Below are positions 1 to 64,000 of a DNA stretch of 64,000 bases, piece after piece (the first letter of the stretch is position 1; every line of letters begins with the position of its first letter). Under the pieces are notes generated by a model. That model searched no databases. It was not told the origin of the DNA and saw only the letters and a program-made list of their open reading frames with translations. Source of the stretch: Gracilaria domingensis (Eukaryota; Rhodophyta; Florideophyceae; Gracilariales; Gracilariaceae); contig VCMS01000049.1 of the NCBI GenBank assembly GCA_022539475.1, forward strand, positions 1 through 64,000. The letters run 5' to 3'. The position numbers and the translations under genes were made by a program.

Positions 1-224
1 ATCTCCCAGGTTCGGATCACACTCCACCTCTGGATCTAACACCGTTCTTTGCATCTTCGACCTCTGTAGGATACTCCAGTCACGTCTCCGTCTACACCCC
101 GGCTTGTCCGCGACTCGAGCACGGACAGAGGGTTCTTACGCTGGTTCTATTCCCATCCAGGGAGAGGACTCGGACATCCTAGTGGAGATTCCCCATCGCG
201 CTTAAGCGCAGGGTTTGCTCTACA
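1..224 (+). repeat. 3' part of the 5' LTR
   Basis: These bases match 11366-11589 at the end of the 3' LTR. Both end in TACA. The two copies differ at roughly fifteen places in 224 bp, mostly one-base insertions or deletions rather than substitutions. The rest of this LTR, about 760 bp judging from the 3' copy, lies to the left of the window. Confidence 0.92.
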
Positions 225-246
225 TTTTGGGTCCCACTTAGACGGT
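225..246 (+). promoter_or_regulatory. Candidate primer binding site
   Basis: The bases just after the LTR contain TGGGTCCCACTTAG, starting with the TGG expected opposite a tRNA 3' CCA. I could not assign the tRNA. Position and the TGG start are the only support. Confidence 0.45.
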
Positions 247-266
247 GCGAGGACCATAACTGGGTA

Positions 267-2641
267 GTGTCGCTGAATCTTGGACACTCTGAATTCCTTT
301 TTAGGGAGATTGAAGGATCCGGGGCCCCCGTTCACCTGGGCTGTGCATACGAGAGCTCTCACCCTTTTTTTGGCTGCAGGTTTGGAAAAGTCTTCGAACT
401 GTTCGTCGTAATAGCCCCAGTTCGCCCGTGGGGCAACGCTGCAGAATGCCACGCCGACGCTACGTCTCGAAGGGAAGATCGCCAGTACTCTAATGCCCTC
501 CTCGCGCGGTCAGGCGGTTCCGCTCCGAGAATACGGTCCCTGGATCGGAGAGTAATCGCGACAACTCCCGGAACCGGAATGCATCAGTCGATGGGACAGG
601 AGATTATGGAACTCCTTCGCAGGCAGTACCACAACCTGAAGAGGAAGTTCCAGTCGTGGAGACACCCTCTGCCGCACCGCCGGGAAAGACTTGACTCTCA
701 GGAGTACAGTAACCTGGGCACTCGCCTTAGTATTGCTAACGCTGCCACATATCCTCATTGAGTCAGTCGAGGAACTCCGTCGACAGGTTTATAAACTCCT
801 AGATAAGGACGTCTCAGAGAGGTGCGTATCCTGAGGCAGGAGATGAATTACTCATGGAGTGCTTCGGCTCCCCAAGGGCTTATGTGTAGGAAAACCGGCC
901 TCGCTACGAGAGGTACTCAAGCCGCCGTGGAAAGCGGAATCCACGCACGCTTGTGACAACCTCGAGGGCCACCATTCGGGGAAGGATGGACGAGGGAAGC
1001 AGAAGCCGCCGGGCGGAATAGTTCGGAGGAACGAAAGTTCAGATCGCCAATCCACAGGAGAAGCCGTTCGTAGGTCCATGGAAGGATTCCCGTAATTACT
1101 CGGATTGTCTGACTCCACTCCGGAGTAGTTCGCGACAGTCGTCTTCGTCGTCGTCCTCGACTCTTCGGATGATAGCCGACGTCGCGTCCCCGTTCATCGA
1201 AGTCCACGTCCAACCGGGCTAACTTTACCTCTCAGGGAGCAATCCGCACCCGGAGAAGGGAAGAAGCACGCTCTGCGCTTGTGAAGGAGTTGAAGCCATC
1301 TAACCGCTGTACGAAGTGTCATATCGCTATTACGAGACTTAAGGATACTCTCCGAAGTTCGGACCTCAAGGGCGAACCGGAAAGTCGGGACTAATCAAAA
1401 ACTCGCGGTTACTCTGAATAGAGAGAGTTGCAGGAGAGGACCCTATTCTGGTCCTGGGACTTCCTCGCAAGGTCTTGTCAAGAAGCGAGGTATTACTCGG
1501 GAATGAGCGAGGGCCAGGCGTATGTAGCCCATCCCGGGTATTACCTTCAAAGGTTTGGCAGAGGATTCAGTTTAATCCGTAAAGTCAGCCGAGGGACAGG
1601 GCGACCGCCGGCGCGGACATCGTCAAGAGCCTCGGGCGTGAAGGGATGTTACATGTTGGCCCGAAGCGGTACACTACTCCTAAGGTTCATATGCTACTGG
1701 CCATGCCATCCAAAAGGCGACTTCCGCCTTAAGGGATACGAAGCAACGTCCGGGAGAAACGGAAACAGCTTATTCAACGCGCCTGAATAAGGCTTTCCAC
1801 CGCTGCGGTAACGTACATTCCTCTGGAGAGAGATGTTCCCTGTTCGTGGATGGGTTGGATCCCAAATACGGGCACTTGTCGCCCGACATCGGGAGAATAA
1901 TAGGAAGATGACCTACCTGGAATTAGTACAGTATGCCCAAGCCGAAGGTGACACGCTCCGAGCTAGGCATCCTTCTAGAACGAAACCTCGTAAGGTACTC
2001 TTCGCCGAAGAATCGGATTATTCTTCCGCCATGTTAACGGGAATGGCTCCAATCTGGATCACGATAACGTTAACCTCGTCGGTAGCAACCCCGACTCTAT
2101 GGATACTTCTGACCTCCCATCCACCTCTGTCCCGTCTTCGGAAACGGATCCCGCATTCTACGCGCAAGGACACCGGGTTCCGGCAGCGCCAATTCCCTAT
2201 GGAGGTCGTGGCATGAGGTTTACTCGCCCAGGATGGAGGGATAACACCCCGCAGAGTCGTGTGGATAGAGGTCCACAGGACTATTCAACCCCAGTTATCT
2301 GTTATGAATGTTACCAATATGGGCATATCTCAACGCAGTGTACGCTCCCTTCGCGGGAAAGGTCGAAAATCATCGCTCAGTTCGAATCTCTCTCCCCGGA
2401 GAACCAAGCTCGTGTGCCGAGAACTTCCTACGAAGGCGCAAAGCACGCAATGGCAGTTCATCTGAGTGGCGGATCTATGGCGAATCAAGCCGCTTCTGTG
2501 GTAGGCCAGAAATGGAGGGAAGAGCTGAATCCGCGAACGGTGATCAAGTTGGTGCCCAGGACGGGAATCGGCCCCGACAGGCTGGTCCTGCTCCGAAAAA
2601 CTAGACTTGGGAGTCTCCCCAACGGGAGGGGCGTCTTCTGA
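267..2641 (+). pseudogene. gag: gag polyprotein, broken by frameshifts
   Basis: Capsid-nucleocapsid region of the chromovirus. No single frame is open throughout; the sense reading jumps between frames in pieces (267-761, 1428-1790, 1833-2216, 2099-2641). The piece around 1760-2000 reads like a gag capsid C-terminus, with a VDGLDPK motif and a following helical segment. A CCHC zinc knuckle with spacing C-X2-C-X4-H-X4-C lies at 2300-2341. The breaks look like single-base indels, because the conserved sense resumes directly in another frame. The start codon is not certain. Gag would form the particle that packages the element's RNA. Confidence 0.75.
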
Positions 2642-2707
2642 GCCGAAGCTGAAGACGCCGAGGCGCCTCCGCTTCACTCCCTGGCTGTTAGAATCCTAAC
2701 AAGGAAG

Positions 2708-5700
2708 ATGGCTGCCACTGACGTAGATTCGGAACACTGTGGTGTTCTTCGTCGCCGGTGGGTACGGTCCCAAAATTTCCGTGCTCCGGATAGAATCCTG
2801 GTAATGGCCAAGAGGAACTACAAGGTGTACGCCGACCTTGGCCTGTCCACCCAATTCATGGTTAGGCAATTAGCTGTCCTGGATACAGGAGCCGCCCCCA
2901 ACTTGATCAACAAGAAGCTAATCCCGCCCACTCTTCGGGAGACAATCCGTTTCGGCCCTGCTCTAAATCTCGCCGATGCGAACAATAATCCGTTGAGAAC
3001 GGCTGGTTATATTACACTCCTTGTACGATTAGGAAATTGTTTGGTACAACTTGATTTTGTCGTCTGTGACTCATTGGCTGCACCGATTATTTTCGGTTGT
3101 GACTTCTGCGATCGGTTCGTGGAAGCCATCCGTCCGCGGAAACGCCAAGTGGAAATGGAAGACGGGTCGATACTGCCGATTGTTCGGAAACCATTGCGAG
3201 CCGCTACGCGGAAGCACGTACCGCTGCCGGCCGCGCAACAAGCCTCCAACGATGGCATGGGGTCGACAAAACTACACGTCACGAAGTCCGTGCAGTTGCC
3301 CCAGAATCCCAGGTATGGGTCGACGTCAACACCAAACAATGGGGCCTCCACACGATACAACCGTTACCGGCTTTATATGAACAGCGCCAAATCGCTCTCG
3401 CTAATGGAGTGGTCACTATCCAACCAGATCAACCCTTCAAGGTCATGGTCGCCAACTTGGGAAAATCCACTCAGTGGCTGGTAAAGAACCAAGTGATTGG
3501 TACTGTGCTGCCACACCCGACTGCGGTCGTTCCGACGAAAATACCTATCGCCAAGGTTCTCGGATTGTCTGACCCTAAGGAGGCGGAAGAGAGCGCCGAA
3601 CCGCAAATTGTTGAAGCCGTTAATACGGAAGAAGCCCAAGAAGACTCGGGTTCAGACAATCCGAGACCTCTAGAGGTTAGTCCTGTGCCACCTGGCAGTG
3701 ATTTGAAGGATCCTGTCGAGGAATTGATGAAGCTTGATTTGGAGCATGTACCGGAATCCCATCGGGAGAAGCTTCGCGAGATGCTGCGGGAATTCACTCC
3801 CATGTGGGACGGAACTCTAGGAACGATTGGAATAACTGAGCATTGCATTGACTTACTTCCGAACACTCGGCCGATTGCACAACACCCCTATCGGCCGGAC
3901 CGAAGGCTCGGGAGGAAGAGAAGTCTCAAGTTGAGAAGATGTTGCGGGCTGGCGTTATTGAGGCCGCTCAATCCCCTTGGGCGTCACCAGTAGTGCTAGT
4001 TCCGAAACCGGATGGATCTTGGAGATTTTGTATCGATTACCGAAAGTTGAATGCGGTGACAGTGAAAGATGTATATCCGATACCCCGGATGGACGAATAT
4101 ATCGATTCTCTTGGGAGCGCGAACGTGTTCACCACACTCGACGCTAACTGGGGATACTGGCAGGTTCCCATTAGGGAGAAAGACCGGAATAAGACGGCGT
4201 TCGTATGCCATCAAGGCCTATACCGTTTCCGGAGAATGCCCTTTGGGTTAACTAATGCACCCGCTACATTCCAGCGTGCGGTCGATATCCTACTGGCGCG
4301 ATTTAAGTGGACCACATGTTTGGTGTATCTGGACGATATCGTCGTTTTTTCCAACAATCTGGATGATCATCTGACCCATGTGCGGGACGTTATGAGAGTA
4401 CTGCGTGACGCAGGGATAACATTGAAACTCAAGAAGTGCGAGTTCTTCACCGAATCGGTCAAGTATCTGGGTCACATAATCCGTCCCGGAAAGCTTTCAG
4501 TCGATGAAGTGCGGGTCAAATCCTTGAAGGAGGCGAAACACCCGAGAACTCAAACAGAGCTGCGATCCTTCTTGGGACTGTGTAATGTATACCGACGTTT
4601 CGTTCCGAACTTCGCGGACATTGCTTCACCGTTGAACAAGCTCCTTACGAAAGGAAAACCTGTTGAATTGCACCCCTTTGGAGGCGAAGAGGCCTCCGCG
4701 TTCGCGGCATTGGTTGAAGCCGTGACGTCTCCGCCAATTCTGGCTCTCCCCAAACCTGGGTTACCCTATGAGGTCGACACTGACGCTAGCGCAAACCAGG
4801 TTGGGTGCGCTTTGTTTCAAACCGATGAGACCGGGGGACGACACCCTATTGGGTACTGGTCGAGATCGCTAAACGTCCATGAGCGGAATTACTCAGTTTC
4901 CGAGAAGGAATGTCTTGCCGTAGTCTGGGCATTGTCGACACTCAGACCATATTTGATGGGGACCCACTTTCGTGTACACACCGACCACAAATGCCTTCGC
5001 TGGCTGATGGAAATCACCGAACCATCGGGACGCCTGATGCGGTGGAGACTCCGACTGTCGGAATTCGACTTCGAAGTAGTGTACAAGAAAGGCTCCCTTA
5101 ACCTCCAGGCGGACGCCCTATCCCGCTTGGGCACATCAGCTGAAGCCGAGCCTACAGAGGACGCCGACATCCCATGCTTTATGGTTGGCGACCTCGAGGG
5201 GAGTATGGAAACTGTGACGGATGACGTTTGTGACGATATACTTGTCACACGATCCACTGAACCGGGTACCGGGTCATTTATACCCATCACGCCCGAGGAG
5301 ATGATACGGGAACAGCAGATGGATCCCTTCTGTACACAGGTACGAGCCCGTCTGAACGGTGGATACCACTTGCCCTTTCAGGTGAATAATCAAGGCTACT
5401 TAATAAGAAAGGTGTCACCGAACCCACAAATAGTGGTGCCGCACTCCTCACAGAGTCGAGTTCTTCACCTCTCTCACTATGTGAAGCTGGGAGCCCATCC
5501 GGGAGGAAGAAAGTTGTATCTCACATTGAGAAAGGATTTTTACTGGCCTGCAATGGCATTCGACTGCTATGCAGTACGTCGATCCTGTCAGGAATGTGCC
5601 AAAAACGACATCAAGCTGAGGAAGTATTCAAAGAAGTTGAAGTTATTCCCTGCAAGGGCGCCGCTAGAGTCTGTCGCCATTGACATTCTTGGCGAATTGA

Positions 5701-7088
5701 TCAAAACCTCGCAAGGGAATCAATACCTCTTGGTGATCACCGATCGCTTCTCAAAGCTGGTACGGACTGTGCCGCTCAAGCGGATAACTGCTGCTGCTGT
5801 GGCTCAGGCGTTTGTTACCCACTGGGTCTTTGTCTATGGACCACCGGTACACGTGCTCTCCGACAACGGCTCCCAGTTCACGTCGAAATTCTTCCAAGAC
5901 GTTTGTCGCATCCTCGACATTAGGAATCTGTTCACAACAACGTATCACCCCCAAACTAATGGTCAGGCAGAGAGATTTAACCGAACCATTCTTGGTGCAT
6001 TGAGATCCTACGTTGCGGAACACCCCAAGACTTGGGATTTGTACACAGACGCCATTACATACGCATACAACACCCAGGTACATCGGGTAACGTCGTTGTT
6101 CCCTTTCGAGTTAGTCCTGTCAAGGAGACCACCTCCTCTTGCCATTGAGGCCCAGCCAACCATGGACGAATACTCGACACCGAGGCTACACCGCGAAGCG
6201 TGGAAGAAATGGTTAACCACGATGGTGCCTATGGCTAAGCGCTCTATGGAGAAAGCCCAACTCGCCTACAAGCGCAATTTCGATAGCCGAATCCGTAGGC
6301 CGCTACCGCAGCTTCGGGTTGGTGATTATGTGTTCCTCAGGAAGGAGTACTACAATCCTGAGAAGGAGAAGCGCCATAAGCTCTCTCCAATCGCCAGTGG
6401 CCCCTATCGGGTTGTATCCATACAGGAGACTACCGTCGTGCTTGATATCGATAATCAGCACGAGCGGGTATCGCGAGATCGAGTATATCGCGCACCGAGC
6501 CCTATACAGGAAGTTATCGCCGCGCCGGATACCGGAAACGGTCCATCGTCGCATCAAGTTACCGAACAGACGGGTACTGCAGCAAACCGTCCATCAGTTT
6601 TGCCCCACCCGCAGCGCGGTCTCGCTGACTTGCCTGAAACAACAGAGTTGCTCAAGGATAACCCCGGACTCTCACGGGTTACACCTACACCCTCTACTGA
6701 GTCACATGAGATTCACCCCTCGTCTACGGTATTGGCGCGAAATGCGGAAGCCGTATCGCACCCTAAGGAGGGGGAGGACAGTGTAAATCGCGCTCCGGTT
6801 GCTCCGGCATCCGCTGGACCTACCCGAGGTGCTGCGTCTCAGAGTGAGATGGAATCCCCCACTGGGAACGATCGCGCTGGCGCTACGTCGCGTGATTCCG
6901 AAACCTCGGCGAGGAACGAAGTCAGAAGAAGTGAAGAATCCCCTGCTGGGAGTGCTGCTGCTAAGGATGTTAGTGGCCCCGTTGGGATGCAATCCAAGTC
7001 GCTGGAACGCGCTATAACTCGCTCGCGCGAACGTGCAGTATCCGCTGACCCCTTCGCGGGACGAAGCGGCATGGAAAGTGACGCATAG
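2708..7088 (+). CDS. pol: pol: protease, reverse transcriptase, RNase H, integrase
   Basis: The protease part (2708-3484) has the active-site DTGA at 2882. A frameshift near 3400 leads into the protease-RT linker (3409-3993), and a second near 3910 leads into one open frame of 1049 codons from 3939. In that frame, RT carries YLDD at residues 130-133 and RNase H begins near residue 278 with DTDAS. The integrase has an HHCC zinc finger (about residues 510-555) and catalytic residues D582, D642 and E678. The 35 residues between D642 and E678 are the usual D,D(35)E spacing. A GPY-type motif follows near nucleotide 6400, then a long Ser/Pro/Glu-rich tail. The RT-integrase frame looks intact. Only the two indels upstream separate this from a full-length pol. 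Confidence 0.93.
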
Positions 7089-7794
7089 CCTACCTGGGAA
7101 TGGCCCGCAGTGGGAGAGTTAAGAAGACAAGAATCCTTGTGGATTGTGCTGGAAAGCCTTGGTCAGGAAGTGGAGAAGTCCCATGAAGGGCGCTGCTTAG
7201 CAGACGGAACGCTATAGTGCGTCGGACCCGGAATTACGGTAAATGGCACCGCGCGCAGTGCGCATGCGCAGCCCTATGGCGGGAGATTCGAGATTGAATA
7301 CTGTAATCTCATGCCATTGCTGGAGAGTGGTGCCCGCCGCTTAGCGACCGCTTGCCGGAAACTGACACTGTAGATACCGTTCACGGGATGTGTGGCACAC
7401 ACGCGCGCGCCACCATCCAATGAAAATGGAGTGCACGGCCGGATATGCGCCGTGGCCCAGCGTTCCGCCGCCCTGCACAGGGAGTGCTGTAGGCTACTTC
7501 TCCGTCGCAACGGCTCTCCTGCGGCCAAAGTGAAAGTGGTTCCGCAAAACGGACGCTACCGTTCGTCGGTTGGCCGCCCGTTTGGGAAAGAAAGGAGCTC
7601 GCCGGACTCCGGAGATCGAGAGTTTTCGGTTGAGCTCACTTATGAGGCAATTGGACGCCCGTGTCGGGAGTTAGCGCACTCCGTCAGGACGGCTTGAGAA
7701 GACCGAAGTCCACCTGTCCACCGCCCCGAAGATCGGTTCAACGCCTCCAAGGACCACTAACCCGCGTGGGTACCACTGGACATCACTGCCCAAT
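7089..7794 (+). other. Linker without a convincing gene
   Basis: This stretch lies between the pol stop and the chromodomain. Only short overlapping ORFs are present. In related chromoviruses the chromodomain is joined to integrase in one frame, so this may be a diverged or indel-broken linker, or a spacer. I see no motif in it. Confidence 0.4.
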
Positions 7795-8041
7795 GTCGGG
7801 AGAAGCACCACGAGATGCCAAGGATGGCGTATACCCACAGGAATTCGTGGTAGATCGTATCGTGGAACACGAGAAAAGCCCCGAAGGGAAGCTACTGTAT
7901 AGAGTCCGTTGGTACGGCTATTCCCCAGAGGAGGACACTTGGGAGCCAATTGAACACCTCCCTAGGTCCAAGGTCTTGTCGTATCATCGCCGGTCTCGGA
8001 CACCATTGCCTCCAACGTTGGACAATGCGATGGTGGGGTAG
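7795..8041 (+). CDS. Chromodomain
   Basis: An open frame running to the stop at 8039-8041. It encodes a textbook chromodomain: a FVVDRIVEH-type first strand, then LLYRVRWYGY, then the EEDTWEPIEHL segment and a C-terminal helix. Chromodomains at the integrase C-terminus of chromoviruses bind methylated histone tails and steer integration. The frame differs from that of pol by one, so the domain is either frameshifted away from pol or made separately. The ATG at 7794-7796 is the nearest start, but the same frame is open back to about 7661. Confidence 0.85.
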
Positions 8042-8594
8042 CCCGTTAACCGGTGCAGTTTACAGTTCTCGTGCCCGCTCTGCGGTTTGAAGAAGAGAAG
8101 AGTGACGCTCGAGAAGAGAAGATGAAGTCAAGAAGTAGGAAGAGATCCTCTGTATAATAGGAGAGAAGTGTTAGTAGTAGTAACCACCGAATTATCGGGA
8201 CAATGCCGCATTGCGGAAAAGTAGAAAATGCCTAAAAAGGAGAAAGAAGATATCTACGCCGAGAAGCCATGGAAGGGAAGAGAAGAAGGATGCTGAGAAT
8301 CCTATGGAAGGAAGAAGGAGAAGGTCCTGAAGAAGGAAGAGGAAGAAGTAAGAAGAAGAAGCTCGTCGCCGAGAAGCATACCTCGACGAGGGTAAGGGAA
8401 AACTTGCCACTAGCTGGCTTTAATTGGAAACTATCACAAGACACTCTAAGATTCGAGGAAGACCTCATGAGGGGCTAACCGCCAGTGGAGGGAGCACCGC
8501 TTCCCGCGTTGGGATTCTGTGAGAAGTACTCGCTCGCGAGGGCCGCTAGCCCTGCGATGGTGTTCACGCCCGGAGGGATTGGCACGCCATGAGC
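8042..8594 (+). other. Purine-rich non-coding stretch
   Basis: Positions 8080-8370 are strongly A/G-rich on the plus strand, with many GAAGAAGA and AGGAAGAAG runs. It lies between the stop of the sense chromodomain and the stop of the antisense ORF. The short ORFs here are products of base composition. It could act as a transcript 3' region for both strands; that is inference. Confidence 0.4.
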
Positions 8595-10532
8595 CTAGAG
8601 ATCGGCCCGAAGGGAAGCCACGCTTCCGGCCCAATTTGCCGGTTGTGCGGTGGGAGCTATCAAGGACCATCCCTCAGGGGCAGGAGCGCCCTCCGTCGGG
8701 ACCGCAGTTGCGTTCGGGTCCGTGTTCGGAATGCCAGTGAGTTGGCCTGTTCCGGCAACGACGGCGATCTCATCATTATCCACCATTGGATCAGGGACAT
8801 CCGAGGGCACGGCATAGTCCTCAGGGAACACAAACCCAACTGGGTGACCTACCGGCATAGCGCGGGGAAGTGCGGCCATCGCGTTCGCTTGCTCTTGAGA
8901 GATGAGCTGGCGCTCCCACGGGTCGTAGTACACCCAGACCCCGGAACGGGTGGAAATTCGCCCCGGTGATCGGTCGCGGAAACGCTGTCGCCTGTCAGGC
9001 TGCCAAGCTACCGGAACTCGGTCCCAATCGACCCCGTCGATTACATCCAACAACTCCCCAACCTCTTCCTGGTTAGCCTCGGAACCCAAGGGGGTAACGA
9101 GATCAATCCTTCGAAGGAGCCACCTCAAATTTGGAGGAAGATACCACAAGCGGAAGTGATCATAGACATCCCACAGGAGGTGAACCGCGACGCGGGCAGC
9201 CCACTCGGCGAGTACCAACGACCAATAGCCCGAGTCGGGATTGTCTATCAACCGCGAGCCGATATAGTAGATGCTCGGCGGGAGTTCAGCAAAACACCCC
9301 GCAGGGACCTCTACCCGACTCCACCACGATGGAAGGCCCACGTATCGGGACGGTAAGGCATCGAAGCGCAAACGATCGACCTCCAAATTTGGATACGGAA
9401 TCAGAAGTCCCCGACGGGAGCGCGCATTCCGCTCAAACCGGACCCGCCTCTCGAAATCATAGAGATCACGGTTGTGACGCCTACTCCGTGACAGGTATCG
9501 GAACTCTGCCCTCAGCAAGGGACGACTCCACAGGAGGATATCAGGATCCACTTCACCCAAGTGATACCGATGCTCCGCTTCCGGAAACTCTGCCAACGCG
9601 TTGCCATATGAAACCTCCCCGTAGGTACGATAGTGCGACACGTCGAAGTCGAATTCTGCCGGAATCGGATGATCATATCGCAATCTTCCAACCCTGGAGT
9701 AAGCCAAACGAGCCATCTCCCCACGCGCTTGGTCAAGGGACTCTCCGCGTTCACATCGGAGCAAGTGAGGTTCTACCGCAATGCGGGTTCGCCACTCGCG
9801 GGAGCGTACTGCATCTCGGGGGATCCCACCTGGGAGCATTCCGTTTACGGCGTAAGAATCGATGAGAGCCTCATCGGCAACCGCTGTCGGGTGGAACCAC
9901 GGCGCGCGGGAGAAGATAAGGCCCTCGCGGCGTATATCCCGATTCACGAGGGACTCACGACTAATCCACCCACGGGGGTTCACCGTCAACGGGACAGCCT
10001 GCTCTGCATTCCAAGCAATGGCGTTAGGATCGAAAGCCTGCTGAGTAGGAGCAACTGGAGGAGCCGGAGGCATCGGAAGAGGAGCACCCGGATGGGGATA
10101 CGCCTCGTAGAAGCTGAAAGGAGCCACCGCTTGCGGGACAGGAGCTTGCGCTTGAGAAGGGAAGAAGCCGAGATGGTTGTACCCCGCGTAGGGTTGGTTG
10201 AGCGGACCACCGTACAGATTCCCTTGAGGGAGAGGAGCTGACTGAAACCCACCAAAGTATTGGGAGGGGCCTTGAGGAGGATGTCCTTGTTGTGACGCAC
10301 TGCCCGAGGGCACCTCAGACGCCGCTTGCGGAGCTGACGACGAGTTCCCCGGGAGCGGGTTGGTATGGAACGGGTTCGGATTCATTCCTGCTAAGGGAGG
10401 AGAAGAAGCAGTTGAGACTGGCAGCGAACGCCGAGGTATCGGAGGAGAAGGAGGAGTTATATCCGAAGTCGGAGGCGAAAGCCGCTTGCGTGGAAGAACC
10501 AAGTGGTCGGTAGAACCCTGAGGGGACGTCAT
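8595..10532 (-). CDS. Antisense ORF of the chromovirus, 645 codons, function unknown
   Basis: An uninterrupted reading frame on the strand opposite gag-pol, between the chromodomain and the polypurine tract. The first 170 residues are rich in Pro, Gln, Gly and Ser and look disordered. Residues about 180-560 look globular, rich in Arg, Trp and Tyr, with an LRR.DL.DFERRVRFERNARSRRG-like basic stretch near residue 360. The start lies about 70 bp inside the 3' LTR boundary, so transcription from the LTR or its border is plausible. No transmembrane segment or known catalytic motif was seen. Antisense ORFs between pol and the 3' LTR are known in some plant Ty3/gypsy (Tat-type) elements; I do not recognise this protein. 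It stays open while gag is broken, which argues against chance. Confidence 0.7.
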   Translation of the reverse strand: MTSPQGSTDHLVLPRKRLSPPTSDITPPSPPIPRRSLPVSTASSPPLAGMNPNPFHTNPLPGNSSSAPQAASEVPSGSASQQGHPPQGPSQYFGGFQSAPLPQGNLYGGPLNQPYAGYNHLGFFPSQAQAPVPQAVAPFSFYEAYPHPGAPLPMPPAPPVAPTQQAFDPNAIAWNAEQAVPLTVNPRGWISRESLVNRDIRREGLIFSRAPWFHPTAVADEALIDSYAVNGMLPGGIPRDAVRSREWRTRIAVEPHLLRCERGESLDQARGEMARLAYSRVGRLRYDHPIPAEFDFDVSHYRTYGEVSYGNALAEFPEAEHRYHLGEVDPDILLWSRPLLRAEFRYLSRSRRHNRDLYDFERRVRFERNARSRRGLLIPYPNLEVDRLRFDALPSRYVGLPSWWSRVEVPAGCFAELPPSIYYIGSRLIDNPDSGYWSLVLAEWAARVAVHLLWDVYDHFRLWYLPPNLRWLLRRIDLVTPLGSEANQEEVGELLDVIDGVDWDRVPVAWQPDRRQRFRDRSPGRISTRSGVWVYYDPWERQLISQEQANAMAALPRAMPVGHPVGFVFPEDYAVPSDVPDPMVDNDEIAVVAGTGQLTGIPNTDPNATAVPTEGAPAPEGWSLIAPTAQPANWAGSVASLRADL

Positions 10533-10588
10533 ATTTATACTCCCGATGTCGGTACTTCGCCGTCGCGCTCGCGCTCGCGCTCGAACCT

Positions 10589-10601
10589 AAGGAGGGGGAG
10601 A
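10589..10601 (+). promoter_or_regulatory. Polypurine tract
   Basis: Thirteen purines, AAGGAGGGGGAGA, lie directly before the TGTGG that begins the 3' LTR. This is the expected primer site for plus-strand DNA synthesis. A GCGCTC triple repeat lies just before it at 10563-10583. Confidence 0.85.
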
Positions 10602-11589
10602 TGTGGAGCAACGGCTTTCCGATATCGGATGCATCACGGTTCTCATAATGAGATGGTACCGATGGCCGGTGACGTGGCTAAGTTATGAAAACTCCCTTTA
10701 ATTTTGGGTATTGTTGGGATGGTTTGGTTGGACCCTTAATAGGTAGACCCTGCATGGGAAGTGCCTAGTGGGTGTGATAGTAGGCCACGTGGTGGAGCTG
10801 GCTAGTTAGATATTTGTGCCACGCCCGTTGGGGAATACCCCGCACCCTGACAGTGGGTCGTCCACGTGTATGACCCTCGGGAGGTGTGCATTGTAGATAC
10901 CGTAGTAGTAATAGTATATATGCTGGGGTGATCTCACCCTGGAGCCGACGAGTAAATAAACAACTGAGTCGCGTCCTGTTCAGGATCGGGCTATAGTAGA
11001 CAGCTGCCTACGTAGGTTTACCACTCCCCTCGGAGAGTAACCACGATTGGTTTCGGCACTACTACCCCTCAGGGTCACTTAGGAAGCTTGCATCTTGCCC
11101 TCTTTGGAATCTTTGTTATATCTACCGTGGTATCGGTCCATTGTTGTTGTCATTGTATTTTGTTGTTCACTTTCGTGACTGTTGTTGTCACCCGTTCACC
11201 TGGTTCAGGTATTGCTTCCGCCCCAGTATTGGGTATATTTTTGGCACGCGTTTGTGCGTCGCTCCGCTATCGGACCTGTTTCCGCCGGTTGGCACGGTCC
11301 GTAGCTCCGCTCCGGTGGGTTGCACCGTGAGCTTTCCACCGTTGGCACGGTCCCCTTTTTCTCCATCTCTCCAGGTTCGGATCACACTCCACCTCTGGAT
11401 CTACACCGTTCTTTGCATCTCACCTCTGTAGGTATATCCAGTCACCGTCTCCGGTCTTACACCCGGCTTGTCTCGCGACTCGAGCACGGACAGAGGGTTC
11501 TACCGCTGTTTCTATCCCATCCAGGGAGTAGGACTCGGACATCCTAGTGGAGATTCCCCATCGCGCTTAGCGCAGGGTTTTGCTCTACA
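10602..11589 (+). repeat. 3' LTR, 988 bp
   Basis: Begins TGTGG directly after the polypurine tract and ends TACA, so the TG...CA ends fit. A TATATA box lies at 10915-10920 and AATAAA at 10955-10960, a plausible promoter and poly(A) signal. The last 224 bp match the 5' LTR fragment at the start of the window. Confidence 0.9.
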
Positions 11590-11599
11590 TTCAACCTCT

Positions 11600-13100
11600 A
11601 TGAACAGACGTGATCTTTTAAATGAACTGAATTGCTTCAAAGAAAAGGTTAAGACGCTACAAGAGGACTTGATGGTTCGGGGTATTCTAGTGAAGGTCGC
11701 CCAAGAGCAGAGTACGGCTTTGAAAAAGAGGCTTGAAGAGAAGGATCTAGTCATTGAAGGGCTAAAGGGGGCACTGAAACAGGAGGGAGATAGGAGTACA
11801 CGTGCTGGTGAACCTGGGCAGACAGGTCGAAAGAAGCATAAAATTGAGGTGTGCGACGAATTTCGAGGGGTTGCTCGATCAGTGTATCACAACATGCTGA
11901 CATTGGCAAGGAGAGAAACAAGTGAGCTATGGCTCGAAGGTGAGTCGCTCACGCGAAATTGTGGTAACCGTGCCGAGAAGTGGAAGACGCAACTGAGAGT
12001 GGGGAAGGGCTTATTGAGCCGGAGGAAGGTGGTTCATACATGGTTCCTAAAAACCCCGTGGAGCTCTTGGGCATTTTTGGCATGTTCACACCGTCGGTAG
12101 AGAGGGGCCAGATGCTTTGCTGAAGAAAATGGTTGAAAGCGAGTTGAAGGAGTTGAGCTGGGAAGGTATTAGAAAAGCATCTCTTACCGACAGGTGTATA
12201 CTGGAACTTTGTGCAGATATGTGCCTTAGGCAGAGAATGCCGCAGACCATGAGTGACGTCGTGGGCGTTCAGAAGAGATATAAGAGGGATAAACTATTTC
12301 TGCTCCTGGGGTACGATCTGATTTGGAGAAGAACAAAGCTGGTAGAAGAGAATGCTGACGAACTCACAATGCAGTTGAAGGAAGCGCAGAAGAACATACT
12401 GCGTCTTGACGAAAATGGTGTACCGAACACTTCATGGTGGAGAAAAGCCCCATTTGTTCGTCTAAAGTACTCCAATGCGGACAATGTCGAGGATTTGCCG
12501 ACGGAAGATCAAGACTTGTTCTTCCGAAACCGTGTCGGGGTACAAGTACTGAAGGAGTTTATTGGGAATGATGTGGAAGACAAGGATACGGGCACCTTTT
12601 TAGATGGCACAATACTGTTGCTCGCACGTTTGGACGCTTGGGTGTTGACGGTTGTGAGCCTTCTAAGTACGGATGTGTCAAGGGGTGGCCAGAGACAGAA
12701 ACTGTTTACAAAGAAGTTTGCCCAACTGCTACCTCTGTGTTTAAAGAATGTTCTGGGGGATGTTAGGCAACGTGTCTTGAGGACCAATTCCAGCGAGTTT
12801 CATAATTTTGGAACGACAACGGAAGATTGGACTAAGGTTCTTGGTAATGACATGAGAGAGGCTACATTTGGATATCGAATGCCGTCGAACGGAAGACTTT
12901 ACCTCACTGTGAAAGAACAATTTTTTATTGACAGTGTGAGCCGAAGATTGGGGTCTATTAGCGATTGTTTCGTTGGTGAATGCGCGGAAGGGGATATGGA
13001 GTTCAAGGAACTGGACATGAACGATTTCGGAAGTAGCACAGGATCACAAGAAAAGGCACCACAAGGTGAACATGTAGAGGATGGAGCCCTTAATGTTTAA
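11600..13100 (+). pseudogene. Accessory protein of the two-gene DNA transposon
   Basis: The reading starts at ATG 11600 with a coiled coil (residues about 5-65, heptads of Leu and charged residues). It is open to about 12040, changes frame twice between about 12040 and 12117, then runs open for 327 codons to a TAA at 13098-13100. The sense resumes directly after each shift, so indels are the simplest cause. The second part is mixed-charge with an acidic C-terminus. I do not recognise a domain. Its stop overlaps the stop of the convergent transposase gene. CACTA-type elements often carry a second gene for a DNA-binding partner of the transposase, and that is the best guess here. Confidence 0.6.
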
Positions 13101-16100
13101 GGCTGTAAAAGATCAACGTGCTCAGTTGGTCCTTCATCTGAATCATGATAGAATCGATTGATGTAGAATCGTTGTTGAAACCATTGAAGTGGAGGACAAA
13201 AAGGTGGAGCAGAGTAGTTTGATCGAGCAACATGGACAGTTCCCTGTAGTGCAGAAGCCGGAACCATCCCGTACCAAGGAGTTAACGGTACGATAGTCTC
13301 CGCTTTGGAATGACGAGGGAACGGAAGAGTGTGGTTCTTTTCATCGTTTGTAGCCCACCGTAAAGATATGCATTTCAATATGTGGTCGATGTTTGTTGCG
13401 GGGGGTAAAACCTCGAAATACCGGACGAATGCCACCTCTGGTGCGGTAAGTGCAGAATCAAGGAGAGATATTCGAATCAGAGCGACTACCTGGGCGACCC
13501 AAGTCTCTGAATCTTCTCCGATTACCAATACAGTGGAAAACTTTGGCTTTCTACGGGGACCAAATGCTGGAGAAGCGAAGACACGTTGAATGATGGGGTA
13601 TTTGGGTCGTCCCAGCTTAAGTGCCTTAGAAGACGAATCGAAGTGTTCAAGAGTCGGAACGAAACCGCCTTTCACGAGGGCCGAATTCACCAGAGTTATC
13701 CTTGTCTTTTCTGGGAAGTATGTAATAGAGTGCTCATCCAGCATTTCTTTCACGAGACTGAGGAGAGGGGGAAGGGCCTGTTCACCAATTTGGTCAAGAA
13801 TCGACCTTGTGTCCGTACTTGAGAACATCTCTCTAACAGCAGTCCATGTTCTTGAACTGGACATACTTGAAACACAATGTTGAAGAGCTCGTAAAGTGAA
13901 AGAACTCCCTCTCATTGCAAACCGAGGAAGCTGTGTGGAAGTTCCTGGTAAACCTGGATTACGCTGGTAAGGAGTATTGCCATTCCATTGCTTTCTAACA
14001 TGTCCGTGCTCAATGGAGCGAATAGTCTCCTCCACAGCCGTTGCTGTTCTTCTGGACGTCTTTTTGTAGTTTCTCTTAAATAGCAGGTGTGCATGTTCGT
14101 ATATGCCTGCGTCGTAGTACTTGATACTTCCCAGACGGCGAATATCGTCCACGAGATGATCGAGAGGATGAAACTTCAGAGTTCCTAGTCTGGAGGGATG
14201 AAAATCCGCCAGAGTCTTTGTTGCGGAACGCTTGAAGGCTTCAATCTCCGAACAAAGACACAGGAGAGAGCTTTCAGTCCAATACGGGTCACGATTGTAT
14301 CTGAATAAGGTCGAAAGCAAGTCCGAGTACTGAGAGAAAACGGATTTGATTGGGGCAACGTCCTGTTCTCCACAGCATATGTCAAAGAATGCTCCTATGA
14401 AGGGGAAGACCATGTCAAGTGCTTTGTAGTTTTTGGCCTCCAGCATTCCACGGAGACCGTCTTTCGTGAAGATACCATTCAAAGATTTGCCTTTGTCCTG
14501 CGTGGAGAAATCGATATGTAAACCTTAGGCAAGAGAATCGCGTTCTATGGCAGCTAGAATTGCGTTTGCATGGTTGAGGAGTTGGGTGCGTATCGTTCGA
14601 AATGAACGCGATGCAGATGTTCCTATTGTGGTACACAGGGTGTCTGACTGCAGTCTCTCGATTGTGGCCGTTTTTATCAGCTTCGAGATGTCGAGATGCA
14701 AGTTGTGTAATGGTTCGAATGAGAAGAGACTGTATGGAGACGATCCCGGGATCATTCCAAGGCTTACGGAAGTTTCGAGGAACGAAGGAATGAGAGATAT
14801 GGAATTTGAACGCATCAGAGTATCCGCTTGAGATCTCCTCTCCCTCGCACGACGTGGACGTCCTTCCGCCTCGTCTTTTTGTGCATGTTGTAAAATAGCT
14901 GTGTATGTCTTTCGGATGCTTTTCGTGTGCTTTTGAGAACGTCCGTTGAATGAGGTGGGAATAGAAGTGCATAAAGATGAGCGAGGGGCTTTGCATCTAT
15001 GACACGGGCTTTCCGTTTTGGTCCCATGAAGAATGGACAGAATGTCCTTAGCCTCAGAAATATCCGCACAGTAACTTGCGAGCAGAGGATGGCACACTCG
15101 ACTTAGTTTGTCTTCGCCGATGAACTGAAAACCTTCCTGCGTGAGATTTAGAATGGGCTCCAGGACTTGACGAAGAGATTCTTGAAGGATTTGCATCCTG
15201 GACTCGCGTAGAGACTTGCTAGAAACGAATGGCATTGCGTCTGCTTCAGATGCGGAAACCTCGATCAGTGTGGTAGGGAAGTATGCCACTACTGTGAGGT
15301 CATCACGGATGCACTTACGGCGTAGCTCGTCTGAGAAGTTGAGAAATATGAGGTGAAGAGGATAGGCGGTAACCGATGTTTGCTTTAGAGTTGTTGAAGA
15401 CTTATCGGTGTATACCTGCAGAAGACCTACGAAAGATTCACTGTAACTTATTTCTTGGGAGTACCACACTATTCTACTATCCGAAGAGCCCATGACCATT
15501 TCCTTAAGTTTTGAGGTGGCGTCTCTTGCGAGAGAGCCGGACATGGGGTGAGATATTTTCGTGGAGTGGGTCTGAGGTATAGGGTGGAAGAATGTGTTTT
15601 CGTTGTTAGCCAACTGGAGCTGTTTCACAAGTGTCTGAGCGGGGTTTCTCGTGTGGAGGGTGGCGCTGAACTTACATCCTTCTGGCGAGACAGTTCTGCG
15701 ATTGAAACCGTCCTTTGAGGCGTATCGTTCGAAAATGGCGTTCTTCAGTTCTCCCAGGGAAACACTTTGATATCCGCCTGATATTCCTTAGATATGCTTT
15801 GGATATCCGAGTGATTTCTTGGATATCCATCTGATTTTCGAAGTTGGATATATGGTCGATGTACATAGGATACACGACAATGCTCACAATATCCATACCA
15901 ATGATATTCGTCTGATTTCTGGATGTCCCAATGATGTCCGAGCAATTCCAAGAGAATCAACTTTGGTTTTCGAAATCATTCTTCATATCTACTGTTATAT
16001 CTTTCAAAGTAGTTGATGCATGTCTCAAGGGCATCAAAAGAGTATCATTTCGTACATCATCTTTCATATCTACTGGATGTCACATGGATATCATGGATAT

Positions 16101-16807
16101 ACGTAAGATATCCAGATGATATCCAAAAGACATACGGATTTCAAATCTACGGGGTATCATTCGAGCATCTGTATACTTCTCTGGGTCTGTACAGCGCTTG
16201 AAACTTGTTATGGTCTCGTTGAATCGCTTTTGCGAGAATCGCGGGTCCCAAAGTAGCCCAATTAGCTCTTCTGCCTCACGATGACTAAGGTTGGAAGCTA
16301 CTGAAGCCAGCCAAACCGTGAGATAATCCATATGCAAATCACCGAGGGCCTCCTCAGAAGGCACTGGGCGGGAACTGCTTCCGTGTTCTCGCTCTAATGA
16401 CGCGGGACCCGGGGAAGGAGAAACACAATGCAAAGTGTCCGGAATGGGAGGGGCGCACGGAGTAGTGTCAACGATGTCCTCGGACACCGGAGGCTCGGGA
16501 AGGCCACAAGAGGCAGTGACCGTTTCGGAAGATGCGGGCGCGGGCGCGGAAAGCTTGATACGCTTGCTTCTCCGAATGGGCCGCCTATTGTCGTCTTCCA
16601 GCGCTGCTTTCGACGAAACGGGCAATGGTTGACATGCTGTTGAAGAGATAAGACTCCTCGGCGAGTAACGAAGGGGCACCCACGCTTCTTATGTGTACAG
16701 TAGTAGACCATGGGAAGAAGAAATGAACGAGAAACGACGACAAAGACTGCAAGAGAAGGTCGTCTGAAGGGAGAAGGAGGTCGAGCGACAGTCAATATCG
16801 ACGTCAT
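13097..16807 (-). pseudogene. Plavaka/CACTA-like transposase
   Basis: Read leftward. The N-terminus (about 16715-16620) carries a C2HC-type zinc finger (CTHKKRGC ... HVNHC), then a frameshift and a low-complexity Ser/Pro region to about 16150. Sense resumes near 15740. From there to 13097 one frame is open, except for a single TAA at 14525-14527. Typical segments are SLFSFEPLHNLHLDISKL (about 14740), KDGLRGMLEAKNYKALDMVFP (about 14470-14400) and HPLDHLVDDIRRLGS.KYYDAG..EHAH near 14150. These match the pattern of Plavaka and related CACTA transposases. I did not pin down the DDE residues. A family C repeat (about 15765-16150) splits the gene. The protein would cut and join element ends in the nucleus. 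Confidence 0.75.
15765..16150. repeat. Family C-like repeat inside the transposase gene
   Basis: A stretch built from many GATATCC-like motifs (GATATCCGCC, GATATCCGAG, GATATCCATC, GATGTCC and others) in both orientations. It resembles the family C copies at 41640 and 57779 in motif content. It separates the zinc-finger part from the main body of the transposase. Exact ends were not found. It could be a separate family of similar composition. Confidence 0.5.
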
Positions 16808-17043
16808 GCTCAGAACGGAGAATATATTTTGAGTTTAAATCACGTGCTTTCGTTCAAAAAGGAACGTAGGTACACGTCGACCTCAACACAAGGGTGTACT
16901 TCTCGTATTATCTACCACTGGTTATAAACCTGTGGTTTCGCAACGTTGTACGCTGTACACCTGTCCAATCTCGCACAGAAAAATAAATCTCTTCCCTCCG
17001 CCGCCGTTGCCGCGCCTCCGGCGTCCGACCTACCGTTACCGTC
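16808..17043. other. Probable terminal region of the Plavaka-like element
   Basis: Non-coding. GGTACACG, GTGTAC and TGTACACC-type motifs recur at about 16870-16970, as in the subterminal repeats of CACTA-type elements. I could not locate a terminal inverted repeat or target duplication. Confidence 0.35.
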
Positions 17044-17118
17044 GTGACCCGTGCAATCCACCTCCTCGCGTTCTACTCCGACCGAGTAGAAAGCGAGGAT
17101 GTGGATGGCACGGATCAC
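17044..17118. repeat. 75-bp near-perfect palindrome
   Basis: Starts GTGACCCGTGCAATCCAC and ends GTGGATGGCACGGATCAC, with its centre near 17081 in a short unpaired core. The arms pair over more than 30 bases with about four mismatches. Both strands therefore encode similar short peptides, which explains the paired ORFs here. It would form a long hairpin in single-stranded DNA or RNA. Confidence 0.88.
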
Positions 17119-17389
17119 GAACGGCGCTTCGTCGTACCTTTCTCCGACCTCGCACTTGCTACGAAGTACAGGGCGGGGAAGAGAATGAGGTACGCTTCAT
17201 GTCCGCCTAAATGGACGCCTTCATAAAGCGGACATCATCCGTATCTCACGGATGTATTCCGTGCAGTCTTTTCGTACGTGCTTCCATATCCTTCTACGTA
17301 TCTTTGTTCTACACTAACCAATCCTCACCACGTCTCTTCGCGCTCTGCGACATGTAAACGGCAGGAAATAAGCTGTGGGTTACTTTGGC

Positions 17390-18262
17390 GAGTTACTAGG
17401 TCCCTCGAATTTTCTAGCGCGACGTTTCTGTTTTGCTTTATCAATGGTACGTTCCATCGCATTTCAAATGTATCCAACGGAGCATTGACTAACTTATGGA
17501 TATTTTCTGCTTACATATACAGGTAAATGACTTTTGATGCGGACGTTGCTCACGATTTGCAGGTACAGGATGTTAGGGGGAACTGCGGTATGTTTGCTGC
17601 ATGGGCATTTTTGGTGTCGTTGCTTGTGAGTTCTCGCTTCAAGACCATTCGCGTTTTACGATGATGGTGGGCTGGTAATCTAACCGATCCCTTTCCTTCT
17701 TCTTCTTCCTTTTGCGAGTTACTAGGTCCCTCGAATTTTCTAGCCCAACGTTTCTGTTTTGCTTTATCAATTGTACGTTCCATCGCATTTCAAATGTATC
17801 CAACGGAGCATTGACTACCTTATGGATACTTTCTGCTTGCGTATACAGGTAAACGACCAATTTCATTTTGTCTCTCAAGATCGATGTCTGACTGTTCGGG
17901 ATAGGCGATTCTGGTGCTTGGTTGTGACATAGGCTGCTCTTTTGTTTATCGCATCTTGCGGTATGTTTGCTGCATGGGCATTCTTGGTGTCCTTGCTTGT
18001 GAGTTCTCGCTTCGACACCTTTCGCGCTATACGATGATGGTCGGCTGGTAATCTAACCGATCCCTTTCCTGCTTCTTCTTCCTTTTGCGAGTTACTAGGT
18101 CCCTCGACTTCTCTAGCGCAACGTTTCTGTTTTGTTTTATCAATGGTACGTTCCATCGCATTTCAAATGTATCCAACGGATCATTGACTAACTTATGGAT
18201 ACTTTCTGCTTGCGTATACAGGTAAATGACTTTTGATGCGGACGTAGGTCACGAGTTGCAGG
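17390..18262. repeat. Three-copy tandem repeat with 326- and 373-bp periods
   Basis: GAGTTACTAGGTCCCTCG starts at 17390, 17716 and 18089, each time followed by about 170 bp of close similarity. The spacer with GGTATGTTTGCTGCATGGGC is present twice (about 17589 and 17961). No convincing ORF; the minus-strand ORFs in the copies are repeats of one another. Confidence 0.88.
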
Positions 18263-18267
18263 TGCAG

Positions 18268-18319
18268 GTTCCTCAAGTAGGGAACCATGCATCTGGGCAT
18301 GGTTCCCTACATGAGGAAC
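18268..18319. repeat. Hairpin 1 of three
   Basis: Inverted repeat with 23-base arms (GTTCCTCAAGTAGGGAACC... and its complement), one mismatch and a 6-base loop. Confidence 0.9.
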
Positions 18320-18320
18320 G

Positions 18321-18353
18321 GAGAGGATGAGGCGCTTCGCGCCTCATCCTCTC
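18321..18353. repeat. Hairpin 2 of three
   Basis: Perfect 15-bp stem (GAGAGGATGAGGCGC and its complement) around a TTC loop. Confidence 0.93.
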
Positions 18354-18387
18354 GGAGTGCGTATTTGTTCTACCGATACCGCACTTT

Positions 18388-18433
18388 GGTGCAGGTGCCC
18401 TCTGCGGCATCTGCCGCAGATTGCGCCTACACC
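18388..18433. repeat. Hairpin 3 of three
   Basis: Perfect inner 8-bp stem (TCTGCGGC/GCCGCAGA at 18401-18420, loop ATCT), extended by 13-base outer arms with four mismatches. Confidence 0.82.
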
Positions 18434-18550
18434 CGCTTCATCATGGGGAAATGGTACATGTAATATAGCGAAGTAGTGGTTAGCAAAAGCGGTCGATAGA
18501 AGAATAGATACGAATAAAACGGTGTGATTTCATAATGGGCATCATCTGTA

Positions 18551-18867
18551 CTAGCACCAGTATTCCATGCGTTGCAGGGTATCATTCCGAACAAGGTATC
18601 GTGTAATGTGCACCTTAATGGAAACTGAACCTAGACTTCGCGAAATACCGTTCAGGTAGCCCTCGACTAAAGAACTAGCACGAGTGGAAAACCCACCAGT
18701 ATTTACTGCACAGCGATTCTGGACGACCCAAGCAATTATCTCCAAATTTTGAAATAATTGATCTCGATATTTTTTCAAAAAATTCACTGGACGACCTTTG
18801 CCACTTTCTGGACGACCCTCGCCAAAAACTAGCATCTGCAAGAGACAGACGAGCATGCCACTAGGTA
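18551..18867 (-). other. Open frame of unknown origin beside element E copy A
   Basis: The first codons of this minus frame (MKLLKAV) still match element E copy B (54359 leftward); after that the two copies no longer match. The remainder has two near-identical short stretches, CTGGACGACC.TTGCCACTTT-like, around 18790-18820. Probably foreign sequence joined at the deletion edge of copy A. No domain recognised. Confidence 0.35.
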
Positions 18868-18901
18868 AAACTGCTTTCAACAGTTTCAACCGCGGGTGCC
18901 C

Positions 18902-20120
18902 TCACTCGTAGAGTCCCTCTTCTGCTTTCTGCAGCACTGGCTGTAGAATTTCCGGGACTGTATCGACGAAAGAATCGGTGTCGTCACCCCGCTTCTCAAC
19001 ATTAGGAGCTATATCAGAGTCCATGTCGATGCTGATTGATATTTGATGAGCTTTGAGGAAGCTCCTGACCCTTTTTTCTCGGAGCTTACGCAGATGATTG
19101 ATGACGAATGTTTCGTCTTCGCGCACTTTGCTTACTTTCGCCTTCTTCTGAGACCTGGATTTGTTTTCGCTCTTCATCTTCTTTCGTAGACGGCTTCTTC
19201 TGTTGCTCTTTCTAAACCCCGCACCACCTGGCTCCACTGAGACCCCGTCGCTTCCCACTCCCTGAACGTCTTCCTCCGTATCCCTCGCCTTAAACCGTTT
19301 AGAACGCGACGCCCGAGTATTTGGTTTAGCGACTTGGGGCGCAGGTGTCGTTGTCTTTCTACCTCCCGCCAGAGTACACGGCCCCACAGTAGAAGTGAAA
19401 TATACCCCGACGGACTTTCTCAGCTTTTCATGAGCATAAAAAACCCTTTTCGATATCTTCCATTCCCAAAGCTTCTTTTCGCTGCAGTTCCCATGCGTGC
19501 TGCCTGCGTTACAAGATATTCACGAATTCTGAGTTTCTCAAACCTAGTGACTTCAACTTGCATCTCGTACATTTCCTTCAGAGAGGTTCTCTCTTTCCAA
19601 ATGCTTCAGCAATCGAGGACTTAGCCACCTTCAAGTCCATCTCCGCAAAGCCCGATAGATGCCTGATATGGTACTGGCCTATGGTTTCGCATCCACTTAA
19701 TGCACCCGCTATAGTGGTACTCGTCATGCTGTTCAAGGCTTTCTTCTCCTCCTCAACCATCACCGTTATAAAGGGTAGAGTGCAATGAACCTCATTGGCG
19801 ACTTTCATAAGTCGGACGTGCTTAAGTCCATCGTTCAAAGCATTACCGAGGCTCAGAATCTTCCTCGTGTTCATCTTTTGTCCATTCTTTCTTCTCCATA
19901 AAAAAAAATTAAGTCCCCAACAAAGTTTCCTTATTTTCGGATCCTCCCGGATTCTGTGCTTCCTCACTACTCTTCTTGCTCCTTCTTTTGTCTTTTTGGC
20001 ACTTCGAAGATGCGGCGCCATGATGTTCCGAGTTTTCCACGGCTTTTGGGACCGTCTCATCTGCCCGTTTCTAATCCTCCTCGCTCCACTATATAGCGTG
20101 CTTGAATTTAGCTTCTTCAA
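18902..20120 (-). pseudogene. Left-arm gene of element E copy A: ParB-like C-terminal part and basic linker
   Basis: Two pieces. Piece one (20120-19578) joins an N-terminal HLRSAKKTKE-type start directly to the end of the ParB-like module (ILSLGNALNDGLKHV..., then GQYHIRHLSGFAEM). The domain core present in copy B is missing, which marks an internal deletion of about 1.1 kb. Piece two (19387-18902) is a Lys/Arg-rich, probably nuclear segment ending with the conserved ETFVINHLRKL and FLKAHQIS motifs. A further deletion separates the pieces, and frames differ. Nothing here is expected to be active. Confidence 0.65.
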
Positions 20121-20409
20121 GCCACTGTAAAGGTTGAATGAAGAACAATTGCGTAATCATGTAATGCTCTGATCACGGAAGCAAAAGGCGCACCCGCTCA
20201 GTTTTAAAATGGGATACGCTTCTCTATCGGTCGGACTGTCGCACCTGTTCGTATCAAAGTTTGTAGTGTAGATTTCGGAAATGCTCGCGTGAACATTTGC
20301 GTCACTTTCAAATAGTCCAAAAGGCTGGTAGAGATGGTTTGGAAGGCTTAGATGCATAGCCGACACCATTATCAACCATCACGGTTCCTTTCTGGTATCC
20401 CCCTTGGCG

Positions 20410-20547
20410 TGGTCAGATGCCACGTGTTCGGACCCCGGGCTGGATCGCGATCAACCGAGTTCATAGCCTAGATCATGGCCATAGCCTCGGCTTTGAACTC
20501 CGCTGAGCGCGATTCAGAGCGCGGTTTGAACACGTCGCATCTGACCA
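20410..20547. repeat. Central palindrome of element E copy A, 138 bp
   Basis: The outer 11 bases pair exactly (TGGTCAGATGC and its complement), and similarity between the arms continues imperfectly to a centre near 20478. The outer arms match those of the 56-bp palindrome in copy B. It lies between the divergent left and right arms. Confidence 0.82.
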
Positions 20548-21003
20548 CCCCAGGATGGTAACTAGAGGTGATTCTATACAAGTCTACTTACTACAGCCGC
20601 TCTCGCAAAGCTTTTCAAACCCTGTTTACGACTACCAACAGCTTAAATACGATTTTAGGATAACGGTTCGTCACCACCGTTTTCTACGCTTTCTAGAGTT
20701 CCCTCAACGAGTTTCACCTGCCACCGCCTATTCCGCTTTCGCGAGTTCTTGCGAGAGTTACATTGCGTCTGTCAGAAATGTGCCCCCCGTGAGCAGTGCG
20801 ATGTCGTCTACTACATCTTCCAGGCATCTACGGAGTCTAGCACAGGTGAGAAGAATGTTATGGTGACGCGGTTCCTACGTTTGTTCAGCCTACTTCTCGA
20901 GCGGAGAGACCCGTTTACGGCGTCTAGAGGAGACATTGATTCCCCTCCTGGGGTTGGGATCACGGCTGTCGTTGAGTACGCTGTTCCAAACCTTACCAGT
21001 CTG

Positions 21004-21249
21004 CCCAGCGAAAAATCGTGCAATTGAATTGAATCAGATAATCGACTGATTTTCAATCGTGCGCGGTATTTTCTTCAGTAAACCATGACCAAAGTCATTA
21101 TGTTCTCATTGGCTCAAAATGCAATAAAGACATGACGAATTAATTTTCTTTCAAAAAAGTAAGCTAACGAAGATGCCTTGAACTCTAAAAATGGTTTCTT
21201 CGCATGCTGAGAAACAATTGAAATTCAGTGACAGAAAGTTTTACCTGGG
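21004..21249 (-). mobile_element. Family A short element, copy 1
   Basis: Begins CCCAGCGAAAA and ends TTTTACCTGGG. The flanks CTG and ATT align to the uninterrupted sequence of copy B at 58250, so the insertion point is certain even though the duplicate has diverged. Confidence 0.85.
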
Positions 21250-21282
21250 ATTGATTGTGCACGGCATTGCCTCACCGACGTA

Positions 21283-21540
21283 CCCAGGTAGAATTTTCCG
21301 TCATTGAATATTCATTTACTTTTCTATATCTCTAAGCAAATTTTTATAGATGTTCCAGGTATTTTCAATGGATGAATAGTTTTAAGAAAATTGCTTTCAG
21401 TAGAATCTCAGTAGATTTTGATGCAAAGAGGACAATGAGGACATAATGACGCACGACTTTTCTTAATGAAAATTTACCGAACAAGAAATGAAAATCCTAT
21501 GATTTTCGAATTAAGTTTGATTGCACGAGTTTTCACCATG
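21283..21540 (+). mobile_element. Family A short element, copy 2
   Basis: Begins CCCAGGTAGAATTTTCCG; the end is altered to CATGG. Flanked by GTA on both sides (21280-21282 and 21541-21543), a 3-bp target duplication. It lies 33 bp from copy 1, in opposite orientation. Confidence 0.85.
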
Positions 21541-23262
21541 GTAACGAAGAGTAAGTACACGAACTGTGCGCCGCAGGGGCTCGTGAAGATAGAAACGATG
21601 TTAGGTTCAGAAATCGGGTCTACAAGTATGTCCGTACCATTGATATGGATGACTGGAGTCAGGATCGGCGGCTGAGGGATATTTTCAATTGCAGTTTGGA
21701 TAAGAATGTGGATGGTCAGAATTCCTTTATGCACCCCGTGTTCTGGAATGAAGTATTGAAAGAGAATGGTCCCGGATCCAAACAGACGAAGAAAACTACC
21801 TTCCGGATTGAACCTGCTACTCGTTTTCAGCAGTTACTCTTTCTATCCCTAATGAAGCGTATCACTATGGAGAGGCGCCTCCTGACTCCTAAGAGGTCGA
21901 AGACTGCAACTGTTTCTCGGAGACAGGTGTCGTTTGTCGATGGTTTCGTCATGTGAAACCAGACGCACGTAAGGCGGGTTATGCTCTCCAAACGATATTT
22001 CTAGGATAGGATTCTTTTGATTCCAGGTCCTGGATTTCGTAACGCAGAACAAATGCTGCTCCCGTTTCTTCGCATGGAGAGAGCGACGTTTTCTTTCGGC
22101 GCAATTGAGTCCCGTTCTTCCGGATACATTCCAGCATCGGTGTTCAGAACATTAAGGATCAAATGAAGCTAACCACCGAAGTCAACGATACTGTGCCTCG
22201 GCTTCACAACCTTTCGGATGACATCGATACTAAACTAAAGAACTCGTCAGGAGAGTTCCGGTCTGATTTGGTGGTTTTAAACGGATTTCTGTACAAAATG
22301 GCCCCTACTGCCAAGTGGGAACTGCTGGAAGGCCTTCGAAGGAAACCTTGGACACGGTTCCCATCTCGTCTTGATGCGTTCTCCGATGCGTATTTGGCTA
22401 CTCTTCGTATCGCTAATGTCCAGCTGAACTTTAGACCTTCCTAGTCGGTGTCCCAGGCCACTCCGTCACGACGTCAGGAAGGAAACAACACGGTCAAGGT
22501 GAAGATTGAGGATACAGATACGGCACAGAGACCCATTTCCTCTAGGCCTAGGTCTAAGACGGTGAGTAAAACATCCGGTAAAGCACCCAGCTCAGACCTG
22601 GGTCCAGTGGATGTCATTGACATAGACGATACGGATGATGACGACGATCGTCTACTGTTCCTGATGGTATTCTTGCACTTCTCGACTCTGGTGATGCAAG
22701 AAAGACGAAGGCTCTTCGTGTGGTCAGAAACAACATGAAGCAACAGTTCTCTATGCATTGTGCAGGTTATGAAGAGTTCGTGGAGGCTCATGGTACATGG
22801 TACACTGTTCCCTTCCGATACTTCCCCTCGAGGGCAATGTTAAAATCGTACTTACGGACTGGCTTACGGTATCCATGAAAAGTGAGCATGATGAGCTTCT
22901 CGACGAAGATATGGTTAATACTGCAGAAATGATGTACTGAATGCTTCGCCCAAGCTAGTTTTATATTTTTCTGTATTATCGAACAGTTCGCAGACTGGTA
23001 GAAAATTCTAGGTGAGCACAAATCGTAGAATGCAGTGAGGGGGCAAAGTGCATCGTTCTTAGTAGAATCCACACCGATTAAATTCATTCGCTCTCGTACT
23101 AACACCTTGAAGAACCCCGGAAGGAACACGGACTACAAGAATTTCGACTACGTTCCCACCCAGTACCCCGGGCATAAGTTCATTACCGATCAGGTTCCGC
23201 ATCCGGAGGCTGGTGAACGACCCCGTTGCAGCAGAAGGGAAGAGTTGCTTACAATGGTCTAA

Positions 23263-25060
23263 ATCTTTCCACTAAAAAGCATTGAGGATATCGAAATAGT
23301 TCATGACTTACGCATTCGCTCCAAGGTTGTGTTTGAAAGGGAAAATTTTACAGCATTTCATGATTTGCGTTTTATCGCTGGAGAGTACTTGACGTTTGTC
23401 ATCGCGAATGACCTGGTTAATCGCAATGAAGGGTAGAAGAAGCACGCTGTGTTCCATTTTTGGCTGATGAAGAAACTTTAAGGCATTTTTGAATTATTTT
23501 ACGGCCACATGGTCTCCGTTCTTTCGCAAACCTTTTCGTCATTGAATATTCGTCTACTTTTATGTATCTAAGCACTTTTCTTATATGCTCAAGGCATTTT
23601 CAATAGATGAAAAATTTTTAGAAAAATTAGTTTCAATAAAATTTCGATGTATTTTTAGGCAATGAAGAAATAATGACGCACGACTTGGCCAAATGAAAAT
23701 TGACAGAGCAAGAATTGAAACTCTTATGATATTCGAATTGAATTTGATTGCACAAGATTTGGCTGGGGTACACAGCTGCGGGAAAGTGCAACAATCTTCT
23801 GACAGTGGTTAGTGTTGGGAAGCTCGATGTTGACGAAGAATTTCGCCGAAGGCCAGAAGCTGTTGAGGAGATTTTACGGTGCACTGCAGCTTCCACAAAA
23901 CGTTGTGGTCGCCATAAGCGATATCGTCAGCGTTTAATCGATATCACTACGAAAAATCGCAACTTGCTGTTTCATGCGGATCTTAGAAAAGCACTTTCGA
24001 TTGAGACTCATGCGTTGAGGGACATAATGAGCACTTGTCATCTTGACGACGAGAAAAGGAATGGCGGTTTTTACTCGTATATTGGAAGGTTGTGAAGTTC
24101 TTGTTCAGAAATGGTGTATCAATTTCTTGGCGGCAATTGTGTTTGCGGCAGGGAGACAGTGACCTTTGGCTATTCCAACATTACAAGTTCCGACCAACTA
24201 TGAACTCAATCGTACCGAGACCACAGAATTTGGAGATTTCGACAGCGTTAGATATGACTCCGACAAAACGGAGAAAAGCGCTAATTTTTCACTTGTGATG
24301 TTCCCTATCAGCATGAAACGTTTTATAGAGTTCCACCGCATTCTAGGTATCGCGTATTTGCGAGATAAGCATAAGTTCGTCGATGATGGTTTCGATATCA
24401 GACTTTGCTAAACTCGAGAGATAGAACTGAACTGGAATCAAGGCAGATAACGACTTTGATATGGGCGTTTTTGAATCATATGAACAAGCGTTATCAATTC
24501 GTCACTTGCATGACGATTATATCACGCTTTGCTACATCGATGATTCATGCATTTCGAAGCAAGCGAGTTGGAAATGATTTGTCGCAAAAAAGGTTTCTAG
24601 AGTTGCTTGCGAACAGGATGAACACCAGTGCGGAGCAAACCTTATCTGCGTAAGTTAATGTAATTAGGACAGACTATGAGAAAGGAGTCAAACTTGATAT
24701 GGAACACTTCTTAGTTGTTATGGAGGAGAATGAAGGTGATTCTGAAGATGGAGACGAAGAGAAAGAGACATATGATTAAGCCATAACCTTTCATGCTCAT
24801 TTGATTGAAGCAAAGTTCTGCTGCGTTAGCGGCCTGTTTTTGATTTGCCTGAAGTACAAGCATAGACTCGGGTGGTCTGGAAATGCTGGCAAACGCCGTA
24901 ACTCTGCTAGAAGTTTAGGATATACGTTTGGTACCCTCCGTACGATAATGATGCGCGTTGGCAATCCAACTAATATCTTCGCAACGGAATCAATGGTTCC
25001 ACTGTGGTTTTTCTATGTAACGGAATCATTAGGTTCTTACGTAAAGCGTTGACTACAGGC
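23263..25060 (+). pseudogene. Unrecognised decayed coding region
   Basis: Plus-strand frames with protein-like composition run through 23290-23530, 23748-24095, 24166-24411, 24405-24653 and 24801-25052, broken by stops and frame changes. An acidic stretch lies near 24720-24775. A family A element interrupts it at 23532-23767. I recognise no domain. It follows the truncated element E copy A and may be a separate transposon gene. Confidence 0.35.
23532..23767 (+). mobile_element. Family A short element, copy 3
   Basis: Shares CGTCATTGAATATTCGTCTA and the downstream block with other copies and ends GGCTGGG at 23767. The left end is worn and no target duplication is clear. Confidence 0.75.
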
Positions 25061-25123
25061 TGGACTAGGCATATGTTCGATTTTCTCGTACTGTACGGAT
25101 GGTATTGGAACCCGTAGTATATT

Positions 25124-26499
25124 TCAAATTTTCGTTGTCGGAAGTGGGGGCCACGGCGCGCTGGGTGATTTAGCTGGAATCAGATCTTCATGATTCATGA
25201 CGCCAAAATCATTTATTACTAGCTTGCATGTTGTTTCTGTGTCATAAAATTGCACAGGCCTCTGCAATACCGAATCCACTGTCATGGAGCTTTGAATCAG
25301 TGGTAGAATAATTAGTTCCCTCTTACTATCATCTGACAAGCCATAAACATGTTACAAGTAGTGCAATCAATGCATCTTAATTGCAAGAACTTACGTACGT
25401 GCAATTGGTTTATGAAGAATATTGGAAGCATTAAAGACCACTCATATGCAAAAACGTACCTAGTAGGTATGGCCAGATCGGCCTTAATTATATAGCTGCT
25501 CCATATATGGTGAGCACCATGAACTCCTATCGCAAAGAGTGTTGATTATGTCTTTAGGAGCCAGTCTAAAACCTTTATTCCACCACGGTTTACCTCTTAA
25601 GAGATTAAGGAAATTGTTCCACAGTTGTGTCTCAGAATGGTGGAAAGTTTCCTCCATTCTATATTGATCGTCGATCACATGGAAGATCTCATGTTCTTCG
25701 CTCTTCTGCGTCTCAAAAAGGTTTTATGGTTTCCCTATCAACCAAGTGCATTTTGAACGAAGCGTTGTTCACTAAGAACCACGTACAAGCAGATTTGGAG
25801 TGTCAGTGGTTTTTCGACAGGTCCATTGTGCTAAAATCAAGGTTTCATGCAAAGAGCGTGTGTCCAGGATTAAGTTTTTAATTGATGCGTACCGCTGCGC
25901 AGTCAGATCATCGAAAAGATCCTCTATCATTTTCTTTCTCAGTGATTTGCTCTTGCGCCGAAGACACACCATCCTAAACTTTGCAGGATCTCAAGCAAAC
26001 AAGAATTCTCAAAACATGTTTTCTCCGAATGTATTCTATGACCCTTACTGTAGCCCATACCACACCGGGCGCACGTTCCGTCTTCCTATTTCATCTTGTT
26101 CGGGCCCGAACTACATCCGTGATCAGTAGTCTGGAATTGAAAGAATCGACGAGCTTTCCTGGGGCAATACGAACGGTCCACTAAACGGACATACTTTCCA
26201 CTACAGATGAAGCAAGGCAGGCACATCATATCAAGCTCTGTCGCAATTGATTCACACTGCAAGATGTGGTGGGACAATGACATAGCAATGGCACTTGGTT
26301 GAGAAAGGCTCTCAGAGAAAGGTAAGCTCTGATACTCAGATAAGGTCTGATTAAAAACTGGTAGCGTCTCATGACTTCTTTCAACCGTTCTCAAAAGTTC
26401 CATTGATCGAAAAGAGTATGAGAGGTGCTTTTCTTGTGATAGGCCGTCGTTGCAGAGTTTTAGGCATATACCACAGTCACGTGTCGGTTCATCAAACAT
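25124..26499 (-). pseudogene. Unrecognised decayed gene, minus strand
   Basis: Open pieces at 26499-26086, 25972-25772, 25678-25484 and 25339-25124. The first has a CLPCFICSGKYVRL segment that could be part of a zinc finger. Frames are broken. No family assigned. Region 25060-25124 holds nothing else. Confidence 0.3.
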
Positions 26500-26501
26500 A
26501 A

Positions 26502-27081
26502 CCTATTCCGCCTCGACCCCGCGATCATTTACCTCATCGTCTACTCTGACGGCTCGTTTGCAAATTATCCCGACTTATCCTCGAATTTGGGCTGCATCAT
26601 TATGTTTTGTGTCGCTTCTGGACGATGTAGAATCCTTAACTACAGAAACTACAGAAGCAAATCTGTTGTCCACTAGATCCTTGACGCCGAAATGTACGCG
26701 TTCGCATATGCTTTCGAAACAGCTTTCGTACTGAAGAAGGACTTGGAGAGTTGTTTTTAATCGTTCTATGCGAATATGTGTGTTGGCAGGCAGCCAGTCT
26801 ATCTGTCATACGATCACAAAGGCGTCGTACACTCGCGGAAACGAATTATGACCAACTTGGCCTCCGCTCGCGAAGCGTACCAACGCGAAGGTATTTCCGC
26901 CATCGAGCACCTCCTTTGGCATTTCAATTGCACCGATCCGTTCCCAAAACCAAAGCAGTGCCCCGCGCTAGATGTTCTCCTTCACCGCGAACTTGCTGAC
27001 CATCCTGTTCAACAGTGGGTTGCACGCACCAACGGGAAGGTATTTTCTGCGCAGCGCACGAGCAAGAAGAAAATCGACTGA
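26502..27081 (+). pseudogene. Ty1/copia RNase H fragment (C0)
   Basis: Encodes the C-terminal part of a copia pol: a VYSDGSFAN.PDLSS.LG motif near 26540, then AFAYAFETAFVLKKDLE near 26700, and finally the conserved MTNLASAREAYQREGISAIEHLL stretch and its C-terminal tail to a stop at 27081. It shares an in-frame TAG (CACTAGATCCT near 26675) with the homologous copy at 32850. No upstream RT, so this is a 5'-truncated fragment. Confidence 0.78.
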
Positions 27082-27131
27082 GGTTGAGCCTGGGCAAGCA
27101 CGCTCGTGACGCGAACTAGTTCATGCGCGGA

Positions 27132-27391
27132 GCATTCGCCAAACGAAAATTGGTGCAATCAAATTTAATTCGATTGTCGTAGGATTTTCAGTTTTTTGCC
27201 CCTTTCATTTTTGTTAAGCTAAGTCGTGCGTCATTATGTCCTCAATGTCTCAACATCTACTGAAACTCCAATGAAATCAAATGTTTTAAGACATTTCATT
27301 CATTTAAAATACATTTAGCATCTCCAAACATTTTGTCTAGATACAGAAAAGAAAAAGAACATTCAATGACAAAGAGTTTTTCCTCAGCTGG
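27132..27391 (-). mobile_element. Family A short element, copy 4
   Basis: Reverse orientation. The internal blocks GTGCGTCATTATGTCCTCA and ATACAGAAAAG match other copies. Both ends are degraded. Confidence 0.72.
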
Positions 27392-27750
27392 CTGTCGCAT
27401 ACACGCACAGTCTTCGGCTTACAGCCAACTTATAGACCAGCGCCGAGGTTAACCGGTAACCCTAGTGAACCTTAACGATATCCCAGTACTGGGAATCAGT
27501 CTCTGAGTAGTTTAAGTAGTCGGAGACCCTCTCCGTCAGGAAACGGCTCTCCCCATGAAATGAATATGCTATCCTAACCTTGCCATTCGAATCCCTCCTG
27601 CCTTCCGCATACCAAAAGTAGACCGTCATTGGATTGACTTCTTTGCGTTAATTGCTCTCCGCAGTGAACCCCGAGAACAAATCCATTTCCAATCTACTCG
27701 GTTCTTCCAACCGATCAAACAAGGTGCCCACAACTGCTTCTGCTCTGCCT
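27392..27750. other. No gene seen
   Basis: Lies between two family A elements. No ORF with recognisable content and no repeat structure; possibly old LTR or untranslated sequence of the copia element on either side. Confidence 0.4.
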
Positions 27751-27997
27751 CCCAGCGAAAACTCGGGCAATCAACATTATTTCGAATATCATTAGATTTC
27801 CATTTTTTGTTCCGTTCATTTTCCTTAAACTACGTCGTACATCATTATGTACTCATTGCCTCAAAATCTACTGAGATTCTACTGAAATTAATTTTTCTAA
27901 AAACTTTCATTCATCGAAAATGCCTTGATTATCTACAAAATTTGGCCAAGATACAGAAAGGTAGATGAACATTCAATGATCGAAAGTTTTACCTGTG
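27751..27997 (-). mobile_element. Family A short element, copy 5
   Basis: Begins CCCAGCGAAAACTCG, ends TTTTACCTGTG, 247 bp. Flanked by CCT on both sides (27748-27750 and 27998-28000). Confidence 0.9.
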
Positions 27998-29800
27998 CCT
28001 GCCCCTTTCCAGAATTTTGATGCTGCTGCTACCGCAAGAACTAACACCATTCAATCCTTAACGTATCATGAGCTCTTCCCCGCCGTGGGAAATGCTACGT
28101 TCTACCAGTTTCTTCCTTGCGCCAAAGTGACCTCGACCCCGCAACGCGTCTTTGCCGCTATAGTCCGCGAAATCCTTCCGGCTAAGGCATATTCTGAAAC
28201 GTTCTTGGACCGCCCTCGATCGTATCTCGACCGAGCGCTCCTCTGTGAGCATGCGGTTTGCAATAATTTGGCCGGCGCGTTGGAGGACAAACTCCAAGCA
28301 TCTGGTATTAGTGTTCCCAATACCACTATATACCACAGTTCCATGGTACGCGTCGCAGACACTCTCTATGAAGATGGAGGTCTATAAAGATGGAGGCGAC
28401 GACGATCTGTTTCAGCGCATCTTCGGGATCGTCGTGGAAAAACGGCCGCACCCCTGACAGAGTGATCAAACCAACTCCATGGTATCAAGCTCTGCGTTCC
28501 GCCCCCAAAAGCCTGCGAAGCAGACGATTTCTCAACTGGTTACTCCTCAGACTGGTGCCCGTAGCACTACCCATGCTCCGCCCACAACTTCCCATCCTCC
28601 AGGGTGATCCGGTCGAAGCGCTGTTGCGAACAGCATGCAAAACGCCGTCGTGCGCATGCAGGCACAGCAAGCGCAAAGGGCCGCTGAATATAAGAACTTT
28701 CTCTAGGCCGCGCCAACCTCAACATTGAATGACGAAACACCGTCCAGCTCCTTGTTTCTAATGTTGCTGTTCACCCAACACCTTTGTTGAACACGTCAGC
28801 GCAGCAGACGTCTTCGCACTCGAATCCATCCCCGCTAACCAGTAATATCGCCGATCAGACAGGCCATAGATCTGCACCAGATTTTACCAATCATGTCCTG
28901 AACCCTCCGAATGTTCCCCATAATCTTCATTTTTACCCTCAGCAGCTGAAATTTGACCCTTTATATTCTTATCAACATTACGAACAAAAAAACGTGAGTA
29001 AACTATGCAAAGTGGCAGTAAGCACGCTTCGCAATACTTAAGGACAGAAGATTCTCCTGTTTATTCTTTGACTACTAGGCTAAAACAGCTGAGGAGCTGA
29101 AACAATACATTATTGAGGTATGACAACTTGATTGAAACGGTGGCTCTTACTGTTGTGCCTCTCATCCTCAAATGCGATGCACGCAACCATTACAGCAAAA
29201 AAGTTGTACCCGTTGCACGGGGGTTTCAAAAAGCAACTGATTTAATATCTGAATGCTTCGACACTGTAGCTAACAAGCGCCGTGTACTAAGTTACTTGCA
29301 AGGATCCAAGTCCATCAATGAAGACTTTCGAAAGTTAACTGTCAGAATCTAGGCCCACTTCAACCGTATCCCTGATGATTTCGAATGAGAAAATTTCGAA
29401 CGAGAAAATTTCGAACGGGAGCTCCATATCGCGTCACTGCTGCAAGGCCGAGATTGGAACGCAATTGAATGCAGCCGCCAATGAACTACTTATTCTACGT
29501 TCCAAGCCTTGTCGACAGCTATGTCTGTCTGCGCTCAAAGATTATGTTCCATTCAGAAGTTCCCTGGGAACGAGCGTGCAGTTCTCGGGAACGTAGAAAA
29601 GGCGGTTGATATCATCTATGCCAACTCGCGATACAGGCGGCCATTCAGCCGTAACACTTTTCGTCAAAAGCGCTCTTACCATTTCCACCGTTCGTCGGAT
29701 GCACCACACCAGTCCTACAAACGCTATCGCTCTAGCGAAGGGTGCTATTACTGTCGGCAAGAGAGACACATAAAACCTGACTGCCTTCACTACTGACAAG
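27998..29800 (+). pseudogene. gag: gag of copia element C1
   Basis: Open pieces at 27995-28387, 29113-29352 and 29509-29796 in different frames. The last ends with a zinc knuckle, CYYCRQERHIKPDC (spacing C-X2-C-X4-H-X4-C) at about 29748-29790, preceded by an Arg/Ser/Tyr-rich basic stretch. This order is that of a copia gag nucleocapsid. A 17-bp triple tandem repeat (AATTTCGAA.GAGAAAATTTCG) at about 29377-29420 lies in the middle. Confidence 0.6.
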
Positions 29801-29873
29801 GCAAGAAGCTGCACCAGATTCTCAAATCACCTCAACTATACCGATCCCGAGATCGAGGACACCAGCGAGAACA

Positions 29874-30238
29874 CCCAGGGGAACATTTGGGTGGTGTATC
29901 TACGCTTCATGTCTGATATGGGGGTTCAGGTGCCTATTCTGTGACATGTTGGGCACAATTTCGTATATGAGTCGTATCTGCGTCGCATATGTGCCGTATG
30001 AGTGCGTGGTGCATGACGGATGATGGCAGATGTAACGGAATAAGAAAACGTAATTTTTCGAGATTGGTACTGTGCCTGTTGTGTGCGAATACTATCCATA
30101 AACCAACCATGCCCACGCCATAGACACGAGAAACATACGGCATACATCATTTTTTCCCCCAGAACAGCCACATAGTAGACACTTGAACGCTTTTGTGAGG
30201 CACAAATAGTCCGTATACCACCCAAATGATTACCAGGG
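29874..30238 (+). mobile_element. Family B short element, copy 1
   Basis: Begins CCCAGGGGAACATTTGGGTGG and its end is the complement of CCCTGGTAATCATTTGGGTGG, so terminal inverted repeats are about 25 bp. Flanked by ACA on both sides. The two halves also resemble each other, so the whole element can fold back. Confidence 0.92.
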
Positions 30239-30472
30239 ACATTGAAACAGTGCACTCCATACTCAATGCTGCATTAGCCAACTGCGCTGAAAATATGTCT
30301 GAGAATTCCAAAAATGACACTAGAGCAGCACTTGCCCCAGAGGAGACACATGATTCTTGTATGAACCATATGAATGATTACGATACAGCTCGTCTCGATA
30401 TCTAATCTTGACGAACGTCCTGCTAGCCTCGTCAACGCTCCATGCCTCAACTGTTTTTTCAGACACTGACCT

Positions 30473-30836
30473 CCCTGGTAATCACGTGGGTAGTATATGG
30501 ACTATCTGTGCCTCAAAAAAGGGTTCAAGAGTGTACTATGTAGCTGTTATGGGCGAAAACTGGTGTAGATCATATGTGTGTCGTATATATGGCTTGCGCA
30601 TGGTAGGTTTATGGATAGTATTCTCACACAACAGGCACAGTGCCAATCTCGAAAAATTACGTTTTCTTATTCCGTTACATCTGCCATCATCCGTTATGCA
30701 CCACGCACTCATACGGCACATATGCGACGCAGATACGACTCATACACGAACTTGTGCCAAACATGTCACAGAATAGGCACCTGAACCCCCATAGCAGACA
30801 TGAAACGTACGTCCACCGCCCAAATGTTCCCCTGGG
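30473..30836 (-). mobile_element. Family B short element, copy 2
   Basis: 364 bp, opposite orientation to copy 1. Flanked by CCT on both sides (30470-30472 and 30837-30839). The 234 bp between copies 1 and 2 is copia sequence that still reads as protein. Confidence 0.92.
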
Positions 30837-31339
30837 CCTTGTTTACACTCCTATTTCAGTGGAGACTTGAACCTTCGACTCGTCTGACAAAAGGCGAACT
30901 CATCTCTCATCTGCGCCTCTGTCCCTCAATCCTGACCTGCCCTCTGATTCTTCATCCATGAGCACCACCCTTAACGCGAACACGTCCCCAATCTCTCTGC
31001 CGTAGGCCCCCATCACGACATACTTGCACGCACACCCAAAGCTATCTCCTCGAACCGGTCATAACTCCATTTATACGTCCACTCACATGGCCAATATTGC
31101 AGCTTTTCTTTCGTACCCGGCCCCGGACAATTTCATTCCGATCCTCGCAGGATGCTCATCCCCCTACCTCGCCTCCCCTCAATTTCGCATTCGCGCCTTC
31201 TGGAAGCCGTAGAACGACCACCTCTTCCTTCCCAGGTTCAGAAGGAAGTATAGTATTACATTGAAAACCTCCATCTACTCACCTGAATCGTCAAAACGGC
31301 CTTCTCAAACATTTCCCACGCTTTTCATCATTCCAACAA

Positions 31340-31700
31340 GTCCTGGACGCAGATGTCGCCCCCTGTACTCCTCGAAAGCCAGCCACACACCCCGGGTTTG
31401 GGTGTTCGTATTGATTCAGGTGCCGAGAAGTCCGTCGTCTGTCGTCCTCCAGCCTCACACTTACGCGTCAAAAATAGCCCTCCCCTTCCTGTTTTTATCA
31501 TGCTATTCAGCGTCGTTTGGTTTGCAAATAAAATTCTACCATCGCTCGGATATTTCTCATTCACGTCCCCTTCTCTGACAGTTCCACCACGTATCTCGAC
31601 ATCGATGTCATGGATGCAGTAATACCACTTCTACTTGGATTGCACATTGGTGAACAGTACCAGTTTATAACTGGTATGAAGTTTCACTCCCTTCGTATTG
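31340..31700 (+). pseudogene. Aspartic protease of copia element C1
   Basis: LGVRIDSGAEKSVVC near 31400 has the retroviral-type D-S-G-A active site. A frame change follows, then a TYLDIDVMDAVIPLLLGLHIGE segment near 31590-31650, the conserved hydrophobic end of such proteases. It would process the polyprotein. Confidence 0.7.
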
Positions 31701-31869
31701 GCCTGACGGACTGGGTAGTCAACATTTTTAAACAACGTTTGCATCTAATCATTTCTTGGAAACCTTCCAACCCTTCAAGCATCCTGCACAACGCTGTCAT
31801 ATCACGCTCGCATACCTCCAAGAAAATACACCATTTCAACGCCGCGTGTCCCTATAACCCCCACCAGAA

Positions 31870-32381
31870 GTGCAGCTTCCCCCTGGTAGCCTACTCAAGC
31901 GTCGAAGGACCATTTATGGGTTAAAGGAGTCCGGTGACTATTGGTATCACTTCTTAACGGACCACACGCTGAACGATCCAAAGATGAGCAAGTCCTCTTC
32001 CGATCACGCTCTTGTTATCAAGAATGACAACAGTCGTGATCTCGATGGGTTACTGGGCGCTTATGCCGATGACTGCCCCCAAACGAGTGACGAAGAATTC
32101 CAGAATCTAACAGACAATACTGCATCAAAGTTCGATGCGAAGCCTAAAAATCACGAAAATTTTTTCTATGCTGGAATCTACATCCGCACCCACCACGCAT
32201 TCATCGAACCTCACAAATGCCTCCAAATCGCCCGTCTATTCACCCTGGACGCTGACGCCTCCTTTGCAAGATCAAATCTATCCTCATGAAGATCAATTGG
32301 ATAGTGTACACCATGCTCGACGTTGTTTGCGGCAGCGCCCAACTTGCAAAGGTCGCTGAAGATCATTTTGACGTCACCCAC
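31870..32381 (+). pseudogene. Reverse transcriptase of copia element C1, partial
   Basis: The frame from 31870 has YGLKESGDYWYH (the copia YGLKQ..R.W region) and then GAYADDC, the catalytic YxDD motif. The thumb region follows with a frame change and reads into VTH at 32381, where a family A element is inserted. The fingers part of the RT is missing. Confidence 0.78.
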
Positions 32382-32624
32382 CCCAGGCCAAACTTTCCGT
32401 AATTGAACATTCATTTACTTTTCTGTTTCTATGCACTTTCTCTTAGATGCTCAAGGCATTTTCAGTTGATTCAATTTTTTATAGAAATTAATTTCAATAG
32501 AATTTCGTTGGATTTTGAAGCAATGAAGACATAACGATGCACGACCTGGCTAAATGAAAATTGATCGAGCAAGAATTGAAAGTACTATGATATTCGAATT
32601 AAATTTCATTGCACGAATTTTACG
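32382..32624 (+). mobile_element. Family A short element, copy 6
   Basis: Begins CCCAGGCCAAACTTTCCG and ends TTTTACG, with the final bases lost. Flanked by CAC on both sides (32379-32381 and 32625-32627). Removing it and one CAC rejoins the copia frame exactly (VTH to IKAMN). Confidence 0.87.
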
Positions 32625-33520
32625 CACATTAAGGCAATGAACTCTACTGTCGAGCATTTCAAGAAAAGAAGCCAAGTAAGCATCAAACACTACCACCTCG
32701 AACCAGGCACCTTCTACATCCTCGTCTACTCTGACGGCTCGTTTGCGAATAGTCCCGACTTATCCTCGCAATTGGGCTGCATCATTATGTTGTGTGACGC
32801 TTCTAGACGATGCAGAACCCTCACCTACAGAAGATACAGAAGCAAACGCGTTATCCACTAGATCCTCGGCGCCGATATATACTCGTTCGCAGATGCTTTC
32901 GAGGCAGCTTTCGTACTGAAGAAGGACTTGGAAAATTGTTTTTAATCGTTCTATGCAAATATGTGTGTTGACAGAGAGCCAGTACATCTTTCATCTCATG
33001 ACAAAAACATCGTACACCGACGAGAAACGAGTTATGATCAACTTGACAGGCGTTCGCGAAGCGTACCAACGCGAAGAAATTTGCGCCATCGAGCATATCC
33101 TTCGGCATTACAATTGCACCGATCTGCCCCCGAAACCAAAGCCGTGCACCACGCTTGATGATCTCCTTCACCACGGACCCCAGGTAAAACTTTCCGTCAT
33201 TGAATAGTCATTTACTTTTCTGTATCTAAACAAATTTTTGTAGAAGCTCAAGGCATTTTCAATGGATCAAAAGTTTTAGAAAAATTGCTTTCAATAAAAG
33301 CTCAATAGATTTTGATGCAATGAAGACTTAATGACACACGACTTGACCAAATGAAAAATTAGCGAACAAAAATTGAAAATCCTATGATAATCGAGTTAAA
33401 TCTGATCGCATGAGTTTTCGCTGGGGACTTGTTGACCATCTTGTTCAACAGAGGGTTGTACGCACTAACAGGAGCCTATTTTCGTTCGTGAAAATGGTAG
33501 ATCTTCTTGATGCAATTAAG
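32625..33520 (+). pseudogene. RNase H end of copia element C1
   Basis: MNSTVEHFKKRSQVSIKHY leads into the RNase H motif VYSDGSFANSPDLSSQLG near 32730, then FADAFEAAFVLKKDLE, LTESQYIFHLMTKTSY and MINLTGVREAYQREE. One TAG (near 32861) and one frame shift interrupt it. A family A element at 33179-33425 cuts the last part; the tail resumes at 33429 with LVDHLVQQ.VVRTN, as in the uninterrupted copy at 26990-27050. Confidence 0.8.
33179..33425 (+). mobile_element. Family A short element, copy 7
   Basis: 247 bp, CCCAGGTAAAACTTTCCG ... TTTTCGCTGGG. Flanked by GAC on both sides (33176-33178 and 33426-33428). The homologous copia tail at 26970-27010 has no insertion, which confirms the boundaries. Confidence 0.95.
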
Positions 33521-34779
33521 ACAAAGAGGAGCATAGTGTGGATCGGCCAATTGATTCTAACATGGCCCACGAACTGTCTGTATTTTAATCTGTATTGCAT
33601 TCGTGTCAGGGAAATCATGATCAAGATTATTGTGAGATAATACCGCAAAACGTTGACAAGGAGAGGAAGGTTCTTACGGGTTCGTTTGTGTAGGTTACGA
33701 AATTAGCCAGTAAGTCTCTTTGACAATTGCACAAGTGGTTTTGAAACTTTCGAGGAAAAATCTGTGCAGAAAAGTCGAACATTTTTGCTTTTGAAGTCTT
33801 TAAATCGCAATTTGTATGAGGTTTTGCGAGGAAGGTAACGGGTAGTTCGTACATGGAAGTTTTCAAAGCAGTGGAGGTATCTTTCGTTTTGAAAGATTCT
33901 CGGTTATAGAGGTGCTCTGCTAGAAGCCCTATACCTAATGTTAAATTTCATTGAGAAGCATAGTGATCTGCGCGGGGAATTTGCTGATTCTTCTAGCACA
34001 TATCCAGAATTGTTTCGGCATTTTGCATCGTTTCTGCCAGAAAGCTTATGTGATAGGTTCAACTTATCATAGTCTCACTTCAAACCTTAAACACGCACGG
34101 GTACAACTCATATCAATTTATTCAGTCCCTGAGTATATGTAGAATCTACATATTCAATGCATTGTCAAACCGTTTTCCAAATTCCAAAAGGAGCCGTTTC
34201 TTATCCTTCAAAAAACTGAATACGCTCTTGAAGAGCGTCTGTGATCTCCGGAGTTATCTTTTCGACACCTCTGCCCCAGTACATGACATCAACACAATGG
34301 CAACAACATGTGTACCAATCCACCCTTCAACCAATTGTATGAACTCCAGGTGCCAGTCTCGTGCCTGGCGGTTTCGAATTCGTCGGCCCACAAAGCTGAT
34401 AACAACCCCCACCCTTTGCCCTTGAAATCTTCCACCCAAGACGACCATATTTCCGTGCGGAATCAACCACTCACGTTCGGCCTACATGCCAATCTACATG
34501 GTAATCGATACTTGTCTGTGGCCTTCCAAATCAGAAAACCGACACCACGGAGCATCTTAAGCTCCAGTGCGGAGAATGGACGATAACGGCGATATTTTCC
34601 GCGCCAATTCATCATTGCCGTCTACCGCCGCTCCACAAGAACCTCGCGAAGCCTTGACGCCTGTAACGACAACCGGAGGTGCACAGGCTGCCCCAAATGC
34701 GCCGCGGCATGCTGCAGCCTAATCTTTATCAAGGACTTCAACTGGGTCTAATTCGAACAAGCGCGGAGGTAGGAGATCT
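33521..34779. other. No gene recognised
   Basis: Only short ORFs without family resemblance on either strand. No repeat structure found. The part from about 34590 may belong to the upstream region of the hAT gene. Confidence 0.4.
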
Positions 34780-37118
34780 GCGTACTAGCGCCAACACTGG
34801 GCTGAAGTTGAGTTATCTGGGACTAACGCCTACAAATGCCAACAGTGCGACGCTGTTCTTAGCAAAAACCACGCAACAAAGCTAGCGCAACACAACGTAC
34901 GGTGTTTCGCGATGAGCACACCCGAACGGGAGACAATCAGCGTGCAATGTAAGGCATTGTCAAATGAAATGGTTCAATCACGGCCGAGTGTAGATGGCGA
35001 GACCATGGCTAAGCAAGAACTTCTTGATTTCCAAGAAGACGCGAATGGCGTGCGGCGAATATCTCTGTAAAGTTTGGAGAAGAAGCACCTTCTGTACAAG
35101 AAGCAAAAGACGGCCGTTCCCTCGATCGACCAATCCTCAACCGAAGAAGCAGATGAAATCAACAAGCTGTAAATCGCCGCTGTGTGTGAACGAGGTTGGC
35201 CGTTTAGTATACTAGACAAGCGCGACGGTCAAGAAAATGTTTTCGTGAATCTACTAAGGAAGCTAAGACCTGGATATGTAGATCATCATTTGCCCTCCGC
35301 GCAAAGGCTCTCCGGAGAGCTGCTCGATCAATACTATAATGATATCAGAACTGTGGCATTCTCAGGTATGCAAAGTCGATTACAATCAGGATACGGGACT
35401 GTTATCTTCGATGCCTGGGAGGATACGAATTCCTCCATTGTTTTCAACGTGCTTCTTCGCAGTGAAGGACAACAGCGCTCGCAGCAGCTAAAGTTTTTTT
35501 GTAGAATCGGTCTACACTGGTTCAACAGCCACGGGAGCTGAGATATATGTCCAGGGCGTGGAAAGTGCAGTGGAGCGACTCGGAGGAATGCAGCGCATTT
35601 ACGGAGTTGTGAGTGATAATGCCCAAGCGTGCGTCAACTCTCGAAGAGCACTCACTCAGAAATACAAAAGATTGGTTGGCATTCAAGACCAAGCTCACGT
35701 TTCCGAACTCCTCATGGAAGATTTTGGAAAGATACTGTGGATTAAGACCGTCATTTCGCGTGTTGCGCACATTGTAAGTTAAACAATAAACCATAGGCTG
35801 TTTTTATCACGCTTGAAAAAGACTATGCACGAGTACAATGATAATCTAAAGAACAGAGGTGTTCTTCGGTCGCGAGCACGAGGCGACAGTGATGAAGACC
35901 TTAGCAACTTTTCCGCAATTCTGCCTCGGCGACACTGTGTGACCCGCTTTGCCGTAGTGGAATACATGCTTGAGTCCTTTATTCGGTGTCGCCCTGTTCT
36001 TCTAAAGGCTATCAACCAATTGGATTATCGAACGACACTTTATAAGACAAGATCACAGGCAGCTGAAGAAGCACTGTGAAGTTTTTTGATCATGCCATTC
36101 GCGATCAAACTCTCATTGAAGAAGCGCATGACGTTCGGCGGGTTTTGTGCGTTGTCCGTCAGTATTTGCGTTTCTGGGACAGCGACAGCTGTTCCATAGC
36201 TGATGTTCTTCCAATGACTTTAGAGCTTGAAAGAAATCTTTCACAGCTCTCGCCAGGACGGCATCTTGACTCATGCAGAAAAGATGAGCTTTTGGAAACG
36301 TTTCAAGCAAAGAAACGTAAGCAGATTGGACACGCTACAGGTAGCCGACTCAAGGTGCATTTGCTGGACAAGATTCATTTCACGGCATACTTGTTGGATC
36401 CTTGGATCCTGTCCAATGTCCGGGAGATACTTCACCATATATGGAACCCTTGAAGGAGCATCTACGCCAATACTGCAGTGCATTCAGATTTGATGACTCT
36501 GTTATGTTAATGCACACGATTCTACGTCAGTATGATGCTCAAAAACTGCGTTGGCACGACCAAACCTCTATGAATTTAGAGAATGTAAGGTACTTGCAAC
36601 AATATCGTGGGGTTCCGTTGGTGTGGTGTCGTAGGTCGGCCGATCAACGGAATCGGGAGCTAGTTGAGTTCGCATGTCGAACTTTATCCTGCTCTCCCTC
36701 TTCTTGTGCAGCTGAGCGCAGCTTCAGCGCGCAAGGACGCCTACATAACAAGTATAGAAGCAAGTTAAATAAGAGAAGGACGCAGATGATTGTTTTTGCG
36801 CACTGAAACGCTTGATTGCTTCGGAAGGTGTCAGGCATAAGCGACAGCATGTTTTGGAATTCTGTGTTTGACTCAGACGGTGTCAACTTGGAACAGGAAA
36901 TTCAAACAGATCGTCTCCTGCCGTCAGTAATCGGTGAAGAAGGAGAACGCATAGAAACTCTACGTTCTCGTTCACCAAATAACTCTGTTCATTCAGATCC
37001 CTCTCGTACCGTTGTACCAACCAATCTTGAAAGAAGTAGTCAGTTAATGACATTGGAGCATGATGGTCTTCAGGGAGTTGCAGATTCGGAAGCTTTAGGA
37101 TCTGCTCATGTTGTTTAA
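34780..37118 (+). pseudogene. hAT-family transposase with BED finger, broken
   Basis: A BED-type zinc finger (HWAEVELSG ... CQQCDAVLS ... LAQHNVRC) lies at 34790-34905. Next come a DUF659-like region at 35182-35540 (RGWPFSIL, LLRPGYVDHHLPS, TVIFDAWED) and a second conserved Asp region at 35590-35780 (YGVVSDNAQACV, FGKILWIKTVI). The middle runs to 36450, and the C-terminal hAT dimerisation region lies at 36640-36806 (SSCAAERSFSAQGRLHNKYRSKL). Breaks: stops near 35070 and 35170, an indel at a run of seven T near 35495, a TAA at 35780, and a TGA at 36804 after which the same frame continues sensibly to 37118. I found no 8-bp target duplication. Confidence 0.82.
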
Positions 37119-38030
37119 AACCCATTTATGTCCAACGTTACATCACAAGCAATGCAATCCGCTTTTGCCGCAATATCGCCTAATCTTCTTTGATTGCTGC
37201 TGCACATCTTGGCGCGCAACTTCAAAGCATCCGAACCAGTTATGCTCCGAATATAATTGCTGCAGTTCGATCTGATAACGCGAGGAACCAACCAGTCTCT
37301 GGTGGTAATGAGAGGACTGGCGGCTCATCTTCACAAAGTTCTCAGAATTCTGGTGAGGAAGAAAATAATCCGCGATCATGAAACGCTCAGTGAAAGGAAA
37401 AGGGTTATTATCGAAAAGAGTTCTGTGGTTTATTCTGTAGTTGATCGGGAATCTCTCATACATTGTTTCGGGTCTGGGGGAGACTATTGCGCGTGCTTTG
37501 TTGTGGTTGCAGTACAGAGAAAAGCAAAGCTTTCAACGCTTGTGGTATGGTTTTAGTCTCCGCTTCTTCGAAGGTTCCCGCCACCAAGCCCTTGCGGTCG
37601 CACATGCAGCTCCGGCTGGCCATTGTTCCTCTCTCCGCGCTCATCGTAGTGTTTATTGCCTTTTCCGAAGCTGAAACCCACCAGCTTGACGCTATGTACA
37701 GTTCCTCGTCGGGTCTACAAAGTAGCCGGAAGGTTTTCAGCAGCGCAGCAGAAAGGCAGAGGAGAGCAGTGGCGCCATAAAAACTGTTGTGGCGGTGGTC
37801 GATTCATGTAGCGAAAGACGGTCCTTCAAGACGCGATCCTTAGCGCCAGGCACGAAGAACTTCACCAGTGTACGCGACGAGGCAGATGACATGTGAGGAG
37901 TTTAAGGAGGCAGTGGAGTTGGTGTGCGGAGGAATGTAGTGGGAGCATATAGTGTAATATGCTCGAACTTGACGGTGACAGTCAAATCAACGGCTGTGGT
38001 CAGGGCAACTGAAGCCGTTCGTTCTTTATG
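37119..38030. other. No gene recognised
   Basis: Short ORFs on both strands, none with a recognisable domain; no clear repeat. Probably remnants beyond the hAT gene. Confidence 0.4.
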
Positions 38031-38039
38031 CATAGCTGA

Positions 38040-38890
38040 GTAAACTGATGTCAGAGTCAGCAAACAACAGGCAGCATATGAAGATCCTTGCTTGGGCGAT
38101 TGCGCCTGCTCCTGGAGAGCGAAACCTAGCACATTACTTGCGTGTTGCAACCTTCGTTCTGACGTTCGAAGCTCTGCAATCAGCAGCAAGGCCAATGCAA
38201 TATTCAGAACTGTATCATCGCTGCCATGAGTGGGAGGGTCGCCAGTGGGTTTTGCAGGGGATGGTAATAAATGGGGCGGGATTCCCGACTCCCAACTCAT
38301 CTTCAATTTCAAAGTTGATTACGGAATCCACGCCTTTCATGCCGTTGTCCCAGAGCATGGTATCAAGGTGCCTGCTCCACTGTCCTCGGGAATCAATCAA
38401 GAATGAATCCTTTGTGACAGGCTACGGAACTGATGTTTTCTTTGATAAGCCTGACTACGATTTCGTCGGACACCCGCTCACCAGCATCCATAACCTTCTT
38501 CGCTTGCTTTCATAGCTCAGTGCCAGCCTTGACAGGGGCACGAAGCATATCCCCAGTGGCCAAGTGATAAAGGCAATGTTCATCCTTGAGACGAGGGGCC
38601 TGAGTACCATTTTCGGAACCCGGGAGTCCGATCAAGACGATGTGCTTCCTCTTTTCGGGTTTAGAGTCCATAGCTATAGCTGTGCAAACTTGCTCAACAC
38701 ACAGAGCGCAAGCGCAACGACGACGACGACGACGCACCTGCATGCCGTTGTGATTGCCACCAATGTGTATTTCCCGTACTAGAGCGAACACATTCACGTC
38801 ACCAGTGGTTTCGAGTATGCCGCAGCGCCGCACGCCACTCAATGCGCGCTGGCGCATCTCGAGTGCGGCGCGTCGCTCGTTACGCTGCAT
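38040..38890 (-). pseudogene. Adenylate kinase pseudogene
   Basis: Read leftward, 38670-38510 encodes the N-terminus of an adenylate kinase: the P-loop region reads [10 protein letters not shown], where the family has GxPGSGKGTQ, so the catalytic Lys is replaced by Asn. Then come LATGDMLR and KAGTEL. TGA codons replace Gly twice, after KAGTEL and in ILD-stop-FPRT. A frame shift follows, then NGMKGVDSVINFEIEDEL. After that the LID part is largely missing, and a PTHGSDDT segment near 38230 may be the following region. The enzyme would interconvert ATP, ADP and AMP; this copy cannot. The 38890-38680 extension does not look like part of the family and may be upstream sequence. A CGA microsatellite lies at 38718-38736. 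Confidence 0.82.
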
Positions 38891-39029
38891 GCGCGCCGTC
38901 TCTATCTCATGGGCGCGAAGCCTTCCAAACCGGCTCCCACGCGGTCTGTGAGTCTCGTTTGTCAGAAGGTTTAAAACACAGCGTTGCGCACGACGATTAA
39001 GCCGCGGCGCTACAAAGCGGGCACATAAT

Positions 39030-39420
39030 CTCGCTTCGTTGCGCGCAGTACAAGGAGATCAACATTCAAATGCAGCTCAACCAGCTGTACAACTGTCTCA
39101 CTGCGTCGCTCTGTGCGCAACGTACCGTGACGCTGCGCACGGTTGCAACGTGAATGGGCATGTACGTCGAGGAGGTGCTCGCGCTGTGCATGCACGAACG
39201 CCGTATGGCCGACTTTCTGCAGACGGGCTTCACGCTGAGGGTGGTGAACGGCTTCGTCGAGCTGCCAGCCTGTCGGGTGCGCCTGTGACTGGAAGGCTGT
39301 CGGTCGTATGACCAGTTCGCGCGCGTGTGGCATGCGACGACAGCGCGCGGTTGATGGTGCGCAGCGACGGAGACGTATCGACTGTGAGTCACTGTGTGAG
39401 ACGGCGTTCGATCTCAGCCA
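39030..39420 (+). pseudogene. Possible decayed coding region
   Basis: One plus frame reads as protein ([18 protein letters not shown]..., MYVEEVLALCMHERRMADFL) with several TGA stops. CpG-rich, unlike its AT-richer surroundings. No family recognised, so this may be chance. Confidence 0.25.
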
Positions 39421-40238
39421 CTGGCATGGGGGCAGTTGCTGCAGAACGCCATTGAGAATCGATTCCGGGGCTACTTGATACATTAGAAAAGCAGTGTGAA
39501 ACAGGGAAAGGAGAGATACGTGGTGAGACACAGAGAAGCAGAACAAATAGCGCGAAAGCAATTATGCAGGAATCGCGATCGTTCTTGTGTGATTGGCAAG
39601 CTCGCGAAGATGAGTGAGCGCGTGTAAGAAGAATGGCGTGGTTGCCAGAGCCTGGGGAGATGCAGTTGTATCCGTCCAGAAACAGATGTGAGCGTAAGCC
39701 GTCTTGATCAAACGGATTGTACTGTGGATGTGGAAAGGAGCGTTGTACTGGAGTGGAAAAACAGATCCAGAAATTCCGGAAATAAATGGGGCTTTTCCGG
39801 GAAAAGAATGGACGAAGGATATAGGCAGGTATTCATTTGTGTACGTGACGGTCATATTAAGATACGGAGGTTTCGGAGGGAACTAAATCATTCAGTTGCA
39901 ATCTACGTTGCAATGTTCTGAATAACTTTAATTTGAAATCTTAAACAAAAACTTCTAGTTCGACTCTATCAAAATTACCACAATCTAGCGGTTTCAAGTT
40001 CCAAAGACTTCAGAAGTTCAACGTTCGCATCTGACAACAACTGAAAATTACCGCACGGCAGATACGTAGATAGTGATTATTACTTTATTTTCTAAAGTAG
40101 TTTGCCATAAAGTAAATATCTTAAAAATATTTTACCAAATTTCTGTTTCTTACAGTGTGTTCTAACAACACAGAGAGTTTTGGACTGCTGTGATGGATAC
40201 ATTTGTCTGGATATCGTCGACAATCTTCGAGTTCTGAG
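39421..40238. other. No gene seen, AT-rich towards the right
   Basis: No recognisable ORF. From 39930 to 40190 the sequence is AT-rich with no repeat structure that I could find. Confidence 0.4.
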
Positions 40239-41640
40239 TCAAAAAAAAGCCCCAGAAAGGTTTTTGATCATTATACTTATACATAAACAATTGGAAAAAG
40301 TATCTGCGCTCAACGACGTTCTCAGAACTGTAAATGTTTCTATAATATGGAATTCGTGGTCATTTATTTCCTGGACATCGGGTAGAAGCAACCCGTCACC
40401 GTAGTACGGTCGCACTCTTCTTTCATTGGTAGGGTAGATTCGTGGGCGGTGCTTCACGAGAACTTCAGGGCGATTGAATTTATATGATTGTGCCTTGGCG
40501 CCATCCGTGTAGTTTTCGGTGAAACTACATTTTCTGTCGTACCTGGAGTGAGAGGTAATTGCGGACATGTCGATGAAAGCTACTGAGAGCCTGGCTGAGT
40601 ACTGATCCTGCTCTGATTCTGTTTGTTTCGGTACGAATCTGGTTCATGATTGCCATTCGTTCGTGAACAATGGGGGGGCTTCCAATTCGCCGAGGATGCG
40701 AGGGACTAGTCCAAATTTACTCTTGTGCGGTATCTCGCGCGTAGAGTGCTGCGTGAAGTTCCAGGACATTTCGACCTCCCCCAGTAGAAGTGCGACGCGT
40801 GGATCTGGATAGTAGTTCGGAACGGCAATCCGTTTGTCCATAACGCGGTGAATATATCTGTGGGGTCTCGCATTGGAGCCAATCGACCAGAGTAGCTCGG
40901 TTGGAATCGGGCATAACTGTGATTGTAGTACTCCTACCATATTATTCATTTCCTGATAGGCAAGGTTGCTGCCACTATCCACGATGGTGAATACGGGAGC
41001 GTAGAAAACGGATATCCATCGAGAGAAGTACGCGTTCAACGCTGCTTGGGCGGAATTTTTCTCGTTGGTGCTCAGGCGAAGGGAGTTGTCACCACTGTCG
41101 AGCATTACAAGAATTTTGTATTGAAAATCACCAACGTTGTGAAGCGTAACATCGAAAGTTACTGCGAGGTTCGGTGTCAACAGGGGCAAGAATGCAAATT
41201 TCGGGATTCGAGGGAGTTCGGCGTTCTCAACGCATGTACGGCAGGAGTTTTCCTGCTGGTTGATCCGGTTTTTGAGGGCCTGTGATACTTTTCGGTTTGA
41301 AGTGTACTGCGGAAGAGCTCGAGCATAGCGGTCGGGAAAGAGTGTTTCAGGGATTGGTGGAATCGGTCGATGGTCTCCAGCGAGATATTTGAACTCCATG
41401 AGTTCTTTTTCCATGGTGGGGTAATTGATGGGTTGGATACGTTATGGATGTTCGTACCGTGTCTGGTGATGTCGAGCTCGATGACGTTGTCCTTTGGAGA
41501 TGTGAAAGCCGTTTCTTCGTATATTAGTGTTGTCCAGAAGAATAATGGTTGGGGGCCTACCCTGAAGGGGGCTGCATTGAGCCATACGTGTGATCCTACA
41601 ACCAGGTTATGGGTTGATTTCCCCTGTGAGCTAAAGTGAT
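40239..41640 (-). pseudogene. Integrase region of copia element C2
   Basis: A CRTCVENAELP segment (zinc-finger CxxC) is followed by a TFDVTLH motif with the first catalytic Asp and by FTIVDSGSNL with the second. After a gap comes IGSNARPHRYIHRVMDK, the position of the catalytic Glu region, where N-A-R replaces the usual N-x-E. The frame 41414-40644 is open for 256 codons. The 40568-40239 piece (EVLVKHRPRIYP, VRPYYGDGLL) resembles the segment that follows integrase in this branch. It would insert element DNA into the genome; the altered Glu region suggests it is inactive. Confidence 0.65.
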
Positions 41641-42059
41641 GCGCAATGGATTTTCATCGAATGAAAAATTGTGACATCTATGCGGCATCAGTTGGATATC
41701 TTACGCACATCCAAGATATCGGAGTGATATGCCGTGGTACCCCGTTGGAAGCGCCTAATTGATGCCCTTTACATGTCCTTTGGATGTAGAGAAACTATAC
41801 GGACGCTATTCACGTGATGCACGAAGATATGTCCCATGGATGTCCGGAAATCCGCTGTGCATCATTCGGACATCACGAAATCCAATGGACATCTCTTCTT
41901 ATATCATATGCATATCAGGCCGCTATCATTTAGATATAATTCATGCATCATCTAAGCATCATTTACGTATATCATATGGACATCTTAGAGAGATCAAATG
42001 GACATCTTCAGGTTTCATAATTCTAATATGGGTTGTCTGAGGGATATCATCCGGACATC
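41640..42059 (+). repeat. Family C repeat, copy 2
   Basis: About 420 bp. Shares long stretches, in opposite orientation, with 57779-58188 (for example GATGCCCTTTACATGTCCTT and GTGGTACCCCGTTGGA). Ends at GGACATC. It lies between the protease and integrase parts of C2. Left edge approximate; no clear target duplication. Confidence 0.75.
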
Positions 42060-44118
42060 AATTCACCTCTCTGGGTTCATCGGTTCACACTCAAGTAGCT
42101 GTTGATTTCTGGACGTAGGCAGACATCGAAGTATTCTCATCGTGGAGACTGGAAGCCGACCAAGAATGGTATTGGGAGTGGAGTTACGACGAAGAGGACC
42201 AATCGCGGAATGTGGTTGTGTCCAAGTATATCCGGGACTTCGGCTACTAGGCATATTATCCTGGTAGCTTCGAAAGTTGTTCTGGAAAATCGGAATGGTT
42301 TGAGATTACCGGGGAACGTGATTTACTTCACTGTTTTCCAGTCTGTCGATATGAGTCAGTCGGTGCTGCATATGTTCTTTAGAGTGCCAATGTCGATGAT
42401 TAGAAACTGGGATTTTTGTGAGGCATGAAGAACGCGAAGCTCATTCCAGGCATTTTGAAGCTCTTCGACGGACTCCTGGATTATGTATGCGGTGGAGGGC
42501 GATGGAGAATAAAAGTCGATGATGTCCTGCAACGAAACGATCCATGTCTCAAGTTCGTCGTCGAGGTCGTCGTCATCGTAATGGCAGTCCTCGTCAGCTA
42601 TGAAGGCTGATACCTCGTCCAAGTCATCGGATGAGGGCTGATCCGAGTCTTTGGCGTAGATGAGTATATTAGCTTCTGGGCCTAGTTTTTTGAGGTGGGT
42701 AAGGCAACTATACCATCTGGCCCGCTGCGGACAGTTGCGGGCGATGTGCCCTGGTTTATGGCAGGAGCAGCATTGGATGTTTCTTCTACCAGTGTTTTGT
42801 AGTTGGCGTTGCATGGCCATGCGATTCCGACGTGTGCCGCACCCCATGGGGTGCGACACGGGTCGGAATCGGTGGCTACGATGGCGGTTTTAAAACCGAG
42901 GGAGGCGTCGATGTCGTGGGGGTAGTGGCGTTCACGAGAAGAAGTGGGCGACCAGGTTGGTGAAGTCACCTCGTTTTTCGGAGCCGCTTCCTGGCCTGTT
43001 ATGTACGCTGACGTAGCTGTGTTCGGCTGCTGTTTTGATCGTCGGTCTTGGCTGCGGCCGTTTTAGCGAGTTCTGCAAATGAGTTGGGATTTATAGTCGT
43101 CACTATGGATCCCGACTCATTTGCAGAACTCACTGCCAATCGGAAGGGATTTCTTATATATGGTCTGGCACCAGGGTGAACTGTAGAATGTGTGTCGGAG
43201 TTCGTAAAGAACGGCGATGGGACTGCACATAAACGGCGGTAAGTCCTTGCTATGAGCCATTATGAAGTCGATGCATTTTGAGAAGGCTTCGTGAAGGGAG
43301 GGGTTTCCAACCTTAAAAGAAGCGAATGAGATAGAATTCCATGGATTGAGCTTGCGATGTTGTATGTTAGTCTTATAAAGGGCGGCTTCGTAGAATTCGT
43401 CCATGATTGATTCCATGGAACGATAGTTGGGTCGAATCTTGGATGCGGTTCTCCGAACTCTGCCGTTGAACAAGGTGAAGAGAACTGTAAATCTCTGACC
43501 AATTGGAATGTGGGATGCATCCATTTGATGCAAATTTTGAGTCATACAGTGCTTCAACGGAGTGTCTCCTCACCGCTAAAGCGTTCCGAAATCGGAAAAA
43601 TGGTAGTCATAATTTTAATGCTACTGTTAAGATCGGGAGGGTTGTCATCAGAGTTTCTATGATCATCCCTCAATGCTTGTATGTAGTCGATGCTATTTTC
43701 ATGGTCTGTATAATCCAGTCCTTGAAGATTCCTGTTGATACAATTGACAATCGAATCAGAATTTCACCGACGGATACATCCAGCAAAATTTAACAGAATC
43801 CGGTGTAGTGCTTTTTTGCCAAAACTGATGCATAGATTGAACCTGTTTATCATGCATTTAAATTGCAAAGTGTTCCGAACATTCAACTGGTTCGGTGCAC
43901 TAACGTAGTTCTGTGTCAATGGCGGCCGCGAGACATCCTGGGATGTTTTCGCAGTCAGGGATAGTTGGCGGTGTCAGGAGATCCGTGATTTGAGAACCTA
44001 GAGAGCAAGGCCACCTACCGTTTCCGTGCAGATCTTGAGGACGTCGTAAGAACTTCCAGATTTCCTGAATTTGAGTTTGGATCTCGTCAGAAGCGCTTCC
44101 CGAACTCATTGTTATCAA
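42060..44118 (-). pseudogene. gag: gag and protease of copia element C2
   Basis: Gag starts near 44118 and runs in broken frames through 43557-43117. The zinc knuckle CCSCHKPGHIARNC (C-X2-C-X4-H-X4-C) is at about 42770-42730, followed by an acidic stretch. The protease is read from FLIIDIGTLKNICST near 42390, where the DTG active site is DIG, to the PNTILGRLPVSTMRI segment near 42180. The altered active site and many stops indicate decay. Confidence 0.68.
43068..43131. repeat. Inverted repeat inside copia C2 gag
   Basis: Two 22-base arms (GAGTTCTGCAAATGAGTTGGGA and its complement with one mismatch) separated by 20 bases. Confidence 0.85.
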
Positions 44119-47100
44119 GCACTATCACGCAAACAGATGCGTGCAATAGTAGCTAATCCTTTTCTAGGCGGGCTTTCTCGAGCCTACGAACAACAAAGAG
44201 TTGGACAGTAATGTAAGCCAGCGTCGATGCTACCATATAAGATTCGGTGATGTATGAACAGAGTTGGTTTATTCATATGGGGCGTACTAGGACCTGGGTA
44301 CTGCCATACATATAGGGTGGCCGGTGGCAGGCTTCCTGTAAATCTACTGATACATCAACTTTATTGCCATGCTCCACCTGGGCGAAGATGAACAAAGTCC
44401 ACAGGTTTATGGCCAGTTAGAAGGTCCACAAGTCTTTCGTTCGAAGATTATCAAGAAGTCGTGATGTATTGAGAAGAAAGACGATGTACCGATAGTGATA
44501 AACTCAGATACCGGAAATTATGTGGACTTTAGTCCTATTAAGAATGTATTGCAGAGGTTTCTAAGATATGGAGATCAAACACCGAATTTGTTCTTTACCG
44601 AGATGGGACTTTGACTTACACCTAAGACGATCCGAGCTAGGTCCATCACGAATCTCATAGAAAGGAATCGAAAGAGGGAAGTTTTTAGTGGTAAGTCAGA
44701 AAACCAGTTTCCAGTGTTTTTGTCAGACTTAACGAATACTGGTATCGATAGCGCCACACACTGCCGCAACCATGCTGTATCTTGAGTCCAAGGAGACCTC
44801 CTCAACACCGATCTCGCCTTCAACGCCGCCGCCGAAATACAAATTTCGCCTGGTGTTCCCTCCTGTCGTACCCAAGCTCTCCCGAGCGCCGCCCCCGTAT
44901 TGCCCGTCACCGCCGTTTTCCGTCCACCACGCCCTCTGCGCCGCTGCTCACAAACACTCTGCCATCTTACACACCCTCCAGACGCCTCCGGGCCTTGCCT
45001 CTCCCCCCCCCACCGCGACCCCATCCCCGTCCTTGTCTTCGAGGTCCGTGGCCATCCACGATTCTCAACGCTACAACCCCCCAACGCGTCCCCGCCGTGT
45101 GGCAAAACGTCACAAATCAGCTGTCTCACAGCGTAATATTTCACATCCGACCCTCGTGATCATGGGGTCACGTACCGTGACCAAAGCGTTACCTATCGTG
45201 ACTAAGCGTAACGGAGCCCAATATGTGACCAGACGCCGTGACACAACTCTATTTCGACACGTATCTCTACTTTTTGACGGAGCTGCGGTACATAGTAAAC
45301 ACGGGAACAAAGAAAAGAGGAAAAAGAAAGGGGAGAACCTTTTATTCGGATAGTGTAAGCTGCACCACATTGACCTGCCTACCAATCGTTGGTGTGATAC
45401 ATAGGTAGAAAGCAGAGGACAACGCCGCAGACTCGGAGAAACAGTTTTGACGCAGTCAAACAGAACTAACGGGCAAGAGGTGTGGCGCTTCATGTCATGA
45501 AAAGCGCGATATAGACGTACATTACCTTAGCAGACGCCATAAGCGTACTTTAGAAAGTTATAAAATTAAAATCACACTCTACAGGCCTGCTTTAAGACGT
45601 ATGTCTCTAAAAAACGAAGAAAACAGATATCGAAAGAGACACAAAGAACGAAGGAAAACCAGATAGAAGAGAGAGAAAACAAAAAAAACACAAAACAAAA
45701 AGGGTCATAAAAGAAAGAAATTAGCGAATTGTACTAGAAAGATAAACTTGAAAAACTGTTATATTTTTAGTAGAGCATAAAGAGGTCTTGTTCAGTATAC
45801 AACAATTTTATTTTGCAGCGAAGCGGGGTGTCAAACGGTGACATACTAACCGCAAATGAAAGATATCAAGTCTTTACTACTATCAGAGAGGGTGTGGATT
45901 AGAACCAGATCGCTTTCAAAACGAGATCTTAAACCTGGATTTTTCCAATTTAACCATCTAAGTGTACAACAACATTGGTACGGACAGTAGGATGCGGATG
46001 TAGCAGAGCAGGTTCTCCATCTCTATACGAAAGTAAGTGACGTAGGGAGAGATCAAAGAGCTTCAACTCTGAAAGAGGCTGATCATATCAAAACGTCGCT
46101 TCTGGAGCCCAGATCATACACGTGCAATGTCCAAATGTTCCGATTCACGTGTACAGCAGCAGCCGCATTGGCTCTAGGTCGACAGTATGGTATTAAATCA
46201 CTATCACTGAGCAATATGCAGAGATATGAGGCAGATGTAAGGCACCAAAGCCAAAGCAACAGTGCTTGTGAGGCGCCGCATAAGTGGCCTATGGAATCAA
46301 ATATATACTGATGCTTTCGGTCTAATTACGCAAGATATTTTGATCCGCCACTAAGTTTTGGAGTTTTTAGTGGAAATTTTTTTGAAGGGTCATTCTGAAC
46401 GTAAACTGGCTGCCATAGTGGGATTTGAAAAGCCGTTATTTGACGTGTGCGTGCTACTGAGAAGAAGATACTACAGTTTCTAGCGTGGCAAAGAGTAACA
46501 CAGCAGAGGTTAGGGAAGAGCGCTTGATTGGCCTGACTGGCGGAGGTGAGACGAATGACATCATGGCTGGCTTGATTACGCCTCATATTGAATCCGGAAC
46601 CCATCGCGAAAAATGCTCCTCAGAAGAAAGCCCTTGCGAAAAAGCCTTAACATAGAAAGGCATTTTCTCGCTGGAGACACAACAGTGCCGACGAATAGGT
46701 CCTGAACGAGGGTGGTCCTTTGTTTCGCGCCATAGAACCAACCGAACACCACAATCACAGAATGAGCAAGGAACACAATTTTGACGATGATGACGACGAT
46801 GAATGGAACATTGCACAACTCATAGTCGGAGATAGAACTAAAAAAAGTTCCAAAACGTTCTAAAAAGGAGGATTGTATGCATGCGACGGACCATTGGGAG
46901 ACCTTTATTCCTTTTTTCCAAAACGGAAAAACGTTTAGGGCTTCATTACATAAAGAGCATATCACTTTGTGTCAACGGCAGGTACATCACTGAGAATGGT
47001 ACTCACGCCCGTGCTTCAAATGTAAAAACCTGCGAATCTACAGGAATGTTCTACGGCGCTATGGATCTTCTGGATTTACTGCCAAATGTCTGAAGTTTCT

Positions 47101-49829
47101 TAGGCTGAACCCAGGATTTCGTTTCAATCTGAGCATCTCAGAGCGTCGGGAAAAATGGAATGGGTCATGTGAATTGTAGCTGGCTGACGAAACGAAGCTG
47201 TTCATGTCTGGTTTGAATCAGAACTGCTTCGTGGCTGGTTGTGTCCACATCGTGCACGCCGTTTTATCATGGAAGGCTGAGTCAGTCAAGGTGGCGAACA
47301 AGGTTGCTCTTAACGCAAAGTACGTTCTTGAGCGCATTTGTGATTTCTCGTTTTACATCCTCAACTCCTCTGCTTCATCGTATGAAGATTGGGTTGGTTG
47401 TAAAGAAGTTCGGTACGCATAAGAATGAGTTTGATTCATTTTCATCAATGGAAGAACCTTGTGTTTTTCTTATGCGGTGGTTTGGGAGAAAGAAACTTCA
47501 CCATGTTTTGGGAGTGGATGTTGCGAGAAATTTTGTCCTTAATAACTATGAGAGCTATCCCATTATTCTGGCACAACAAGGATCAAAGTTGCGAAGGGAA
47601 GCGCTCCACGCTGTAGAGTTATTGAAGTAAGAGAGGTCTACTATGTTAAAAAGGCGTTACGTTCATTTCTCACTTAACAACGCCTCTATTTCCGCAGTTT
47701 TATTTAAGGCTGATAAAGAACTATACGTGAGCTGTTGTACGAGATGGCTTTTGGATCATCTGGAAGATTAACGATCTGACCAGCTGAAGCGTTCTTTTCA
47801 ATTGATTTCAGTTTAGCTCTATTAGGGGTGTAGACTTTGGGCAAGGTTGGTGAGGGAGGAACACCTGTAGCAGAACGGAATTGAAAAAAAAGAATTCCAC
47901 ATTGAGTACCAGTTTATATCTCCTCGGCAACGTGTCTTTCCCATCTAACTTACTAACGATGGAAACTCTTCCCCGCTATTGCTTTGTTCACCCGTGAATC
48001 ACGGGCCGTGGTGCTATCGTTCGCACCATCGCCCTCTACCATCGATGTCGACGGTACTTGCACCCAGGCCGCAAACAGCTCTCGTACATCTCATCAGCTC
48101 TTTTATCGACATGCCTCATTCTTTGCGAGCTTCTTTCAGGAACGTGAAAGTGAACCCATCTTAAACCTGCATCAAGAAGAGCGTCTACGTTTGCCCTTTT
48201 CATTTGGTTTTAGGCTTCTGGTTCTGAAACTATGGGTCTTTTTAGTGGACAGATCCATTGTTGTTTTCGGGTCAGTTGACGCCTCTCCCCTGGATATCTG
48301 ACTTTTTCGACGCCTTTCCGATATTTTATAATTCATGATTGGGTTTTATAAGATGAAAATGAGGCGATCGACCTCACGAACATCGTCGTCAACGACATCA
48401 ATCACATTCAGGGGGTGTCGGCGACAAGCTCGCAACTGATGTTCAGTATCTGAGAATCTTTTTTGTTGGTATCATCATTTGATTTTGCATAGGACTGGAA
48501 TCTAACTTTCGTCGTGCTCTCCGTTACGCCTTTGCTCATGATCGCCGCTTCTATATCCTATAATAATACTATCAACGTAATGGAACGCCAAAAAGTTTAT
48601 GTGAAGGAAAACTTAGTTTTTTAACTTAAAGTTACGTTTTTCGTCTTGAACATTACTTCAAACATATACAAATGTGTTCCTAGACGAGATTAGATACATT
48701 AAAAACGTACCTTGGAAAACGTAGAATAACGCTACGTTCGTTCTTACAATAGGCTACGGTAATGTGTCAGAATCAAGTTGTGTTACAGGAGTACGCCCAG
48801 AACTCGAAACCTAGGACTTGTGCCTTGTATTGTTTCTAATCTTCAAGAAAGAGTACACGAGATAAATTCAAAAGTCGTGGTACGAAGAATTTAGACTGAG
48901 GCATTATCTTGATACCTTTACTCTCTGGAGATATTTTTGCATGTCCCACAGATATGAAGCACAAAATTTGTTCAAAAGGGCCTGTAGGTCTCTTTATCTG
49001 ATCAAGCTCTGTAGTTACACAAACTTTTCTAACAGACATGAAGAACCACGGCGCTGGTACGGCTAACTTTCTTGCATTTTGCATAACAATTCTTCGAAGC
49101 ACCAAACGTCGAACTTCGAATGTATGCAACCATTGGTTTCGGCCTGTGTTTGGATTGAATCATAAGACGTATTCAATATTATGGAACCGTTTGACCAACG
49201 TTATTCCTCCATCTGCAAGACCGAAACATATTTTGTGGACTTTGTTTTTTATTCGCCTTTGCTGTTGGCACCATTTCAATTGTTCTGTATTCGGCTCGAA
49301 CGAGAAAAGCTCTCAAAACTGGACATTGATATTTGTATCTGCTATTGTGCAAACATCATCTGTATGTTCTCATATTTTTCTTTTTTGAATGAATGAATAG
49401 TTATTAACATCTAATAAGGATTAAATGTGAGAAGAATTACGCCTGTGTTCTCGTTTTGCTAGTTAGGTGCACTAGAACACGATGATCGGATGAAATTAGT
49501 CAAGAAATCTGCAAAACGTGCGTAAAGGGCTATGTCCAAGCAATTAATTTCAATTTTTTGTGTACTGCGCTTTCATGTACTAGGTCTCCTCCTGCATTCA
49601 ATGCAGAAAAGTTCTCGTTCGCCAGGATTGCTACTAAATTTTCACGAAATGAAAGTATCAGATGGATTATTTCTCGTCATGTGTGGACACCATGTGATGT
49701 GCACCTGTGCCACCATATTTACGTGTGCTACTTTTCTGCAAATACTCTAGAATATTCATCATTACTACGACTATGTAGTACCACACTCACCGTACAGAAC
49801 TGCGCACATGCATCTCGCCAACCCCATAC
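44119..49829. other. Long stretch without a recognised gene
   Basis: Overlapping ORFs of 189 and 193 codons on opposite strands at 44575-45353 are Pro/Arg-rich, and composition alone explains them. An A-rich tract is at 45600-45720. Plus frames at 46880-47630 look faintly protein-like (one piece at 47241-47630 is 129 codons) but match nothing I know. Frames at 47984-48301 and 49038-49396 are likewise unassigned. I see no LTR, terminal repeat or tandem array. Confidence 0.4.
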
Positions 49830-50700
49830 CACTTCAAGTTGCATCCTACTTAGAACAGTCCACCGCCACTACCCTCCTCTATCTCCGCATCTGCAAAACC
49901 CAACGGCCCAAACCCTTTCGCAACATCATCGCCCCCCTCCTCCTCTCTTTCCTCTTCCTCCACATACTCCCAGTTCTACTGCTCCTGATCTCCCACAACG
50001 CTGCTTCCCTTCCAAAATGGCTTCGGAACACACCTCAATCCAACCCTACTCTTCTTCTTCTTCTCCATCTTCTCCTCTCTCTCCACCTTCTCCTCCTTCT
50101 CCTTTTCAACCTTCAACCTTACTTCATCCTCCTCTACCTCGCCGCGAGTGGTCTCCTCTTCCCGTACTTTCTCTTTCGGCTCCCCTTCTCCCTTCATTGC
50201 CCGCAACAATTTCTTTCTCAACCAAATTCTCCGTAACCTGCACAAAGTCCCTCGCATCCTCATCTGCACCCACACTAGCCCCATGGACCCCGGCCCCGAC
50301 CCCGATGCCGTTCACCATGCTCAGCGCAAGAGTCATTGGAGTACCTCAAACTTCACATACATCCTCCTGCTTCTCACTGAGTTCCTTCAGCTTCCTCTCC
50401 AGATCCTGAACTCGACCCATCAACTTCTTTTGCCCATCCTCAAATCCCCTCAGCTCCCTAGCAACAAATTCTGTTACCTATTTCGTCAGTCGACGCATGT
50501 CCTCACCAATTCCGGTCTCCATCGCCCCTGCGCACCCCAATATCGCCATCGACCACCAGTCTAGCTCATCCTTGTCTTCCCCTTCATCTTCCTCCGCAAA
50601 AATCCTCTTAATCTTGTTATGCGACCTCTCCGCATCGCTTAGACCCGACGGCCATATCACGTTGGAATGAGACTTGCCGCTCATGGTCGGGTTTCAATGA
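49830..50700 (-). other. Possible decayed gene in pyrimidine-rich DNA
   Basis: On the minus strand, 50684-50478 followed by a second frame reads MSGKSHSNVIWPSGLSDAE..., then a coiled-coil-like RELRGFEDGQKKLMGRVQDLERKLKEL stretch, then a Glu/Lys-rich tail to about 49976. Two stops interrupt it. The opposite strand is so rich in C and T that long plus-strand ORFs of Ser/Pro/Leu arise by composition. Function unknown. Confidence 0.35.
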
Positions 50701-52206
50701 GCGGGAACGTATCGGTAGGAAAAAGGGAAAGGAAAGGGAAAGAGGGGAAACCGAAAAGAACGGGAATGGAGGGGAACGGAAACAGAAGGGAACGGAAACG
50801 GAAGGGATCCGAAACGGGAGAAGACGAAACTCTATTCGTGCGTAGGCGCTCCTTGAACATACCACGGCGCCAAACTTCTGTCCTGTATGTACGCGCTTTA
50901 ACCACCACTGCCTAGCACCCGTTCGTATCCCTGTGAAGCATTGTTTCTCAAAAATAGTTTCATAAATCTTATAGCAATTCCCCAAATTTCAACCCTTTCC
51001 ACCTCTTCATACTATCTATTCATCATCATCCATGTACCGTATTCTTTAATTATATCACTGTCTCGTCTCTTAGTATAGTATAAAGGCAACCAATCTAATC
51101 AATCGTTTATGAAAACCATATTTTCTACATGTTAGTAGCCTCTACTTTTAAAGAGGCGTAATAGTAGAGTGGTTTTGCTATGTATTGTAAGTCAAAAACA
51201 GTCTGCGTTGTAATGAATAAGTGTATCGCATCTCTACAACCATCTAAAGCCCCCTTTATTCTCGTTTGCTACTAATTCGAAAACGAAACTGTTCCGCAAT
51301 GATCTTTCGCAATACACACCAAGTACGGGAAGTACAGCTAAACAATCGATTGCGTTCTGTTCGTATCCAGCTCGATGCTTTCCCACATGCAACATAAATC
51401 ACTTTCAACAACTGCCTTCAGTTACAGTACGACCTCAACGCTGAAGAAGCTCACATTCGAGGGTTGCAAACTCTCATCACTCTCGCACTGCAGAATGAGC
51501 TCAATGAGCTCTATGAATACTGCATGACACATCCCGTTACGAAAGTATTCTGCAGCCCCTACCCTTTACTAACGCTATTCCAACTCTCCCAGAGCTTTCG
51601 AATTATATAAATCAGTCAAAATTCTACTCTCAGAATCATCTCATGCTTCCGCCACCTTCAATGGTGTTAGCTTCATTGTTAACGTTAGCCATAGGCGCGC
51701 TTTAAGGTATCATCAAGCTAGTCTTCGCCCAAGCGCTTTTATTCAAGCGCTCCTCTCGCCATGCTCAGGTAGGGTCCACCATTCTATATAGCATTCTGGA
51801 AACCATGTTACACATTATTCTCTTCGATCTTCCCTCCTCCCTACATGCCGCAAGATACGATACCATAACTCTCGGGCCGATGATCCCTTCGCAAATGACG
51901 AGCATCTCCTCCATATTGGGCAATAAATACTTGGGTGTAGCTATCGGTTGCCTTTTCCCTCTCAATCTATCTATCTTCGTCAACTATCAACTTCGTCCAT
52001 CTCCCCTAAATCTCATAGAATCTGTCAAAAGAGTCTCTACAGCGTTTTTCCCAGGTGGATTTCTGTTCCGCCTATTCACTATCGTCGTGAACGCACTGTC
52101 TATCTTCCACTCCACAGGCAACACCTTTAAAAACATTGCACCGCTCTCGTGCCGCGTAGGCACTCGATAGGAAAGGCCCTGTCTCTACATCCGTAGTGTT
52201 TTACAC
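50701..52206. other. No gene recognised
   Basis: A GGGAACGGAAACGG-type purine repeat lies at 50720-50820. Otherwise there are short ORFs without resemblance to any family, including the 121-codon plus frame at 51805-52170. Confidence 0.4.
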
Positions 52207-52569
52207 TCCAGGTGGACATTTGGGTGGTGTATGTACGCTGCCTGTCGGATATCGTGGTTCATTTGTCTACGATGTGCCTGGTTTGGCACCGTCTCGTATG
52301 TAAGTCGTATCTATGTCAAATGTGTGTCGTATAAGTGTCTAATGCATGGCTGATGATTGCAGGTGTAACGAAATAAAAGCGTAATTTTTTGAGATTTGCA
52401 CTGTGCCCGTTGTGTGCGAATAACACTCATAAACCAGCCATACGTACGTTTTAGATGCGTCAAAGATACGGCATAAATCAGATTTTGCCCCAAAACAGGC
52501 ACCGGGTAGACAAATGAACCCCTTCAGCAGGCGCAGACAGTACATAGACCGCGCAAATGGTCACCAGGG
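52207..52569 (+). mobile_element. Family B short element, copy 3
   Basis: 363 bp. Begins TCCAGGTGGACATTTGGGTGG and ends GGTCACCAGGG. Flanked by CAC on both sides (52204-52206 and 52570-52572). Same orientation as copy 1. Confidence 0.92.
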
Positions 52570-53064
52570 CACTCTTTAAACATGGCTTTTCTTTTCCTTG
52601 ACGTACTGCTCTCCCTCACAATATTTTTGAACAGAGCGGTCGCACTATTCTTCGCCCATACTCTTTCTGATTCGCTAGAACCGTCAGCCGTATGTACAAA
52701 GGCATCCCCCGTTTTCTTATAAGCACCCTATTCGTTGCCCTTCTTGTATGTGCGGGTACCGTAAAGAACCACGGGTCAACCTGAAAGGATACTTGTGTGC
52801 AGTCGGAGAGCATCCTGAACTCTAGAATCGGCGTCTATAGGAGAAATAATTTAGAAAATAGCTACGATAGTTAGTAGTAGTACATAGGTAAAGAACAAAC
52901 ATTTAACTCCTTCCTAATGAAATCTCTTTGTGGAAACATATGGACATATGTGTAGCACTTGTGTCAAAGGTTTTTACGCAAAACAACAATTAATATATTC
53001 AACAACAACAAAAAATGCTGGAGATATCTCCTGATGTCCATTCGTAAACTACAACGTCATAAGT
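52570..53064. other. No gene seen
   Basis: Spacer between the family B element and element E copy B. Contains only short ORFs and AT-rich runs. Confidence 0.4.
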
Positions 53065-54359
53065 TCATAAAATCTTCGTTCGTTCAGTTCTCCTCCCCAT
53101 CCTCTGTCCTTTCTCCTCCATTCCCTGCACTTCATAGTTCTCGTCTTCTTCGTCGCTGTCTCCTTCCTCATCCATCAAGTCATCCTTTTCGTCCTCTGCT
53201 CCCCATCCTTCTCTAATTCCATGTCTACCGCAAGACCACCTGTTTTGTCCTCCATTCCTATGAGGTCGTCTTATTCCCCAAAAGTGGCTCAAAAATGATG
53301 ATTCAGATGAACTGCATCCGGCAAACTGTACTTCTCTGATACCATACACCTATGGTAGCGAAACAATTGGCTTTCCGGAAATCTTCGATTTTTAGCCCCC
53401 GCACCGGCATGAAATACATCCCATCCCCCCTCCCATTAAACATACACGTAGGTGCGATAAAGAACTTTCTCACCATTCCTCGTGCCAACCCTTCAAATGT
53501 CTTTGCTGTTACAGCAATGTGACTGTGAGAGCCTTCACATATCCAAAGTGAGAACGACACAGTTCCGGAGACCATCACAAAGTACCCCGGGTTCTTCTCC
53601 TCCAGCTTTTCTTCGTTTGTCCAGGTCTCGAAGTCGGTATGTACTTGCTGTCGCTGGCAAGCTACTCCGGTACATAAGATTCTTCCTTCGGTCTTCGGTA
53701 CATACATTCTCTCATTCGGTGGCTTGTTGTCTTCTATCCCCAACGCCGCGCATATCTGACCTAGCCGAGCATCTAACAACGCCCTCTTCTTCACAAGCAC
53801 ATGCGTCTCCGGTGTAGTCTCCAGCTCGTCCACTGTCCCTCTTCTCGTCGTCATGTACCTTCCATCGCCCGCGTTAATTATAGAAATCCATGTAGTTTGA
53901 TTGTCTGGTACCCTGAGGTCTGGGGTTTCTTCGAAACTTCTTTTGAAGAAGTACAATAACTCAACGATTACATGCCCCTCGATGAGCTTTCTGGGACTTT
54001 CAGCCTTCCTCACGAGGTCGTGCCACAAGCAAAGCCTTCCAGAATACAGAACCTGTCTTCCAAAGCTCAGTCTTCTTGTTCACAAAATACATATACGCGA
54101 CAGCATCGTTCCTCAGTGCCTCTGCCCATAGGGACGCATCATCAACCTCACCGTCTCCTACCGCCTCGTTGAGAAGTTTCTGAACCTGATACGCAGCAGG
54201 CCAAAACACAGCGTCACGTACTCCTTTAAATTCCTTCGGCTTGAGCAAATGGCCTCGGTGCTCCTTCCGGAGATGTATGGCATCCATCCACGAATATACT
54301 GACTTAATCACGTCCACTCCAGCAGGCGACTTGGTAGGAACTGCTTTCAACAATTTCAA
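53065..54359 (-). pseudogene. Element E left arm: 2OG-Fe(II) oxygenase-like module
   Basis: The start (54359-54000, MKLLKAV...) shifts frame near 54030 into a 241-codon frame ending at 53303. That frame has CQRQQVHTDF, with an H-x-D pair as in the iron site of double-stranded beta-helix oxygenases. Then come PGYFVMVSGT, LWICEGSHSH and a FIAPTCMFNGRGDGMYF segment. In related algal proteins, as I recall them, this last segment has the form I-P-P-x-S/D-x-F-x-G-x-GD-x-x-H-x-G; here the His is not present. A shift near 53340 opens a strongly acidic tail (DDLMDEEGDSDEEDE) to 53065. If active it would hydroxylate a substrate using 2-oxoglutarate; loss of the distal His makes activity doubtful. A cupin of another type is an alternative. 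Confidence 0.5.
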
Positions 54360-54375
54360 CCACGAAACATCCCTC

Positions 54376-55262
54376 TTACGGTCCTTCTACTGCTTTCTTT
54401 AGCGCCGAGGATAGAATTTCCGGGACTGTGTCGTCGAAAGGCTCGGTCTCGTCTCCTCGCGTCTCAACATTCGGTCCTGAATCAGAGTTCGTGTCGCTGC
54501 TGAAGGAGATTTGATGAGCTTTGAGGAAGCTTCTAACCCCTTTCCCTCCCAGTTTACGCAGATGATTGATGACGAATGTTTCATTTTGAGACAATTCGGT
54601 TACTTTTACCTTCTTCTGAGCCCAGAGGGTGTTATCGCTCATCATCTTCCTTCGTCGACGGCTTCTTCTGGTGCTCCTTTTCAACCCCGCAAGACTTGGC
54701 TCTACTATAACCACGTCGCTTCCCACTTCCTGAACGTCTTTTCCAGCATTCTTGGCCTTAAAAAGTTTAGAACGCCACGCCCGAGTATCGGGTCTAGTGA
54801 CTTGGGTCGTAAGCATGGTCTTCTTCCCCCTCCAGTCGTGACGGACGGCCCCACAGTCGATTTTAAATCCACGCCAACGGACTTAATCAGCTTTTCACGA
54901 GCATAAGCCACCCTTCTCGATATCTTCCGGCCCCAAAGCTTCTTTGTCGCTGCAGTCTCTATGGGTGCGGCCTGTGTCACAAGAAACTCACGAAGGCTAA
55001 GTTTCCCAAACCTAATGACTTCAATTTGCATCTCGTACAATTCCTTCAGAGAGAGTCTCTTTCTTTTCGATACTTCAAAGGCCAGCTCATTTAGGAACCG
55101 GCAGCATATAAATAAATACTTCCGTATGTCTCCAAAGCGACCCTTCATTTTGGACTCTCGCCTCCGCGCAAAATATGCTGCGAGGCCGCCCAGGGTGAAA
55201 TCGGTTATGTCCTCATCCATAGGAAAGAACTCATCACTGGAGATACACGTAATACGAATTTA
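54376..55262 (-). pseudogene. Element E left arm: basic linker region
   Basis: From 55262 the frame continues directly from the ParB-like part after a single TAA. It reads to 54705, then shifts to the 54816-54376 frame. It has an LSLKELYEMQIEVIRFGKL segment, then a Lys/Arg-rich stretch (STRRSRRRRKMM) that looks like a nuclear localisation signal, and ends with ETFVINHLRKL and FLKAHQIS, which are conserved in copy A. No enzymatic motif. It is probably the connection between the ParB-like and oxygenase-like modules of one protein. Confidence 0.6.
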
Positions 55263-56899
55263 ATTATACTCCCGACGCATATTTTCCACATGCTTCAGCA
55301 ATCGAGGACTCTTAGGACCGTTCAAGCTCATCTCCGCAAACCTCGATAGATGCCTGATATGATACTGGCCTATGATTCTGCAAACACTTAAGGTACCCGC
55401 TACAGCGGTGCTTGTCATGTTGTTCAACACTTTCTTCTCCTCTTCAGCCATCGCGGTTATGAAGGGTACAATAGAATGAACCTTGTGAGCGAATTTCATA
55501 AGTCACGCCTGCTTCAGTCCATCGTTCGAAGCATTACCCTGGCTCAAAGCTCCCTCATGTTCATCCTTTGTTCATCTTTTCCCCTCCACGAAGAAACCGT
55601 AAGTTCTTTTACACAGTTTCCTCATCTTCGCATCATCTTCACATAGTTCCTTGAGTGCCACAAGAGAATGGGACCCATCTATGAGGATATACGTAGCTTT
55701 CATGCGTTTTCTGCCCACCATCTCCTTCTCGGACTTATCCGTGAACAAAATAGCAAGACGCATCGTTCCAAGGGCTTAAAGAAACCCTTTTATTCGAATC
55801 TCAGCCTTCAGAGCTTCAATATGCTCTCGAACTGTCCCATTCACAGTTTCGTCCTGGACTTCGCTTAATTCGATGTCAACTTTCACCGACTCCCACTGAT
55901 AATGGTTCAAGATGAACCTGGGCGTTACCAGACTCATATCCACGTCATCAGAAGGTAATTCATCACCTTAGTCGAATAGTTCATTGACTTTTCTAGCCAA
56001 GCTCTCCTTTCCCCAGGAAACCTCATCATTATCCACTTCATCCACATCCACAACTTCCATCCTAGCTCCACTGCGACTCCTAGCCATTTCAATCGCTTCA
56101 GCAATGCAAGTTCTGGACGACCAAGACTGCACATTCATTGCTGGTTGCTTTCGTAATGCAGAGACCGCACTCTCTGGAGTTTTGATCAATTTTAAAGTTC
56201 CTATCTTTGTACCACCCTGGTTTTGCTTACATAGAGTTTTAGGGACAGACCCACGCGTTGGAGGCGGTAGCTTCTTCCCCCCTTTGTTCTTCTGTTGCTT
56301 GCCTGGTGTTTTTGTCTGGGCTATCTGAGGTGCAATCGCTTCCCACTCGGTGCGCGCGGAGGGTTCGGTGTTTCTGCCACATGCACTAGTGACCCTCCTG
56401 TCGTGGACGCCGCATTGGTATCCCCCGACTTCTTACTGGACACCTGTGGCGTGGTGTTCTGAACGGTCTCACCCAAAGCCATAAAGTTCAAGTCCCAAGC
56501 ATAGAAACCCATCTTGTTTAAGTCCGCAACGGTCTTCAAAATTGAGTCTTCATCCGTACACTTAAATGGATACGGGTGCGGTGTAAGGAGCTCCTTGGAT
56601 ACATCGGGTCGCCATATACCTACTATATCCCATCTAGGCTTCTCTTCCATTGTGTGACCATGCATTTGTCTTTGGTAATCTTTGCCTCCGCCGGCAGACT
56701 GGATGGCCATCACGTCAGCTGTGCTAATTGAGATCTTCTCCCCTCTATTCTCCGCGATAGGAGGCGTCATTTTGTCTCCCGGTGCGGGCTTTGCACTGCC
56801 CAGGTTGAAGTTCCTACTCGTCTTCGGATTCTCTGCTTCTTCACTACTCTTCTTCTCTATTTCTTTCGTCTTCCTCGCACTTCGAAGATGCAGTGCCAT
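55263..56899 (-). pseudogene. Element E left arm: N-terminus and ParB-like module
   Basis: Starts MALHLRSARKTKE at 56899 and is open to 56321, with one shift near 56330. A single frame then runs to 55260 through four stops (including TAA at 55968-55970 and TGA before LMKF). Within it, VNGTVREHIEALKAEI (about 55850-55800) and YILIDGSHSLVALKELCED (about 55680-55625) have the form of a ParB/Srx domain, where the motif is typically VDGxHRxxAL; here S replaces the Arg. After this come KVHSIVPFITAM and GQYHIRHLSRFAEM. ParB-like proteins bind or nick DNA. Here the module may guide the element's other enzymes; that is inference. Confidence 0.6.
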
Positions 56900-57349
56900 G
56901 GGTTTCCGAGCTTTTTGCGGCTTTCGAAACCGCCTTATCTACCTTTTCCTCAATCCTCTTGGTTCCACTATATAGTGTGTTTGAATTTACCTTCGTCAGA
57001 AATCTGTAAAAGACGAATGCAGAACAAAGCGGTAGTCGTGTAATGCTGTGATCACGTCAGCAAACAACGCACCAGGTCGGTTTGAACATAATACACGCTT
57101 CCCTGTCGGTTGGAGTCTCGCACCCGTTCGTTTCGCAGATTTGTAGTGCAGCTCGCGGAACTGCTCGAGTGAACATTCGTGTCACTTTCAAAGAGTGTTA
57201 CAGGCGGTTAGAGACGGTTCAGAAGGCTTAGATGCATACCCAACAGCATGATCGACCCTCACGGTTTCACCCTGGTACTCGCCTGGGGTGGCCGGATGCG
57301 ACGTGTTCAGACCGCGGTCTGAACACGTCCCATCCGGCCACCAGCATGG
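56900..57349. promoter_or_regulatory. Divergent intergenic region of element E copy B
   Basis: Separates the left- and right-arm genes and aligns along most of its length with 20121-20554 of copy A (for example GAAGGCTTAGATGCATA in both). Conservation of a non-coding region between decayed copies, and its position, suggest a two-way promoter. TATATAG lies near 56970 on the left-gene side. Confidence 0.5.
57287..57342. repeat. Central palindrome of element E copy B, 56 bp
   Basis: GGTGGCCGGATGCGACGTG is the start; the second half is its exact complement except for one position. The centre is GACCGCGGTC at 57310-57319. The outer sequence matches the arms of the longer palindrome in copy A. Confidence 0.95.
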
Positions 57350-58923
57350 TCACTACTAGACGTGATTCTACACAAGTCTGCAAACTACACCCGCTCTCAC
57401 AAACCTGTTCACTCCCCCCTGCGTACGACTACCACCCGCTCAAATACGAATTTAGAATAACGTTTCATCACCACCGTCTACTACGCTTTCGAGAGCTCCT
57501 TCAGCGAGTTTCATCGCCACCGTCTATTCCGCTTTTGGGAGTTCTTGCGAGAGGTACATGGCGCCCGTTGGAAACAAAACCCCTCCGTGGTTTTAGCAGC
57601 AGAGCGAAGTCGACTACCCCATCTTCCGTTGAATCAACGGAGTTTAGCTCCGGTGAGAAGAATATTATGGCGAGGGGGTTCCTCCGTTTGTTCAGCCTAC
57701 TTCTAGTACTAAGAGACTCGTTTGTGGCGTCTCGAGGCGGCATTGATTCCCCTTCTCTGATTCCAAGAGAAGTGAATTGATGTCCAGAGATATTCCTCGG
57801 ATAACCTATATTAGAACTAAGAAATCTGAAGATGTCCATTTGATCTCCCTAAGGTGTCCAGATGATATACGTAAATGACGCTCAGATGATGCATGAAGTA
57901 TATCCAAATGATAACCACCTGATACGCATATGATGCACGAAGAGATGTCCATTGGATTTTGTGATGTCCGAATGATGCACCCTGGATTTCCGGACATCCA
58001 TTGGATATATCTTCGTGCATCATATGCATATCTTTGGAATAGTTTTTGTAGATCCAAAGGACATATAAAGGGCATCACTTAGGCGCATCCAACAGGGTAC
58101 CACTGCATATCATTTGGATATCCTTGATGCGCAGAAGAAATCCGACTGATATCCCATAGATGTTCCAAATCTTCATCCGATGGACATCCATCGCGAATCA
58201 CTTAAGCTCACAGAGATTGGATACACATCTCTGGTTGAGTACGGTGTCGCAAACCGTGCCAGTCTGGCTTTTGCTCGGGAATTTCACACGGATGTTACGA
58301 AGACCATGTACAAATACTATACGCCGCAGAAGCTGGTGAAGATATGTGCCGATGTTAGGTTCATAAGTCGGGTCTTCAAGTATGTCCGTATCATTGATGT
58401 GGATGACTGGAGTCAGGATCACCGGCTGAGGGATCTTTTCGAATGGAGTTTGGGTAAGAATGTGGATGGCAGCAATTCTTTTATTGAGCCTATGTTTTGG
58501 AATGACTTGCTCAAAGAGCACGGTCCCGGATCCAAGCATACCAAGAAAACTATCTTCTGGATTGAGCCTGCTACTCGTTTTCAGCAGTTGCTCTACCTCT
58601 CACTCGTGAAGCGTATCACTTTGGAAAGGCGACTCCCGGTTGCGAATAAGTCAAAGAGTGCAAATGGTTCTCCAAGAAAGGTTCCGTTTGTCGATGGTTT
58701 CTTAATCTCAAACCAAACGCACATAAGTTGGATGGTTTATGCTGTGCAAATAATATGTCTAGGATGGGATTCTTTTGATGCTAGTCTTAAATTTCGGAGG
58801 CAGAACAAATGCTGCTACGGTTTCTTGCCATGGAGAAGGCGAGGCTTTCTTTCGGCGCAATTGAATCCCGTGCTTCCGGTAACAAACCAGCATCGGTGTT
58901 CAAAACACTGGGGATCGAAGTGA
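57350..58923 (+). pseudogene. Element E right arm: N-terminal region
   Basis: Reads from about 57400 to 57778 (GEKNIMARGFLRLFSLLL), is interrupted by a family C repeat (57779-58188), and resumes at 58189 with SLVEYGVANRASLA, DDWSQDHRLRDLFEWSLG and IEPATRFQQLLYLSLVKRITLERRLP, open to 58923. No domain recognised. The region 58926-59060 continues the same gene in another frame (TEVNATVP, FLNGFLYK). It corresponds to 20555-22300 in copy A. Confidence 0.6.
57779..58188 (-). repeat. Family C repeat, copy 3
   Basis: About 410 bp beginning GATGTCC and ending GGACATC. Shares most of its length with 41640-42059 in the opposite orientation. It lies inside the right-arm gene; the copy A gene has no such insertion at this point. 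Confidence 0.82.
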
Positions 58924-59060
58924 AACCAGCCACAGAGGTCAACGCTACTGTGCCTTAGGTTCACACCCTTTCGGATGATATCAAAACTAAACTAATGAAT
59001 TTCTTAAAAGAGTTCCTGCCTGATTTGGAAACGGTTTTCTTAAACGGATTTCTGTACAAA

Positions 59061-59308
59061 CCCAGGCAAAACTCGTTAAGGGAAAACTAAAAGAGGTTTC
59101 AGTAGACTTGCAGACAATATGACTGCTGTAGTAAGGTAATATGACCAATGTCATTGAAGGATAAGTAAGTTTTTGTTTCACTGACATTTCCATGAGTGTG
59201 ATTTTTTGAAAAAATTAAATTCCTCGAAATTGTCCTTACATTTTATTGAAAGGCATCAATTTAATTTACCGCCTTACGATGGTTCAATGACACTGGGTTT
59301 TGCTAGGG
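59061..59308 (+). mobile_element. Short element with family A-like ends
   Basis: Begins CCCAGGCAAAAC and ends GTTTTGCTAGGG, the complement of CCCTAGCAAAAC. Left flank AAA, right flank AAG; copy A at 22297 has the empty site ACAAAATG. The interior differs from the other family A copies, so it may be a separate subfamily using the same transposase. Confidence 0.8.
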
Positions 59309-60890
59309 AAGATGTCCGCTACTATGAAGTTGGAACTGCTGGAAGGCTTTCGAAGGAAACTTCAGACACGGTTTCCATCTCGTTTCGAAGCGTTCTCCGA
59401 TCAGTATTTGGCTACTCTTCGCACCGCTATTGTCCAGCTGAACCTGAGACCTTCCCAGCAGGCATCTCGGGCTACTCTGTCACGAAGTAAGGAAGGAAGC
59501 AACACGGTCCCCATGAAGATTGAGGATACCATTACGGTACAGAGAACCATTTCTTCCAGGCCACGGGCTAGGGCGGTGGGGAAAACATACGGTAAAATAT
59601 CGGGAGTAAACTCGGCTGCACTGGATGCCATTGTCGTAGACGACACGGAAGACGAGGACGTTGGTCAGCACTCAGATTCTAATGTTCCTGATGGTATTCT
59701 TCCACCTCACGACTTTGGCGATGTAAGGACGACGAAGGCTTTCAGTGTCCTCAAAAAAAACATGGAGCCACACTTCTCTGTGCATAGCTTTGGTTATGAA
59801 GAGTTATTGAGTGCTCATGGTACACTGTTCTCTTCCGATAATTCCCTAGAGGTCAATGTTCAACTCGTACTCACGAACCCACCTCATGGTATCCGTGACA
59901 GTGAGCATGATGAGCATTTCGACGAAGACATGGTTAATAATGCAGACATGATTGCCTCAATGTTTCGCCGCGGTGGTCATTTTATATTGTTCTGTATCAT
60001 CGAACAGATCGCGGACTGGGAGGTTATTCTACGTGAGCACATATCGGAGAATGCAGTGGGGAGGCAAAGTGCTTCGTTCTTAGTCGACCCCAGACCGATT
60101 CAATTCATTCGCTCTCGTCCGAACTCCTTGAACAACCCCGGAAGGAACAAAACAATTTTGTTCTCTGCAACCGAGTATACCGTGCACGGACTCCGGAATG
60201 GAAACGCTTACGAAGAGCAGAAAGTGATGGTGAACTGCAAAAACTTCAACTACGTTCCCATGCAGTATCCCGCGCATTATTCCATTATCGATTAAGTTCC
60301 GCATCTGAAGGCTAGTGAAGGACTCCGTTGGAGGGTGAAGAAGCGTTCCAGAATCCACTGGGTTCAGGTTCGCCCCGAACAGAAACCGAGGGTACTGCTG
60401 AAGGAAACTTATTGCCAGGTTCTCCAATCTCGGGGACGTTGTGGTTCATCCCTATGGTGGAACTTTTCCGCTGCCTTGGAATGAATGAATATGGAAGAGC
60501 TCTGACACTTCATTGGATGTGAAAGGGATGAGCAGTGCTTCGCTCATGCTGAATACAATGCTGTAGTGATGGACACGAGGAAAATTTGGCGTAACGAGTT
60601 CAACGCAAGAATAACTGTCTGTAATGAGGTCGTTCAAGCCTCGTATTTAGTACAGACAAGGATCCCCGGAAGGGAGGCAGAGAACCTCGCGTATGTGCAC
60701 CGCATGGAAAGGATTCCCGCCATACCAATGTTTACCGTTTCATATCAATTCCTACATCGCAACCTTTTGCAGAGAAGCGAGTCTCATTGCGCAGCACAAA
60801 GAGAAACCTGTGCACGAGTGGGCTCTGAATCTTCAAGACCCATTGGAGACAATGTATGTACAGAGGTTGCTCGCCATCTAAGCAGCTGAT
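59300..60890 (+). pseudogene. Element E right arm: DNA N6A/N4C methyltransferase-like module
   Basis: Open from 59300 for 331 codons. Residues 193-197 are NPPHG (59876-59890), the position of the catalytic (D/N)PP(Y/F/W) motif, followed by MFRRGGHFILFC, the strand after it. After a TAA at 60293-60295 and a shift, 60432-60470 reads GDVVVHPYGGTF, matching the SAM-binding DPFxGxGT motif, and a neighbouring frame has FIGCERDEQCFAHAE (about 60511-60560). Motif IV before motif I is the order of beta-class enzymes (N6_N4_Mtase type). A KGFPPYQCLPFHI segment follows at about 60705. His in NPPH instead of an aromatic residue, and His for Asp in motif I, question activity. It would methylate DNA bases with S-adenosylmethionine. 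Confidence 0.72.
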
Positions 60891-61387
60891 TTATGTTTGT
60901 ACAGGAAGAAATCAAATGTCGAACACCCCATAAGTGGAGATGGAGTGTTGAGTAGTAGGTCGTTCTCGTAAGTAGAGGTTATTGCTTACTTCTATGGGAC
61001 ATTGAAATATCATGACAGAAGCCGACGCAATGCAACACAGATGAAATACGGAAGCGGAGTGCTCGGTGCCACCGTTTCTCGTTTCAGGAGGTATTGCATG
61101 GAAGTGAAGCTGAAAGGGCAGATTTAGAGCAGCTTCCTCACTATGATTTCGAAATCAATACTGCGATTGCCTTAGTAGTACCCGCTCCTTTCTGTATAGC
61201 GGGCTACATCAATGATGCTTCGTACCGGGATGGGGACGAAAAGAAGAATTTGGCCGAGATGGAGCCTTACCAAGGCCGGTTATCAAACATTAATTATTCG
61301 AGAGCCCTCCGAGCATCAAGCTACCACATTCGGTACACTCCCAAGCTATTGACTACTGTTGGTGATGGCCACGAGGGATACTCATAA
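60891..61387 (+). pseudogene. Element E right arm: SET-like module
   Basis: In the same frame as the preceding segment, NVEHPISGDGVLSSRSF and then, after one TAA, VIAYFYGTLKYHDRS resemble the start of a SET domain (GxGVFAxRxF ... GExIxxYxG). After a shift at about 61094, VPAPFCIAGYINDASYRDGD and NINYSRAL resemble the Asn-containing core (N-H/N-D) of SET. The post-SET cysteines were not seen. SET proteins usually methylate lysines, mainly on histones. The match is by motif only; no catalytic Tyr could be assigned. Confidence 0.55.
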
Positions 61388-62150
61388 ACACGACAAACTG
61401 TACCTAGATTATAGACCCAGCCATCCATGGGAGAGGTATTTGTAACTCTTCCATGCTTTATAGTTTGACGTAGTACAAAGTGTTGTAGTGAATGTATTGC
61501 ACTGGGATACTCCTTCCGATGGGTGCATAATAGTATTTGTAGTAGTTAGTGGGCAGAGGGGGCACCTCGGGTCCCACACGTGTAGGGTTGTGACATTTGT
61601 CGTGTCGCGCTCCGGGATCCCCCTTAAATGTAGATAGTTTATTATTTTCCACACGTGCCTACTGCCCGTGGGAGGTGCGTTTAAGCATCTCCCGCGGGGC
61701 AGAGCTCACCGTGGTAAACCTCAAGCACCCCCTCGCGGATTCTTCCATCGTCTAGTTTCCCAACAGGGTCGTTCTACCGTCACTAGCAGTGCTCCACGCC
61801 TATCGCGTGGCCCGTTGTTAGCGTCCATTGAAGGCTCCTTCGTCCGCGCTTAGGTGCTGCGCAATATGTTCCTTTATCAGGGCATAATACGTTGTCACGG
61901 CCTGTGGCTGTAGTACAACTGGTCTCCCGACCTAGAATAATTCTCTCGCGTCTTTTCTGGTTAATTCGACCCTAACGGGATTCGCGTTGTCGCTTTCAAA
62001 TCATTTCTTCCCTTTCGGGCTTTTGTGATCCGTCGCGGGTCATTTGGTTTCGCCGCTCCGTCGCTTTTTCCCTCTAGGGTTTTCTCGAATTTGCCCTCAT
62101 TCGGGTTCATTTTGTCGCAAGCCGGACGAAAATTCCCCTCCGCCTACCGG
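61388..62150 (+). other. Probable LTR and leader of the second Ty3/gypsy element
   Basis: Non-coding stretch between element E and the gag start at 62151, about the size of an LTR tail plus leader. TATAG occurs near 61460. I could not find a second LTR copy in the window, so the exact limits are unknown. Confidence 0.4.
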
Positions 62151-63072
62151 TATGGCCACCCCACCGGGATCTTCTCATGGACACGCCGGTCCTGCTCCAC
62201 CCCATAAGGATAACGACACTGACGAAGAGCCGCCTGCTCCCGGTTCAAGGGCTCTGAGCACCCGAAGTACCTATGGAGGGATCCTACCATTCGTGGAGAA
62301 CCCGGAGCGCATACTCCGTTAGTCCTCCCCGACCGACTTTCGGAACCGTCTCAAGTCCATGGGCCAGCATGCCTCGCGGGAAGCGACTCCGCAGCCGCAG
62401 ACCCTCAGGGTAGCAGCGCCTGAGACCCTCGTTGGGACTCTGCAAAGACCCGCAGGGAGTGAGGTTGAACCCGTAACGGGAGAGATAATCATTGCCCTGA
62501 GGCCACTCGTGGAGTCTATGGCGACACTCGAGGTCGAGCGCCACATTACCCATAGAGTTAATGCTGAAGTGGAAGGCCTGCTGGATATCCTTGTCCAGCG
62601 GGTCGCTTCTAAGATGACCGTCACCGGAATTCTGAACGGCGCTGTTGCCACCAGTGTGCACACTGAAGTACAGCGCCGTCTCTAGCTCGCTCTCATCGGG
62701 TGCGAGCAAACTGTCAACCGTCAGCCGTCAGTCTCGGTATTGCAAACGACCACTATCCCTGCCCAACATGAAGCAGATTCCAGACCCGGCAGGGACTCCA
62801 GTATTGATAGACCCGACTTGGGAACTCTTCCTCTAGGGAAACAGAAGAGTACCGGTTGCGTGGCCCAATTGGAACGCAAAAAAGGGGAAGAAGGAGACGT
62901 CCAGGCCGAAGTCGGAACCGGAAGAAGTCATTCCTTTTGGGTCCGAACTTTTCCAACTCTGACGACTCTCACTCGAGCTCAGATATGCCCGAGTGGAGCG
63001 ACTCAGATTGCTCCGAGCCTGAGGGGGACGAATTGCGACTTGCGAAGCATTCTACCCAAACACGGGAACTAA
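62151..63072 (+). pseudogene. gag: gag of second Ty3/gypsy element
   Basis: Starts ATG 62151 (MATPPGSSHG...), a Pro/Ser-rich N-terminus like that of chromovirus gag. After a stop near 62322 the same sense continues at 62359-62685 (a helical segment, VESMATLEVERHITHRVNAEVEGLL) and 62740-63072 with stops between. No zinc knuckle found. Confidence 0.5.
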
Positions 63073-63869
63073 TTGAATGCGTTAGCTCTAAGCTCCGCTC
63101 TTCGAAATGCAGAAGCATCAAACGTATGCTTCTGTATCTCCCTTTTAATCTAACTCCTGACAAATCTAACATGACCTAATCAGGACGTTGTCACCATCGT
63201 TCTGGAACATGGATCGGTTCGGACCCCTTATGGGACAAGGACTGGTCCTACACCTCTTAACTCGTCTCGCGCAGGTACCCTCATGTGGGAATCATTTACA
63301 ATCGTTCCACAAGTTAATCGAATCCCCATGTCACTCTAGGATCACCCTGTACGGGATACTCGCCCATCACTAACCGCCTTATCATGTTCCCGACAACCTG
63401 TTCCGGTTGCGAGGACCACCCTTCTCTGTAAACGTGCTTGTCCACTACTTGTTCCTTAAAGGAAAACAATCTCCCCTTGGACAGTTTGTCTTGTTCCTTG
63501 GACAACGTACACGTTTTCAGGGTCTTGATTACCCTAACGGGACTCTTTGTATGCTCCACTCCACTTCTATTGGAGTCTTGCACGATTTTGCGCACTGTGT
63601 CCTTTACGTCGCTTGCGCTCATGCCGTGCGCTCGCACAAGGAGGGGAGGGGTTGATTGAGCATGCGCTACGGTCGTGAAATAACCGAAACGGTTCAAGCC
63701 CCGGTTTGGGAATCGAACTAGTCTCAACCTGTTTTTCGTTGGTTCTTCGCATTAATTTCTGCTTGAGAAGGACACCATTTTGGGATTTAATCTCTTTCCC
63801 TTGACTTTCTTGTCGGGCAACGCGGTTATTCTTTTCCGTTTTCCCTGATGGGCTTTCCTTTCCTTTTAT
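63073..63869 (+). other. No gene seen; probable internal deletion of the second gypsy element
   Basis: Between gag-like sequence and integrase-like sequence there is less than 0.8 kb, where protease, RT and RNase H (about 2.5 kb) are expected. Short ORFs here show none of their motifs. Confidence 0.5.
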
Positions 63870-64000
63870 CTATGAGGAACCCTTTTTGGGACGCCTCAGG
63901 CATTACGTATCTGAGCACGAGCAAGACTGCGATGATTTCATCCAGCCCTTGGTCTTCGCGTACAACTCATTGGTTCATGGAACCACAGAGACGACACCTT
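63870..64000 (+). pseudogene. Integrase fragment of second Ty3/gypsy element, runs off the window
   Basis: One frame reads GRLRHYVSEHEQD and then IQPLVFAYNSLVHGTTETTP, matching the end of a Ty3/gypsy integrase core (the first element has LRSYVAEH and YAYNTQVHRVT here). The catalytic Glu region just upstream is degraded. The element continues to the right of the window. Confidence 0.78.

What the first reader, a model, noticed from the sequence alone, without database searches (positions are those of the whole stretch)
53065..61387. Divergent two-arm element with ParB-like, oxygenase-like, DNA methyltransferase-like and SET-like modules
Two divergent gene arms combine, in one element, modules for DNA binding (ParB-like), oxidation (2OG-oxygenase-like), DNA methylation (N6A/N4C-type) and protein methylation (SET-like). 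The whole layout repeats in a shorter copy at 18868-23262, so it is a repeated unit and not chance proximity. I recall methyltransferase-SET and ParB-like proteins in repetitive algal DNA, but I cannot confirm that this paired organisation has been described. A selfish element able to write marks on its own or the host's DNA and chromatin would be a notable system.
Basis: partly seen in the sequence, partly recalled or inferred. Interest (0 to 1): 0.93.

Follow-up and report, generated by a model that had tools for sequence, protein, structure and literature searches.

The report
Jumping gene with DNA-marking gene pair
A broken copy of a large, repeated red-algal jumping gene carries two back-to-back genes that look able to bind, chemically mark and possibly unmark DNA and its packaging proteins, a new arrangement of a kind of cargo already reported in algal transposons.

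Summary
Window 53-61 kb is a decayed copy of a two-arm unit. Open copies elsewhere in the genome show what the arms encode. Minus arm: one protein of about 1300 aa with a ParB/sulfiredoxin-type domain (supported by a structure prediction) and an oxygenase-like part (motif only). Plus arm: one protein of about 1100 aa, a beta-class N6A/N4C DNA methyltransferase plus SET. The arms are divergent in 70 of 70 pairs found. Both look under purifying selection between families A and B (omega about 0.1, rough). In two of three main families the pair sits beside a second ORF and a Plavaka transposase; one exact element end was found, the other not. The host is a red alga, most likely Gracilaria domingensis or a close relative. 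ParB-methyltransferase proteins in algal transposons, SET genes in oomycete ones and TET/JBP oxygenases on fungal Plavaka are in print; a key red-algal paper could not be read. So: a new variant of a known kind. Self-binding, self-marking and escape from silencing are inferred, not shown.

The parts
51548..61493 (.). extent over which the decayed family-A copy matches other genomic copies (left limit is where the fetched loci end, not a proven element end)
   Evidence: blastn to fetched family-A loci among L016-L048, mostly 84-89% identity
51706..52167 (+). remnant of an ORF that looks hydrophobic by eye (membrane-protein-like), convergent with the minus arm (homologue open in L022:2-937)
   Evidence: L022 copy has no Pfam family
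53244..56977 (-). minus arm: remnant of the ParB-like/oxygenase-like protein gene, in several frames with stops
   Evidence: tblastn of P0001 pieces; stops counted
54837..56240 (-). region matching P0001 residues 276-744, which includes the ParB-type part (P0001 about 385-735)
   Evidence: model of the open homologue
53244..54019 (-). oxygenase-like C-terminal part; HTD motif kept, frame breaks near the distal motif
57366..61442 (+). plus arm: remnant of the methyltransferase-SET protein gene, in several frames with stops
   Evidence: tblastn of P0003 pieces; stops counted
59858..60550 (+). N6A/N4C methyltransferase domain, motif IV reads NPPH instead of DPPY (limits approximate)
   Evidence: domain limits from Pfam on P0003
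60936..61415 (+). SET-domain remnant (limits approximate)
   Evidence: domain limits from Pfam on P0003
57287..57342 (.). near-perfect 28-nt inverted repeat between the starts of the two arms (role unknown)
   Evidence: I4, 96% complementary
18852..23231 (.). second, shorter family-A copy (both arms, lacking the oxygenase end and the SET end)
11585..18851 (.). right part of a family-C element: ORF2 remnant, Plavaka transposase remnant, subterminal repeats and exact terminus
13100..16834 (-). Plavaka transposase remnant (three pieces, 90-97% identical to the 1100 aa frame in L055)
   Evidence: Pfam PF18759 on the L009 copy
11585..13097 (+). remnant of ORF2 (unknown function), convergent with the transposase
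18832..18851 (+). element terminus GCATCTGCAAGAGACAGACG
   Evidence: same end base in five other contigs, which with the window are four different junctions; 263 + 304 matches in the genome at up to 2 mismatches against 0 + 0 for the reversed-pattern control
52210..52590 (.). insert carrying 60-nt inverted-repeat arms (52256-52315 and 52461-52520, 73% complementary); related to 29871-30238
57754..58213 (.). insert with inner inverted repeats, 85% identical to 41624-42072 (inverted)

Best explanation
The window holds an old, dead copy (family A) of a large cut-and-paste DNA transposon lineage whose related families carry a Plavaka transposase and, as conserved cargo, a divergent gene pair. One gene makes a ParB-type protein with an oxygenase-like C-terminal part; the other makes a DNA methyltransferase fused to SET. 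Shown: the modules (except the oxygenase chemistry), the constant divergent layout, the linkage to ORF2 and the transposase in families B and C, one precise element end, high copy number, and purifying selection on both proteins. Inferred: from the shared promoter region both proteins are made together; the ParB-like domain loads on the element's own DNA and holds the oxygenase there; the methyltransferase-SET protein writes N6-methyladenine (or N4-methylcytosine) on DNA and methylates a lysine of a chromatin protein. The result would be a chromatin state that keeps the element expressible or times its transposition, against host silencing.
For: Modules: (closest PDB sequences DpnA and CcrM). 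Layout: 70 of 70 divergent in families A/B and 19 of 19 in family C. Linkage: in family C, ORF2 follows SET on the same strand in 33 of 33 pairs (of 54 ORF2 matches; median gap 232 bp) and the transposase is convergent with SET in 19 of 19 pairs (of 55 transposase matches); contig C591 holds oxygenase arm, SET, ORF2 and transposase in that order within 14 kb. Family B on C12 (one locus) has the same order with an open 1068 aa Plavaka transposase (PF18759 E 6.4e-24), 46% identical to that of family C. Precise end. Selection, families A against B: omega 0.10 (methyltransferase-SET, 1092 codons), 0.08 (ParB part, 185 codons), 0.08 (oxygenase part, 280 codons), with synonymous sites at or near saturation. 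Relatives: P0005 (minus arm) and P0008 (plus arm) each list 4 contigs with the same longest contig length, 20528; P0010 has a ParB-like N-terminus, methyltransferase and SET-like part in one chain.
Confidence: 0.6

Rival explanations
1. The cargo controls transposition, not host silencing: methylation of sites at the element's ends licenses or times the transposase after replication, as Dam methylation does for IS10 and Tn5 (recalled).
For: Pair and transposase are kept together in families B and C; subterminal repeats lie at the right end.
Against: Does not need SET or an oxygenase; no methylation data.
Confidence: 0.2
2. The pair is an anti-competitor or addiction device: it marks the element's DNA as self and the ParB-type domain nicks unmarked DNA, since ParB domains fused to adenine methylases can be nickases (PMC5512222, passage read).
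For: ParB-type domain beside a DNA methyltransferase; in P0010 both are in one chain.
Against: Model matches are strongest to ParB/Noc N-domains, several solved with bound CDP or CTP analogue; hundreds of element ends coexist in one genome, so strong DNA cutting is unlikely.
Confidence: 0.1
3. Hitch-hiking host genes: the pair was captured by chance and amplified, with no function for the element.
For: Family C also carries HAD-like hydrolase genes; many copies have broken motifs or frames.
Against: Families about 35% identical, and probably another organism, keep the same pair; omega 0.08-0.10 between families A and B.
Confidence: 0.08
4. Remnant of an integrated virus.
For: Large element with methyltransferase and SET genes.
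Against: Plavaka transposase at a fixed place; pattern-based scans of IMG/VR found no relative of either arm apart from one weak match to the methyltransferase domain alone.
Confidence: 0.02

Closest known systems
ParB-methyltransferase accessory protein of Sola1-1_Ec32 in Ectocarpus, with similar proteins stated for green and red algal transposons (PMC12477816, abstract and passages read)
   Same: Algal DNA transposon; ParB-like domain; N4C/N6A methyltransferase; accessory gene
   Different: There one 1104 aa protein on a Sola1 element. Here ParB and methyltransferase are on two divergent genes; SET is fused to the methyltransferase and an oxygenase-like part to ParB; the transposase is Plavaka
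TET/JBP-carrying DNA transposons of fungi, including Plavaka (PMC12730594; abstract, sections 3.2.2 and 4.2 and passages read)
   Same: Plavaka transposase; oxygenase cargo thought to act on DNA marks
   Different: Our oxygenase-like part matches no Pfam family. [quoted passage not shown] here a methyltransferase-SET sits beside it. Terminus differs
SET-carrying HarbingerS and MuDR elements of Phytophthora (named in a passage of PMC12730594)
   Same: SET gene as transposon cargo
   Different: Other transposase superfamilies; no DNA methyltransferase fusion is mentioned in the passage
Giant EnSpm elements with several accessory genes in red algae (Petroll et al. 2025, Bostrychia; cited in PMC12477816, itself not held)
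   Same: Probably the nearest relatives; ParB/methyltransferase cargo implied by the citing text
   Different: Cannot be compared: paper not readable here
Bacterial beta-class methyltransferases DpnA and CcrM
   Same: Best PDB sequence matches; motif IV before motif I
   Different: No SET, no long N-terminal domain (recalled)

Membership tests
Plavaka DNA transposon | Plavaka transposase (PF18759) | tested here: met
   Families C (E 2e-18) and B (6.4e-24). The window family-A copy has no transposase, so for it this is by relationship only
Plavaka DNA transposon | termini TGT..ACA or CATCA..TGATG as given for fungal PlavakaA/B (PMC12730594) | tested here: not met
   right terminus is ...GCATCTGCAAGAGACAGACG. 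The element is called Plavaka-type by its transposase only, not placed in either fungal lineage
Plavaka DNA transposon | 2-3 bp target-site duplication | tested here: inconclusive
   left terminus not found
ParB/sulfiredoxin superfamily | ParB N-domain fold | tested here: met
ParB/sulfiredoxin superfamily | G-x-H/R-R nucleotide motif (recalled) | tested here: met
   DGxHR invariant in 5 of 5 rows
ParB/sulfiredoxin superfamily | CTP binding and hydrolysis | not testable with these tools
   Needs biochemistry
2-oxoglutarate/Fe(II) oxygenase | HxD...H metal triad | tested here: met
   HTD and GDVxHAG invariant in the 7 rows of A4; exceptions elsewhere: K for the distal H in L051, RTD in P0012
2-oxoglutarate/Fe(II) oxygenase | double-stranded beta-helix fold | tested here: inconclusive
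   model mean pLDDT 38.9, no meaningful Foldseek match
TET/JBP dioxygenase | match to a curated Pfam model | tested here: not met
   0 families for all 7 members at E up to 10
beta-class N6A/N4C DNA methyltransferase | PF01555, motif IV (DPPY/F) before motif I | tested here: met
   met in open copies, not in the window copy (NPPH)
SET lysine methyltransferase | PF00856 over cut-off | tested here: met
   families A, B and C over 22.4 bits; P0010 just below at 21.6
SET lysine methyltransferase | NHxxxPN motif (recalled) | tested here: inconclusive
   8 rows of A2: ND in 7 and NH in 1 (L013); the later PN kept in 3 (P0002, P0003, L013). Activity uncertain
Algal ParB-methyltransferase transposon accessory protein | both domains in one protein on a DNA transposon | tested here: not met
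   split on two genes in families A-C; P0010 has both in one chain, its context unknown

The most novel reading that the evidence does not exclude
A DNA transposon lineage carries, from one divergent promoter, a complete self-directed chromatin circuit: a ParB-type clamp that recognises the element, a tethered oxygenase that removes a mark, and a fused DNA-and-protein methyltransferase that writes others. It would be an element-encoded reader, eraser and double writer, kept together through deep divergence of the element families.
Probability: 0.3. Interest if true: 0.85.

Novelty: new variant of a known kind. Interest (0 to 1): 0.6.

Why it matters
If the circuit works as inferred, a mobile element would carry its own DNA and chromatin marking system and could show how bacterial-type adenine methylation enters eukaryotic epigenetics. 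Family-C copies are young (transposase 95-98%, first HAD-like gene 94-100% identical among the copies scored), and long-read sequencing reads 6mA and 4mC directly, so the idea is testable on the genome itself.

Tried and rejected
Pfam on window pieces gave only sub-threshold hits, so open genomic copies were used. A second ParB-like motif (NGSHR) beyond the oxygenase arm turned out to be an out-of-frame reading across a membrane-protein-like ORF and was dropped. The left terminus was sought in L056-L058, L060 and L061: similarity between two copies ends at L060:539, inside a gene-like frame next to an epimerase fragment on C433, without a copy of the known terminus, so it stays open. The oxygenase fold was sought by a second structure job and by Pfam, PHROGs and PDB profiles, without result. 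Viral origin: no support. Prokaryotic relatives of the minus arm: none among 39 pattern matches. Papers: Petroll et al. 2025 and a 2016 adenine-methylation review are not held. Passages of PMC12695648, PMC12502185 and PMC12636532 gave nothing on this arrangement.

Limits of the counts: genome searches score only the best candidates (150 of 311; 147 of 512; 120 of 468; 55 of 1900; 54 of 975; 135 of 900; one search scored all 146), so counts are lower bounds. For one search, 137 of the 150 SET rows were used (the 8 strong host SET genes, 3 rows on C382, and C356 and C3 were left out). In the motif IV count L042 and L048 are the same place and count once; two pairs among the 20 loci carry identical motif sequences on different contigs.
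Full report
What is in the window. Coordinates 53-61 kb contain an old copy of a two-arm unit. Both arms are in several frames with stops, and the window pieces hit no Pfam family significantly. Similarity to other copies in the genome runs from 51548 to 61493, mostly 84-89% identical, with three inserts. The methyltransferase motif reads NPPH in place of DPPY, so this copy is dead. The shorter copy at 18852-23231 is a related fragment, 77-80% identical over seven blocks. It directly abuts the exact end of a different element at 18851.

Host. The genome is 77.9 Mb in 680 contigs. It has 14 phycobilisome-linker matches, four of them on contig C680, which looks like the plastid (the plastid reading is inference). 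P0011, named Gracilaria domingensis FGB62_128g110, matches the family-C oxygenase part at 496 of 532 positions, 24 of the misses being gaps. The host is therefore a red alga, most likely that species or one very near it.

What open copies encode. The minus arm is one frame of 1326 aa in C140 (P0001). The plus arm is one frame of 1118, 1121 or 1055 aa in C12, C157 and C171 (P0002-P0004). These frames run from stop to stop; starts and introns were not determined. The plus arm has N6_N4_Mtase and SET over their cut-offs. Motif IV precedes motif I, which is the beta class, and the closest PDB sequences are DpnA and CcrM. In the minus arm, residues 25-375 of the modelled part (P0001 360-1290) are predicted with pLDDT mostly 60-90, the rest poorly. 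They match ParB with CDP (Foldseek probability 1.00 and 0.99, but E 1.7e-3 and 4e-3 and target TM-score 0.38), pNOB8-like ParB-N, Noc, KorB and sulfiredoxin. The C-terminal part keeps HTD...H...GDVxHAG in all seven rows of A4, of which the distant ones are 44-51% identical to the first, but neither fold nor profile confirms an oxygenase. Exceptions to the motif exist (L051; P0012).

Organisation. In families A and B, 70 of the 99 merged methyltransferase matches have a ParB-end match within 12 kb, and all 70 are divergent; 51 of 51 methyltransferase-oxygenase pairs are divergent; 67 of 68 ParB-oxygenase pairs are on one strand. In family C, 19 of 19 SET-oxygenase pairs within 9 kb are divergent, out of 137 SET and 143 oxygenase places examined, both lists capped. 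These copies are related by descent, so they are not independent events. The stronger argument is that families about 35% identical keep the same pair. P0005 (minus arm) and P0008 (plus arm) each list 4 contigs with the same longest length of 20528, which suggests but does not prove linkage in another organism. P0010 joins a ParB-like N-terminus, methyltransferase and a SET-like part (just under the cut-off) in one protein; its ParB-like part aligns to the minus-arm profile with E 0.0028 but a low probability of 11%.

The element. In family C, downstream of SET lies ORF2 (832 aa, unknown) on the same strand, then a convergent Plavaka transposase. Of 54 ORF2 matches, 33 have a SET match within 3 kb, all on the same strand (median gap 232 bp). 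Of 55 transposase matches, 19 have a SET match within 6 kb and 11 an ORF2 match within 3 kb, all convergent. Family B on C12 repeats this order, with a 1068 aa transposase 46% identical to that of family C. A fragment related to the family-B ORF2 is also seen after SET in one family-A locus, L048 (42% over 136 aa). Family C additionally carries HAD-like hydrolase genes beyond the oxygenase arm: 135 copies of the first were scored, at 94-100% identity, and a second was seen in L056. Family A has a membrane-protein-like ORF there instead. An exact terminus, GCATCTGCAAGAGACAGACG, ends at the same base in the window and in five other contigs, four different junctions in all. It occurs 263 + 304 times at up to 2 mismatches, against none for the reversed-pattern control. 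The other terminus was not found.

Selection. Between families A and B, omega is 0.10 for the methyltransferase-SET protein and 0.08 each for the ParB and oxygenase parts, although synonymous sites are at or near saturation, so the values are rough. Within families omega is 0.3-0.8, as expected where many copies decay. Methyltransferase motif IV is DPPY or DPPF in 13 of 20 loci and changed in 7, the window included.

How it likely works. The layout implies co-expression from one divergent region. Inference: the ParB-like domain binds the element, the oxygenase-like part edits a mark there, and the methyltransferase-SET protein writes DNA and protein methylation. The outcome would be escape from silencing or timing of transposition. 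None of these steps is shown. The SET part has ND in place of the usual NH in 7 of 8 aligned rows (motif recalled), so even its activity is uncertain.

What is known. PMC12477816 (abstract and passages read) reports a 1104 aa ParB-like plus N4C/N6A methyltransferase protein on an Ectocarpus Sola1 element. [quoted passage not shown] the red-algal source (Petroll et al. 2025) is not held. PMC12730594 (abstract, sections 3.2.2 and 4.2, and passages) describes TET/JBP oxygenases on fungal transposons including Plavaka, and names SET genes on oomycete elements. The separate ingredients are therefore known. The divergent pair with ParB-oxygenase on one side and methyltransferase-SET on the other, on Plavaka, did not turn up in ten paper searches, but the most relevant paper was not among those held. 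Verdict: a real, well supported new variant of a known kind, interest 0.6.

Noticed in passing
window 3852-7085 +: Open Ty3-type retrotransposon pol frame of 1078 aa with reverse transcriptase, RNase H and integrase.
   Followed up: partly
window 36345-36803 +: Fragment of a hAT transposase C-terminus (PF05699, E 1.8e-8).
   Followed up: no
window 38513-39058 -: Start of an adenylate kinase (PF00406, E 6e-10) at the end of an open frame, possibly a host exon between repeats.
   Followed up: no
window 8598-10586 -: Open frame of 663 aa without Pfam match.
   Followed up: no
window 52210-52590 and 29871-30238; window 57754-58213 and 41624-42072: Two pairs of short related inserts, one with 60-nt inverted-repeat arms; they look like small non-autonomous elements.
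   Followed up: partly
L013:915-4424 + and L013:5478-7322 +: A fourth, divergent methyltransferase-SET family with EPPY in place of DPPY and a different 615 aa neighbour frame.
   Followed up: no
L049:9030-9899 +, L056:150-1217 -: Two HAD-like hydrolase genes (PF08282) as further cargo of family C; 135 copies of the first were scored at 94-100% identity. Possibly captured host genes.
   Followed up: partly
L061:2-1171 - and L061:1224-1541 +: On C433 the sequence shared with C60 ends inside a 390 aa frame next to a ribulose-phosphate 3-epimerase fragment, which may be the host locus from which cargo was captured.
   Followed up: partly
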